Below are positions 1 to 64,000 of a stretch of DNA of 64,000 bases, piece by piece. The notes below the pieces were generated by a model. That model did no database searches. It had not been told where the DNA came from and was given only the letters and a program-made list of their open reading frames with translations. Position numbers and translations under genes: made by a program. Location: the NCBI GenBank assembly GCA_900618425.1, contig UZAN01039912.1, positions 29,877 to 93,876 of the forward strand. Direction: 5' to 3'. Every line of letters begins with the position of its first letter. The first letter of the stretch is position 1. The stretch comes from Echinostoma caproni (taxonomy: Eukaryota > Platyhelminthes > Trematoda > Plagiorchiida > Echinostomatidae).

Positions 1-2539
1 ATTTATTTGATGCTTTATTTACTTTTTCATGCTTTAAGTGGACTTACCGCAATGTATTATGCGCGAAGATATTAATTATGTAGTCTTTTAGTCCTCTCCA
101 TGATGAAGCTCAGAAATGTTTTTTTCCAAAAGAACCAAAGCTTACTCAATCTTCTTCAGATTAAAATACCCCAATTCATTGCATTTCTCGTGCCATGCTC
201 CGTTAACTTCTCCCAACCTTGAAATTTATGGCAAAAATAACCCATAAATAAGAAAACCAATCATCATTCCCGTCCCATTGAATGCTTGCTGGTTATCGTG
301 GTAGTTTCCAAACAGTTTTGTTTGAACAATATTTCGGCTTACAGAAATATCAACATTACACAGCAATTTGTCTTTAGTCATTCACATCCCACTTTCGATG
401 CACCAGAGTCTCCAATCCATAATATTCTTCGTGCCCTGGATGACAGGATAATAAGTTGTCTCAGTGTGTTTCCAGGATAACAGAAAAGCTTTTACTTCTT
501 TCGACTGTCTCTCTTTCCCGGAGACTGATCCGTCCCGTTTGTCCTTCTTGTCCTTGTTATTGTTTTACCAACCGGAACCAATTTGCAAGGCATCGTGCAA
601 AAAGGTCCCTGCTTCCCCTCCTTCACACTTGCAGTTCCGTAAGAGGCTATGTTATCACCCTTTCCCTCATCATCCTGTCAATCTTCCTTGACACGCTAAA
701 TAGTGAATCTTTATTTACTGAGTGTGGATCATGTGATTTTTTGTTGGCTCTATTCTATTGAGCAAATTTCGTTCAACTTTTCTAAGTAAGGTATCAAAAG
801 AATCTACGAATGATCGGTTGTTCAAATCTTACGCAAAACTACTGTGAGACTTACAGACATCCTACTGTTTACTTAAATGTGAAAGTCATTGTAATATTAG
901 CAAATCGCGTTTAATGATATAAATTAGAGGATAATAATGAAAAAAAGAAAATACTTGTCCACCCGTCGCGAGTAAGGACTTTGGGTTGACTTCAAGCCAT
1001 AATCCTACATGATCCAAGCATACCTATCAAACAAGGTTCGAATTGAGGATATATCATTCTTTGTGTTACTTGTTAAAATATAATCTGCTCCAACCCATCT
1101 CATTGTGCCGTCGTTTATCTACATATATCCTATCCCATGGATATGAATCTCACCTGCGATTCGGCCAGGATGACTTTGAAATAATTTAAAGCTAATTTCT
1201 TTCGCTAGGTGATGTTAGCAGTAGTCCTTAGACGTGTACTGTCCACTTTAAATTATCTAAACAAATTGAGACACTCCGCAAGTTTTCACATACATTGCAA
1301 AAGAATGAATAATATTCTCTCCACGTGGACGTAAGTAAATGTGATTTCATTTCCCTCCCTCTATCCGTCTGCAAGCAGCTGCGTCTACGCATCAGAACAT
1401 TGCACTGATCTCGCCTATCCTTCAGTTCGCTAACCGAAATCGAGTGCGTCCAAGTTGGAATTCCCAAAGTTCTGTTTTAACTCATGTATATGAGGAATTT
1501 ATGATATATACTCTTTGTCCTCTCTTTTTTAGTTTATTGTTGTCATTCTGTGTTCATTATGTGGTCCCTGATCAATGATAATAATAATAATATTAATAAT
1601 AAAAATTTCACTCCTTTTTATTGATTTAATTTACAAATTTACATTCAGTTTTCAGGAAAGAGCTGCGACCCATCAAAGTCTGCGCAGGATGCGACAGAAC
1701 TGACAAAAAGTGGGCAACGGTGGCGGGACTGAAACTCAAGAAAGTAACTAACTGCCTTACCATTGTTCACTCTTGCGAATTCATCACGGGAAAATAAATT
1801 TATGGCAGGCTATTGGACTTCATATTTTGGCTTGGTGTGAAACTCAATCTGCAATTAAGAAAACTGTTTTATTTCTGGTGTTCGTACGGGCACTGTGCCT
1901 TTCAGGAAACAGATTTCAACAACTAGTTGTTGCTGGCATTTTGCAACAGAAAATTCGTATTTATCGATTTTAGAAAAAGAAGACGTTATCAATGGAGTTT
2001 TTCAATACAGAAATAAATTTGAAAGGATCGGTAAACATCGATTGTAGCGTCAACTCCGAGTTAGAGCACTCAATAAATTTCGATTAGATAGAAAATTACG
2101 ACAGACTGGGGACGCGATCAAGAGAGTATATGAATAGATGAAACCGGCCTTATTCAGGCTATACATCGGATAAAATGAAATACAGGAAAGCGATGTGTAC
2201 TTCTTTAAAACCTTGTCAAATAAGATCAGGATTTAGAATCTACCGCTCGCACTGGAATTGTAAGCCAAAATATGAAGGAAAATAATATAGTCCGAACACT
2301 GATAGTACAGTACCTAGCATCCCATTTCTTGTTTTTTCTCCCTAAGAATAAAATCCGTTATTATTTTGTTTATGACATATTGGTAAAATGTGTAGTTTGA
2401 AATAGTTTCGAAAACTCTACTGAACTGTGTAATGCTAAAACATCATAATTTTCATGTAAGGGATTAAAACGAAATGGCTATTTTGAAAAAATAAGGACAG
2501 AATTGAAAAACTATCAATTTAAAGATTGGAATTTTGTGG
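1..2539. other. Non-coding stretch, no gene recognised
   Basis: AT-rich sequence with only short chance reading frames and no recognisable protein motif. It holds an AAT-type microsatellite near 1577-1603. No promoter or splice pattern could be supported. Confidence 0.5.
1577..1603. repeat. AAT-type microsatellite
   Basis: Run of imperfect AAT/ATA triplets read directly from the sequence. Confidence 0.8.
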
Positions 2540-2755
2540 GGGGTTCGTTTTTCTATATGGTGAATTTTGTCGTGCATGAAACGTGAACTGAAAAGCAAGT
2601 AAGCACTGGACAGCTGTTTCGACCTGATTGGGCCGCATCAACAATGTGAATCCATCGGTCTCACTAAAGATTGAACTCGGTGCCTCAGAGGTAGAACGCA
2701 AGCATATTACCGATGTGACTGACCACCTGGTGGTAGATCAGACCGTTTCTCACAA
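2540..2755 (-). mobile_element. tRNA-derived SINE with hammerhead core, subfamily A
   Basis: Read on the minus strand, a degenerate tRNA-like head (about 2660-2740, with GGTGGTCAGT as an A-box remnant and GAGTTCAATC as a B-box remnant) is followed by GGATTCACATTG. Next come a hammerhead-like core at 2600-2648 and the family tail CTTTTCAGTTCACGTTTCAT. The 5' flank AAACGGTCTGATC is shared with the copies at 20.8 kb. The core keeps stem II (GGCC/GGTC), GAAA, CAGCTGTC and CAGTGC, but CTGATGA has become TTGATGC, so self-cleavage is unlikely. It is oriented head to head with the plus-strand copy at 3.0 kb. Confidence 0.65.
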
Positions 2756-3004
2756 TGATACAGCGCAACCCGTCTTTGTGAGCTTAATACAGGCATGACT
2801 GCTCATATGACTCAGTACTAGATTCCGGAATTATTACTCGGTTGGAAATCAAATCTTTTTATTACTCTGGAGTAACGGGTAGTTCGGTTCGGAATGGCTC
2901 CAGCCGAGTCATAACCATGCACAATACTAGTCTAACAGGCGAGTTGTGTTCCCAAAACAAACATGCAATAATGGGTTGTGCTACATCTTGTGTAGGTAAC
3001 GAGA

Positions 3005-3220
3005 AAAACGGTTTGATCAACTGTCCAATAATCACGTTGTTAGCATACTTGCTTTTCACCTGGGAGTTACCGGGTTCGACATTTAGCGGGTAAATGGATT
3101 TGCACTGGTAATGAAGCCCAACCAGATCAAAAAGCTGTTCAGTCCGCTTTTTACTCTTTGTACGCGAAGCAAATTCACCGTAAAACCTAACGATATTCCC
3201 CTTTGAGTACTTCACATTTG
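3005..3220 (+). mobile_element. tRNA-derived SINE, degraded, subfamily A
   Basis: The copy starts with AAAACGGTTTGATCAACTG, the same 5' flank as the intact copy at 20.87 kb. It then has a tRNA-like head with B-box GGGTTCGACATT near 3072-3083. The hammerhead region at 3100-3147 reads GCACTG, GTAATGA, CAACCA, GATCAAAA, GCTGTTCAGT. GCACTG preserves the expected 5' strand of stem I. The core is mutated (CTGATGA to GTAATGA, GAAA to AAAA), so it is a dead copy. Confidence 0.55.
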
Positions 3221-5835
3221 TCTCCCGAAAAACAAATTTTAACCNGATCCACTATATACATTTTTAATGTTTTCATAGAAGAAGAAACCGTTCATGTACA
3301 CGAGGAACTTTGTGAGGTTTGTCTCACGGAAATTTCGAAGCTAAGATTCCAAAAATTAAATGGGGTGTATTTTATTATGTAGACCTATAAACACGAATAG
3401 ACTGAGTTTACTGATGGTGCAAGGTCATGACCAACTTAACGAAATTAAGGAGACCAATTTCTATCACCTAGTTTTAGGTTCACCAAATATACTGTTTGTA
3501 TTAATAAAAGATCAAAATATCATGCAAATGTGAATTATTTTCAAACCAAACCGTTACAGCGTTTTTCACAAGTCACTGTCGAAGTCGTCAATGAAAAATG
3601 ACATCTATTTTTTCGCTGAAGATTCCCATCGTGAAAGAGTAGCGAGTAAGCTCGTTTCCGAAAACTTCTTTCTCTGCTAATACAGTTATACAGATGAAGT
3701 GAACCACCGATGAACGATTTTCGTTTTTATGTTTTTCCCAACCACTCCTCATCACATCCATATCGATCCATCATTCATTCTAACATTATTTGTTGCACAT
3801 CCGTTCCCGTCCGTTTATGAAACGTGCTTTGTGGCCACACCGTAGACCGAGAAGCTTTTAAGGCACACGTATGAGTCGCTTTTCGAGGAGGCTTTTGTGT
3901 TTAATTTATGAGCAACAGCGACCTGTGCCTATGGATTTCCGGCTTGGCTGTAATTCAATATAACTTTCCAACAGCCAGTAAGTAGCTGAAACTCGTAGCG
4001 AAGCAAGTCGCTAGAGTGCATGCAAGTGCAAACCATGAGTTATTTTGTGATGTATTCACCCAAGACACCATGTGTTTCGGATTTCATTGAACTAGTGAAA
4101 ATAAAAAGAAACAACAGACAAGAACAGGAGATAAGGATAATTTTGGTTGGGTAACCGGACCTGTTCAGTTTTGGCTAGTTGATGCACTACCTCTTAAACC
4201 ATCTTTTCCGAGACGACCAATCAGATTGAGGATAACTCAGCTGAGGTGAACTGGCGGAACTGACGGCCAATCCAAGCCGTTGAAAACCAAACATTGTACA
4301 TGATTGTACAAGATAGTAAAAACCTGCCTTGAGAAAGGTTACCCACGGTAACCGAAAAGTCGGTGAATATAATTCTGTGCCGACATCGCTGTGTTATTAA
4401 CACTATAAAATTCACAATTGTACATGGTCATTCTCCTGCGTTCCATCGCTCCCATTAAGAACCATACTTTTCGTGCAATAAATAAATTATTTTTTGCTTC
4501 TAGTGATGTTCTATTTCACTATATGTGAACTTGTTAGTTCAAGGAGAAACATTATCGGAAGACTGTCTATGCAATAATAACAACTTTATTGGACATACCA
4601 TATCACGTGAACCTTTTCGGACAATGAACAAGACACTAATTTTGATTTTTGATTCATCTGTTCTGCCAGAAGCTATCGAAAACTTTCATTGATCTGAAGA
4701 GACAATCTCACCTCAATACTTGATCATAATTTCTGACTGTGCAGAGGACCTCTACCGGCCAATGTATGACTATCTGAGTTGAGAATAACACTAATTTTTT
4801 TCATTTTCACCAAATAAAATTTGTCTGGGTGGTGTGTATATGCCATCAATCTGTTTCATTGATTCGGTAGAAAAATGCACTACAAGAGAATTGTCATGCT
4901 ATTTAAATTACTTGCATTGAATACGCGCGGTTGAAAAGCAACCAGAATTATTGATCTTGGAAAGGTTCTGAAAACTCTCCGGTTCATTAATCTGAATAAA
5001 CGAATATTGATAGTCTGGTTCGGTTCACTATCCATTTGTGAGCTCATTTCTTACAACTAATGGTTTATCAGAGCTTCCTATCACTCTGCGCACTAGAAGA
5101 CTGGTAGCTCATTGAAAAGTAACTTAGTATGACAGTAAAGCCTTATGTGCTGCCAATTTGATAAAATGATATTCGTACGTCTTTGTCAACGCGGATGGAA
5201 GGGTTATATAGGAAAGTGGTTATAAACCAAACTACTCCACAGCTACCTGTAGCCACAAACGGGTTGGCAGTGATGAGGGTTTAAACCTCACGCTAGAGGG
5301 GGGGGGTCGTAGCTGGCAAGCAACCACTATCTCCACTCATCTCTCCCTATCATATTAACTCTTTTAGTAATATTTATATGATTCGCAATGCGCTTATTTA
5401 AATTAGATGTTTATTTGTTTCCTAGGCACCATTCCGTAACAAATCAGTCCGGTGGAAACCAGACGAAGATTGGAAAACATTCACAGCTTTTTCGACATCG
5501 TGTTAGTGCCTGAGGAAGAAATCAAAATACTTATTTTCGATACACCTTTGGAAAAATCTCTTAAAAGTACTAGTCAACTTTGTGCAGACTACTGTTGAAG
5601 TATGCAGGACTTTTTCATGTCTTTCTCCTTTCCACCTTTCGATGCATTGAGCATTACTCGATCGACCGTCTGATTAATGCAAATTGATTGATTTTCTTGA
5701 GTAATACAAACACATGCAATATGAAGAGAAAAGATGAATGCTTGTGTTTGCGAAAACAACTTTGTCTTATCACATTTCCCATCAATCATGGTTTTAAATA
5801 ACCTTCTAATTAAATGTGGTGGAAATGTTTGTGAT
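3221..5835. other. Non-coding stretch, no gene recognised
   Basis: No motif-bearing reading frame was found. The sequence includes a G-run near 5299-5307 and an isolated n at 3245. A tRNA-T-arm-like word GGGTTTAAACCTC near 5278 is too isolated to call. Confidence 0.45.
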
Positions 5836-5976
5836 AACCAACAAAGAGCACAGCTGTTTCGGCCTTGTTTGGGACTCGTCAGCAATACGTACGTTTTGTG
5901 TCCCTGCCAGGACTCGAACCCCGAACCTTCGGTTTGAGACTTCAAATCCATACCCTTGAGCTATGCGATAACGGAA
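5836..5976 (-). mobile_element. tRNA-derived SINE with hammerhead core, subfamily B
   Basis: On the minus strand the tRNA-like head has a good A box (ATAGCTCAAGGGTATGG, around 5949-5967) and B box (GGGGTTCGAGTCCTG, near 5911-5926). A spacer ending in GTATTG leads into CTGACGAGTCCCAAACA and GAAACAGCTGTG. Compared with other copies a CCA triplet is missing just after CAGCTGT, which removes the cleavage site and shortens stem I. The promoter boxes look intact and the ribozyme looks dead. This copy defines subfamily B, whose core has CTGACGA instead of CTGATGA. Confidence 0.7.
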
Positions 5977-8270
5977 ATGATAAACGTTTTATTTAATGGA
6001 GCGATTTTTGGATACATGAGTCACGAACTGTGCACAACGGTACACCAGTGACATGAATGTGGAAAGGAACAATTAAGCTTCTGTTACCCTAACTGCGAAA
6101 TGCATTACAACTGGAAGTGACTTTACATTGTATCGATTTGTCTCATATCAGTATGATCCGCATCTGTAGCCGCTAATCTTAATGCTCTTGAAAATTTCAT
6201 CCTTCGATCAAGCACTTCAGGCCATCTACAACACAACAAGCACAAACTTACTGAAACTTGAAAAGGTTCTAGCCATTCATAACATCAAACCCGATCTATG
6301 CTAATTATATGAATGTTTCGTCACATTAGCTTTACCTTGGTGATTAACCCCATACTCTCTCCCGTTTTTGTGTTACTGTGTCGTATTGTGCGTTGTGACT
6401 GCCGATCATGTTTTCATCTCACGGTAGTTATCTTGCTGACTATATAAAAATCACTTTGAAAGCATTATGGTCCAATCAGGGAGAAGATTCGAAGGGTTCT
6501 AATGAAGTTATATTGATGCAACACTATAAAATGTGAAATGGTTACAATACAAACTGGTAGTGTTACATGTGGGTGCTGTTTGGGTCTTCGTTCTCAGTGT
6601 CTTCTATCACGGTTCCAGGTGTCACGCAACTTGTACAGCCTGTAGAAGGAGAGGGAGAAAGGTGGTTGGTAACGGTAATTCGACACTCAATTACTGGACG
6701 TCGGTCAGTTTCGATTTCACACTTCATATGCACGTGTACAGATGCTGCGAAATGACCACGGACAAATGGTGCAAACCCATGTTTCTGACTTCTTTATTGC
6801 AAATAAATAATATCTCGAATGCATCTTGATTCCTCCGTGTTGATCCTAATCCCTTCGACTTTGACCTGTCTCTGCCTTTTGCGGATGTGATATTAGCACA
6901 CTGGGAAGTGATTTGTAATGATCCAGTATTAGTGTCGATTGAATGAAACAATTTTATTTCCACAGTTGTAAATTATGCCCATTTACTTTCAAACACCACA
7001 TTTATCCCTCTGATCATTAAATAACCGTAGGAACAGCACTGAGTGCATTGAGTGTGCATGAAAAAATATAACACTTTTATTACGAATGGACAAATCGTAT
7101 GACTTTTTCTGCTCTTTGGAAGCACTCGCGATAATGAATTGATCGTTGGTCGAATAAAACAATAATTGGCTGTTAAGGTCAAATCTGAAAAGTGGTCAGT
7201 TAAAGTCATCAATAACAGTTATCTCCCCCACACGGCTTACTAGTAATTATGAGTCAATTATTAATTTCCAACGGGTTGCAATTCAGGCTTCGTGTGTGAT
7301 TGTTTGGATCAGCGCGAGAGCATAATCTATCATACAAATTAACTATTCACGAAAGTGAACCTTCGAGCTCACGCATTATAACTCATGTCACTATCAGACG
7401 CGCTTTACTGCGGCTGTGCACAACAAATCACATCTGTTAGACCTAAAACAATACAACAACACAAAATCAAAACGTTTTCGTTGCTTTAGTTCAAAATTGT
7501 TTTGATTTGATGGAATCAACAATAGAGGTGATTTAGTGAAAAAAGAAACTTTAGGAACCCAAACACAGCAGTGGTGTTCGTTAAAAGCCGGAACCAGATC
7601 CTTCGGAAGGTGAATCGGTCAATACTCCACACCTGTCCCTAGGATATCCCTAATTTGATGTTATTTGATACTCAGTTACCAACTCTGTTTTTCGTGATGA
7701 AAAGAATGCAACTTCTGTGCATTATTTAAGTAATGGTATAAACGTCATATTTTCATAAGGTTCTAAAGAAAAAATTCTAATCCATATCCTTCACCTTAGC
7801 CGAGTTCAGAAGAAGAAAAAGCTAATCATTACAAATGTATCATTTCCAAATGACAAATTCTCCAAAATCCTGTACAGTGTTTCCTAAATGTTCTCTAGCA
7901 ATTTTTCTGTACATGATCCGCTACATTCTTTGAAACTGTGATTAGATTTCTTCGATGAGTACCAATTTTAGTCACAATGGATGTTCGTGTGTGTATTACA
8001 AGGTCTTCCAGAGTTCAGTTTTCTCCGTGATCCATGATTAGTCGGGATGATACATTAAAACCAAGTTATGCGTAGCCAATGGTTTCCGAATGTTTCAACT
8101 TGAATTTATTTTGCTCCCTCAGCGACTGATTGTTTTCGTTTATCGAATCTATCTATCCATTCTTTCACTTCTTTTTATTATTATGATTTTGGATAATGCG
8201 CGTTTCCATCGAGCAAGTTACTTTTTAGGTTGAATTGTATGAAACAACTTGACACAACCTGACTACTTGT
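5977..8270. other. Non-coding stretch, no gene recognised
   Basis: Only short frames without recognisable domains were found, and no repeat family was recognised. Confidence 0.45.
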
Positions 8271-8365
8271 TCCATGAGGGTATTGGAGGGTTTGACTCAA
8301 TTTCACACGGAGAATACGGTCGATGGATTCGAGCTGCCGATGAGACCCAACTAGTCGAAATGGCT
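8271..8365. repeat. Rearranged SINE fragments, subfamily A
   Basis: Bases 8271-8317 match the reverse complement of the 3' tail seen at 20574-20630 (GTTTGACTCAATTTCACACG against GATTTGATTCAATTTCAAAG). Bases 8318-8365 then carry the body in the opposite sense: GATGGATTCG, CCGATGAGACCCAACTA and GTCGAAAT. The two pieces cannot be one collinear element. They look like an insertion-inversion or a template switch. The hammerhead cleavage site is absent. Confidence 0.5.
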
Positions 8366-11300
8366 TTCATTTCACGCTTTATTTGCTCCATACTCGTCGA
8401 ATTATCCATATTAAACAATGTATATCTTTTTATAGAAGAACTGCACTCATCTGCGGCGGTCAAGGCATTTTTGTTTCCAACCATTGTTAAAACTGTTCAT
8501 TGTAGCATGGTACAACTGAACGCTGTTGAATGGATTTCATACTTGGTCGTTTTACACATTGCTAAACGGTTTGCTATTTTTCAGATCAAAACAAAACCAA
8601 TTGTGGAGCAAATCTCTTTTTCCTGTTTCCTAACGTGTAGCGTTTCCGTGGGAAATATCATTCACAAAGCAATCTTTTGCAATGGGGTTCCAAATAATCT
8701 TTGACTAGGAGGTATCTGTGTTTACAGAAGAGTAATTGATCGACCAACCACATAAGTCTAGTACACATTTCGTTGGCAAATCTGAACCGTGGCTTAGTAT
8801 ATGTTCACACTAAGGTGAAGTTCGCTTTCAATCCACGAAAGCAAAATCTAGTGGATAACAACACCCACCGAGCAAGTGTAATCGTAATCGGCTTATTAGT
8901 TTATCGCATCAATTCCGCACACCGACTGTCCATCTATTCACAATATTCATTTCCGGCAGACACAATCCATTTACTGACCTCAAACAACTGAACTTCACTT
9001 TGCTTACCCATCTGCGAGAATGTCTAGCAGCGCTTGTCCGTTTCGCGAATATTTGCCCTCTAGGCTGGCTGTCGTTGTGAAAATCAAACGAATTTCAAGG
9101 TCACACTTTCAGGTCAGCTGAGCTGAACAGCACAAAATCACTTACGGTTCTCAAGCACGACGAACATGGATGATTGGCTTCACGTATTCTTTCGGATCCA
9201 AGTTCTCTCTCTTGATCTAAAAGCTTGTAGTAAAACGTGACAAAAATAACATTTTCTTCATAAGTACCCGGAAAATATCTAACAGAAGAAAAAACGTTAT
9301 AAGTGATAATTTTTAGTACACAGTTTTCTAGCTAACTCAAATTTGGTAAATATGAATCACAAACGATTGTTAGTCATATATATATATATGTATATACATC
9401 TATGTTGCGAGATGTATAAATTTTACGTTTATGTGCGAACAAGACAGGTTACCAAAGAGTTTCTGTCGGTAGATGTGACAAACTGGATGATTCTGTATTT
9501 AGAGCGGTTGGGTGGATGAGATTTATATGTATCAAGGTTGATGTATAAGAGATGAGGCAAACAATTTTTTGTCGGCAAACTGTAAACATGCCTGATTATA
9601 TCTGTAAATGAACTTCGTAAAAACGAATGTTCATTGTAAAGCCACTCATTTGCTCCAGGAAGAAAATCGCGGGGGAACAGCAAGGAAGTACAGGGAGAAC
9701 AAACGGTTGAATAATAAAATCCCCTATTTCCGGCCAATCAAAGTAGATAAGGCAAAATATTTTCATCTGAAAGGAAAAACCTTTTAGCCTACGAGTAAAC
9801 GATACCACAGATGTCGTTTATCGGAACGGATAACAGAACTTGGGAAACACGGTTGATCATTGTGAGGCCACGCCCAAGCAGCTTAAAATCAGCCTTCAGC
9901 AAACGAATGAAAATCACCGGGTAGCGTTGAAGAGTATAGGGATAACAAGAGACCGACTGATGGAAATAGAAGTGACGCAATCTTCTTATCTGAAAGGAGG
10001 TAACTTTCAGCTTGAAAGGAATAGTTTAGTTATCTAAAAAGCAATGAAGGTTATTTTCATGAGTAGAGCTCAGATACTTCAAGCGGATAATCCTGTTCAT
10101 CGATTTCCCCTTAATGTGTACACCGCTTGCAGTAGATCGGGAACGTTAAAAAGTAAAAAAAATGTCGAAGGGAGTTTTCAGGATTAGGATTAAAACCGGA
10201 TAACGTGGAATAAGTGAAAAGGGAGAATATGTTTGTTACGATTGATTGGACGTCGGACTAGGAGTGGAAAAGGTAATCAATATAGTTCATCAAATGATTG
10301 GGTGGTTAGACAATACTTAAGTATACTAGAAAGTTTCAATAACACAGTTTACAGTCTTTTTCCTAATTTCACATAATTGTATCGTTGCGAAAAGTATTCT
10401 CTATCAATTCACGAAGATAAGATAGATAATCAAAAGCTTACAGCCTGTTAGATGAACAAAATGAGGCTCAAAGTCCAAAGCTGAGGAGTAATCCAGAAAA
10501 GCTCAATGCAGATATTAGGCCTTGGCGTTTAAAGATTTGCAAAGAAGGAAATTGGGGAAAAAATAACATACAGTTTGATACATATTTACTGATGTGCAAA
10601 CTGATAAATATCATAAGAGGTGATAAGAGATAATCGTGGGCTCTGAAATACCAATCGTTGCGTTGACTTAAAACCCGTATAAGTAAACGTTACTGACCTG
10701 AGCTGTTTCGCAATTGAAGTCTGTATTGCTCCTTTGGGAATAGGAGTAGTTCCCACCGTGCGCTATTTCTTTTGAATGGTTTGGAGTTTTAGTGAAAGAT
10801 AATTTATGTTTGCCAAAATTTGGGACAATCACTCTGCACCATCTTTAAGAAGTGTGAGGATTAGATGGCTGAAACCTCACGAGAACGCAAGTATGTATAC
10901 ATTCAAACATATGTATTGGGTGGACACGAAGTTGAGGTGTTTTGTGAACTCTGTAGTCCAGGTAACCGCCGAGTGTATCACACGAAAAATGAATGAATGC
11001 AGTATTCAGTTTTGCAATGTTCATTGGAGAAAAAGTAACATTTTACTTCTGCCTGCAACGTTATTTGACCACACCCCACAAAGATTTGCAATGACATGAC
11101 CCCAAAAAAAACAGTTCGCGTAAAACTAATCTAAACATCTTATTTTACTCCCGATCGATGACAGTCAGGCAATCAATGCTTTTTTGTATACTTGAAGTGT
11201 TTCAGGCTTGCTACAACGCTTGAATTTGAGGTAGGTGATTACACTTCCAGCTACTGTCTTCTTACACTTTACTTTATCTTGTTCGAAGAATTCGAAAGCA

Positions 11301-14300
11301 TCCAGATGAACCACGAAATTGTTCACAGCATTGTTGAGTCATGACTCTTGAGACATAAAACACAAATTACGAAACTGCTTTCGCTGGAGCAAGTAAGGCA
11401 CGTCCGGAAAACTCCTAGGAAGGAGTAAAAGCATGGTTACTCTCAATTTTGGTTGCAGCCTTTTTTCCGGGATACCAAGACCGAGAGAGATTCGTTAACC
11501 GATCAGTATGCATTTTTGGCGTTTTTGTGTTTCTATGGTTCACGGTTGACCAACAGTGCAAACTAGACATCGTGACTTGCAATCACAAATTCCCTCATTT
11601 TCAGCATGAATTCTTTCGCGAATAAGGATGAAAGATGCAACTGTGATAAAAAGACAAACTGATTGGGCACCATATGATCGATCAACCTTTTATGAGTGCA
11701 ATACTAACCAAATCATTAAAGCTGTATTTTCGAACCATCATGGTGGTACTTTAACTCAAGTATCTGTTATCTATGGAAGCTAGCAACCGATGTTAATCGG
11801 TGAATAGAATGCGTGATAATGTTTCAAATATTTACAAAGCACAATTTCAACCAACTGCTTAAATCTGTCCAACTTAGAAATACACACCACCTTTCAATTT
11901 ATCCAAAGATTTAAAAAAAGATTTTCTTCTTTAATTCCCTTTCACTCTACATGTTAATAAAATAACTCTTATTCATAAATGAGCATTGATTAACATATTT
12001 TAGCAAAAACGGAGTAGGAAGTAGAACGAATTCCTAGAAGGCATTATTAATGCAGTTCACGTGCTTTTTAAACGTGACGATTTTAATCCTAAGCTAGAGA
12101 TATTGATTCATTCCTTCATGTCAGTCCATTAAATCTAGTTCGACCCATTGCTTACGAACATAAGCTACGAAGTGTCGCCATTCCACACAAAAATGTGAAT
12201 GTTTGGAGTGATTGTTATTGGTGTGAATTTTTAAATTGATCACCGAGCAGACCTTCTGTTTGACCGTTGACAACCTTGAAACATGAAAAGGAGCCGGACC
12301 TGGATGATCCACTCAATGAACAATGCGCCTGCAGACTTTTTGATCATATTGAATATTAGAACTTAGTATCTTCCAAGTAAATCTGTCTCGCGCAAAACTG
12401 ATAGAGTATGTCTCGTGAGTGAGTTGAGCAAAAAAGAGCCGCTTCAGAAAGGATTTACTAACTAATCACACGTGAACCTAATCAATCAGATTTATTTTTA
12501 ATCTGATCTATCAATTAATGGCTTGTTTTCAACCCAGAACTTTGCTAGTTTTATTGCTTCATTTACTCCGATTACTGACCAAATCGACTGACTAGTTTAC
12601 ATCTCAGTTACAGAAGTTAATAAATTGTAACCTTATATGAAGCATAGAACAGAAATAAGCGTACCATTGAAAGCAGTAGTATTAGTTTGATCTTTCTAAA
12701 TATCTCACTTCATGAAGTTAACGTACACAGTACAATAAACCAGAACAAAACTGACAGCCTGACTTATTCTCAAACGGGTGCATTTGCGTTCTACTTAAAT
12801 AGACCCGGCATCAAGCAATCAAATCATTAAGGTCATCAGTGATCGGAAATCACGTGAATCACGTTTCTTATTGAAATATTTCATGGAGTCAAAACCATAT
12901 TGTGTCTGTGGTTTCGTTTTTCAGGCTGAGTTGGTTTCAGTTACTCACGGTATACCCAACTAACAAATACGCACAGGGTGAACCAATTATCGGATTGTCC
13001 AAGTCGTCCCCAAACAACGGCTCATTTTACGTAGAATCACGGTTACGGACGTTTCATGTGTAGAATACGAATAAAACACTCTAGTTGACGATCTAGATCA
13101 GCGCGCACAGGCATCATCTGTCCCTGTTGCCGATATACTTCGCTCGACTGACAAGTGCATAGAATAAGACAACAGAAGTAGGGATCTTGAATTAGAATTG
13201 CGAACGCAATATCAGTCCGGAAGCGAATACTACAAGTAGTTTTGTCACGGTTCTCCCTCGTAAGGTTAGCTTACTCCGTTATTTTATCCCTTTTGAATGG
13301 GATAAAGACATACATCAATTTCTCCTGTACAATTATAATTTTCTCCTTTGGTTCACAATGTTGTAAAACTCTGTCGGCAAAACGGTTTGAATAACTGATT
13401 CGTAGGAAAACACCAGCAATAAAAAGATGTTTCTGTGGTATTGATGTCATTTGGACATGCGGTCATCGTCCTGTTTGCCAAACGCAAAACACTTTATAAA
13501 TGGTGTTACTGGCTTCTCTAACTTGGTTTACTTTAGATCCATAGTTGACTGAAACAGACTGCGATAATTTAGCCGGATGTTAAGAAAAACAATTCCAACA
13601 TTCTGTCCTTTCAAAGAGACCAGTGCACAAATTTTCCTCTACGAGGTTAGCCACTTCGGCGATCAAAATTCTGTTGCTAGAGTTAACTCTAATCGCACTA
13701 TGCAATGCAGGTTTTAAACTTCTTCGTAAGGAATCGATGAAAATACATTGAAGAATAATCGTGAGATCATTATGTACAAACCTAGTAGGTGTAGGAGAGT
13801 TATTTGATCGAGCAGATAAGATCATGTGTCTAAGATGAATATCATACCCAACATGAAGTTAAAGAATACCGTTAAAATGAAGGATTAAATGGAACAGAAA
13901 AGAAGGTAATTAAGAAAAGTGGAACTCTAGCATACAGAACTGCTAAAACCCACATATTTCAATGAATGTTTAGGGGAAACACATTTAATTGTCTTAAGCA
14001 ACTGCTGGCACCTGTTATCACTCAATAATATCTTTGTATGATTGCTGTTAGCGTGATTAAAACACAGCCATTGCTACAACCAAATCAACCGCGTAATCAA
14101 ACACCTCATTTTTAAGCACTGTACAGTCAGATTCGTGTATTGCTTACTGTTCTTTGTTCGAAATCAGGCAAAATGTCTATTGTATTCATGAGAAATTGCA
14201 CATACTAGCCTGGTTGGACTGGCAATTAAAGTATTACCGAACACGGTCCTTGTTAGCCAAGCAAAAGTCGACGAAAATTGGTAAAAAGTCCATTTCTAGG

Positions 14301-14400
14301 TCCGAATTACCCACCAAATAAAATGAAATTAAATGAAACGATGAAATGAAAAAACTATCAATTTCAAGTTAAATAAAAAAGAATTCTTCATTTTTGATTT
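8366..14400. other. Non-coding stretch, no gene recognised
   Basis: About 6 kb with no recognisable exon or transposon domain. A TA dinucleotide run lies near 9376-9398. Several 60-100 residue frames exist, but none has a motif or plausible splice context. Confidence 0.45.
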
Positions 14401-14402
14401 AC

Positions 14403-14600
14403 ACGAGGTCCCGGGTTCAATCCCCGGTGGGGTAGATGGATTCCTTTTTCTGATGAAACCCAACCAGATCAAAACAGCTGTCCAGTGCCTCCCAGCTTTT
14501 CAGTTCACGCTTCATTTGTTATATACACGACGAATTCACCTTCGAAATTAAGTCAAATCCTCGAATACTCGCATGATGAATGCATCCAACATTTACTCAC
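14403..14600 (+). mobile_element. 5'-truncated SINE, subfamily A
   Basis: The copy begins inside the tRNA-like head at ACGAGGTCCCGGGTTCAATC (B box) and continues through GATGGATTCC. The hammerhead region at 14443-14492 reads CTGATGA, AACC, CAACCA, GATC, AAAA, CAGCTGTC, CAGTGCC. The tail CTTTTCAGTTCACGCTTCAT runs to about 14580. CTGATGA and the cleavage site are intact, but the invariant GAAA is AAAA and stem II is damaged. The A box is missing, so the copy should be transcriptionally dead. Confidence 0.7.
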
Positions 14601-17155
14601 GTTAATGGTTGCAAACCTAATGGTTTTAAAAGGAATGCTTATCCACACGATAGTGGAAGCATATCGCCCTCAGATGACTACAGTTGATTGAAAATGTCAG
14701 TCTTCGATCAGGTTTTATACTGTCTGATATTCTGAGAAAGTTTGAACTAAAATTATTTCATTTGTTTATGTTTCTACCAGCCGCACCTCTTAGTCACACT
14801 GTTGTTAGTAGGGAAGAGAACTGGATGCACGTTTCGTTTGATTTAACATTATTGGTCACGGAAGGTTCACATTCCCAATGCAGCACAAGTAAAGAAGAAA
14901 AACTCGTTGGAGTGTATTTCCTAATGCGTTCGAAAGGTCATTACTTTTCAGTGTTTAGAATGATAGAGTCAACGTCGAGCAAGTTGATGTGTAGAACAGA
15001 CTTTTCCTTTCGATCGAGCGGTGGAGAACGAACGCTATAGGTTCGTGCGTTCGAATCCGTTCACCGTCATCCTGCTCTCACACGCACGGAATGAAGGCTT
15101 CCAGTTAACCGTAAACCGGGAATTTTGATTTCACAACTATCTTGCATGGAATGGAAGAAATTAAGCATTTTTCTCTAACTCTGGGGTTTCTTACTCGGAA
15201 CCATTTCCCTCGCCAAAAAATGAGCCACTTTGACATGGTCATCTTCGTTGTCGACTTTTGTGTATTAGCGGACAGCCGTTATATCATTAAGGGATCTATC
15301 AGTATTTCAAACTATTTCATATTCCTACCGAGACCATCTCTAACGCTTGCCCATCTGTTTGAGAGCCAGTCATCCCACAGATCGCAACGTCACTCAGTTT
15401 GCAAAGAGGGATAATAAGAGTACCTTGGACGACTTACTTTCTCTTTTACGCACTACATACAACAGAACGCCATTTTTCAGAAGAATTCTTTCGGAGAGCA
15501 TTTAACATTTAACATTTAAACCAAAACTGTAAAAGTCTTACGGATCTTTCACATAATCAGTTGTGTAGATTAAACGTAAAGGATATGTAAAAAGTTTAAT
15601 TAGCGCAGCAATAATGCAAACCGTAAGATAGCTTCTGTCAGGGATTCATCATGCTTCCCGAAAACTGCTTTGTTCTGGGACAACCAATCAGAACAACGAT
15701 TGATTAATTGGAACTATAAACCAATTAAGACGGTTCAGAGTAATCCAGTCAATCAATCGTGGGATATATGCATTGCTCAGTACTCTCTCTTTCTGATAAA
15801 TAATCATGATTTTTGCTTAATAAATGAATTATAATGTTCTTCTAACTTCGCTCTACTTCGATACTTGTGGAGTTCCTATGTGGACGAGAATCGTTAACGG
15901 AAGACAATCCATTGAGAATCCATTGCCGTGCGGTTACAACAGTTTTATCTTCAGGGTTTGTTTAGCGTCCTCAAATCAACACATCAGTTGTGAATAATGA
16001 TTATTAGCGGTTAGAAGCGAGAAAGTGAAAAAAATCTAATAAGTCAAATAGATATGTTTGAATATATGAGTAAAAATAGCTTAATTTTGTCTTTGTTCAC
16101 CGATCGGTATAATCAGGTCACATACGCACAGTGCATAGTATCAACAAGCGGCAATAACACCGAATTTGTAGGATTTGGATATAGGTATTCTCAACCACAC
16201 AGGATGACTATTAAAGGTAATCATTTGAATAAACATCTGGTCTTTCATTCAATAAACTCGTTACAAAGAGATAAACGAAGGATCCCACCGACGCAGATAG
16301 CGGGTAATTCAATCCTAAACGACCAATGAAATAGACGCAAACAGAGTCTTAATGTTGACTGAATGGAGCATTTTGTTATTGATTTACGTGAATCTTTTGT
16401 GAATAATTTATGTTCACGTGTCACTTACATACATCTTTTCTCATATTCAGTTGCCTTTAAATGTGCCTGTTCTGATGTGTTGTCTTCTCCGCAATTCCCG
16501 GAATCAACAACAATGGTTGAAAAAAAATGGCGCATCCGGTCAGACGTTTTATTCTTGAATTTGGGACGATGTTTCTTATGAGGATAGCGTTCAAAAGCAC
16601 TGAAACATAACACATCATCAAGGCAAAACAAGATGACTTAGGCAGACACTCCTTCTAAAATTGTGCAAACAACGGTTGGGGTCATCTTCATGACTCAGTT
16701 GTGAATAAGAACAGTTAATGGCAAATCAAGAATAGAGCAGTTCTGCTAGCAATGAAGATTTTTGAAAACTGTAGCAAAATTGCTAAAACAATTTTGATCT
16801 GAAATTGTTCATAAACCGACAGCCGGTTTGTGTATAATTACTCAATAACCCGATAAATAGAACTCAGTAGGAAGTGAAAGGTGTCTTTTTATGTATGAAA
16901 TAAATTACAAAGTTTAGTAAAAAGAAACATGACAGTGGATCGATACAAAATATCGATCAAGCCTGGTCACAATATCCCGGGGAATACCTCGAAATTCGGC
17001 ATTCTTTGAAGTATTTAATAAGCGCGCACGTCGAATCACATTACATATGCACATTAATTCCACTGAACGTGCAAATGACGAAACAAAGTAGAAATCATCT
17101 ATTGATTCAATAATGACCAAATGAATAGCCAAGGAGGATTGACCTCATCCTTGCT
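14601..17155. other. Non-coding stretch, no gene recognised
   Basis: No protein domain was recognised. A lone B-box-like GCGTTCGAATCCG near 15049 may be a tRNA-derived relic but lacks a convincing A box. Confidence 0.45.
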
Positions 17156-17159
17156 TCTT

Positions 17160-17620
17160 CAACAGCGAATTGGTCCAATTCGATCATTCTCTTGCGTCTC
17201 GGGGATATACTTAAACCCTAATGAATGTGTTAAGTGTTTTAAAGTTTTGCATTCTCTTCATATCCGACAGACCTCACAGTGATAGATAACAATCCTTTAT
17301 CTAGAGTGAACCCGGTCAGATATCTTGGTGTGACTATGGATATTAATCTTCATTGGTCAACCCTTATCCACAACTGCATTGGTAAACTGTGACGCCTATC
17401 ATTTTAAATTCGATAGCCCAGGCAGCTTCGTGCATCCCAGTCAGCTATTTTTACCTTCGTTTATCAGGGTGTTTCCCCCATCTTGTTTTATTGTTCCCAG
17501 TTATTTTTCCTGGCTTACTCAAAGTTTGCTTACATTTTGAAAGACACGGTTTTATGGATGGTTTTTGCTGGAATGTCTTTCTAGGTTTTTCCAAGATCGT
17601 TGAATAAACAACACAGCTGC
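17160..17620 (+). mobile_element. Non-LTR retrotransposon, reverse-transcriptase C-terminal fragment
   Basis: Translation around 17260-17390 gives NPVRYLGVTMDINLHWS followed by a short alpha-helical stretch. This is the thumb-proximal YLGV..D..LHW block found after the palm in CR1/jockey-type LINE reverse transcriptases. In a shifted frame, 17389-17607 gives a leucine-rich stretch containing FPVIFPGLLKV, matching the segment that usually follows. A stop after the GKL motif and the frame change show a pseudogene. The catalytic palm (the FADD-type motif) is absent. The family assignment (non-LTR) is solid; the clade is inference. Confidence 0.65.
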
Positions 17621-17639
17621 ACAATGTTTCCCAGTTTAT

Positions 17640-17775
17640 TTCTGCAACATTTTTACTGCACCTCCTCAAATACATACTGTGGTTTGTGCGTGGATTCGAA
17701 TGTCATCGACGCAGCAGTTTTCACAGTTTAAACACAAGACTTCAATCTGCCAAATAACAATTTGAGCAGAGGTAA
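17640..17775. repeat. Single-arm copy of the 38 kb tRNA-like palindromic repeat
   Basis: GTGCGTGGATTCGAATG followed by TTCACAGTTTAAACACAAG and CTTCAATCTGCCAAATAACA resembles the ordered words of the repeat at 38.70-38.83 kb (GTGGGTTCGAATC, TTTTCACAATC, CTTCAAATCTGCCACACAAC). It is a degenerate single copy without the inverted partner, although the nearby gap could hide one. Confidence 0.4.
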
Positions 17776-17930
17776 TGAAAACTAAGAGATAGCAGTTACC
17801 AAGGTTGAGCTATTGTTGTTTATCTTGTGGATCTTTCTACCAAGGCAGAGCTAAAGTTACAAATAGCTCTTTCTGCTTGCGTAGTTTAAGTTTTCATCGT
17901 TTTATAGCAATCATCTCTGTAAACTGGAGC

Positions 17931-18265
17931 NNNNNNNNNNNNNNNNNNNNNNNNNNNNNNNNNNNNNNNNNNNNNNNNNNNNNNNNNNNNNNNNNNNNNN
18001 NNNNNNNNNNNNNNNNNNNNNNNNNNNNNNNNNNNNNNNNNNNNNNNNNNNNNNNNNNNNNNNNNNNNNNNNNNNNNNNNNNNNNNNNNNNNNNNNNNNN
18101 NNNNNNNNNNNNNNNNNNNNNNNNNNNNNNNNNNNNNNNNNNNNNNNNNNNNNNNNNNNNNNNNNNNNNNNNNNNNNNNNNNNNNNNNNNNNNNNNNNNN
18201 NNNNNNNNNNNNNNNNNNNNNNNNNNNNNNNNNNNNNNNNNNNNNNNNNNNNNNNNNNNNNNNNN
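17931..18265. other. Assembly gap (335 n)
   Basis: Run of n. It directly adjoins the 3' end of the Penelope-like element that follows on the minus strand, so it may hide that element's terminal repeat. Confidence 0.99.
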
Positions 18266-18299
18266 CAAGAGTTTTCCGCAATAGGAACACTTTTATTGA

Positions 18300-20390
18300 A
18301 TCCTATGGTCACGTTCACTTGTTACCCAGTCTACAACAGGTGGTGACGATCGATGACTCTAATGTGCAGCGTTGGGTTGGCCTTGATCATTCGTGTGTGA
18401 TTCGTTCACCAGTTCAATAAACCACGCGGGTGTGTTCGGCTACTTTTGTCTGAGCTGCTGTTCGGTTCTGCATAGGTAAGTGGCCCAGCACCCATGGACG
18501 AAATAGTACAATTGATTGGATTTGGCAAAAACGGGTGCTTGACTGGACGAAAACTGGATCGACTGGGTTTAAATTTCGTTTGGCGAACGGGCTTGGACGG
18601 TGCTCTAACAAATTACTCACGTCATCACCGTAGAACGGTAATTGCAGAACAACGGTACACTTCGGTAGGGATGTCGGTAGGTCTACATTTGGACGTTCAG
18701 TGCTACACTTTTCAATAACGAGTTCGAATCGCCGTTATTCTGGAGAGTTTCAGTCAGTTTTATCATTTCATTTGCCAGGTTATCAGGTGTACCCAATTTT
18801 CTCCACTGATCATAAAGCGTCCTCACCGGCCGCCGTTTGTAACGGATGGATGGGTAACTGGTGAAGTGTAGAGATTGGCCCGTCCCCGTGTATTTTCGAT
18901 AAACAAATCAACGAAGATTTCCCTCGGTTCTCCGTTGCATTTTTGCAGCTAGGAATGACAAGTTATCATTTTCTTCATGTTCCATGGTTAGCTTTATATT
19001 CGTGTGAGCATAATTCAGGGTTTGGAATAGGTTCAACACTTCCGTCGTTGCGTTTGCTATGAGTTACACATCATCCACACCTTTTGTGAGCCTATCGCTG
19101 AGTTTCTGCTCCAGACCTGCTGTAAATATATCTTTCTGAATGGGTTCAAGAGAACTTCCGTGACTACACCGCGGAAAATTAAAGCAAATGTTTCCTGTGC
19201 AAAGCAGATTTGACCTAGTTAGTACTAATTAGGGCTTGGAAGTCTTGTGTTCTTCTCTTGTACGAAGTCATGAATATATCCCACAGTTTGTTGCGGAAGC
19301 ACGTTGGTAGACAGCAAGGCCACATCCATGCTAGTCATGTGTTTGTGCTTCGCATTGATAAGTTCTACCAAGCTCTCCGCCAGATTGTGAACACTTCGTC
19401 CGTCTCAATATTCTCAGTAGCCATTTCGCTCGCTGATGTTGGGACGAATGCGTCATTGACAAGACAGGTCTCAGTGGTACCTGAGGAATGTATAACTTCG
19501 AGAGACCGTACAGTTGCGGTGTCTGAAATCCTCACGATTTAAAACGTTTTTTGGTCGACTCATTCCCGAACCCAGCTTCTAGTAATGTTGGTACTTCTTG
19601 TAAAACAGCTTTTTCTATGGTGTTTATACTGACTTCTTTTCCACATTTCCGAAATTTCATGTGGTCTTGTAAGTTATTTTCTATTTTCGAGATTTAAGCA
19701 TATCTTTCCGTTACAACTACAACTGACTCATTATCTGATTGCAACAGTATCCCGTTTTCGTTCAGTCCGATTTCGTGAAGTGACTCCATGTGGTTCCTGA
19801 TAAGTAGATAACTCTATCTTGAAGATCAGTATCAGCACCGATATTCCAAGTATACGAGCTTTGCCTTGGGGTAAGTATATGCGTCACTTGATGTTGATTA
19901 CCATTTCAAAAGGTGGTCCACGAAGCATTTGAAGCGGGTCCGAGATTCGATTGTTTATCTTTCATGGTGAAAGATCTTTTGTAAATCTGATTTAATAAAC
20001 CAAATAAAAAATATTCCTAAGTTTTAAAAACTTTTAAAAGTAAAAACTAATCAACTATTAGGTAACAAATTTTTTCTATTGTTTTTTAGATTCATTTTTA
20101 ATCCATTGTATTTGTTCGTATTCTGATCACTTTTAGGCTACTTCAAATTCTGTTAGCCTTTTTGCTGATCTGTAAAACCTATTCTCATTTTAGTTAATCG
20201 GTTTTTCTGTGAGTTTTCTACCGATCGCCGTTGGAAGCAAAGATGGGCATATTTTATGTGAGAAGGAGTTCTAGCTAAGCGTCTGAATCCTTTATTCAAG
20301 TATGCGATCTGTCTGCTCAACGAACTGTACGTCGACATCTGTCTTAGAAACAAGAACCAACGTGAGAAAGGGCCTGTCCTCAAAACCCTA
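18300..20390 (-). mobile_element. Penelope-like element, nearly full-length ORF, pseudogene
   Basis: The minus strand encodes, in order, the parts of a Penelope-type reverse transcriptase plus GIY-YIG protein in several frames. A leader with LNKGFRRL lies near 20290. Near 19700-19760 is an N-terminal block containing NESVVVVTERY. PQLYGLSKLYIPQVPLRP is at about 19470-19520 and TSMDVALLSTNV near 19305-19335. HGSSLEPIQKDIFTAGLEQK precedes the catalytic block GVDDV at 19067-19081, where a YADD-type motif is expected. A VYRKYTGTGQSLHF block and the inter-domain signature LPFYGDDVS (about 18617-18641) follow. Remnants of the endonuclease C-terminus reach about 18310. There are multiple stops (for example TAA just after GVDDV) and frameshifts. 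The order and spacing leave little doubt about the family. Confidence 0.85.
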
Positions 20391-20539
20391 AGGATTCGCA
20401 GAAAAGGTAAAATCGCAATATCAAAGGCCAGGTAATCAGACCCCTTCCATTTATTTCTTTAGGATGAAATTATATCCCGTCAATCTGCTTGAGGCCCTGA
20501 CTTTTTCAAGCTTTGTAAAGAGCAAACCAAACTTGTAGT

Positions 20540-20805
20540 CCTGATCTGATTTCCCATGAACTGTTAGAAGATTTCATGTGAGTAATGAAGGATTTGATTC
20601 AATTTCAAAGGGGAGTTCGTCGTGTATATGTCAAGTGAAGCATGAACTGAAAAGCTAGAAAGCACTGAACAGCTGTTTCGACCTGGTTGGGTCTCATCAG
20701 CCGTCCTAATCCATCGACCCAACTGGGGATCGAATCTGGGACCGCATGGGGAGAACGCAGGCATGCTACCCACTACGCCACCGGGCAGCTAATCAGACCG
20801 TTTTT
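20540..20805 (-). mobile_element. Full-length tRNA-derived SINE, subfamily A, with hammerhead
   Basis: On the minus strand AAACGGTCTGATTA leads into a tRNA-like head starting GCCCGGTGGCGTAGTGGGTA (A box), with B box AGATTCGATCCCC. The spacer is GATGGATTAGGACGG. A hammerhead at 20661-20706 and a tail of about 90 bases follow, the tail ending near AATCAAATCCTTCATTACTC. Length is about 240 bases. Head, ribozyme and tail are collinear and well preserved, so this and the plus copy at 20.87 kb are the reference copies for the family. No long poly(A) tail is visible. The mobilising partner LINE cannot be named from this copy. Confidence 0.8.
20661..20706 (-). ncRNA. Hammerhead ribozyme, minimal type I, probably weak
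   Basis: The minus strand reads CTGATGA (20694-20700), stem II GACC/GGTC closed by CAACCA, GAAA (20676-20679), CAGCTG as a tiny stem III, then TT and CAGTGC. All invariant core bases are present. The cleavage triplet is GUU rather than the preferred GUC. The 5' strand of stem I (GACGG) pairs poorly with CAGTGC. Activity is therefore doubtful as a monomer; with palindromic CAGCTG, a dimeric form is conceivable. Confidence 0.65.
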
Positions 20806-20864
20806 CATTTTCCATTTAGACTATATAGCGTAAGCTCGCAAAGATGAGTTGTAATATCGTGTTT

Positions 20865-21090
20865 ATGGAAAATAAAAAACAGTTTGATCAGCTGCCCGAT
20901 GGCTGAGTGGGTAGTATGCTTGCGTTCTGCTCATGAGGTCCCGGGTTTGATCCTCAGTCGGGCGGATGGATTCGCCTTGCTGATGAGACCCAAACAGGTC
21001 GAAACAGCTATCCAGTGCTTCCTAGCCTTTCAGTTCACGCTTCATTTGCCATATACAAGACGGATTCTCCCTTTTCTAGGAGATTCGTCT
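20865..21090 (+). mobile_element. Full-length tRNA-derived SINE, subfamily A, with hammerhead
   Basis: After AAAACAGTTTGATCA the tRNA-like head spans 20894-20963 with a 6 bp acceptor stem (GCCCGA/TCGGGC). The A box is TGGCTGAGTGGGTAG at 20900-20914 and the B box GGGTTTGATCC at 20943-20953, the two internal RNA polymerase III promoter elements. GGATGGATTCGCCTTG follows, then the hammerhead at 20975-21020 and a tail with CTTTCAGTTCACGCTTCATT. It lies head to head with the minus copy, about 60 bases apart. Confidence 0.85.
20975..21020 (+). ncRNA. Hammerhead ribozyme core in SINE, cleavage triplet altered
   Basis: CTGATGA (20980-20986), stem II GACC/GGTC with loop CAAACA, and GAAA (21001-21004) are all intact. 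Stem III is CAGCTA instead of CAGCTG, so the C15.2-G16.2 pair is lost and the triplet becomes AUC. Stem I retains CAGTGC on the 3' side, but the 5' side is GCCTTG. The fold is recognisable and the activity is probably reduced. Confidence 0.65.
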
Positions 21091-24000
21091 GATGAGCTGG
21101 CCCAATATGTGGCTCAGATGCCAAATTCTTGCATGTCTTCTGAAGGGGTTCCTGACTGCTGATAATCCCCCAAGAACGTTCCCGTTACCAACCAAATATC
21201 ATTCGTTTGCCCACAGATCCTTATATCTGAATTTTCCAAAAGGCAGACACCCTGTTCACGCTTCCTCGATGGATAGGTCTGTTGAACCTGGTAGTGAGCA
21301 GGTAAACTATCTATAGAAACTCTTAATGTCGCATCCATTGCTCTTGCGGAGAATGAACAACTTTTACGAATACTTTTGAATATGTACAATAAAAATTACC
21401 TCCTGATTTTTTGCTGAAACTATTGCAAGCTTTTTCAAACATCTGTAGCTATTACCTCTCAAGGCGGACATATATGAATACTCTTCTAATTATTACAATG
21501 CATGTGAATTTTCATTTTAGGCGTTATTTTATCCCCTTCCGTTTTATTTTTATGGAGTAAAGACCTACCAACCACCACCCATCCACGAGTTAGTTTGTTG
21601 CTAGCATGTTTATGATGATCCGATTGGCAAACCTTTTCTGCTTTCAGGATCTTCAAATATATGTAACAAACAAGTACAGCTGGTCCAAATTAGTTAATTC
21701 AAATCAAAACGTTCTCGAGCACGTTGATTTTCCTTTTTGGCCTTAAATGTAACACTTGCTACTTCGCTTTCTACAAAAATCTACCATCTCTTGCTGTTTT
21801 CGGTAATATCAGTACCGGAATCGCCAGTGCAAAAAACATTCCTGAAGCCCGAGACTTCATGTTCCCATCACATCCATGATTTCTCTCACTAAGTCCGTGC
21901 ACGTCCTCTTCAAGTATTTATACTCTTCGCTATTTAATACATCAAACTTTTTGTTGCAATTATTCTATGTCACTGCTGGAATTGTTGCTCAGTCGCTTTC
22001 CCAAGCTAAAATTCAAGGGGTTGACCTGGGGTTTTAGGCTGCTTCGTTTCTTGTTTACAACTAGTCCTGTTCCACATGTTGTCGTTAACTTTATCGCGAA
22101 CAAATATTTGAACCCTGAAACCAGTTGCCCAAAAGACTCTCAATCTAGTAATGAACAATTATTTATAAGAAGTATTCACCATATCGTCCACTTCAAAGTT
22201 CTTTCTTCTTAAACATCTGTCTACCAGAATAGAATAGTTTTAGCAAATGATTCACTCATTGTCAGTGAAGTAAAGAACTATCTATCACAACCTAAGATGC
22301 TCGTCATCCGTATTATCCTCTTACCCGGAATTCAGATTGTAGCATTTTATGAATCATGCTGAAATTCATAAGTCGGGGCTGCACAATGCTTAATGTGACT
22401 ATTTAAGTTACATCTTTATGACTATTGCTTATCCTGATTGGAGTTCACCATCTGGAATACCCGCTGCTTTCAGATCAGTTACATGCATTAAACAAAAGTC
22501 AATTAATTACCAAGAGTACTTGCACTCAGCTTTCCTGGTTTCAGATTTAATTTTCATTAGTTTTGACAGAGTGAATACAACAAGATTGGAAAATCCATGC
22601 ACTGATTTCCAGCTTTTCACTGCACCTTTTTGGCTCATCCCAAGATGCTAAATTCTGCTTCCTAGCAAGCCGGACTGCCGACAAATGTAAATTCCATCTT
22701 TGGTCAACTCCTTTTCTTTCTTTACATGTAAACGATACATAAATTTTTTTATACATCTGTACAAATGAAGCCAAATGAGTCTACAGATACATGAAGTGAA
22801 GCAAAGACCGTAAAGTTATTATTTGTAATTTTTTAATCAATCAAAACCAACCGAGTTCTCCGCGGTCGAAGAGTTACGGGTTTTTTCAACACCTTGCCGG
22901 AGTAAAATAAAAAGGTGGATATGACTGAAAAGGTTTCATTATCTTAACTTCCATCCTTATTTGGTCAGTTTCCTGGTTTACAAGTCCTTTTCGCTTAATG
23001 CACATTCCTAATTATCTACCAGGTGGAATGTATTGTAATTTTCTTTATTCCATGCATCTTTTTGACAAAGAGATGTATTACCTCTTACCTCTTTGTGTGT
23101 GTCATGACACTTTTGTCTATGTCTCGAGTCTGTTTTGCTCATTTTGTTTGCCCGCCTGTCTGCTTTCTGGCTACCTTCTTTGCTCATTCCTCGTGCGGGT
23201 GAGTGCGTCTGTTCATTTTCAGTAACTAATCAACTGAACAGGTGAACAGGGCACGCATGTTTTTTTTCAATCGCCTACTGTGGTCGATTGCATGGGAAAA
23301 TGTGAAACAGTGGCTAGCTCGTCCCACTGACCGTCTTTTATCATCCAATCTTTTAAGATGTTGACAGAGACATTGTTCTATGATTCTCTGGTAGCGCTAC
23401 TCTCACTCGATTTTCCAACCGACAGTTTTGACGGATATGTGAGAACAGCTTGAATTTTCGGTTACAGTTTCCCTCTTCCAACAATATTTTCAAGCTGTTA
23501 CCGGTTGTTTATCTGTGTAACTTAGCTCCAATAAATGCATAAGGTAACCGCACACCTCTGGTTTCATTCAAATTAGTACTTGAAAAATCGTCCGCTCTGT
23601 GTACCCAATGGGAAACACGTTGGATCCGGTGTGGTTAGCCGGAAATCTTCAAATGTGACAGTTGATCGTTCTTTCTTATTCCCGTGCATAGATGGCATTG
23701 GCTGAGTATGTACGAGTGGTGGATGAATCGACCTGTTGGTCCATTTTCTGAAATCGTTTGAAAGAGACATTTGAATTTAAGCCTTTAATCCTCTGAGAGT
23801 ATGTTAGCACCATTTTTGTTACCGCCTTTTCCATTGAATGCACATTCGTAAAAGAAAACGTCCACAAACAGTGCAGCGTACACACCAATGGTTACTGTGG
23901 TATACAACGAGAAAGTTGAATCAGAACGGCCGAATTTAAACTCTTAGTCTGCGGGGGAATTTTATAGCTACACTAACCGCATAACCACTTAGTAATTCAA

Positions 24001-25000
24001 GTGATCCATTGTTTCGCTACTTATAGCACTCTCAGAGTCCTTCGTTTTTCAATAGTTTACAGTTCGGTTGCGATTCAGTCGATACTTTTAATTAAATTTG
24101 TGTATATCGATATAAGTAGGTGTGTGAATTCTGCCACAGTCTTGTGTGAGCTAATTAAATGACAATCAGCCGCTTGGGTTAGAAGGAACCAATTTTGTTT
24201 TCATTAAGAATCTTTTTTCAATAATTGATTCTATTTGATGAATACTGTCACGATTAGCACGCTATCTTTGGTAGGAATTGTGTGTTTTACATCCCTCTTG
24301 ATGATGTTTTGTTCACTCTGCTTTATTGCCTTTTGTAAACCACAACCCACGGCGAAATCACCTGCCATTGTTTCAAAATGTGACAGTGTCACTGACTAGT
24401 GTAGCAGAAACGAAATCAGGCAGTTAGGTCAGAATTGGTCACAGCTTGATTTTCATGAAATCACATAAGGAATTGATCTCAGCAGTACTGAATAGCGCGA
24501 ATGAAATCACACTGGACAAACATGTGCTGTAGATGGTGCTGTCCGATAATAAAGGTAGACAATGTGCAAAAGCTGTCAAACGAAAGATCAACAAATTTAA
24601 TTACCTAAACGATTGAATAGTAGCTGATTCATTAAAAACAGAACTCTGAAGTTTTTCTACAAATCCCCTGTGATAATTTTAGTGAAGGGATGTGCGATCC
24701 GCTTGAAAAACAATAACTGGAGTCGAGATATTCTGAATGAATGAGTTTGAATAAACCGAAGGTAACAAGGATTGAACTAACGGTGATTTACTTCTGCTCG
24801 ATCGGGGCGGGTCTAGCTAGAGGTTCAGGGTAGACTATGCTGGCCTTTCTCCCCATACAAACCAACCAAGCTGCTTAAAAATAACTATCAGATTTGGAGT
24901 GTATCCGATTGAAGCTGTTGCTGCGATGAGTGAGTGCAATTCTTAGCGCTTGAAAAGACAGATTAAACATTATTGAGTTCTTAAAGTGAAAAAGCCTGAT
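21091..25000. other. Non-coding stretch, no gene recognised
   Basis: No recognisable domain or repeat was seen over about 3.9 kb. Frames of 60-90 residues are present without motifs. Confidence 0.45.
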
Positions 25001-25165
25001 CCACTCCGCGGTGACCAAGTGAGTGGTATTCTAAAATTTGGTAGGTGAGATCCTGGGTTCGGTCATCAATCAGGTGGATACATTGACATGTCTTATGAAA
25101 TCGATTTTGGTCAAAATGTGCAGTGCAATGTAACCCAGCTTTTTAGTCTGCATCCCTGTTTCTCT
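24985..25165 (+). mobile_element. Degraded SINE, subfamily A
   Basis: AAAAAGCCTGATCCACTCC matches the family 5' flank. GGTGACCAAGTGAGTGGTA (A box) and GAGATCCTGGGTTCGGTC (B-box region) follow, then GGTGGATACATTG and a ribozyme remnant (CTTATGAAATC, GGTCAAAATG, GCAGTGC). The order of parts supports the call. The core is too mutated to fold as a hammerhead. Confidence 0.5.
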
Positions 25166-27328
25166 GCACTCAAAAGTCTGGTACTTTTATCCAACGAGGT
25201 TGTCGTTTGAAGTATGCAACTGTCAATTGCTATCGTCCTCTGCTGTCACGTTTTTACCTGCAGAAACAGTCTGAAAGAATGTTGGATTTGTAACGAGTAC
25301 CAACTAATGATTTTTAGTCTGATATCGTTCATTCATGCATCCAATCGACAATAATTAGTTATCCCCACTGTATCAGTTAATTCCAATTTAGTTCATGCCT
25401 GTCTATGCCTTTTATCTTGCAGTCCAACTTTGACAGCCTTGAAAACGTGTCGAGTTCAGCCGGTCACAAAAGTACCAAAAACAGATTTCTGCTCTGCCTC
25501 CTGTTTTTGTGCATGAGCAATAGGGGCTTTTTCTCCACCCCCTATGGCAGACAAACGGTAATTTAATTTCAGTCGATTGATTATATACTCAGGTATCGAT
25601 CAAACTCGTTCAATATCCTGACTTTCATCACATTTGTTGCTCCCAACGTGTAGCTCTTCCAGCCTCATTCATGGGATTGACTATGGTATTGCCCCACATC
25701 AGATGCAACATAGCTACACTTTCATCCACTTAGGTTTTTGCTTATATTGGTCGAATGACATTGACATTTTGACGGTAGTTGCTGATGCATCAGTTATACA
25801 ATAACAAAGCCTCAGTAAAAAACCTGATTTAAATTTCTTTACAAAAATGACTTATAGACATGATACAGATAATGTTCTTTCATTTTGTTACTGCTCTATT
25901 TGCCCTTCTTTATTTTTTTAGCACTGTAGGTAGTTTTCTTGCACTGACTGCACCAAGTTGACCACCAAGAAACTTTTCTTCTGTCTTTCTAGTACAAGCC
26001 ACACCCTGAACGCTGACTAGTAGCCAATTCATCCCTGCTTTCAAAATAGGGAAAGGTTTCTGATTACATTCAAATCTCAACCGCTGCGTAGCAATTGAAT
26101 GAATTCAACATTGGTCTTGACCCATCCATAAACTTCGTAAATATGAAAAAAACTATGTCAAATGAGGTTTAAACATTCTATAGAATCAACCGTTATCTGC
26201 TAAAATATAACTTCTGCGAATGCTTTGCGAGGAGGGAGGGGGAGCAGTAATCAATCGATTGAAGCTTTCACATAACAAGTAAATATGCAATATCCAAAGT
26301 CGCCTCGTCGTAATCGATCAGTTCTGGCAATTGTTCACCGATCATTCCTCAGCGAGTATTGCCTATTTTACAGGTTGGTAGTCATTTAATCCAAATAAAC
26401 ACTCGACGGAAACTTCCTTTTGACTTCATTTCCAGACCTTTTCTTCACCTGAAGTTGCAGTCTTCCATACTGTCGTTCTTGATATGAAACTTGTCGCCTG
26501 TAATTCTCTTGACACCGAATCCTCCACTGTGAATTCCCTAATTCTCTGTTTCCTCTTGGTTTCTTACCGATCTGCAAAAATTTACATCAATAACGAATAT
26601 ACCAAAATCAAATTAAACGGAATCTCATTGACAAACTATTGAAAATCGGTTTACATAGTTCGCGAGTTGACTGAACTTACCCAAGGTGCTTGACGATTTT
26701 TTCCAAACGTCTCATCATCACAAGTATTAAAGCGGTTACCTCACTGCTGGTGAGGGAACGATTTCCCAGCGAGACGAACTGACAACGGTGAATAACCCAA
26801 TAATTTGCCTGAGCTGCTGAGTTTATGTTTGATACACATAAGTGAAATCAGTCTCCTTGTAATACTAACAGTAATTGAGTGCCTGATAAACATGTTGGTT
26901 TATGGATTACTGCGTACATCGGGCTCCTCGCTGCCTAGTGCAAATAAAGTCTGCATTTCCCAGCTCATGAAAGATAAGATCTGCACACCTGCCATCCATG
27001 AGCTATCTATCATTATCTCTTCTGGTGTTACCTCTCTTTCGAAATCTGGAAAATCTGAAACAACTCATCGTTCAGAATTTATTGGCGGAACTTTTCAATG
27101 CTAACACTTTTGGCCAAACTTTGGTTCACACAAAGCATGAAATAGCTCAAAAGCCTTTGCAACGGCAATTGAGACGCTTACTTTGCCCAAGCAAACCCGA
27201 CATATTCATATTGATTAGATTGATTGAATGTGTGCTATTTCAATATTCTTCGACCTACTATATATATCACGCCTTTGATAGCAGAAAATGCAATTTACTA
27301 TAGAATATGAATCAAAGTTCCGTTTTAT
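25166..27328. other. Non-coding stretch, no gene recognised
   Basis: No recognised domain. A minus-strand open stretch near 26449-26572, flanked by plausible splice sites, was considered and not accepted as a gene. Confidence 0.4.
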
Positions 27329-27577
27329 TTGCGTGAGGTTACTTTTTCCAGAAAGGGAGATGGCTCTTTCGCATTGGGTCTACATTTCCGGAAGCAGCTT
27401 GAACGGGACAGTATTGAAGCTTCAAAAGGTGCTGTTCGAGTAGTATCGATAACCTTCAATGAAGGGTTTCATTTTCCAAAATACTTGAAAGATATTCTTC
27501 ACAACAACGGATATTCATGGATATTTATTTCTACGCCGAACATAAAAACAGGAGCCAGAGCTAAGGAAGATGAGTAA
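27329..27577 (+). other. Coding-like open stretch, unidentified; possibly a Penelope linker relic
   Basis: An 82-codon frame follows a pyrimidine-rich acceptor-like TTACTTTTTCCAG, after which it could start as an exon at about 27351, and ends at TGA/TAA near 27577. Its composition is protein-like (aromatic and charged residues well mixed). The portion FPKYLKDILHNNGYSWIFI resembles the segment between reverse transcriptase and endonuclease in Penelope proteins, where LK..L..NGY..FI is common. No PFYGD-type or GIY-YIG motif follows. It may equally be a terminal exon of an unrecognised host gene. Confidence 0.3.
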
Positions 27578-27599
27578 ATTTTTCACAAATTACGTAACT

Positions 27600-29020
27600 A
27601 CTATGATTAGAATGAGCAACTAACAAAAAGTATCTCTTTTAGATACATATTGCACATTCACTTGTAATTGCGCTAATTAGTTGCCATTTATTGAACCGTA
27701 AAATTTGTGTCAGAAAGGAGCCAGCATGAGTCATCAGAAGGCTAGGCTTTTGTTATGATTTTCTGAGACAGCAATTTGTCTTCACACGAACGAAATCCGT
27801 GTAAACAATTGCATTTTTTTGGATAGTTTGACCTTTCCAGTGCTAGGTTACCAGTGTGGCTTCAGTTAGTGAATCTATCAGCGGCCCTCCACCCTCGACT
27901 TCTGATGCCATGAAATAGAAAAATGTAACATGGTAAATTGCATGCAAAGGTGTATTTCTTAACAAACCGAAGTGTTTTGAAATGAACACAATATAAATTG
28001 TACGTAGATGAATGACTTCTATGGCCTCCTTCATCCGCATTTATGCTATTTAAGTCATTTTGTTAAACGAAATCATTAGGATTGCGATGCAAATTCTTAT
28101 TATCGGTATTTCACAACGTCGGAGTGTGTGACAATCAAAGTGAAACTGAATGGGAGTGTATCCTCTTTTCCTCTAAACACAACTGACAGTTGTCCAATCA
28201 CTTTCATACCTTTCACAATTCAAGTTCTACAAATATCACTTCAAGATGCCCTTGTATAGATCAAACCTCCCAGGTGGCAATCGATCTTGAAATTCTTCAT
28301 GATCTCGGGGTTTTTCACGTGGAACAAATAAAATTATGTTGGTTTTCCCAGAAGGAAAAATATGCATCATTTGCAATAAGGGTGAGTCAGTGATGACAAG
28401 AAAACAAAATTATGCAATCAGAGTCTACGTTTCGAATTTGGTAGGCTAGCCACATCAATGAACGATACTCGGCCTTCTGGAGGTAGAACCCATAGTAATT
28501 TGCACAAAACCAACAATAATTAAAAAAACAGTTATAATGCAAACTTAAGAATTTAGAAACCTTTTTCACTAAACAATGATCTGAGAACGTTGATAGAACT
28601 TCCGTAACCTCAGGGTACTATTCAGTCAGCCGATCTAGTTTGCCTGTCATCCGAATGAATGCACCTGGACAAAAAACCCTTTCTGACGAGTTCCTTTCAT
28701 TTGGTGTGTGCAGGGTGTGATGAAATCGGGTTCGAAAGGTTATTTCCATCTAAACGGTGAGTAAACCGATTTTAGCGAATAAGCTTGTTTTCCATCGCTC
28801 ATCAACTGCCCAACTTATCACATTTTATGGCACATCAACTTTTGTGGAATAAAAGTGACTTAAAACAAACAGGCACATATATAGCACGTGAAGTTGATCA
28901 ATTATGGTGAATGAACGAGTACAAGAATACACGGATCGATTAATCCGTGCTTCCTACACAATCATCTAAACACATCCACAATCCCGAATCTTTAACATTC
29001 ATACAAAAATAATATGATTC
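27600..29020. other. Non-coding stretch, no gene recognised
   Basis: Nothing recognisable was seen. CTGACGAGTTCC at 28683 is not followed by a GAAA core and is not a ribozyme. Confidence 0.4.
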
Positions 29021-29029
29021 TCTTTCCAT

Positions 29030-30115
29030 GGGGTTGAAGTTCAAGATTACACCAAGAAAGGTCGAAAACCTGAAAATATGTCAGGTGGATCCGAGCGAAA
29101 CTTGTGGACGTTTGTCATTCCCACCTTAAGGCACCGATTCGACAACACTACTTCCTCACTCCAAAACATTGCAAGGCATTGAAAGAACTCAAAAGTACGA
29201 GAAAACTGAAATTTCTGAAACTAGACAAAGGATCCAGAACGGTAATTATGCCAAAAGACAGTTATTTTACCAAAAGAACAAAATTCTCTCGGATGCCAGA
29301 AAATTGCAGATCGACAACACACCGGACAACAACCATCTCACTAAAGGCCTTATTCCACGAAAGCTGCATATTCTGTTACTTCATGGTCACAGTTCCGAGG
29401 CCCAAAACAAACAACTGACATCAAATGAACATAGCTTACGAACGTTGGCTTATGAGAGCCCTATTTCATTGGGTGAGAAACATTTGTTCTCCAGGTAAAC
29501 TAAAGGATGAAGAGAACTTTCTAAGGAGAATACGAAACAATGGTTACCCAGAGATTCTATGGATACTCACAGTAGATCAGTTCCAAAAGGTAACCCAACC
29601 CTAAACTTCAGTAAGAAGGCCATCAACATCAAGCTTATTCTCAAAGGTGACCATATTTACAATGATGTGCGCCAGAAGTTGAGGTTGGCTCTAGACCGTG
29701 CATTCCCAGCTGCTCAACTCAAACTCATTGCCTCCACTGATGGAATCGATTTGGACAAACGTAAACACGTTTGGCAAAGCGGTTCCGTCTCACACACCGT
29801 AAACCCGTTCACCTGCAGTTGCGGCAACGCATACATAGGTAGAACAAACCGTCAGCTCTCACAACGGATGGCCGAACATATTCCAAATTGATTGGTGAAA
29901 TCGATAACGCAACCAATAATTGATGACCAAGTGAAATCCAGGGTTATCTGTTGCAAAACATGTCCTGACAACAAGACTCACAGTTGACCCCAAACTACTA
30001 TTATGTAAAGGCAACGCTAAACTTTTGGCAATTAGTGAAGCACTGCTTATTCGATTACATCACCCGACCTTGTGCGCACCAAAGTTTTTGATACACTCAA
30101 TCCACTTACCATGAA
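29030..30115 (+). mobile_element. Penelope-like element with reverse-transcriptase core deleted
   Basis: The plus strand begins with MGLKFKITPRKVENLKI (29033 onward), a Penelope N-terminal signature. It continues with FLTPKHCKALKELKSTRKLK and LDKGSRTVIM (29150-29260), then shifts frame into KILSDARKLQIDN. After about 29480 the sequence passes almost directly to the linker LKDEENFLRRIRNNGYPE. The endonuclease part follows: SYTFTCSCG-like VNPFTCSCGNAYIGRTNRQ at about 29800-29860 (GIY-YIG with its upstream CxCG), QRMAEHIPN, and ALLIRLHHPTLCAPK near 30045-30085. The palm with the YADD motif is missing, an internal deletion of several hundred codons. Stops and frameshifts make it a pseudogene, but the GIY-YIG portion (29559-29891) is open. 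Confidence 0.8.
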
Positions 30116-30119
30116 GTTG

Positions 30120-33100
30120 ACCTTCTACTTCTATATTTAGTAGTCTTTGTATGCCTCTACACGTTCGTTTACCATAATTGACCAACACTATGTGATATAT
30201 ATGCGTCTGTTTGTTTAAGGTCAGTGATTGAGAAGATCGAACGACATGTTAGGATCTTGCAGCATTTTTCTTATTTCTGTATGAATGAAACGGATAAAGG
30301 GGGCTCAGTACTTCGAATAAAAAAGAGCGTAACACATTAGAGTCCATAAGGAATGTTTCTCTAATATATCTCACTTCCACAAATAGGATATGGTCGATAT
30401 GGCCGTTATCCAGTTTTTGCCAAAATCGCATCACTCCTGTGATCTGGGGCGTGACGGGGGTCATGGTTGATTGCGTGATTTTGCAAATTATTTAGGTGTT
30501 CACAGGGTGATACAAGCACTTAAGACGATAGAGCGAATTGTGACTGGCAGACTTAAAGGGCAGGCTAAATTATAAGTACTCTCTACATTAAGAAGATTTG
30601 ATAACAGTTGTTTGAATTCGTGTTGCCTTTACACTTCATAAGTCATTTTGAATTATCCTTTTTGGTTCATCTCTGTAACTGGTATGACCTTTGTGGAGAT
30701 TTTATTTGTAGCTATTTGTATACAACCTTGTCTAAGGCCGCACCTCTTCCCTCAATCACGATCGATCGACCCACCCATCAGCCTAGCTTTACAACCAGAA
30801 CCAAAGTTTTACATAGCATCCCGCATAGCGCGAGTTATATCATACCCGGCCCAAATCCTATCGAACAAGACAATGATTGAGCCGGGCTATCAAGAACCCA
30901 TGAGAATAATTTGCCTTGTTCGGGTTTTTTTGATGAGACACTTTTCCTGTGTATTTTTTTCTCAGTACAGCAGTGAAAATATATTTTTACTAAATGTTTG
31001 CAAAATTCAATTTATTTCATCTATCTGGTCATCGGATTCCGGATGTTAAAGTCAACCGACCGCCCTCTCTCCACAGCCAAACACGGCAGCTTGTCATTTT
31101 TCATTATGTTCTATCTGTCAAACCTCGTTACTCTGCAAGCGTTCATATTCGTGTGAGTTACTTCATACCGGAATTGTGCCTACCAAGGGTGAAATTTTGT
31201 GTAAAATTCGTGCGTTCATGCACGTCACAATCGAATGACTTCTGGTACGAGCATCGGTCTTTTCTAAAATCAATCGTCATTCTTATACAGATGATGGAGA
31301 ATACTTGGGTTTTCGGCTTTTTGTGAGACATCTCACGCCTATTTCTAAATTCCCCAGTACCTATCTTATAAGAGCCATGAATGACTGTTTATCTCCCACT
31401 GGCATTGGTCCGAGTACGCACTGACTCTTTCCATGACCCATTCTGTGGAATCATTTGCTTTTACGTTGAGCATATCACTAAACTAATGCCAAACAGAAGC
31501 AGTGTGAGCAGCAAAGTAATGTGATAAGCGAACAAAAGACAAATAAAACCAAGGAAGGCGAAGAAACCTTCAACTCTCCGTGAAAGTCAGTGGGATGGTA
31601 TTTTGACTATGATATAGCAATCATATTATACGCTTCAGTGCTTATATCTCCGTAGTCAGCACCATGATTCTATGTTGATGGAGGTGAAGATACTTACCAA
31701 ACATAGGCAGTACTCGGACAATTCTCGATCACGTAAGTAATTGGCGGTAGACTGTTGTAAAATAACCATTTATAAGCACCACTGGTGTATGTGTGAATGA
31801 ATCAAGAACGATTAATGGGTTGTGTGGTGTGGCCTAGAACTTAAAGAAAGCATGAAGCGGTCATGCAATCATCATTCATGTTGTGTGGCTTTTCTAATTC
31901 CCACGTGATGAAGAGAAGCTTGTTCCCATAGAATTCAGATGATTCGAAACCCTCAGATCACCCGATGAGCAAACTTATCCTCACCACCATATTTCCATTC
32001 ATTTTCACCAGTCTAACAACACGTTATTCAGGGGTGGGAAAAAGTATATAATTGTTGAATTACCCAAATCGAATGCCGAGTGTTCCATTCAAAACATTAT
32101 CCTACTGAGTTTCACAGTGAACTTATAGTTATTTTGGCATTCCTAAGTATTTTGAATTTTTTATGCATGTATCAGGTTATTTCTGTTACACAAACTGTTA
32201 CTGTCCTCTTGATGGAGTACATTGTGCTTTAGCGAAAATGGTTCAACAAAGGTTTTTTCTGCAAACAACCAGTACGTGGTAACAATGGGTGTTGAACACC
32301 CTTCGTGTACTCTTAGATAATAGGAAATGCTCTAGCTTATGGCTCTTTGAAGCCTATCAGTGATCACTTGTGTATATGTGAATGATTGGGAATTGATGTG
32401 TCATACGTAATGTGTCCTTTACTCGAAACCCTTCTAGGCATTCGAATGAACACATTAAGCAAATTTTTAACGCTAGTGATTCTTAACAAGGATAAAACCG
32501 TTGTATCGTGCTTCTAAGACTACCAAGTGGTATACGTGACATCGGAACACTGTTCAGTCAATCACATACAGTATTCAGAAGTAATTTATTCAAATTGCAA
32601 TTACAGCCATTGCTGCATTTCCATTTCTGTAACCCGTTACTCAATCTATACCTAAAATCTACATGTTTTTTCATTGCGATTCTGCCTATATAACAGAATA
32701 CCCATAATTAAGTAGGCACGAGTCAATCAAACTGCAAATGTCACCCTGGTGGTTGATAAGTTATTTCCCAGCCGAGCATCATACGCAGCTAGTAATCGAA
32801 CAAACAAAGTGACGGTAGTGCAATGTTTTTGATCAAACCCCACCAATTTCGCCAAATTATATTACTTCTTCGTATCACTGACATCCCATTGACTAATTGC
32901 TTTCCCGTACTGGAAGCTGAGGGTGTAACTATCTACTGTAGTTAGTAGATAGATGAAGTCCCGAAAACGAGCATATTTACTGTGTTTTCATAACAATGGC
33001 AATTACTTTGATGCCTTAATTATGGCAGTGTATGCGGTCAGTACCTAACCTAGGATTTGAGCATAAATGAATAAGAAGAAAAAAATAGTCACCGGTACTA

Positions 33101-33790
33101 ATTAACCGTACATTATAGATAAATAGATAGATTTATTAGATAGATGGATAGATAGATGAATAGATAGATAAAGATAAATCCATGAATCTCCCAAATAGTG
33201 CAACTGCATGCAATCGCCCAAAGCCTTTTTCCCAACAGCCACTCTATTCGTTCCTACCTGTCAAGTAACTGAATGATTCTGATGGGCACGCGATTGACGA
33301 AATAATTCAACAGAACCAGATTTGTCTAACTCCTAATGCACTTCGGTGGATGTCAGTGGGTAGACAGTAAGTTGACACCCAATCCGTTTCAATTTATGAA
33401 AAAAATTGAAATATTTCATCCTTCTAGATTTGATGGATGTCGGAGTTCGGCGAGGCATGTTTCAAAAATTGTGGAAGGAGACAATCTCATTTGTTCAGAT
33501 ACATTGTTTGCTTCGACGGTCAAACCACCATCACCAGTTAACTGACTCAATTGTCCCTTCCCTACCCCAATAAAACGGACCTTGAGGAGACTTGGATCAG
33601 ACGAAATAAATGACACGAGACCTGTGGGTTTCGATTGTACATACATCACAAGAGTCTTTCATCACGGATAGAAACCATCGACATGTTTATTCATAACACG
33701 CCGGACTAGTTAAGCTACTTCACAGACAAACTAGAAATTAGATTTCTTCTATTAAACGATGAAAACCTATTTTTTATTTACAGTACAAAT
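30120..33790. other. Non-coding stretch, no gene recognised
   Basis: No domain was recognised. It holds a GATA-type microsatellite near 33118-33172. Overlapping frames at 30608-31326 are leucine/serine-rich without motif. Confidence 0.4.
33118..33172. repeat. GATA/TAGA microsatellite
   Basis: Imperfect tandem ATAGATAG units read directly. Confidence 0.8.
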
Positions 33791-33794
33791 CTTC

Positions 33795-33955
33795 GTTGAA
33801 GACTGGCAAAGAGCACTGGATAGCTGTTTTGTCCTTGGTGATATTTGTTAGAAGTGCACACCGTAGATATTCTGGTTAGGAGTGGAACCCCTTATATGTG
33901 AGCCATACGTTTGCGGGTTAATATCCTGAGCGAGCGATTTTGTATCAATTTATAA
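33795..33955 (-). mobile_element. Degraded SINE, subfamily B
   Basis: On the minus strand TCGCTCGCTCAGGATATTAA is an A-box region and GGGGTTCCACTCC a B-box remnant. A spacer with GTGCACTTCTAACAA (stem I and first core element, mutated), then GGACAAAACAGCTATC and CAGTGCTC follow. Stem I could still pair (GAGCAC-type ends), but CTGACGA and GAAA are both broken. Confidence 0.5.
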
Positions 33956-34084
33956 TATTATACCGTGGTTAGTCAAGTTAAATTTGTGTAGGCACCAGGC
34001 ACTGTTTACGGTCTTGAGTGTGGGTTTCACTCCCTGAGAGTTTGGTGACGCATTCTATGTGCAGAGAAATTCGGTACGAATAAT

Positions 34085-34165
34085 GATAAGGAGCACGAGA
34101 CATTTCGTTAGGACTTGTCAGCAGTGCACAATTTTGCTCAAAATGTTCGCCGTCGACCACTTGGC
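34085..34165 (-). mobile_element. SINE fragment with hammerhead, compact stem II, subfamily B
   Basis: The minus strand gives TGTGCACTGCTGACAAGTCC then TAACGAAATGTC and TCGTGCTCC (34095-34135). CTGACAA differs from CTGACGA by one base. The right side of stem II (GGAC) is lost, so GTCC runs almost directly into CGAAA. The tRNA-like head is weak. It lies next to another copy at 33.8 kb and a possible remnant on the opposite strand at 34.18-34.23 kb (GGGGATGAAATAGCTGTC). Confidence 0.45.
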
Positions 34166-34229
34166 TCAGTATTCAACGCTTGCAGCTCGATGATAAAGAC
34201 CAGCGGGGATGAAATAGCTGTCTAGAGAT

Positions 34230-36540
34230 ATCCGTCGTCCTGCACAGAAAGTTCAATCGCAAATACACTGTATGACTACTTCGCAAACCCGCATCAGTTC
34301 CCTTATCTTACTTACCAGTTAAAGGTCTTGGGCTATTCTGATTGATGTTGGTGAGCTTCAAAAATGTCATTGATTCTCAAGTACTTTTTCTCTTCCCTTA
34401 TGTATTTGGTCAGCTATTCACACAGTCCGGAACCAACATGATTGATGGATCATAGTTAACTAACTTTCTGCCTCTCTCTCACTCCCACTAGGAGACCATC
34501 ACATTCATCCCAGGTCGGTCCGAAACTGCCAATGTCGCATTCACTAAGCGGTCCTTTCATAGTGAATTAAAATTTTAAATACATACACACATTTACCAAC
34601 TTCGCTTGATACCTTGATTGTTACCGCGTTCAAAGCAAAGATACCGATAGCTCTAATGTATTGTTTTATTCACTTTGGCCTCTTGCACCTAAAGGAAGCA
34701 AATTTAGGCACAACGATTCTACATTTATCGTTCGCACCCATCATGAAGCCCCTTCCTTGAAATTCATTCATTTCTGTCTGCCTTGGGTTATTTTTTTTGT
34801 CTACATGTTGAACACCTGACGTTGATTCAAATGAACAACAGCACCTTCAGGCTCATCTCACTGAATTAGTGTCTCATCCGAATACGTGTTCCAAATTTAG
34901 GATTCATTGTGCACGTACCACCACATACCAAAATAGCATCATCCCTTATTTTGCTCGTATCTTAGTAAACCGAGCAAACATTATCACTAACTTCGAAAAT
35001 CACCTGTCACATTGCAAATTTATCACATTCATTTGTTTTTATTTAGTAAATGTATAGGTTTATTTTTTCAATGTTTAAACTCCTCTTCATTGTAACTTGT
35101 CGAAAGTGCTAAAAATTCATCCTTTTGGGTGCATAAAGTTTAACGTAGCATGACTTGACTTGATTAACATAATAAGATCTTTGTTTATGACCGTTTTCTA
35201 CGGTCGCACTAGTACGCACAGGTAATTCAACTCACTGTACCCGTTTCCTAAGTGTCTCACAGGAAGCCAAGCCTTGCGAAATTTTGTGACGTAATTTGAC
35301 CGACCTGGTCGATGGTTTTTATTGATTTAAAGTTAAGAACATGAATTTAAATTCATGTTCTTCAACAGCTCTATGGTTTCAAACTCTGAGGCAGAAATAC
35401 CTCACACTTCAGTGAGCAATCTGCGAACAACTTAGATTAATGTCAGATAATTGTTTTAGGCTTTACACTTCCGGAACAACTGAGGAAACATTAAAACCTA
35501 AATTGAATCATGTGTCATTGTCACTCAAGGATAGTTTGACTTCATAAAGGAGAGAGCATATCGGGATCCGACAACGAACCAAACGAAACATTGCGTATTT
35601 GCATTCACATGTATCGGATTCCAGACTGTATCCAAAATCCACGATGTTATAATCTTCGTAAAAATGGGAAAGGTACCGTAAGGGAGCGGAACACTACCAG
35701 GTTGCCCAGATAAGTTTTACTGCGGATTCCTAACTGGATCCTTCCGATATCCAAAGTTTGACCAGAGGAGAGTAAATCGGTGTTTATAAACCGCAATCCA
35801 TGGAGAGCAGACATGTAGTGCGTCGGATCATGGGATTTTTGTATGGAATCCAACGTCCANACGTCCAAAGTGCACGATATAGCAGAAAAATTAACCGAGC
35901 CGCTGACCACAACCACAAGTAGGGAGGTGTGCACGTCTCTTCTCGGTTGGTTTACAATTAGCGTTTTTAGACAACTTTCTTAATTGTTTTGCCAGTGTTT
36001 TACTAACCCTCTCACTAAAAGGAAACGGAATCGGAGACCCCACAGGAACCAAAAAATCAGTGGTTGTCACCTCGGTTGATGTCGAACTGTTTGCAAACTA
36101 ACAGAACATCTTAGTGGACCCAGTCAGAACGTTGGCGTATTTTCGTGTATTTTATTAGCACACCTCCATCTCCAGTCGCAAGATTTACTCTGTTCTATAT
36201 TCCTTTGGGCAATTGGTGCGGATCAAACCCCATCCATGATTTAGTGTGAACATCTCCCAGTTGGTCAATAACTTGAAAGGCTACCAGTGTCCGATAAAAT
36301 CTAGGGTAACTAAAGGAACCTTCTAAAAAATGCCTACTCTAACTGTATTTGAACGAGTTACATAGAAAGACTATTAATTCGTCTTCCGTGATAAGTTTAA
36401 ACAGGCATAATGGAAGACAACTGCTGCTAGGGGAGATCCTTTTGTATACTCTCATTCGTCGCAAACGTATAACCTTCAGGTAGTAAATGAAAACAGCAAA
36501 ATTACTAGTTGTTACAGTGAAACTATTGTAAAATGAAAAA
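34230..36540. other. Non-coding stretch with one perfect palindrome
   Basis: No gene recognised. It includes the 28-base palindrome at 35335-35362 and an isolated n at 35860. A phrase VVVTSVDVELFAN in translation near 36060 recalls Penelope reverse transcriptases but is too short to call. Confidence 0.4.
35335..35362. repeat. Perfect 28-base palindrome
   Basis: AAGAACATGAATTT is followed immediately by its exact reverse complement, with no spacer. Confidence 0.9.
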
Positions 36541-36779
36541 CTAAAGGCGATTGGTAAAACCAAAGGCAGGTTGTGGACGCACAGGATTGGCTCCTGTTGG
36601 GCGATCGATAAAGCCTCCAATATCCGCAAGTGGTGTGAACAGCGATGACGTAACACGACCAAGGACTACCAATGTGGGTTTATCATGTGACCGCTCGCAA
36701 TCAAGTGGCGATCGATCGTTGATTTCGGTTTGCGTGTCATGTTTATGCTGTTCCTGTTCAAGATATCGTAATCGGTATC
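36541..36779 (-). CDS. Possible terminal exon of an unidentified host gene
   Basis: On the minus strand a frame opens after an acceptor-like TTATAG and runs 79 codons to TAG at 36541-36543. It begins YRLRYLEQEQHKHD and continues through a polar segment into TLVVLGRVTSSLFTPLADIG, GFIDRPTGANPVRP and QPAFGF. Composition is protein-like, and the opposite strand is also open over the same bases, as often happens over real coding sequence. No start codon precedes it, so it would need upstream exons, which I do not see. No family was recognised. It could be a chance frame. Confidence 0.35.
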
Positions 36780-36789
36780 CTATAATCGC

Positions 36790-37855
36790 TTCGGTTGTCC
36801 TTCCCCAAATACACGTCGTTAGATCTCACGCTTTATGTTATCGTCGTATATGTGCTATGGTTTGAAGGTAGTGATGACCGAGTATGGAAAGTTATCAAGC
36901 ATTCTTTTCCCAATAGGCCACTGCTCTCCGGCGTAAATGTAACATTAAATATGATACTGCGCATCCTTCGGCTGCTTTTTGAAACATAACTCGCAGTTCT
37001 ATTGGAAATTTACTTTGTTCAGCCAGATTAGTTACCGAAAATTGTATAGCACGGTGCACTAGATATCAGATGTCTTTGGATTCGATTTTTTTTTCAAACA
37101 GACGGTACTGGTTGATAGGTCAAAAACACCATCAGATTAGGATTTGGCGCTTTCTTTTCCGTTTTCTCTTGGCTGAGAGTTTGAAACCCAAAACAGACAA
37201 ACGAAGACACTTGTGCTTTTAACCAACTGTCAGATTTCAACAGCTAATTGTTCATCTCAAGGTGATAGACGAACCGGGTGGTATCGGAATAGCAGATACC
37301 AAAATAAGTCCCGGAGTTTTTGAAATCCATCAATGTGACTTTGCTTTACCGTTTGCTGCTTACTGGACCTCTCCTGGATATTAACTTTACGTCTTTTGTA
37401 GATAACGTAGATAGGAATAAAGTAATTTAAAAATACATTTGAATGAGCTGCGGAAGTTTAAAGTCTTTTAGAAATACCAATGTACTGGTCTCCAACAAAA
37501 CGCAGTTTCTTTCCGATAGTACTGTCTTGTGTAAAACATGTGGCCGCAAAAGACATCTAAAAGCTTCAACCATTTTCTAGCTTAACTTTGGATTTTTATT
37601 TCCTTGTAAGTCACCTTTCCAAATATGAGGTTTTAAATAATTTTTGATAAGTCACCCTTGCAGGATACGGAATAAGACAAGCCAATTTGCGGCTGAAAGT
37701 ATTGTCCGTAGAGTTTCGATCCTTTTTCCTGTCGATCGACTTTAATTGATAGAGGTTGATACATGTACCATAAGTGACGAGACTTGACATCCGCTCGGCC
37801 AAACTCATGAGTGAGCTATGTTTCTATATTCTTTCACCTTTGTGTGCCACAACTA
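36790..37855. other. Non-coding stretch, no gene recognised
   Basis: No motif or repeat family was seen. Confidence 0.4.
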
Positions 37856-37859
37856 TTTC

Positions 37860-37990
37860 TCCTACGTCGAAATTTTGAAAGTTCAGTAGCCTCCGTGAAA
37901 ATCGAACCCACGCATGGACGCCGCCTACGCTTTTGTACAGCACAGGCTCTACCAGCTGGGCTACGAGGCCACACCGATAGCACTGATCTT
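37860..37990 (-). repeat. tRNA-derived SINE head, third family
   Basis: The minus strand gives GCCTCGTAGCCCAGCTGGTA (acceptor plus a near-perfect A box TAGCCCAGCTGG), then an anticodon-arm-sized region and GCGTGGGTTCGATTTTCAC (B box), closing with GGAGGC. GCCTC and GAGGC can pair as an acceptor stem. A downstream ACTGAACTTTC is shared with the neighbouring hairpin units. It has insertions relative to a functional tRNA and no credible anticodon stem, so it is tRNA-derived rather than a tRNA gene. Confidence 0.6.
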
Positions 37991-38023
37991 TTCACATTGT
38001 AATTACCCATCCAACTTACAGAG

Positions 38024-38795
38024 GCAGATTGTGAAAAAGTCCAGTAGCCTCGTGGGTTCGAATCTTACCGAGGCTATTGAACTTTTCACAATCTCGACAT
38101 ACAAACTNNNNNNNNNNNNNNNNNNNNNNNNNNNNNNNNNNNNNNNNNNNNNNNNNNNNNNNNNNNNNNNNNNNNNNNNNNNNNNNNNNNNNNNNNNNNN
38201 NNNNNNNNNNNNNNNNNNNNNNNNNNNNNNNNNNNNNNNNNNNNNNNNNNNNNNNNNNNNNNNNNNNNNNNNNNNNNNNNNNNNNNNNNNNNNNNNNNNN
38301 NNNNNNNNNNNNNNNNNNNNNNNNNNNNNNNNNNNNNNNNNNNNNNNNNNNNNNNNNNNNNNNNNNNNNNNNNNNNNNNNNNNNNNNNNNNNNNNNNNNN
38401 NNNNNNNNNNNNNNNNNNNNNNNNNNNNNNNNNNNNNNNNNNNNNNNNNNNNNNNNNNNNNNNNNNNNATTCGGTGGACTCTGGTGAATTCTAAGAAAAA
38501 CCTGTCGGCTTACTTGCTACAGGCCACACCGATAGCACTGATCTTTTCATATTCGAATTACTCATCCAACTTACAGAGGCATATGGCATCCACCAATTAG
38601 CATGTAAGGTGACTTCTCCGACAGGTTTTTCTTAGAATTCACCAGAGTCCACCGAATGAGTTTCTAAGGCAAGGTTAAATGTCCAAATTGTTGTTTGGCA
38701 GATTTAAAGTTTGTATGTCGAGATTGTGAAAAGTTCAATAGCCTCGGAAAGATTCGAACCCACGAGGTTACTGGACATTTTCACAATCTCGACAA
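38024..38795. repeat. Nested palindromic repeat spanning a gap
   Basis: Outer inverted copies are 38024-38107 and 38707-38792 (about 84 bases, few mismatches). Each is itself a hairpin: 38027-38093 and 38722-38788 start GATTGTGAAAA and end with its complement, and the loop holds GGGTTCGAATC, a B-box word. Inside, 38469-38508 and 38618-38657 are a perfect 40-base inverted repeat. In addition 37967-38026 and 38522-38581 are about 60-base direct copies (CACACCGATAGCACTGATC...). The 361-base gap sits between the left arms. Confidence 0.85.
38108..38468. other. Assembly gap (361 n)
   Basis: Run of n between the left outer and left inner arms of the palindrome. On the right side the corresponding spacing is only 49 bases, so the gap length is probably an estimate or the arms are asymmetric. 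Confidence 0.99.
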
Positions 38796-38829
38796 ACAAA
38801 CTTCAAATCTGCCACACAACAATATTTCT

Positions 38830-39990
38830 CGTGCTTTTCACGAACACCGCGGCTCTTTCCAGTGAGTAATCGAACGGTCGACAAAAATAAATATGCATAC
38901 ACTGGCAAGTATTGGATTGTAATAGTTAGTAATAAGCGTTATTGATTTTGCAGTGACTGTTCCTCAGAATTCATCTTCACCCACAACCGAGGACATGCAT
39001 CCCAACCTACAGGATAGCTTGACTATAGATCTGTGCGGATAGTAGGTTTTTGAGTAGGGTATTTAGCAGTCTCCTTTTGTTACCGCCGCAACAGATTGAT
39101 TATTGCCGGAGAGAAGAGCCTGAACAAATTTGAACAGGTGATTCTGGCCCACTCCAATGTAAACTGGCTGGCATAGTGATGAACCATGTCCTCCCCTAGA
39201 GAAGGACAAGCTTCAAGTTTCATTTTTACTGGTGAATCTTCATTACGGAGGAGCTCAAACGGGGTCAAAATTCAAAGCTGACACTGCCTGAGTATACAAC
39301 CCGAGAAAAATGTACGGCACTCCCCTGGATTTTTGAACCATCTCCATTCCGACATACAGGATCATCGCCATTTTAGAAAACCTAGATGGGAATTGCATGA
39401 AAAGCCGAAAAGCAAAACTTAATCAAATTACCTTTAGTTTTAACGAACATACATCCGAAAAACGAAGTTTCAATGCAACAAAAGTATTGCACTCCCTCCC
39501 AGAAACCGCTTGAGTACTCTGCATAAGATTTTGAATCATGTCTGTATTCATTTTATTCCACTCCCTAATCATCAATGCCTGTAATACATGTTTTATAGTG
39601 TAAACCCTGGATTGTTGGTGCACCTTTCAAGTAAGGATAGCCCAAATGTTTTTATTGGGTTTAAACCTGAGCTGTACCACTGTTTTGACGCCGTGAAATG
39701 ATGACTTGTATTTTGTTTGAGACGAGTAATGAACCACGGCGAGATCATACTGTAAATAACTTCAGAGTGAGTATTCGATACCACTGCTCGGATAAATCAT
39801 CACACCAATGTACGAATAAATGCATCAGAATCTTCCACCCCACGCGAGTTCGGTTGAGCCGTTGATAAGGCACCCCGGAATATCATGGATTTTCGGTCAT
39901 TAATCCACCTACCGGAGTACTGCTCTTTTCCACAGTCGATACCGGTAGCAGTTCCACGCAGTTCGTCGCTTAAGTAGACGAAGTTATATT
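38830..39990. other. Non-coding stretch, no gene recognised
   Basis: No domain or repeat was recognised. Confidence 0.4.
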
Positions 39991-39991
39991 C

Positions 39992-40130
39992 GTGGTGGCC
40001 GGGTGTTAATGTCACCACCTTATCACCCCGGGGATGTGTTCAAATCCCACCACCACTGCCTGACTCTCTCCATTAAGTGTTAAATGACAGCCCTTTGATT
40101 GGCCGCTTCCTCATTCCTGGAAACTGTACT
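39992..40130 (+). repeat. tRNA-like dispersed repeat, fourth family
   Basis: GTGGTGG (39992-39998) pairs with CCACCAC (40047-40053) as a 7 bp acceptor stem around a 62-base tRNA-sized unit. The T-arm is GATGTGTTCAAATCCCACC (B box GTTCAAATCCC). The sequence after it (CACTGCCTGACTCTCTCCAT, then CCCTTTGATTGGCCGCTTCC) recurs in reverse at 59.40-59.53 kb, showing a dispersed family. The A box is poor. No hammerhead is present. Confidence 0.6.
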
Positions 40131-41549
40131 TTGTACCTTCCCCCGGAGGCTTTATCTGGTGTCCAATCCATTTATGACTGGGTTTTATCTATTTTCGCCG
40201 CATCATGGGGAACTATTACACCGTCTGGCTATCTTATATCTGCTGCCATTGAGCTCAATTTTGGACTTACCTTTATAAGTAAGACTCTCCCATTGCACCG
40301 AACCGAAAAATCAATAGAATCTATAATCTAACAGTCGAAATCGTCATATAACCCAAAGAAGCAAAGCTTATTCCTATACTGTTCATGTCTCAGAGGAGAA
40401 ATCCAAAGCAATATAATTTGAAGGGTTACACCAAATAGTTAAAAACCTCATGTCCCTTATGGGGTTAGTAAATTTGGTACCAGTGGTTCATGAAAGGTGC
40501 AACGCTCATGCAGTCCACATGTAGCTTGCCACTGAGAAGCTGTAGAAGCAAATTGTTGGACTATTTCGCCCAGTTTTTTAATGACAATCAGCGATGTAGT
40601 TTGGACGCCGAATTCATTGAGAATACAATCTAAGACACTGAATGTCTATAATCTAGTAACTTGAGCCAATTAAATCCAATAGAAATGGCTTGCTCTTCTG
40701 ATATTCCAAATAAACATCATGTATTGGACCCACTAAATTCGGTGTTTTCACATTTTGACACTCCATAGATTAGTATGCGTTAAACTCGTGAGTTCTCAAA
40801 CCACACGTTGTTTTTTTCTGATAATGGTGATTATCCTAAATTCATTGTATTTAACTCTGATCTCAGTTGACTAGATCAAGGGGTGACGAGAGTGGGAAAA
40901 GGTCATCATCAGTTTTTTAACTGGTTTTGATCACACTTTCTGTCTGTCCCATTTCATCGAAGGTATATTCTTGCAAAAACCCGCATTCCGAACGTCTTCG
41001 GCTCCCAAGTCAATTGCAACGCTTCTCTACAATCCGGTCGCTTTTTGTAGGCCCAGAATCGAACGGTATTATGATCATTCACTTTCAATCGGTGACGCTA
41101 TTCCTTTCCATTAACCATTGCCCATTCAGTCATTCGAACAGACTAACAAAGTTCCTCACTATGTATTGCCACAATTATGTTATCGCAATCCAATGCGGCC
41201 AGTATCACCTGGCCTGTCTCCAGCCTCAACCTTCATTTGGAAAACTTTGAGACGTGCTGTATCAATCAGGTCCGTCGATTAAAACACTGAAGGAAAGCTT
41301 GTTTGATTCTTCAGGCGATTTAATCATCTTTAAACGGGAAACGTGACAATTGCTAAGGTTGACTGATTTCACTTGCAACCGAGAAGGGGGAATGGATACT
41401 AAGCCAGGGAGAAATCAGTTCACTTTAGACGTGTGATTAAAAACAACCAACCGGTAGCAGATGTACCTATGAGAACACTGCAGGTTAGAAATTCTTTTAC
41501 ACTAAATTCGTTTGAAAATAATATTATGCAAAATCGGATCACGTATTGC

Positions 41550-41587
<38 letters not shown>

Positions 41588-43990
41588 TTGAACATAAAAT
41601 ACCCGGCTAGAGAATAATAAAAGTACTATGCGGCCTACTTGTTCGTTTTAACTTCTTCTTGGTCCGATCGGGATGACTTGATTACGGAATCTTACCCACG
41701 TACATTCTCGACGCACCACGGCTATCACAGTCACTTCATCCCATTCGCTATCCGTTTTCTTTTTTTCTTCTCAAGCTCCACAATCCATTAACAGCGTGAC
41801 GTTTATATTGGCACCGAATAAATGTTTATTAACCTGATTTTACGTATTACCCCATGGAAAATACTGCGATACATTCTGATAAATAATATTACCTTTTACA
41901 TCCAATGCTTGCAAATTATCCCCTGTCATCTATCCGCCCGTAGTAACAGTACTCGATACGATTGACAAGTACGCTATGCATACGCCACACACAAACACGT
42001 GAGATGGACGGTCATATCCATATCGAACATGACTGTTGACGGTATACTAAAATGGCACAATTAACATGTCACAATTTTCTTTTACCCAATCCTTTTTTCG
42101 TATGTGCACCTCAGTAGTGTATTTGAAGCTATTAAAATGACTAGTTCTGTACAATGCATTATCAATACATTCTGTCACCTGACGGAATGTGTTCTCGTTG
42201 TGATTTCTAAAGTATGCGAAGTCGTGAGCCAATCCGGTAAATTACATTAAACTTATTACATCCAGTCACCATCGTATACAGTCAGTAATGATAAGCATAA
42301 GGCATATATTGTGTTTTTGTATCTTTTGAACCATTGCAGAATCTGCAAATGGAATACAACCCAGATTTTTTATGAAATGAAACTGATCGTAACCCCTTTG
42401 TGGAACTTGATGCTGTGTAAGCAATATGCATGAGAAAGCATGGGTTCACCAGTTCCTAATTATTTGACTGTCATTTTCGTTTACGTGATTGGCCTCTTCC
42501 CAATTTGGAGTCTGACATACAAGCTGGCGAGTTCATATTTTCCTTTGCGATAACCCTCTAGAATTTGGTTTTCCCGTGACATATAGCCCTATGAAGCTAC
42601 GCACTAGTGAACTGCAATTTACTACGGTAAAAGTAGCTTGAAAGATGGTCTAAACCAGATCTAGGAGAGCTGAGATTCTTGAAGGCCCTCCAGCAAGTCA
42701 TTGGAAAGGTTAGAGGAGAATCTTTGACCGAAAATGATGGGCAGTGCTGGAAACACCATTCTGTATTTCACTACCGAAATTTTTCTATGGATATATGGAG
42801 TACAGCTTGAGACATATATGATGAAGTCATACATGGAACACTGAGAACAACGCTCGGGTTACGTAGTCTGACTATGGAGCCATGAATGGATTGCCATCTG
42901 CACCAAACTATGCACACGAAAAGCTACCATCTGAGATATGCAGACAGTGAAGTCTTGGGGGGAAAACACGTATTAGGAAGCACCAGCTCATATAATCCTT
43001 ATATTTTCCCAGTTATGTTTGTTTACATTGTTGCTCTGTTTTCAATTTTAAACCTGATTCACAGGTTCATGAGTTGCCCCAAAAATGGACGAAAACCTCC
43101 GTTTTGAACAACAAAACTAGGTTCAAGTAAGGCAGCATTTAAACTTCCCCAGCAATCTACGCAACATCAGAGTGCAAGTTCACCACCAAAAATCGGTAAT
43201 GGTATTCAGAAATTGAATCATTTAAACAGTTGAAAGAATGTAAGCTCAGTGAGCACAATTATACCGTAGACTTCGAGGCTAGTCCCGGAGATAAATTCAT
43301 TCATGCCAACGATCGATCTACAATCGGCGATTACAGTGAGGCGATAGAGCCAGGCTCAATAATAGTCAACAAAATGCTCATTGTGGTCTTTGGGGAATTG
43401 GTAGGTTCGTTCCTGTTCGACTCATTGTAGCACTTATCTTGTCCCGGAACCTCATTTTGTTTTCCGCTCAAGGTTCGAGGACCTGTCAATTAGTCCAGTA
43501 GCCCTTCAAGCGTGCAGGTTATACTCCTCTCATCATGGCCTGCTTCAGCGCGTGAGGTAAACAAATTAGCAGTCAGGAAGCCAACTTATCGGACAGGATA
43601 TGTGAGACCAAGATGATTTGACAGTATAATCATACGCATTACCAAAATCAATCGCACTGAATCAAGAACAAGGTGAGGTGTGTTTACAAGCACAACAACT
43701 TCAATATGAATGTTGATTTGTCAGCTCGTTAGTGTCATCAGTGTAAAGCTCATTAAATACTTGCAGATTTGTTAGCAACTATCCACTATGTTGACCAAAT
43801 TCACTGGTATTTGATGGCCAGCACCAGGGGGTTGTCAATCCTATGTAAATTGCTCAGACTGTACAGGTTATACTCTCAACAGCTTGTCACAATACATTGT
43901 ACAGAGTTAGTTGGACACATTTTTTAAACGTAGCGGATGTCATTAAGCGTCAGTCGACTCCCTGAATCCTGAATTTTCAACGGTGTTTTA
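40131..43990. other. Non-coding stretch with AAT microsatellite
   Basis: No gene recognised. A pure TAA/AAT array occupies about 41550-41588. Confidence 0.4.
41550..41588. repeat. AAT microsatellite, about 13 units
   Basis: Uninterrupted TAA repeat read directly. Confidence 0.95.
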
Positions 43991-44017
43991 TTACGATTGT
44001 TCCGGTAATCTTCGGGT

Positions 44018-44125
44018 TCAATTAGCTCAGTTGATTAACCGGTCAGATTGGCAAGCCCTGGTGTCTACAATCAAATGCTAGTAAGATGGGTGAATATGCA
44101 TCGCTGACGAATAAAACACTAATGT
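44018..44125 (+). repeat. Very degraded tRNA-derived SINE
   Basis: CAATTAGCTCAGTTGATTAA is a good A-box region. About 70 bases later GCATCGCTGACGAATAAAAC resembles the subfamily B stem I and CTGACGA core with stem II deleted. The B box is not clear and no cleavage site is present. Confidence 0.3.
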
Positions 44126-44129
44126 TATA

Positions 44130-45290
44130 GTTCAAAAGCTTTCAATCGCCTAATGAGTATACCTTCATGATCACTTTTTTGTGTTTGTGAATAAAAATGA
44201 TCATAGTCGTGATTCAGTGATTTGCAGCTACTGTTAAGCGAGATGTACGCCTTGAAATCAATTGCAGGATTTTTCTTCAACTTTCTTCTCAAGCAATGAA
44301 TAAGTTCTGTAGATTAGGAACACGTAAAATATTCTGCACGAAACTAAGCAACTATCATTCAGCATGGTATAGACGGGTAGAATGAGCTGGATCACCTTCA
44401 GGTGTGTGAAATAATCACCTCCAGAAAACCCAGAGAAAAATCGGTAGCACACTATGAGGGAACCTTCAATACACCTCTCTNCTCTGGAACGCAGTTCAAC
44501 TGCCGGTAAGAGTAAATAAGAGTAAGTACAAGAAAAGATTGTTACCAGCTTTGAATGAGAATATGGTCACTAAATGATTGTGAATGCCATGTTTGAACAG
44601 CTCAACCAAATCGTAGTTTCTTCTACGGGACCTTACTTGCAACGGTATGGATTAAAAGTCCATGAAGCGGAAAACATGTTATCTGTACTTAACAAACATA
44701 CGGGGTAGAAATCAAGTGGTTTTTGGTATGCATGTTGCATTTTTATTAAAAGAACAAGGTCATCTTCTAGAATGGATGGATTATAATAGACAATACTATG
44801 CTCCCTCGGAATAAAAAGGATCACAAAATCTGAGGATGTTGATGCCTTTTTGATGGTCTTTGATGTTGCTTGCCATTCCTGTACCCACTGAATCAGCGAT
44901 CCACTGCGCTGACACATCGAACATTGGAGCTAGAACATTTAAAGCCGGATGTTGATTTTCGCGGATGGAACTTAGTCCATGGTTGCTCAGCCTTTATCTG
45001 AGGCAATGAATATGGTATGCGAACAACTTGTACCAGTGTATGATATAATGTGGAATGATTGTGGCAAGGGATGAGGAATTTGGTGTTGGTTTGTTCACCG
45101 AGGTGGAAGCGCTGTCCATAGACGTTTCGTAGCCAGGATAGGTCATATCAGTACTGCAAATTCCACGTAGTTGTTCTTGTATCTGTGTATGCCCATTAGG
45201 CTCGGAAATCAGAGTACCTTTGACGAACATGTCGATGTGTAATTTACACAAAATGGTAATCGGCTGAAATGGATTTTTTACTTTATTTTT
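44130..45290. other. Non-coding or decayed sequence, unassigned
   Basis: Minus-strand frames at 44633-44917 and 44994-45251 could be decayed continuation of the gypsy relic next door. I could not match them to reverse transcriptase, RNase H or integrase motifs. Confidence 0.35.
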
Positions 45291-45294
45291 TATT

Positions 45295-45660
45295 TCGGCC
45301 AGTTTCTGTCATCCATGTTGAATTCTAATTTTACAGTAGGCGTGAGATAAATCAAGCTTCAAAGACTTGACCAATCCATCCCAACCAATCCCCATTGTGG
45401 GATAGAAATCCGGAATACCTGGATTTCGGTACCACGGCTTTGTTGGCAACCTTCAAGTTGTAATCACCATAAATATACACAAAGTTAACCTAATTTTGAA
45501 GCGGCACGATATGTTCTGTCCAGTCCGCGTTAGTCCAATATCGCACGCGTAACATTTCCTCATCCACAGTTGTGCTGATACAAGACGGTAGGGGCTTAAG
45601 TTTGTATCTTTACAACCTCTTACCCAACTGAACCTTTTGGAAAACGGGTACATATTTATT
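45295..45660 (-). mobile_element. Ty3/gypsy reverse-transcriptase relic
   Basis: Minus-strand translation, in shifting frames, gives VPVFQKVQLGKRL (45608-45650) and a TTVDEEMLR segment. ADWTEHIVPLQ (45499-45530) corresponds to SDWA.PIVPV of gypsy enzymes. IYGDYNLKVANKAVVP (45426-45476) corresponds to ICGDYK...N. KLDLSHAYCKI (about 45322-45358) matches the conserved KLDLSHAY..M block with the first catalytic aspartate. The order and spacing match the N-terminal half of a Ty3/gypsy reverse transcriptase. The YLDD block is not found. Frameshifts and stops show long decay. Confidence 0.6.
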
Positions 45661-46795
45661 CAACAAATGGTTTTAGCGATTGGTAGTTGCAGCGTTGTAA
45701 CTACGCTCGAGAATAGAACGAAACGACAAAGGTGGTACCATCGGGCGTGTGACTTTGCGTAAAATATATTTGCCTCCTACGTTTCTACACCCTTTCTCTC
45801 ACCTGTACCACCTAGCACAATTGTGCTTTTTGATCGATATCCTCGAGCTATCTGCACCTCTACCTGCCATAGTTGTGACAAACAGTCTGGTTGTGAAGAC
45901 AATCCAGTGATGTACTTTTGGCCTCCAATTTATAACAGGTGATGATTTCCACTTTTATATCGATATGATCTGGCGACATTTGGCACAACCTTAAATGTTG
46001 TTCTCCCTAATAGGTAACTTATTCAGGTATTTTTTCGCACGGATAGACACCGTAGTAAGCATAAGTAAGTAAGTAATAAGTACTTTGTTTTTCGTGAATA
46101 GTAGTCGTTCATTCGCTCTACCACCCAAAGTTCGTGCTATGGAGCACAAAATGGCCACGAGCTCTTCAAACTTTGATCGATATCAAAAATATGGAAGAAT
46201 ATGCTGGATATACGTAAATGAAGTTGTTGATAGCCACTCTCGGTGGTTGGTGTAGCAGACGGAAATCCGCAGACAGAACAAAGATGTTTCATTCTACTTG
46301 GTACAGAGAACGTGTTTTCTAACTTTAAGGACACCTCCTCAGATAAATCGATGGAGTAGTACGTGGAAAGCCTTTCGCATGCTAGTTCATTAGGTTCATT
46401 AATGGTTAACAGGAAAAACTGGAAGAAAGAACTGCAATAATATGCGCCACAAGGTCTCCTGTTGGCGCTATAATCAGGATATTTTCATCATTATTCATTT
46501 GATTATTGATGTAATTTCATTTCGCAGTAAACTAATTGTAATTCATACCAATAATCAATCAATCAATCAACCATTGAGCATGAAATGGACAACAGCATCT
46601 CATTTTTATATGTAAATTTTTACACATACAGTTAGAAGAGTAAATCAGAGATCTGGGCTACCACAAACCAACGTGAACAGCAAGATGCATTTGCATGAAA
46701 AACTATTAAAAATCGGTTTTCGTAGTTAATGTGTTTTTAACTGCAATGTAATGTTTGCTTCCTTTTCTATTTACTGAATATACAAATGCACAGTC
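45661..46795. other. Non-coding stretch, possibly decayed gypsy protease region
   Basis: Upstream on the element's strand, this is where a gypsy protease would lie. Only vague similarity was seen. Short TAAG and AATC tandem runs lie at about 46062-46080 and 46550-46570. Confidence 0.3.
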
Positions 46796-46799
46796 AACT

Positions 46800-46935
46800 T
46801 TCAGGGAGGGGTCCGCGGTCATACGAAGGCTGCCTTGGAAAATACAGAAGTTGGTAGCGGGGAGCGGTTCGAACCCAAGTCACTATTTTTGCAACCGTAA
46901 TCACGTAACTACCACCGCCCAGTTCGAGTGAACTG
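46800..46935 (-). repeat. tRNA-derived repeat, fifth family
   Basis: The minus strand has GGGCGGTGGTAGTTACGTGA, then about 25 bases, then GACTTGGGTTCGAACCGCTC (perfect B box GGTTCGAACC) and CCCGCTACC. Acceptor-like GGGCGG and CCGCTCCC-type ends can partly pair. It is tRNA-sized, but the A box is imperfect and there is no clear anticodon stem. Downstream sequence shows no hammerhead. Confidence 0.45.
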
Positions 46936-47079
46936 AGTTCCTTTCTACCTATTGACTGAGTTTGGCAATTTGTTCGTAAACGTTTCAACACCAACAGACA
47001 GCTTTAGCGCTTATGTATATGAATTTCAACAGTACTGTTCCCATCCGTCATAAAGGTAACCTTTTAAGAATGATTTTGG

Positions 47080-47695
47080 CCGAATGCACAAAATCTGCCC
47101 CACCGATGTGATCAAAAAGCAGCTCAATCGTACCGAAAAATCCTCGATTCAAATAGCTATCCTAAAAAAATAATTCAGCAACCCAAGTAGGGGCTAACCG
47201 AAAACGAGAAGTCTGTCTGCCCCGAAATGCAATTACCTTTTCAAGACGATTCCGTCAGCTTTTTTATTGAAAGGCACTTAAATCCAGTTATGAACTACCG
47301 TGCCTCTGAGTTCATCATTTTGCAAACCTGATGCGGAAGGGGGTACGAGGCCCTCAGGTCAATAAACCGCTTCCGGTAAGCTTAAAATCACACTTAATTT
47401 ATCAATTCATCTCTGGGTGCTCGATCACCTACGTCGGCAGAAAGGAACGGCAACTTTGTCCTAGATTGGCCGAAGATATCCCCGCGCTAGTGATCAAACA
47501 CAAGAATGAGGTGCAAGCAAATGTTGGCTAAATACCACCTCCCATATCTTTTCATTTGACCGAGAAGGGGCCTGAGGTTGGGAGGACAAACGAATTTCAA
47601 AGGCCATTCCTCGCATATTTCGGGAAATGGAAGTACTAGCCATCAAACGTCACAGAAGAAAAATTTTATTTCATTTTTATTGCTCTGGTGAAGGT
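47080..47695 (+). mobile_element. Penelope-like element, endonuclease end only
   Basis: The plus strand translates to a linker DVIKKQLNRTEKSSIQI and then LPFQDDSVSFFIERHLNP (47236-47290), the LPF.GD..S...R.L inter-domain signature. A frameshift follows, then SHLIYQFISGCSITYVGRKE (about 47385-47440), the GIY-YIG region (C..CGASYVGRT in intact members), then RLAEDIPALV. A late EVLAIKRHRRK block lies near 47630-47660. One of the two cysteines upstream of the GIY-YIG is lost, and several stops interrupt the frame. The reverse transcriptase is absent. Confidence 0.7.
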
Positions 47696-47699
47696 ATGA

Positions 47700-50600
47700 G
47701 AAACTAGTCACTGTCCATTTTCCTCTTGCACATTATGTATTTATGTATTAATCTATGTATTTTGTTTAAGGCAATGCTATACCTGAAGAGACAGCGAAAT
47801 TATTCCTAAATGTGATCGCACAACGGGCCCATCATGTATGCTCTCTTTAAGCTGGAGATTTACCCACGTGTTACTCAGTGGTGCATCAACGACTTCGGGA
47901 TGGCTAATATGGCTTGGATAACCAAAGCTTCTGGAGCGCAAGCTTTTGCTCCATTCCCATAGTGAGGTGTAATTCATTGAAGACGTGGTTCACAGTCTTG
48001 TGTCCTGCACGGACTTCCCCAAGTTTAAAGATCAGGTCACAATTTACCGGAGATAGAGTTCAGACCGATTTTAATAGCATGGTCAATCATAATTTCAGCC
48101 TAACATCTACTTTTTCAAACATGTGTTCCTTGAGTTCGTTTACCAAATTTGTCCTCAAGTTCGGCTTTTTGAGACAGTTTAGAAGTGCGCAGATAAGGTT
48201 GGAGTGCCCACACAATTACACATTTTACTATCGAGATTTATTCGAACCCACAACCCCGTCGCCATTACCCATAGACATTTAATCTCGGCGCACAAACCTT
48301 AGTCAGGCCGCTGTCAGTGAGTCAGATTGAAACGCATCTAAATGTGCTGAGGTCAACGAGTGTCGAACGGTTTTATTCAGCTAAGTTTACTGTTGCACCG
48401 TCGTATGAGAAAATGAGAAGCTGTAGATCGCAGTTGCTCAACGTAATGGTATCCAATACTGGAGCATTTAAAACGAAGCCCCGTGTCGTCAAACTATTTG
48501 ACACTTCACGAATGGTGGTAGTGTTTTGTTGAACCACGTATTAATGTGCTGAAAATTAAAAGTATTGAAGTATTAAAAAACTCAAACTTTTATTTTACTG
48601 AATACCTCTTCCCGCCGATGGGGAAGATGAATCCGACGGTTGGTATGCAATTGTGCATCCATAGCTCTGCGATGAACGAGTGCATTGGTAATGAAGAAAC
48701 GACCTGAGGCTAAAGAATTGTGGGTCGCAGGTAAAGAGTTGTGGAGTTTGGCTAAAGCTTGATGGAAAAAGGGTAGTGGCCAACGAAAGTGTCAGTTGAT
48801 TTGTGGAAGTAAAAGTGATGTCCCAACTCTTCGCAGACGGAAGACTTCATTGAAAGATGCTTATTCGCAAAGAAAATGTCCTTCAGTTGGTAGAGTGAGT
48901 CCATGTCTTTTCGTTGCAGAACGGTCAAATAGAATGACGGAAGAAATGTAACTTCTGCTGCCACGCTAACATCGACATCTTTCAGGTATTGGGAGAGTGT
49001 CCCAGTCAGTGGGTAATACTATACCATTCAAGATCGACTGAAGATTGTGCGCGGACAATCAAGAGGGGTAGATCAGCAAGCTTTGAACATCCGTGCTGCA
49101 ACTCCGTTTTCATCATGGGATTTCACTCACATCGGCTTCTAACTAGTGTCAAAATGCCTGATCTTCTAAGCAAACTAACATGTACAAATACAAATGGGGA
49201 TTATAGAAAAAAAGAGAGCGTGTTGTCGGTCAGGTTGGATAATTTATGAAAACTTTGATTAAATCATTGGATTTCGTCAGTGCCCATTTGTACCACCCAG
49301 CGAAAACCAACGTTGTTTGGAGTCCACGAACCGAGACTGGAGTGAGAATTAAGAGTTTTCCGTATTTCATCATTTTAAATTTCTTTTGTGATTTCGAACC
49401 AGTGTTACCGTGGCCCTTTCTGATGAATCATGTGGTTTGACGGTCGAGTCTTCCGAAGTTACTTAAACCATTGAAGGTAACTTATTCCTTTTAAACTCAA
49501 ATTTAGCTGGTTCTGTTGTGGGGTACTACTCACACATGTGAGTAGTTTGCACACACCAAGAAGCGGTTAATAATTTCCCACGGAAATCGCGAGTGAATTA
49601 CAGGATTTACTAATGCAACTCCAAAGGAGACAAACAGACTTTCATGATGGCAATCATCAATGAACAGACAATCATGAAAATACTAATCAATTGTTACTAA
49701 TTAGATGTTTCGTGATATGTAACCTTAGTTACCCTAGCTCATGTTGTTTTCCAGATGAGTAGTTCTCCTCATTCCGGCTCTGCCTTGCAGAATTGGCACT
49801 TGAATGCAAGCCTCCAACAAGTCCCAATGTTGATTGATAGACTTTTTCGTTCTAGATGACAGAATTATCGTCCAACTACTACTGTCAGGAACTTCATTGA
49901 CACTCAGCACTCAGCGAAACCGATCACAAAACGCTTAGGAACAAGTGCGATCCAGCCGTGTTTTCGTCCTCAGAATCTCTGTAGAATAGTAAGTTGGACG
50001 TACCTAATGAAACTGGATTACTATTCATTCGTGCCAATGAGTTTTGTGTTTATCGACTACCGCGTTAGTATGAGTCAGTAGATTTCAGAACCGAATGCTG
50101 GATAACTTGCTAACTTCATGAAATCCATAAAGTCCACTAACCGCTCAACAATACCGCATCTTTCTCCGCTACGTGGTTATTGTAAAAACCAGCGAACGCA
50201 TTTCAGGAATGCTTTGACCACCAGAAATCAAAAAAAGAAAAACCAACAACGATCCTTTGATTCACGCCTTCCACAACCGGAGACAGGGAGAAGAGTGAAA
50301 GTCTTACCTACAGAACCAATCAAAAGAGCTGAAAAGAATTCTGCATTAACCGAACAGGAAGAATGCTGTGAAGGTCGTTTGTAGCTCAGACTTATGTGAG
50401 GAGAAACTGCATGCCAAGCAGATCGTTGCACAAGCGTCTTTGTAAGAAATGCTCGTGTGCTTATCGTAACTATGGGAAAAAAACTCATTCCTGACCAGTT
50501 TGTTCACGCGATACTTATAGGTTGGTCCAATGAAATCATGTGACTTCCATAGCTTTTCCTAAGCACAAAACAGCGGGCCATGTGATTCACCGAAAAAACG

Positions 50601-50790
50601 CTACTCCTTTAGACGGACCTCAAACCCTTACGACAATGCACACGATCAAGATATCCAGTATATCCGACACCCGGTTGAGTCGGCGAACTTTGGGATCATG
50701 TTTATTAGGGCCCTGAATATGGGCTTTTCGTACCTTTACTGCCCGAAGTCCAAGAGGTAGAAAAAGCAGGTAAGAGAGATTTAGTTGGCC
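47700..50790. other. Non-coding stretch with unidentified decayed frames
   Basis: Minus-strand frames at 47900-48180 and 48595-48964 read protein-like in patches (for example LGEVRAGHKTVNHVFNELH) but carry no family signature I can name. Confidence 0.35.
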
Positions 50791-50794
50791 TTTG

Positions 50795-51018
50795 GATGAA
50801 CTGCCGCTTTCTTGCTATAGAGAAGGGCTGCATCGGAATCCAATCGCTTGAATGTGATAGACATCTTTACGATGGCCGACAAGGAGTACTGGACAACTGT
50901 TTCTTCCTCTTCGGGCCTCGATAGAAGCTCGTACGTCTTATCCCTGTCAGAAATCGAACCACGAACTGAATAGGCTAATCTAAACATTCCCCTCTAACTT
51001 GGTGGAGCCATCTACACA
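50795..51018 (-). mobile_element. tRNA-derived SINE, subfamily B, mutated ribozyme
   Basis: The minus strand starts near TGGCTCCACCAAGTTAGAGG (A box) and has GTGGTTCGATTTCTGACAGG (B box), then AAGACGTACGAGC. The ribozyme region at 50884-50930 reads CTATCGAGGCCCGAAGAGG, AAGAAACAGTTGTC, CAGTACTC. GAAAC, the GUC site and a possible stem I (GAGC with GCTC-like ends) persist, but CTGACGA is CTATCGA. It is head to head with the plus copy that begins about 15 bases away. Confidence 0.6.
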
Positions 51019-51029
51019 AAGTGTTAGCC

Positions 51030-51190
51030 GTCGGTCGTGTAGCTCAGGAGTAAGCGTGTCAACTCTCAAACATCAGATTGATTGGTCGAGTCCTGACGGG
51101 GATACAAAAAGTACACAATGCTGACGAGTTCCAAACTGGACGAAACAGCTGTCCAGTGATCTTCGTCGGTCGTCACAAAGATCTCTATCG
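51030..51190 (+). mobile_element. tRNA-derived SINE, subfamily B, with intact hammerhead core
   Basis: GTCGTGTAGCTCAGGAGTAAG is a strong A-box region (51035-51056). GATTGGTCGAGTCCTGACGG (51081-51100) holds the B box GGTCGAGTCC. The spacer GGATACAAAAAGTACACAAT leads into the best ribozyme of the window (51113-51162), followed by ATCTTCGTCGGTCGTC. Head and ribozyme are in the same order and at the same spacing as in the minus copies at 5.9 and 50.9 kb. This is the most likely of all copies to have been transcribed by RNA polymerase III and to self-process. Confidence 0.8.
51113..51162 (+). ncRNA. Hammerhead ribozyme, minimal type I, core complete
   Basis: CTGACGA at 51121-51127, stem II GTTC/GGAC with an intervening CAAACT loop, and GAAA at 51142-51145 are present. 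The minimal stem III CAGCTG is at 51146-51151, the cleavage triplet GTC ends at 51153, and stem I 3' strand CAGTGATC follows. Stem I pairs CAATG (51116-51120) with CAGTG (51154-51158) at four of five positions. All invariant nucleotides of the family are present. With only a two- or three-pair stem III, established minimal hammerheads cleave poorly as monomers and better as dimers. Confidence 0.75.
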
Positions 51191-51194
51191 TATG

Positions 51195-53240
51195 TAACTG
51201 GTGGGGAATTAACGATCGACCGATGAATGAAACCCACACTCAAGATCATCAACGTCTGGAGCCTGTAAAAAACCGAAAGAATTAGCTCAGTCTAACTCGA
51301 TCATTCCGCGATCCACAGACTCATGCAACCCAATGAGAATTTCCTTTTCTTCTCTTTTATGGTCACCATATGTTTACCTACCTGTCTCCCGCGCTGTACA
51401 CAAAATCGGCTTCCTCTTCCGAGTCTGACGTTTGTTCACCTCCATTCACCTTTTCTCGCTTTACAAAGCCCTACACTTGATAACTGCAGTGATATGGGAG
51501 GGAGCCTCATCCACATCTCTTGCTCTTCTTGATCGGGTTCAACGTAAAGCCATTCATCCCATCAAAGCCTCTCTCTAGTATGAAACTTGCACACACTAGA
51601 CCATCATCGGACAGTCGTTTCTTCATCTTCATTGTATCGATACTACTTTGGATTTTGCTGTAAAGAACTTTCCGCTTTGGCCCCTCTCCCGATTTTTCTC
51701 CTTGGTAGATACCGAACAGATGCGGCTAGCCATCCATTTCAAGTGGTTATCCCCAGATGTCACATTTCTGACCTTCAATCATTTTTCCCAAGAACAGCAC
51801 AATTGCGGAACACTCCCCCTTCCAGTTTTCCCTCCAACGTACATTTGTTTTTAAACGCAGAATCAGCAAGCTGGTTGTAGCGTGAATGTTCGCCTTGCCT
51901 TCCCAAGTACATATCCTTGGATTATGGAATTTACCCCTTACGTGTAGTCAAAAAGCCACCATTTGAAAACTCATCATCCTCACAGATATCGATGCCAAGG
52001 AACATTACTTTTACCAAAGTATTGTGGAGACCATAATGAGAAGCAGCAAGTCACCGTGTTTGCAACTTACTTGATACCCGCTCATCTGTGAACGGATCAA
52101 TAAACGAACTTGTAGGTATAGAGAAAGCGATCTTCACATTCCATTATTGTATGCCCAGCAGCCGAAGCCGCGTTCCAGCAGATGATGTTTGTATTAAAAA
52201 AGGACGATCTCATCCTTTTTCACTGAGCGGTGGATATAATATTGTCCCATTAATGGGAAGACATTGGTGGAATTTTGGCCGAACAAGAGCATGGATATTT
52301 CAGAGTTCGTGTATGTTTGACTGCTGAGTAGAAATACGCTTCGTTTAAAGGGTTGTGATTTTTTCAGATATATTTATGTGCAGAATGTCACTGAAGAATT
52401 AGGTTGTCTGGTTGAACCCTCATACATCATGCAGGGAAATGAGGCAAAATGTAAATAAACTTCGGTACTTGGACAACTACAGCTCACATTTACCGAAAGG
52501 TGTACAGGAATCGCATTTCGTAGTCAACTGTAGTGCCGAGAAGCTATGACGATTTGAGTGTTTCACCCTGAATAGATGTTGTGGGAAAAGGAAAGTTGCA
52601 ATTTGGTACCATCGCCTTGTTTGCGTTTGGTGGGAAATAAGGAACATTTGCTCCGAGAAAAATTATGACGTGGCTAAGATCGAACATTAGAGTTCGTGTT
52701 CTGGACCCATAAATTGTATTGAATAAGCACAAATCGGGCATGGTCTCGGAGATTCTCTCAAGATGTGCTATGTTTAATGTTTATCCATAAAGGTAAGTAA
52801 AACTTGATAACAAGAGTAATTTGTATCCGTTGCGTTAAATTATCAACCTGGAAGTTACGAGATCTGAGCGACGTATGGTGCGAAAAAATGGGGAATGGTT
52901 AATTCAATCGGACAGTGGCGTCTTGGTTTAATTGGTTCACTTCGCCCGTCCCATCCTCTCACTTTTTTATAGGACGCTCAAAACTCTTTATGCATTTCCC
53001 GACAAAGTGACGTTTATGGAAGTTGAAAGCAATGCGCCCGCGCAACCGAACTGATGACACAAAAGTGGTACTTCAAACAAGTCTTGTAATACACAAAGTG
53101 GTCTCAAAGTTTCCAGGACCATATGGTGCCAAACGTGCTCACCGCGAGGTCAGTTATTGTGCTGAAAAATAAGTTTTCAGCGGGCGCATTTGTTGTCAAT
53201 GTTACTGAGTTGCACAAAGCAATATTCCCTTAAAAGAGAT
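51195..53240. other. Non-coding stretch, no gene recognised
   Basis: No domain was recognised. Confidence 0.4.
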
Positions 53241-53329
53241 GATTAGCTAGCTACCCCGACAAATTCATTTCCAAGACCAACTCAAATTGATCGGAATAGC
53301 CACAAACTTTTATCTGTCGAATACTGGAC

Positions 53330-54440
53330 AAGATAGACAAAGAGACAGACATTGCGTGAGAAATAAACCATATACGACGGTAGAGAGAGGGGGGGAGCGA
53401 CAAACCCAAAGAGAGATGAATATGCAATTCGTTGGTTCCGGAGAGGGGGACATAGTGAAAATAACGGTAATCAGGAATGAGCACGAATGAGTACNGGGGG
53501 GGGGGGAGGGGTAGCGTCACACGTGGTACATCGACATCAATAAAATTGGAAAAAATCGCACGAGGTAAACAAGTTCCGGTTCTGTATCGCATAAACAGGG
53601 TAGGGAGAATGAGTTCTGAACAAACAAAAAACACTGACCAAACCGATGAGAAGATCACAGATTCACATCCGACTTAGAAAGAAGATAAAATATCGAAAGA
53701 GATAGACAAAAAGGGACGATTGAATTACTTAGAAAAAAACAACGCCACATAGAAAGTCTTATTCTTCCAAGTTAGTTTATTTCACACTATTGCTTACCTT
53801 TCTCTCTGTGCAAATCATAAAAAACCGGGGACCAGGGGTGGGGGCAATAACAGTGGCAAAATGAACCAGGAGATAGACAGAGGAGCGGGAAAATGCGCTT
53901 TTTGTAATATCTGATGACAATCACGTGACGACAAAAATAACAACGACGATAAATAAAAGCTCAGGTAAAGATGGTTAAAAATGTGTTATCACAAAACACT
54001 GAACGATAATAAATCCGACAGGTAACTATGTATCGACAACTTTCCATATGTCCATATACATATTTGATATATGATATAAATAAACAATCAAGGAAGGGAT
54101 TTATCAGGTCCAGAATGAATATGTATGTCACAGTACCGCTCGAAACCCAACAAAACACGTAAAAAGAGAGAGAAAACAATGGAAAAATGAGACGTATGCA
54201 CATTTTGGACAAGATGAAGAAATAGTGGGGTTTATGGTAGGCAAATAGATAGATAATTCATCATGGACAGGATTGACTCTCTGGCAGTGTGCTGACCCGT
54301 TTCAGCACACACATTCCGGTTTGAATTGCGGTGGGTCAGATTGGTTGTGGTTCCGCGCCCAGTCCCGATGACGGGAGGGGGGAGAGGGCGCGCGAGTCAT
54401 GTTTCTTTTTCAATCTGACTGAAGACATGGAGATGCCCGA
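53330..54440 (-). other. Pyrimidine-rich (minus-strand) tract, likely 3' UTR and flank of cytochrome b561
   Basis: The plus strand is purine-rich (GAGAGA stretches at 53330-53420, a G-run around 53496-53510 beside an n, more GA-rich sequence to 54200). It lies immediately downstream of the cytochrome b561 stop on the minus strand. A minus-strand AATAAA occurs near 53776. Whether the transcript reaches that signal cannot be told from sequence alone. Confidence 0.3.
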
Positions 54441-54594
54441 TTATTGTTGATTCAAAGCACGACGCTCCGGGGAGATCACCTCAACTCGACGATACTGAGG
54501 ATGCGTGACCAAATAGTAAATAACAGCACCGAAGCAAACAATGCATACGCCCAACACGTTTCCAAGCACTTCTCGGGTCTGGAGAGATGGATAA
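54441..54594 (-). CDS. Cytochrome b561, terminal coding exon
   Basis: After acceptor TTCTCACAG the minus strand reads, completing the split alanine codon, YPSLQTREVLGNVLGVCIVC and the rest of the sixth membrane helix. A short basic tail (HPQYRRVEVISPERRALNQQ) then ends in TAA at 54441-54443. The last helix followed by a charged cytosolic tail is normal for the family. Frame phase matches the donor of the preceding exon (two bases of the codon there, one here). The exon is 154 bases long. Confidence 0.85.
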
Positions 54595-55252
54595 CTGTGA
54601 GAACGGAGAACAGATGTGAATGCGAGAATTGAAATGATTCTCCTACGAGAACTGAACTAACAACGACGGGATTGGATTCACCATTTGTGGATAACCACCT
54701 ACATAGTCAATTCAACAAATTTTCAATTCTTTGAGTGGGAGGACACAATAAACTTTATGCCTACATTATGCGACCTACTCAATAGAAAAGGATGTCAAAG
54801 ACCAGTTGTTTAGCGGAACAATACGTAAGAACAACTGATCATCTCAAGTTTATTTTTCCACTTTTCATGGACTAGACAACTGTGCAATCAGTCTTCAGGA
54901 AGGAGAAATCAGATAATCTAGGGTAACTCACTGAAAATAAGGGAGTGGGGAGGGGCGGATGAGATGGGGAAACACAACGAGACCTATTTGGATGGTGGTC
55001 TGTGACGCTGGACCATCTGCCTGAGCATGGGAATTTACAATGTCGGACTACAAATTTCGCTAAACAAGAAACCATTACACATTTTTCTCTTTCAGCAAAA
55101 AGATTGAGATAACAAGAAGACTTGAAAGAAAAAATATATTACCAGTACAGGGAGCTATGGGTCTAGTTAACGATCGATTAAAATATCTTGCTAACGAATT
55201 ACGTATAAGATACAATCGGAAAGATAGCTGAATGGATCAAAGTCAAACTTAC
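54595..55252 (-). other. Cytochrome b561 intron (658 bases)
   Basis: Donor GTAAGT follows the exon ending CAGGC and the acceptor is TTCTCACAG. No repeat family was recognised inside. Confidence 0.75.
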
Positions 55253-55410
55253 GCCTGGGAGAACAGATTTTTCTCGGTGATTCCGGAGATGCAAACTCCA
55301 ATCATGAGAACAAACAGGCCAGTCCCAAAAGACACGTGAACGGGTAGATAGGTGGCACGTGGACGTTGAGGTATTTGTGGTACAAGGAAGGTAATCAGAC
55401 CACAAACCCA
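55253..55410 (-). CDS. Cytochrome b561, internal exon
   Basis: After acceptor CCTGCATTCAG the exon encodes WVCGLITFLVPQIP, RPRATYLPVHVSFGTGLFV and GVCISGITEKNLFSQ. This is membrane helix 4, the loop, and helix 5, with the fourth conserved haem histidine in the PVHVSFG segment. The ITEKNLF motif matches the conserved TEK.LF after helix 5 in animal cytochromes b561. Its start is in phase 0 with the upstream exon and it ends two bases into an alanine codon. The 158-base length fits both joins. Confidence 0.9.
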
Positions 55411-55989
55411 CTGAATGCAGGAATGGGAATCATAAAAGGAAAGGAGAAATACATCGATCTGACAGAGAGAGACACTTGAAAATCTATAAGCCTCTGCTGA
55501 AGCAAGTCATTTTTTGATAACAAGAAGAATTTGATATCTTATCTGATTTTTATTATTACACATGGCAAACATATGGCACGTGGTGAAAAAACCACCACTA
55601 CCACTGAATTGCTCGCCATTGGAAACTGTCTGTTTAACTTAGTTGATGATGGTTGGGATCGAACAAATCCTAGGAATTAGATATGCTGTTATCAGTGATC
55701 TACATCACACAATCGCCTTGACCCTAGTGATTGATAGGCTTGACTGCTGAGCGAAGGCCTTTCTTTTATCCCTGCCAATCCGGTTCCCCCCCCCCATTAA
55801 CCTGTAATCGTCTAACTTCTTCTTTGCTTCATAACACACAAAAATTATCATTGTTATTATTATTATTATATGATTCATTTCCGGGAGGATTTCTTTGCAT
55901 TTCTCACAGTGTCCACTGCCGTAAATTACATTCTTCAAATAAATGACCACGAGGAATGAAAGTCAGCGATTTCGGAAGTGATTGTCAGG

Positions 55990-56460
55990 TAAATTAAGTA
56001 TAACAGTTATTTTTAGCACAGTGACTGATTGTAACCTTTTTAGCGAGCTCCAGCGTTCTAGCGTTGAACGCTCTGTAGATGAGCCGGAATACTCTTTCTC
56101 AGGCGACACTGTTGCACTATCGGTAAATATCTGGCAATTATTGAGGTTGGAGTTTCGCATCGACAGGGTTGAACCCGTTGGGAATGTGCTTAGAGATCCG
56201 GCTACGTAACTGCCTCACTGTTCTGCCGACGGTCACCACACGGTTATACTGGAATGAGCGGATAATCTTGGAGTTGATATGGAGGGAAACGTTCCTCAAC
56301 CGGAGGGTTGAAGAAACAAGTAGTTTGGCTGACGAATTTTGGTTTGTATTCGTAATATGTCCGGACAACCACAAATATCATTTAAGTCGTTACGATTGGA
56401 CGGAAAGAAAATCACAACTTAAAATCTCGGCACAGACGTACCAATAGATCCTTTAACGAC
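55990..56460 (-). mobile_element. Penelope-like element, endonuclease end, intronic
   Basis: Minus-strand translation at 56138-56374 ends with SFQYNRVVTVGRTVRQLRSR and ISKHIPNGFN. This is the YVGRT.RQL.+RI.EHIP part of the GIY-YIG endonuclease, here with the GIY-YIG tyrosine region eroded. Further on, LIYRAFNARTLELAKKV (about 56000-56070, other frame) corresponds to the AF..I.RARNARILEFAEA block near the protein's end. The reverse transcriptase is missing. Confidence 0.7.
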
Positions 56461-56972
56461 TGGCCTGCTGTGCTCGTTGATAAACTCAACAGGGTAGCTT
56501 ATTGTGATTTACCGTGGAGCAACTCAAATTACTCTGCTATCGTGTATTCTATGCAGATCCACTTAGCTCGATCGGACAGAGTACGGATAAGGCCACGTTT
56601 GAACGTCACAGACAGAAAATTTTCAAATTTCGTGTATTGCGCAATCCATGTTTCTTAAATAGACAGACAAATGGCTACATAGTCCCGTTAGAATTTCGGG
56701 TGATTTTCATGTCCAGGAAGTTTAGGTTCTGAAACAAACAAAAAAATAGTAAAGACGCAACGAATTTGTCCCGGACGTAAATCGTACAATGCATTACAAC
56801 TAGATTATCTTTTCAAGCGGATTCCGATAAAATACTACTATTGTTACTACCATTATTTTCATCATTATCAATACATGCTTCCTTGATAAACCTGTCATCA
56901 GGTTTGTCCCACTGGTAAGGAAAACGGCGAATGAACTCAGCTGTGCGAGACGTTATCCCGTGCGTGGCAGTT

Positions 56973-57003
<31 letters not shown>
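56973..57003. repeat. TCTG tetranucleotide microsatellite
   Basis: About seven tandem TCTG units read directly. Confidence 0.9.
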
Positions 57004-57004
<1 letters not shown>

Positions 57005-58204
57005 CTTGCCTAACAACCTCATTCCCAATCGATTGTTCGCTCATTCATTTTCCGACAAACAGCATATGTGACCTCATAGATTGTATCTACAACGATCAAA
57101 TGGAAACTAAGCAAATAGAGCTGAGAATAAAAAGGAACTGAAGCTGTGACTAGAGGACGGGACGCATTATAAATCGTAGTGTGTTTGGACAAGGATTGGT
57201 CTTTGTGGCTCAATTCGAACAGATTTAATTACATGAGCATTTGCTTACAGCAGTTCCGAATTAGATGTGGTGTCCAAATGTTTACCACAAATAGTTTACT
57301 CACTTCGACACATGGTGAATAATGCACACATTATGTGTGTTTATCGTATCATGGATTCGCTGAACAAAATATGTAATTTTAGCAGTAGTACACTGCGCAG
57401 ATGAAGATCCATCCAAGTGTACTAACGAAATCGCTTCGAGCGGAACGATGACAATTTAGCAATTTTGTGATTAATGCGTAAACGTGGACGCGCAGATGCA
57501 CCACACATACAGGCAAAAACAGTGATAGTGAATCAGTTAGCACGAAAGAGGTAACCGCCTGAATTAAATAAACTGCTGGTTATTGGAACATAGGGCAATG
57601 GAATGCGGAAATTATATGGCAAATTTCCGGAAGCAATTTGATGGACTCGTCCCGGTATCTGCTATCGAAAGTGACATGTGACAAGCACCTAAATGAATGG
57701 AAACAACAAAAATCCTCGAAGCATAATACTGATATAACCAGCTACTGGTCCTTATCCGTTCTACAAATCATATTAATCAGTAGTCTACGAGAGGGATTTT
57801 GAATTCGATTGCGCTTTTGTTATTGTAGTATGCAGTCGCAGTGCGGCTATTTTGAAGTGACTGGGGCTTTGGCATGTCTCACTGAACCTTGAGTTCATCG
57901 TGGGTTCTGTTCAATTTTGTAGTGATTGAAAAGACCATCCATCAATCATTCCTGGAAGCGCATTGACGATTCGCCGTTTCAGTATTCGTATATTGAAAGC
58001 CCGATCAGGACCACTGACCACGGGTATTCTTATAACAAATATCTACACGAGTGCACCCCATTCAGTTTTAGTTTGCAGTTTGCACAACCATTAACCATGC
58101 ATTATCGTGCGACTGTTTTGGTTGCTATCTTTCGGTTGCCCATTTGGATGAACATTAGGAGAAAGACAGGAAAGGTTGAAAGTAGAGAAAATTGAAAAGT
58201 TCAG

Positions 58205-58515
58205 TGGACTAGTGACAGAGAAATTGAGAAGATGCACGGACGCCACTGTTTACGACACCCAGCCATATCACTCAGTGTCTATAACCATCGGGTACGACCA
58301 TCCCGAGGTCGCCATCCAGGGAGCCTAACGGGACCTATGTGACCCAGATTCGAGGTTAGGGTTTTCATACCCTCATGCCAAGTCTTAGCTTGACCACCCT
58401 GGGCTTTCTTCCACCCACTACCTTCCTCGGCAAATATCGCTCGCCGTGGTAACCTATCTGGTGATATGCGTAACACATACCCCATGACTAACAAGCAATA
58501 AGCCATCTAAAAATG
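58205..58515 (-). mobile_element. Non-LTR retrotransposon, 3' end of ORF2
   Basis: The minus strand encodes GYVLRISPDRLPRRAIF, then GWKKAQGGQAKTWHEGMKTL and LPGWRPRDGRTRWL, followed past a stop by TLSDMAGCRKQWRPCI. GHVLR.P..RLPRRA..GWKK.RGGQ.KTWH and RWLETL.DMA..R.QWR form the C-terminal signature of a large trematode LINE group. In place of the expected glutamate codon after RWL there is a stop, so it is a pseudogene. The 5'-truncated, 3'-retained form is typical for LINE insertions. Confidence 0.75.
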
Positions 58516-59394
58516 CAAACATGGAATGCCGTTTTATGACATTATGTTCAATTGCTGTTCACGACTTAACGGTGGAGAATCGTCAAATGGCACTTCACCT
58601 GCACTTCAACATCGATTCTTGAGATTTCACGGTTGTATATTATCCTACTATCCATGTTTTTTGAAATCCCTGCATTTTATTGCGTCGATGTACGACTTTC
58701 GCCTTTGTTCATCCTTTGAGAAACCGCAGCAAACGGCTCACAAATAAAGACACCGAAGTAATTAACCTGCTCATTGGTGCANTGCACAACTCTGAGACAA
58801 CGCTCCCCCAGCAGGAAAAGTAAAATTGGTTTACGGAGAAACGGATGATCTAAAATTTGGTTCGACAAAGAGAATGCAAGGAGGTGAGGGGTGATGCAAC
58901 TCCAAAAAAGTTGGTCAAATTCAAACATCGGGGAAAATGCGGTCGAATCTCACAAATTTGATATTGTCAGAGACAATTAGCTTTTCAGTTTGTGCGGTTT
59001 CTGTATACTGATATTTCCACTGATACATTGGCTCCAGTATACACCAACACTATCAATAAGATTCACCACGTAGTTGATCAATCTTTGTGCATTGCAGTTA
59101 CTGAAAGCAAAGCTGTATGCTACATGACTTGTCCAGAGGCTGCAAAAGGGGAACGACTATTGAGCTGGTGGCTAGCCATGAACAAGGCTCCTTCAATTTA
59201 ACAGAATGAGCAGTCATGGATGACCAGTGGAAGTATCTGACGACATGATGGATTTCACTTGGCAATTGTCCTCCCACATAACGTCGTGAGAGCCTGATGA
59301 TGGGTAAGTGTCTTTTATCCTGTTCAAACTACTGATGTTGCCCTGTTATGTTCTTATTTATGTTTCTATTTCACTTCCTTGTATTGCGTACACA

Positions 59395-59560
59395 ATAATA
59401 CAATTATCAGGAAGAAGAAAGCGACCAATCAGAGGGCTGGAATACAACACAGAGAATGGGGAAAGTCAGGCGGTGATGGTGGCATTTGAACACACTCCCT
59501 CAAGGGCGATAAGTGGGTGAACCTTACCGATTGGTCACGACCGAATGAAACTTGACAAGG
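59395..59560 (-). repeat. tRNA-like dispersed repeat, fourth family, intronic copy
   Basis: The minus strand has GAGTGTGTTCAAATGCCACC, then CACCGCCTGACTTTCCCCAT and CCCTCTGATTGGTCGCTTTC. These match the copy at 40.03-40.12 kb in order and spacing. The 5' acceptor half is degraded. Confidence 0.55.
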
Positions 59561-59895
59561 CTTTCCAGCAGAAACTAATAAACCCAACTATTGATCATCG
59601 GCTGGTCTGGAACGCCCTGGTACTTCGCAGATTGCACTTGAATATGCAAAAGTCCCAGCAAGGACAGTCCAAGGTTTAAGTGATTTTATGTTTGATCACA
59701 TTCGGGTGATGAATAAAAGTAGGTAACATGCCCCTAAGCTGTTCAACGCACACCAAAACCGGAATTGAACTAAACTATGGCCAATATGAGTTTGTCTCAC
59801 TATGAACTACAAAACGAGCACGCTTTGCACACGTAGCTTATGATGTAGAAGGTAATGATGAACGAACCGAGGACAAAACAAAATAGGTTACTCAC

Positions 59896-60098
59896 TTGTA
59901 CACCAAACAGAACGAGTGCAACTAGTCCAATCCAACTGTGTAGGCTGTAGAGGTTAGGAATGCGTCGGCTGTCATGGAACTCAAACACTGCTTTGACTGC
60001 GACCACGGCAAACAGGAATGCCAGGATATGCAGGACAGCGTGTAATATTTTGATGGGCATTTTGCGATAGTTTCGAAATACCCGATAGACAAGGATGG
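59896..60098 (-). CDS. Cytochrome b561, internal exon with core helices
   Basis: Cytochrome b561 proteins move electrons across membranes from ascorbate on one side to an acceptor such as monodehydroascorbate or ferric ion on the other, through two haems. This exon (acceptor AAATTTCAG, donor CAA|GTGAGT) encodes ILVYRVFRNYRK, then KILHAVLHILAFLFAVVAVK (helix with a haem histidine pair region). FHDSRRIPNLYSLHSWIGLV then carries the family's SLHSW motif and another haem histidine. The VYRVFR basic motif is the one linked to ascorbate binding. It joins in frame to the next exon (GVQ|WVCG). The N-terminal exon(s), with the first helix and first haem histidine, are not in view. Confidence 0.92.
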
Positions 60099-60479
60099 CT
60101 GAAATTTGACAAAATTAGAAAATGACTCATAAGCAATGACTAAATCCGATGAACCTAAACATTCTTGGAACATTAAACGAAATGGTGATGCATGATGACG
60201 ACGGAGTATACAAGAAGGATAAAAATGAGTCAGCTATCTGTCTGGTTGATAGGAAGCTGGCGTACACGTTAGTCACTTGTTTCTTACAACTTGATGACAC
60301 GGAGGTCACCTGCGGGAGGGCCGATTTCTCCACTAATGAAATTTAAACATGAAATGGGAATTTCCGCCCCCGGGTTGTTGGAACAAAATAAACTAATCCC
60401 ACATCAGAATGGAAACATCAGCGGAAGTTAGTACCATGTAAAACGGTAAACGATCGCTGAAAACCGAGAAATACGGTAT

Positions 60480-60755
60480 TTTTATTACACATCTAAGTGT
60501 GATGAAAAGCGGACGGGGCGAATCCCATGATCACAAGGACCTGCTGTTCAGCGATCGAGACCGGCAACCTAGGCCCCGGGACTTGGAGTGGCGAACAACA
60601 TAAGGTCCCGATAGGTTAGGCGCGGTATTGAACCGGACGACAGCAGAGCTGCCTACCACCAAAGTCGGGTGGTGGTGGCGAGGCTCGAGCCTCGGACCAT
60701 AGGGTCTAATGCTCGCCGATGATAGCGACCAAAACACTGCGCCACCACCAGTAAA
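60480..60755 (-). repeat. tRNA-derived SINE-like repeat, sixth family
   Basis: The minus strand begins CTGGTGGTGGCGCAGTGTTT and shows GGTGGTG pairing with CACCACC across a tRNA-sized unit, with an A-box-like TGGCGCAGTG. The T-arm-like CGAGGCTCGAGCCTCG is self-complementary. The body continues with GTAGGCAGCTCTGCTGTCGT, CGGGACCTTATGTTGTTCGC and TTGCCGGTCTCGATCGCTGA. It is GC-rich compared with its surroundings. I see no hammerhead. It lies just upstream of the visible cytochrome b561 exons, probably within another intron. Confidence 0.55.
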
Positions 60756-61134
60756 ATAAATAGAGCTACAACTGCATATGAAGAGAATAATTTGAACGAG
60801 CTTTCATAGGAATCCAATTTTCACACAAAATATTTCGTCAAAATTACTTTGATGAAACTGAGTAACTACTTGAGTGTACCCTACGGTGAGAACGCATCGA
60901 CCGCCACAGCTTCGAGGGATCGGAAATAAAGCACCATCAAAAAAGTTAGGTGAAACTAAGAACTTAAAAAACCGTCAGATCCGTTCATAATGAATTAGTT
61001 CGGGATTTCAGATAAACGTAATGAGGTACGGCGCAACTGGGGACTTTTGTATAGATTTTTCTGTATGCAGGTACCAACAGTGAACATGCGTGGTGAAATA
61101 TGATGCACATTTAATGAAGTCACTTCAAGGATGA

Positions 61135-62087
61135 GTATCATCGAATACCCATCACGAGGGAACTGCACCTTGATGTGGTGTCACAACTTGTGCAACTCTC
61201 TGACCCAACAAGCTACACAGGATGGCTTCTTTCAAACCAGGAGATCTTATCATGCCTGAAAGGCCAATGGGTAGATGTCAGAAGAAGTCCAGTCTCCTGG
61301 TCCTCCAGGTTGATGGTGCAACCGGAATTTGCGTTTCAGTCGATAAAAAGCGGTGGAGGAGTAATTGATCCCAGTTAGTCGGCCCCCACTTCGCTTCACG
61401 CGCTGCCTTGCGGTTAGGTTCGTGTCAGAAGTGAAGGCTCTGGACGAGAACCCTAATTGTTCTCCTGCTTAGTGGCTGGACACCGTAACAGTACCCGTCC
61501 ATCAAACCCCAATGCATACACAAACCAAAAATAGATCCATACTGTATTGGTCGTCGCGCAGGATAATCAGGACCGCACTGCCCACTGCATCGAGCGGGAT
61601 GGGTAGTGATAAGTGAGCTAGTGATCAGATATCCTAACCATTGTTTAATTTATCTTCCGTACCCAGTCCTCTCCAAATGCCTCCTTTTCCAACCTGCAAT
61701 GGTCCCTCAAGCAAATTGGATGTTGCTCACCCAAGGTCGTTGCCAAACAGCACTGTAATTAATATGTCATGAAATGGATTGCAGATTCTAATGCCTCGTC
61801 AATCACTGAATCTAGGGGCTTTCAATGTGAGGACTTCGATGCAGGTAGGTCAACAACCTTGTCTGGCGCGTACAATGGAATCCTTAGGGATCGATATTTT
61901 CTGGGTGTCAGAGACTCGAATTCAGGATTCTACTACCAAGCCACTTGAGAGCGCCAGATTTGCCCTCGAGGTACGTTCTTCGTATATCAGGCGACGATGA
62001 AGCCCGTTTAGGTCAGCGCGGNCCGAGTCCTCTCTTATCGATTGGATCCCCGTCAACAGTCCGTTGTGTGCAGTGCGTCTCCAGAGT
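61135..62087 (+). mobile_element. Non-LTR retrotransposon, 5' end with AP-endonuclease fragment
   Basis: A GC-richer leader (61140-61770) precedes a frame from ATG 61779 that reads SLNLGAFNVRTSMQVGQQ then LGIDIFWVSETRIQD. These are the first two catalytic blocks of LINE AP-like endonucleases (asparagine in FNVRT, glutamate in SETR). The frame is broken near 61990. In another frame IDWIPVNSPLCAVRLQ continues the protein to about 62087, where it stops matching and Ty3/gypsy RNase H begins. The fragment is 3'-truncated, unlike ordinary LINE copies. An n lies at 62022. Confidence 0.75.
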
Positions 62088-63752
62088 TTATCAGTGCCCG
62101 CTGTGACGCATCCCCCCGGGGAGTTGGGGCTGTTTTATTACATAGAATGCACGACTCCATCGAAAGACCTATCACTTTTGCCTCGAGAAGTTTATTACCT
62201 GCAGAAAAAAATTACGCTCAGCTAGATCGGGAAGCCTTGGCTGCTATCTTCAGCGTAAAAAGATTTCATCAATATCTATGGGGCAGAGTTCTTTAGTTAC
62301 AGACTGTCCACAAGCCACTGCTCAGTTTGATGGGGGAATTTAAAGACATTAACCAAATGGCATCACCCCGAATGCAAACGTGGGCCAGTTTGTCAGGTTG
62401 TAGTACAAACTGCCAGACTGTTGGAACAAAAAATAAAGTGGCGGATGCTATGAGTCGCTTGTCTCTCCCGGATGCACCAGAATACGTATCAAAACCAATG
62501 GAATTAGTGAATCTGGTGCAACACGTAAACAAGGGGCCTGTCATCTTTTCGTCGAGAGACCGAACGGGATATCACAATGACTAGAATTACACTTTTTCTA
62601 AGTCACGGATGGCCGCGAACCACCGAAGGCCAAGTCGCGGGTTTTACCCAACGAAAGGATGAACTAAGTCTTGAAGACGGATGTATAGTATGGGGTTCAC
62701 GCAGTTGTTCCACCTAGCTTACGACCCCAGGTACTCGCAAACGTATATACAGCGCATCCAAGCATTTGCGGGATGAAAACACTAGCCAGAGATTATGTTT
62801 GGTGGCCTAAGATGGATGAAGACATTGACCAACTAGTTCGGACATGTGAGGTATGTCAACGGTTTCAAAGGAATGCATCGCCAGTTCCTCTGAGTCCTTG
62901 GAGTTGGCCTGAAAAACCCTGGCAGCGGGTTCATGTAGATTATTTTGGTCCGCTCGACAACTGCATGTTCTTACTGATGACTGATGCACATTCAAAGTGG
63001 ATCGAAATTTATCCTGTGTCCCACGCCAGTTCGGGGACTACAGTAAGTTGCTTGCGTACATCATTCAGCACATTCAGTATTCCACAGACTCTGGTGACCG
63101 ATAACGGTACTCCGTTTACCAGGGAAGAGTTTAAACAATTAGTCCAGAGAAATGGCATAGATCATGTCAGAACTGCCCCTTACGATACAGCCTCCAATGG
63201 ACTGGCGGAACGAACCGTCCAAACCGTCAAACAAGGTTTACTGAAACAACAATCAGGAACGATAAGGACCTAATTGGCGAGGTTCTTATTGTCATATCGT
63301 ACAACCCAAACAGAGAGCACAAGAAAAAGTCGGGCGGAACTAATGTTTGGACGTAAACTACGAACGAGACTGAGTCTCTTTTCCGAGAACCAAGAGCTGA
63401 TATCATGGAACAACAAGGAAAAATGAAAGATAGATATGACGATTCAGCCAAACACAGGAAATTCGAAGAAGACGACCTAGTGTGCACGAAATTACCACAT
63501 GAGCCATCTTGGGAGCCGGGTGTAGTGAGGTGCACCAACGGCCTGCAAAGTGGGATCTAGCTTTCGGATGGAAGAATAGTGACACGCCGTAACGACCAAG
63601 ATCGTGCTAGACATGTACACGAGGATAAACCAGACGAAACGACACCTATCATTGAGAATAATTCCACATCCCAGCATGAGGACTCAGTACCTGAACAGAG
63701 TCTCCGCCGATCCAGCAAAAATCCAAGCCAGCGGACAGATCAGGCAGGATAA
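62083..63752 (+). mobile_element. Ty3/gypsy RNase H-integrase segment, pseudogene
   Basis: RNase H starts at CDASPRGVGAVLLHRM (62090 onward). RPITFASRSLLPAEKNYAQL and DREALAAIFSVKRFHQYLWG (62165-62285) follow, then a frameshift near 62308 and EFKDINQMASPRMQTWA. The linker ADAMSRLSLPD is next, then ELSLEDGCIVWGSR and VVPPSLRPQVL (frameshift near 62705). Integrase runs from about 62715. Its zinc finger has lost its first histidine (VYTAHPS) but keeps CEVC. D56, D110 and E146, counted from ATG 62773, form D-D-35-E (VDYFGP, LVTDNGT, NGLAERT). A stop at 63271 and one or more frameshifts interrupt the tail (ARFLLSYRTTQTES, AELMFGRKLRTRL, then RRSSKNPSQR). Protease, reverse transcriptase and gag are missing. 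Confidence 0.9.
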
Positions 63753-63765
63753 TGTCTAGTCACAC

Positions 63766-64000
63766 AAAGGAGAAAGGAGTGACAGGTGTCAACGTCAATT
63801 ATGCCGTCGATCAATTCTCCGTCCCACTCGCCGGTGCTTATCTCTCAGACGAAGACCGGTGTTTACCTCACCCACATACACGTGCACACACGCGGGTTCT
63901 CGTCCGCTCACAGACGCACACAGACCCCACAACTCATTCCTATTGGTTGACCTGTTAGTTATTGCCCTATTTTAGATTGTCACGTGACGCATGATTCATT
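63766..64000 (+). repeat. Probable polypurine tract and 3' LTR start of the gypsy element
   Basis: AAAGGAGAAAGGAG (63766-63779) is a polypurine tract 14 bases after the end of the pol-like frame. TGACAG directly follows, and a TG start is usual for LTRs. The LTR would continue past the window, so its end and target duplication cannot be seen. Confidence 0.45.

Follow-up and report, generated by a model that had tools for sequence, protein, structure and literature searches.

Echinostoma caproni, an echinostome fluke, carries at least two families of small non-autonomous retroelements, here called F1 and F2, in which a type I hammerhead ribozyme lies behind a head with RNA polymerase III (pol III) promoter boxes. 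They are of the Sm-alpha/retrozyme type and are probably mobilised by a Penelope-like element (PLE). Copies of both families lie in the 64,000-nucleotide stretch of DNA that was analysed (the window). A host exon at 59803-60114 (minus strand) of the window encodes cytochrome b561; its best match is from Echinostoma caproni (99% identity across 93% of the 74 residues used as query), and the next are from Fasciolopsis and Fasciola gigantica (93%).

An earlier note on this DNA had placed a complete hammerhead core inside a tRNA-headed SINE near 51 kb. All parts of the core are found on the plus strand: CTGACGA at 51121-51127, GAAA at 51142-51145, CAGCTG at 51146-51151 and GTC at 51151-51153, from which cleavage is predicted after 51153, the position given in the note. 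The covariance-model search proposed there returns a match of the Rfam type I model (RF00163) to 51119-51155 with 36.8 bits, above the gathering score of 34 (E = 1.3e-5 in the window), and with the stems counted the ribozyme spans 51115-51159. The catalytic core (CUGANGA, GAAA, NUH) is unbroken, stem II (51128-51131 with 51138-51141) has four base pairs including one G-U, and stem I (ACAATG/CAGTGA) is paired at four of six positions. This copy is probably a poor ribozyme because a rival hairpin is computed at -11.3 kcal/mol and the hammerhead pairs at +2.4 kcal/mol (these and all folding energies below omit tertiary contacts). Relative to the F2 majority, an A-to-U change in its loop II lengthens the rival hairpin.

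The surrounding element (51031-51209, plus strand) scores 187.4 bits in nhmmer against an F2 profile made from this copy and the one at 5797-5972, and is an old, decayed copy of F2. Its tRNA-like head has an A-box-like TAGCTCAGGAG at 51040-51050, where the F2 majority reads TAGCTCAGGGG, and a decayed B box GGTCGAGTCC at 51084-51093, which is the F2 majority GGTTCGAGTCC minus one T. The copy is absent from the 13 A/B box pairs that a scan of the window yields with one mismatch allowed per box. A second F2 arm stands head to head with it at 50845-50966 on the minus strand (nhmmer 63.3 bits); in the unit alignment its hammerhead core is scored as broken.

Two other hammerheads in the window outscore the 51 kb copy, and both belong to F1. 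They form a head-to-head pair with inverted arms of 220 nt that are 81% identical: one arm lies at 20589-20802 on the minus strand (nhmmer 229.5 bits; hammerhead 20662-20706, Rfam 42.3 bits) and its partner at 20878-21090 on the plus strand (nhmmer 228.2 bits; hammerhead 20974-21018, Rfam 41.5 bits). Up to an E-value of 1 there are eight Rfam matches in the window, six of them to Hammerhead_1 and three of these six above the cut-off. The three hammerheads below it are those of a decayed F1 arm at 2554-2747 on the minus strand (hammerhead 2603-2647; nhmmer 180.7 bits, Rfam 24.1), which faces an F1 arm at 3007-3148 on the plus strand head to head (nhmmer 69.8 bits), of an F1 copy at 14382-14562 on the plus strand (decayed hammerhead 14444-14488; nhmmer 178.9 bits, Rfam 22.6) and of an F2 copy at 5797-5972 on the minus strand (hammerhead 5841-5888; nhmmer 184.1 bits, Rfam 22.1), which retains exact A and B boxes and is damaged on the 3' side of the ribozyme. 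Weaker nhmmer matches are an F2 copy at 33765-33929 (minus strand, 36.7 bits), an old F1 copy at 24992-25147 (plus strand, 40.5 bits) and an F1 fragment at 8317-8421 (plus strand, 46.0 bits) with an inverted tail piece at 8270-8305 found by blastn. F1 and F2 are separated by profiles of the window copies, and matches across the two centre on the ribozyme. Rfam matches to the plant miRNA families MIR6224, MIR530 and MIR9471 were below the cut-off, stem from long inverted arms and were set aside.

The genome was searched as an assembly of 426.5 Mb in 12,689 contigs. With RF00163 there were 66,429 first-look candidates, with a young F1 unit 5,229 and with the F2 piece of the 51 kb copy 649, all three being counts of candidates and not of confirmed copies. 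All of the 74 RF00163 candidates that were scored pass the cut-off (top score 60.6 bits) and none was found in 14 control genomes, so that hammerheads are more abundant here than chance would give. Forty candidates were scored for each of the other two queries, with 41 matches listed for the F2 piece. The insertions of both families are dispersed over dozens of contigs. F1 is recent: ten loci match the query copy L063 at 99-100% identity over 337-401 bp. Exact pattern scans of bacterial and archaeal genomes and viral contigs gave zero matches.

In an alignment of units, 112 of 117 rows fit one gapless frame (36 F1 and 76 F2; the other five were dropped). The majority ribozyme has a stem I of six base pairs (GCACUG/CAGUGC) and a stem II of four, while AGCU closes a stem III of two pairs. 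The ribozyme had been described as minimal, which is apt for stem III, two pairs within the palindromic CAGCUG, but not for the family stem I of 6 bp. Because stem III is this short and closed by AGCU, CAGCUG could also pair with a second molecule. Stem II reads GACC/GGUC in F1 and GUCC/GGAC in F2; its second pair is A-U in 35 of 36 F1 units and U-A in 73 of 76 F2 units, both sides of the stem having changed. The core is unbroken in 20 of 36 F1 and 50 of 76 F2 units, figures that are inflated because 30 loci (L029-L058) were picked by hammerhead score. The recurrence of core and stem I across genome-wide copies, named in advance as a second check on the 51 kb ribozyme, is thus observed. The hammerhead pairs of two young copies, L042 (F2) and L063 (F1), are computed at -9.2 kcal/mol and their best folds, which keep stem II and are not hammerheads, at -15.1 and -15.2 kcal/mol; for two F1 copies of the window the values are +1.2 and -0.2 against best folds of -11.1 and -20.1 kcal/mol.

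Promoter boxes precede the ribozyme. A window scan for an exact A box and a B box with at most one mismatch gives three pairs (20900 plus, 20780 minus and 5963 minus), each directly 5' of a hammerhead copy and each with the boxes 32 nt apart; ten Markov-shuffled windows together gave one pair. The upstream boxes reported for the 51 kb copy are therefore real as the head of the family, but in that copy itself they have decayed. ARAGORN calls a tRNA-Gln(CTG) at the F1 heads of three out of four loci (L063, L072 and two units of L066; not L060), placing it at q185-259 in coordinates of the F1 query. In six F2 loci it made no tRNA call, and the Rfam tRNA model had no match in five loci (two F1, three F2) or in two further stretches.

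Sm-alpha is among the early known animal hammerheads, and the plan found here, a type I hammerhead within a repeat with pol III boxes, is the same in this non-schistosome fluke. Compared by description, Sm-alpha and Sj-alpha share with F1 and F2 a type I hammerhead near the Rfam consensus. The head of Sm-alpha is reported as derived from tRNA-Gln-TTG (PMC2770079), that of F1 being called tRNA-Gln-CTG, and unit lengths are close to the 335 bp given for W36.2, a representative of Sm-alpha (PMC8490949). Candidate numbers are about 38,500 by blastn in S. mansoni (PMC2770079) and the 66,429 first-look candidates in E. caproni. The echinostome elements differ in belonging to another fluke family, in comprising two families that combine the same ribozyme cassette with different heads and, again relative to Sm-alpha as described, in having CAGCUG in stem III and an insertion anatomy of their own.

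The metazoan non-LTR retrozymes offer a second comparison. As described in PMC7229834 they are small non-coding units with a type I hammerhead that occur in tandem, and tandem repeats of 150-450 bp with such a hammerhead are found here too, with periods of 363 nt in F1 (L066) and about 321 nt in F2 (L043). F1 insertions range from part of a unit to more than two units (C7286). It is thus a serious possibility, somewhat short of even, that hammerhead cleavage and a tRNA ligase produce RNA circles which are reverse-transcribed over more than one round; unit size, ribozyme type, tandems and insertions exceeding one unit all fit, and RNA circles have been shown for other animals (PMC7229834). In our data, however, circles are indistinguishable from linear multimers. 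Animal retrozymes are also said to lack promoters, or to seem to lack them (PMC7761336), whereas F1 and F2 have pol III boxes, a difference that holds against the retrozymes of PMC7229834 as well; head-to-head insertions and 3' ends at two sites were not found among the features described in the available text of the latter. Circular templates rival only the form of the template and not the PLE enzyme, and both can hold.

The 3' ends of F1 are concentrated at two sites. Among 60 outer ends (from 20 pairs and 20 single or tandem insertions), 45 fall at two sites about 30 nt apart: 16 at site 1 (q370-375, after TTTGAAA, 65-70 nt 3' of the cut at q305) and 29 at site 2 (q399-401, after CATGAAA, 94-96 nt 3' of the cut), where the class means q401 or beyond because the query stops at q401. 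The other 15 lie elsewhere. The query itself runs from q1 to q401 and may truncate some alignments at these positions, and a different query moves the alignment ends by several bases (C7075, C5077); the fetched loci L063, L066 and L072 end at site 2 with duplications. None of the 60 ends lies at the cleavage site q305, and a linear hammerhead-cut RNA as template was rejected on this count. For F2, one end class could be placed: 26 of 51 loci (50 separate places, as L017 and L045 coincide) end 39-51 nt 3' of the cut, with three at 29-35 nt and four at 60-80 nt, and the remaining 18 extend as far as the 97-nt model does. A mapping of F2 ends on L043 was discarded as this query is itself partly inverted.

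Head-to-head pairing recurs in both families. The 41 F1 places comprise 20 head-to-head, five tandem, 15 single and one complex arrangement and no tail-to-tail one, a share of pairs that is overstated, since ranking the places by their similarity to the query favours pairs. Of 16 F2 neighbours less than 400 bp apart among the 51 loci, 15 are head to head, one is direct and none is tail to tail. The window, which was not chosen for pairs, holds three head-to-head pairs at 20.8, 2.9 and 51.0 kb. Two 'far' F1 pairs (L064/L065 and L068/L069), the middle of which is a gap of N, were left unused. Both outer ends lie at the sites in 11 of 21 F1 head-to-head places, and in ten of these 11 the two arms use different sites (permutation p of 0.018 for a pattern noticed after the fact); C8781 (L074), whose right arm extends beyond site 2, was left out of this test. 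Arms use different sites also in all of five further places (C5917, C7233, C943, C3135 and C6979), a small test read by hand with part of the site coordinates estimated.

Target-site duplications of at least 8 bp flank nine of 26 F1 insertions, compared with 8 of 1492 random point pairs. They are seen in three of nine head-to-head insertions (L086, 12 bp; L094, 9 bp; L093, 8 bp) and six of 17 single or tandem ones (L070 and L081, 13 bp; L072, 11 bp; L066, 10 bp; L063, 9 bp; L095, 8 bp, overlapping the element's own end); 15 of the 26 have no duplication longer than 5 bp. As single duplications flank whole insertions, tandem units (as in L066) and inverted arms can arrive in one event. In F2 the identity within a pair exceeds the best outside match of both arms in one of 14 pairs (L046; L057 could not be aligned), which neither supports nor excludes pairs made in one event.

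These data bear on the proposal that the elements are ordinary tRNA SINEs, transcribed by pol III from the tRNA head and copied from the 3' end by a LINE, with the hammerhead as a passenger. Boxes 32 nt apart 5' of the ribozyme and an F1 head called tRNA-Gln, as reported for Sm-alpha (PMC2770079), are what such elements would show, and a few copies begin near the head: L081, with its 13-bp duplication, starts at q180, five bases 5' of the tRNA call, and three arms start at q191-193. F1 copies nevertheless rarely start at the tRNA. Twenty single or tandem insertions start at q1-120, 267, 316 or 319, all of them outside q185-259, and neither two 3' end sites nor tandem units and head-to-head arms within one duplication agree with this mode of copying, which we consider unlikely. 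Of the tRNA-headed SINE in the earlier note, the pol III boxes and the hammerhead stand, but a simple SINE is not supported.

It is less likely still that F1 and F2 are satellite-like DNA spread and inverted by recombination with the ribozyme as a relic: tandem copies exist, the 51 kb copy is decayed and the W-elements of S. mansoni are described as satellite-like, some with hammerheads (PMC8490949), yet the insertions are dispersed on dozens of contigs, carry target-site duplications and include near-identical young copies with unbroken cores. Least credible is a DNA element of foldback or MITE-like type that moves with both arms as a unit, suggested by head-to-head arms inside a single duplication (three of nine) and dropped because the junction points vary from copy to copy (in 20 of 20), with one arm alone in 15 of 41 places and two outer ends that often differ.

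Mobilisation by a PLE agrees with an element resident in the window itself. At 28856-30318 (plus strand; right end approximate, at site 2 as defined below; locus L109) lies a broken element with a GIY-YIG-like ORF at 29511-29888, which we take to be Penelope-like from this motif and from its behaviour; Pfam assigned no family to three short pieces of its ORF. It has inverted arms at 28856-28931 and 30148-30223 (76 nt, 79%) and in this way is arranged head to head, like the hammerhead elements. The ORF piece has 5484 first-look candidates and 150 scored matches in the genome, and an open frame of 529 amino acids is predicted in C524. The ends were mapped in a sample of 22 (18 segments from the 150 matches and L109-L112, with L112 as reference). 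Fourteen lie at two sites 27 nt apart, eight at site 1 after GATGAAA or variants and six at site 2, about 27 nt later, after CTTCAAA or variants, and seven end elsewhere. The two-site habit of F1 is thus seen in the PLE as well. The L112 copy is head to head with 281-bp arms of 97% identity that end at different sites, as read from the letters; among the pairs in L109, L111 and L112 it is the only one with both ends at the sites. It has a possible 8-bp duplication, which comes from a wide search without a control. F1 and F2 have no clear shared sequence with the PLE, the best F1 match being 12-13 bases. An F2 match in L111 (71 columns, 75%) lies outside the PLE part of that locus. In L131 an apparent piece of the F2 ribozyme lies about 20 bases beyond the 3' end of a PLE copy.

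The explanation that best fits the whole, and which we think likely, is that F1 and F2 are retroelements whose RNA is copied into the target by the PLE enzyme. The architecture, the two end sites of F1, the inverted pairs, the duplications and the two-site ends of the PLE are observed, whereas we infer transcription, cleavage and the PLE as the enzyme. A monomer consists, in this order, of a tRNA-like pol III promoter, a type I hammerhead and a tail. Pol III or read-through transcription would give an RNA of one to several units, which the hammerhead may trim or help to fold. A Penelope-like reverse transcriptase would bind this RNA and cut both strands of the target DNA, and cDNA would begin on each strand, inside the RNA, at either of the two neighbouring sites 3' of the hammerhead. 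Retention of one cDNA would leave a single or tandem copy, and a head-to-head inverted pair would arise when both survive and are joined. Either product could have one flanking target-site duplication.

Several of these steps have a counterpart in the PLE of the anole, PAc, as reported in PMC11167929. In vitro, its protein cleaves both strands of the DNA and extends them, initiating within the RNA at two adjacent positions. The authors link these to an optional PLE tail of 30-40 bp, and a start at a site non-homologous to the cut DNA is called unique to PLEs. PAc and F1 thus share the order of hammerhead and reverse-transcription start, two adjacent starts, both strands and tandems. For F1, the two 3' sites, which hold 16 and 29 of 60 ends and are separated by about 30 nt, correspond to the 30-40 bp tail of PAc (PMC11167929). 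Because no hammerhead was found in five resident PLE loci, which may lack the 5' part, the spacing of F1 was compared with the anole element: F1 has 65-96 nt from cut to start, and PAc, with the cut at 26 bp and the start at 111-118 bp into the ORF, has 85-92 nt (PMC11167929). F1 and F2 differ from PAc in having a tRNA-like promoter instead of an ORF. For the anole element hammerhead cutting was unnecessary for insertion in vitro, and the available text of PMC11167929 reports no difference in start site between strands.

A further reading takes the mobilisation by a PLE one step on, and we judge it to be evenly balanced: hammerhead SINEs and retrozymes would mimic Penelope RNA, with hammerhead and two-site start region ordered and spaced as in PLEs, and in this way hijack the PLE enzyme. 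Each site would serve one of the two target strands, and the PLE tail would then be a side effect of priming in pairs. Should the paired-site pattern hold, it would account for inverted PLE copies as well as for the tail. Mobilisation of such elements by PLEs has been proposed (PMC7761336, PMC11722881), and the open-licence literature yielded no paper showing it for hammerhead SINEs or retrozymes. According to PMC7761336, no conserved motif in animal retrozymes reveals the autonomous element that mobilises them. A young family with pol III boxes and PLE-like scars beside a resident PLE makes the questions of promoter and mobiliser testable in one genome, and suggests that Sm-alpha be read as a parasite of PLEs.

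Some other features of the window may be recorded. Head-to-head pairs such as 20607-21073, where Rfam matches to plant miRNA precursors fall below the cut-off, would give long hairpins if read through and are a possible source of small RNAs. The region 38026-38823 contains near-perfect inverted repeats (82 nt, 96%; 46 nt, 93%; 40 nt, 100%) around a gap of N at 38108-38468, and close to this cluster ARAGORN calls a tRNA-Cys at 37886-37970 (minus strand). At 62689-63270 (plus strand) lies the integrase region of an LTR-type retrotransposon with H2C2 and rve domains, the best named match of which is from Dicrocoelium dendriticum (51%).
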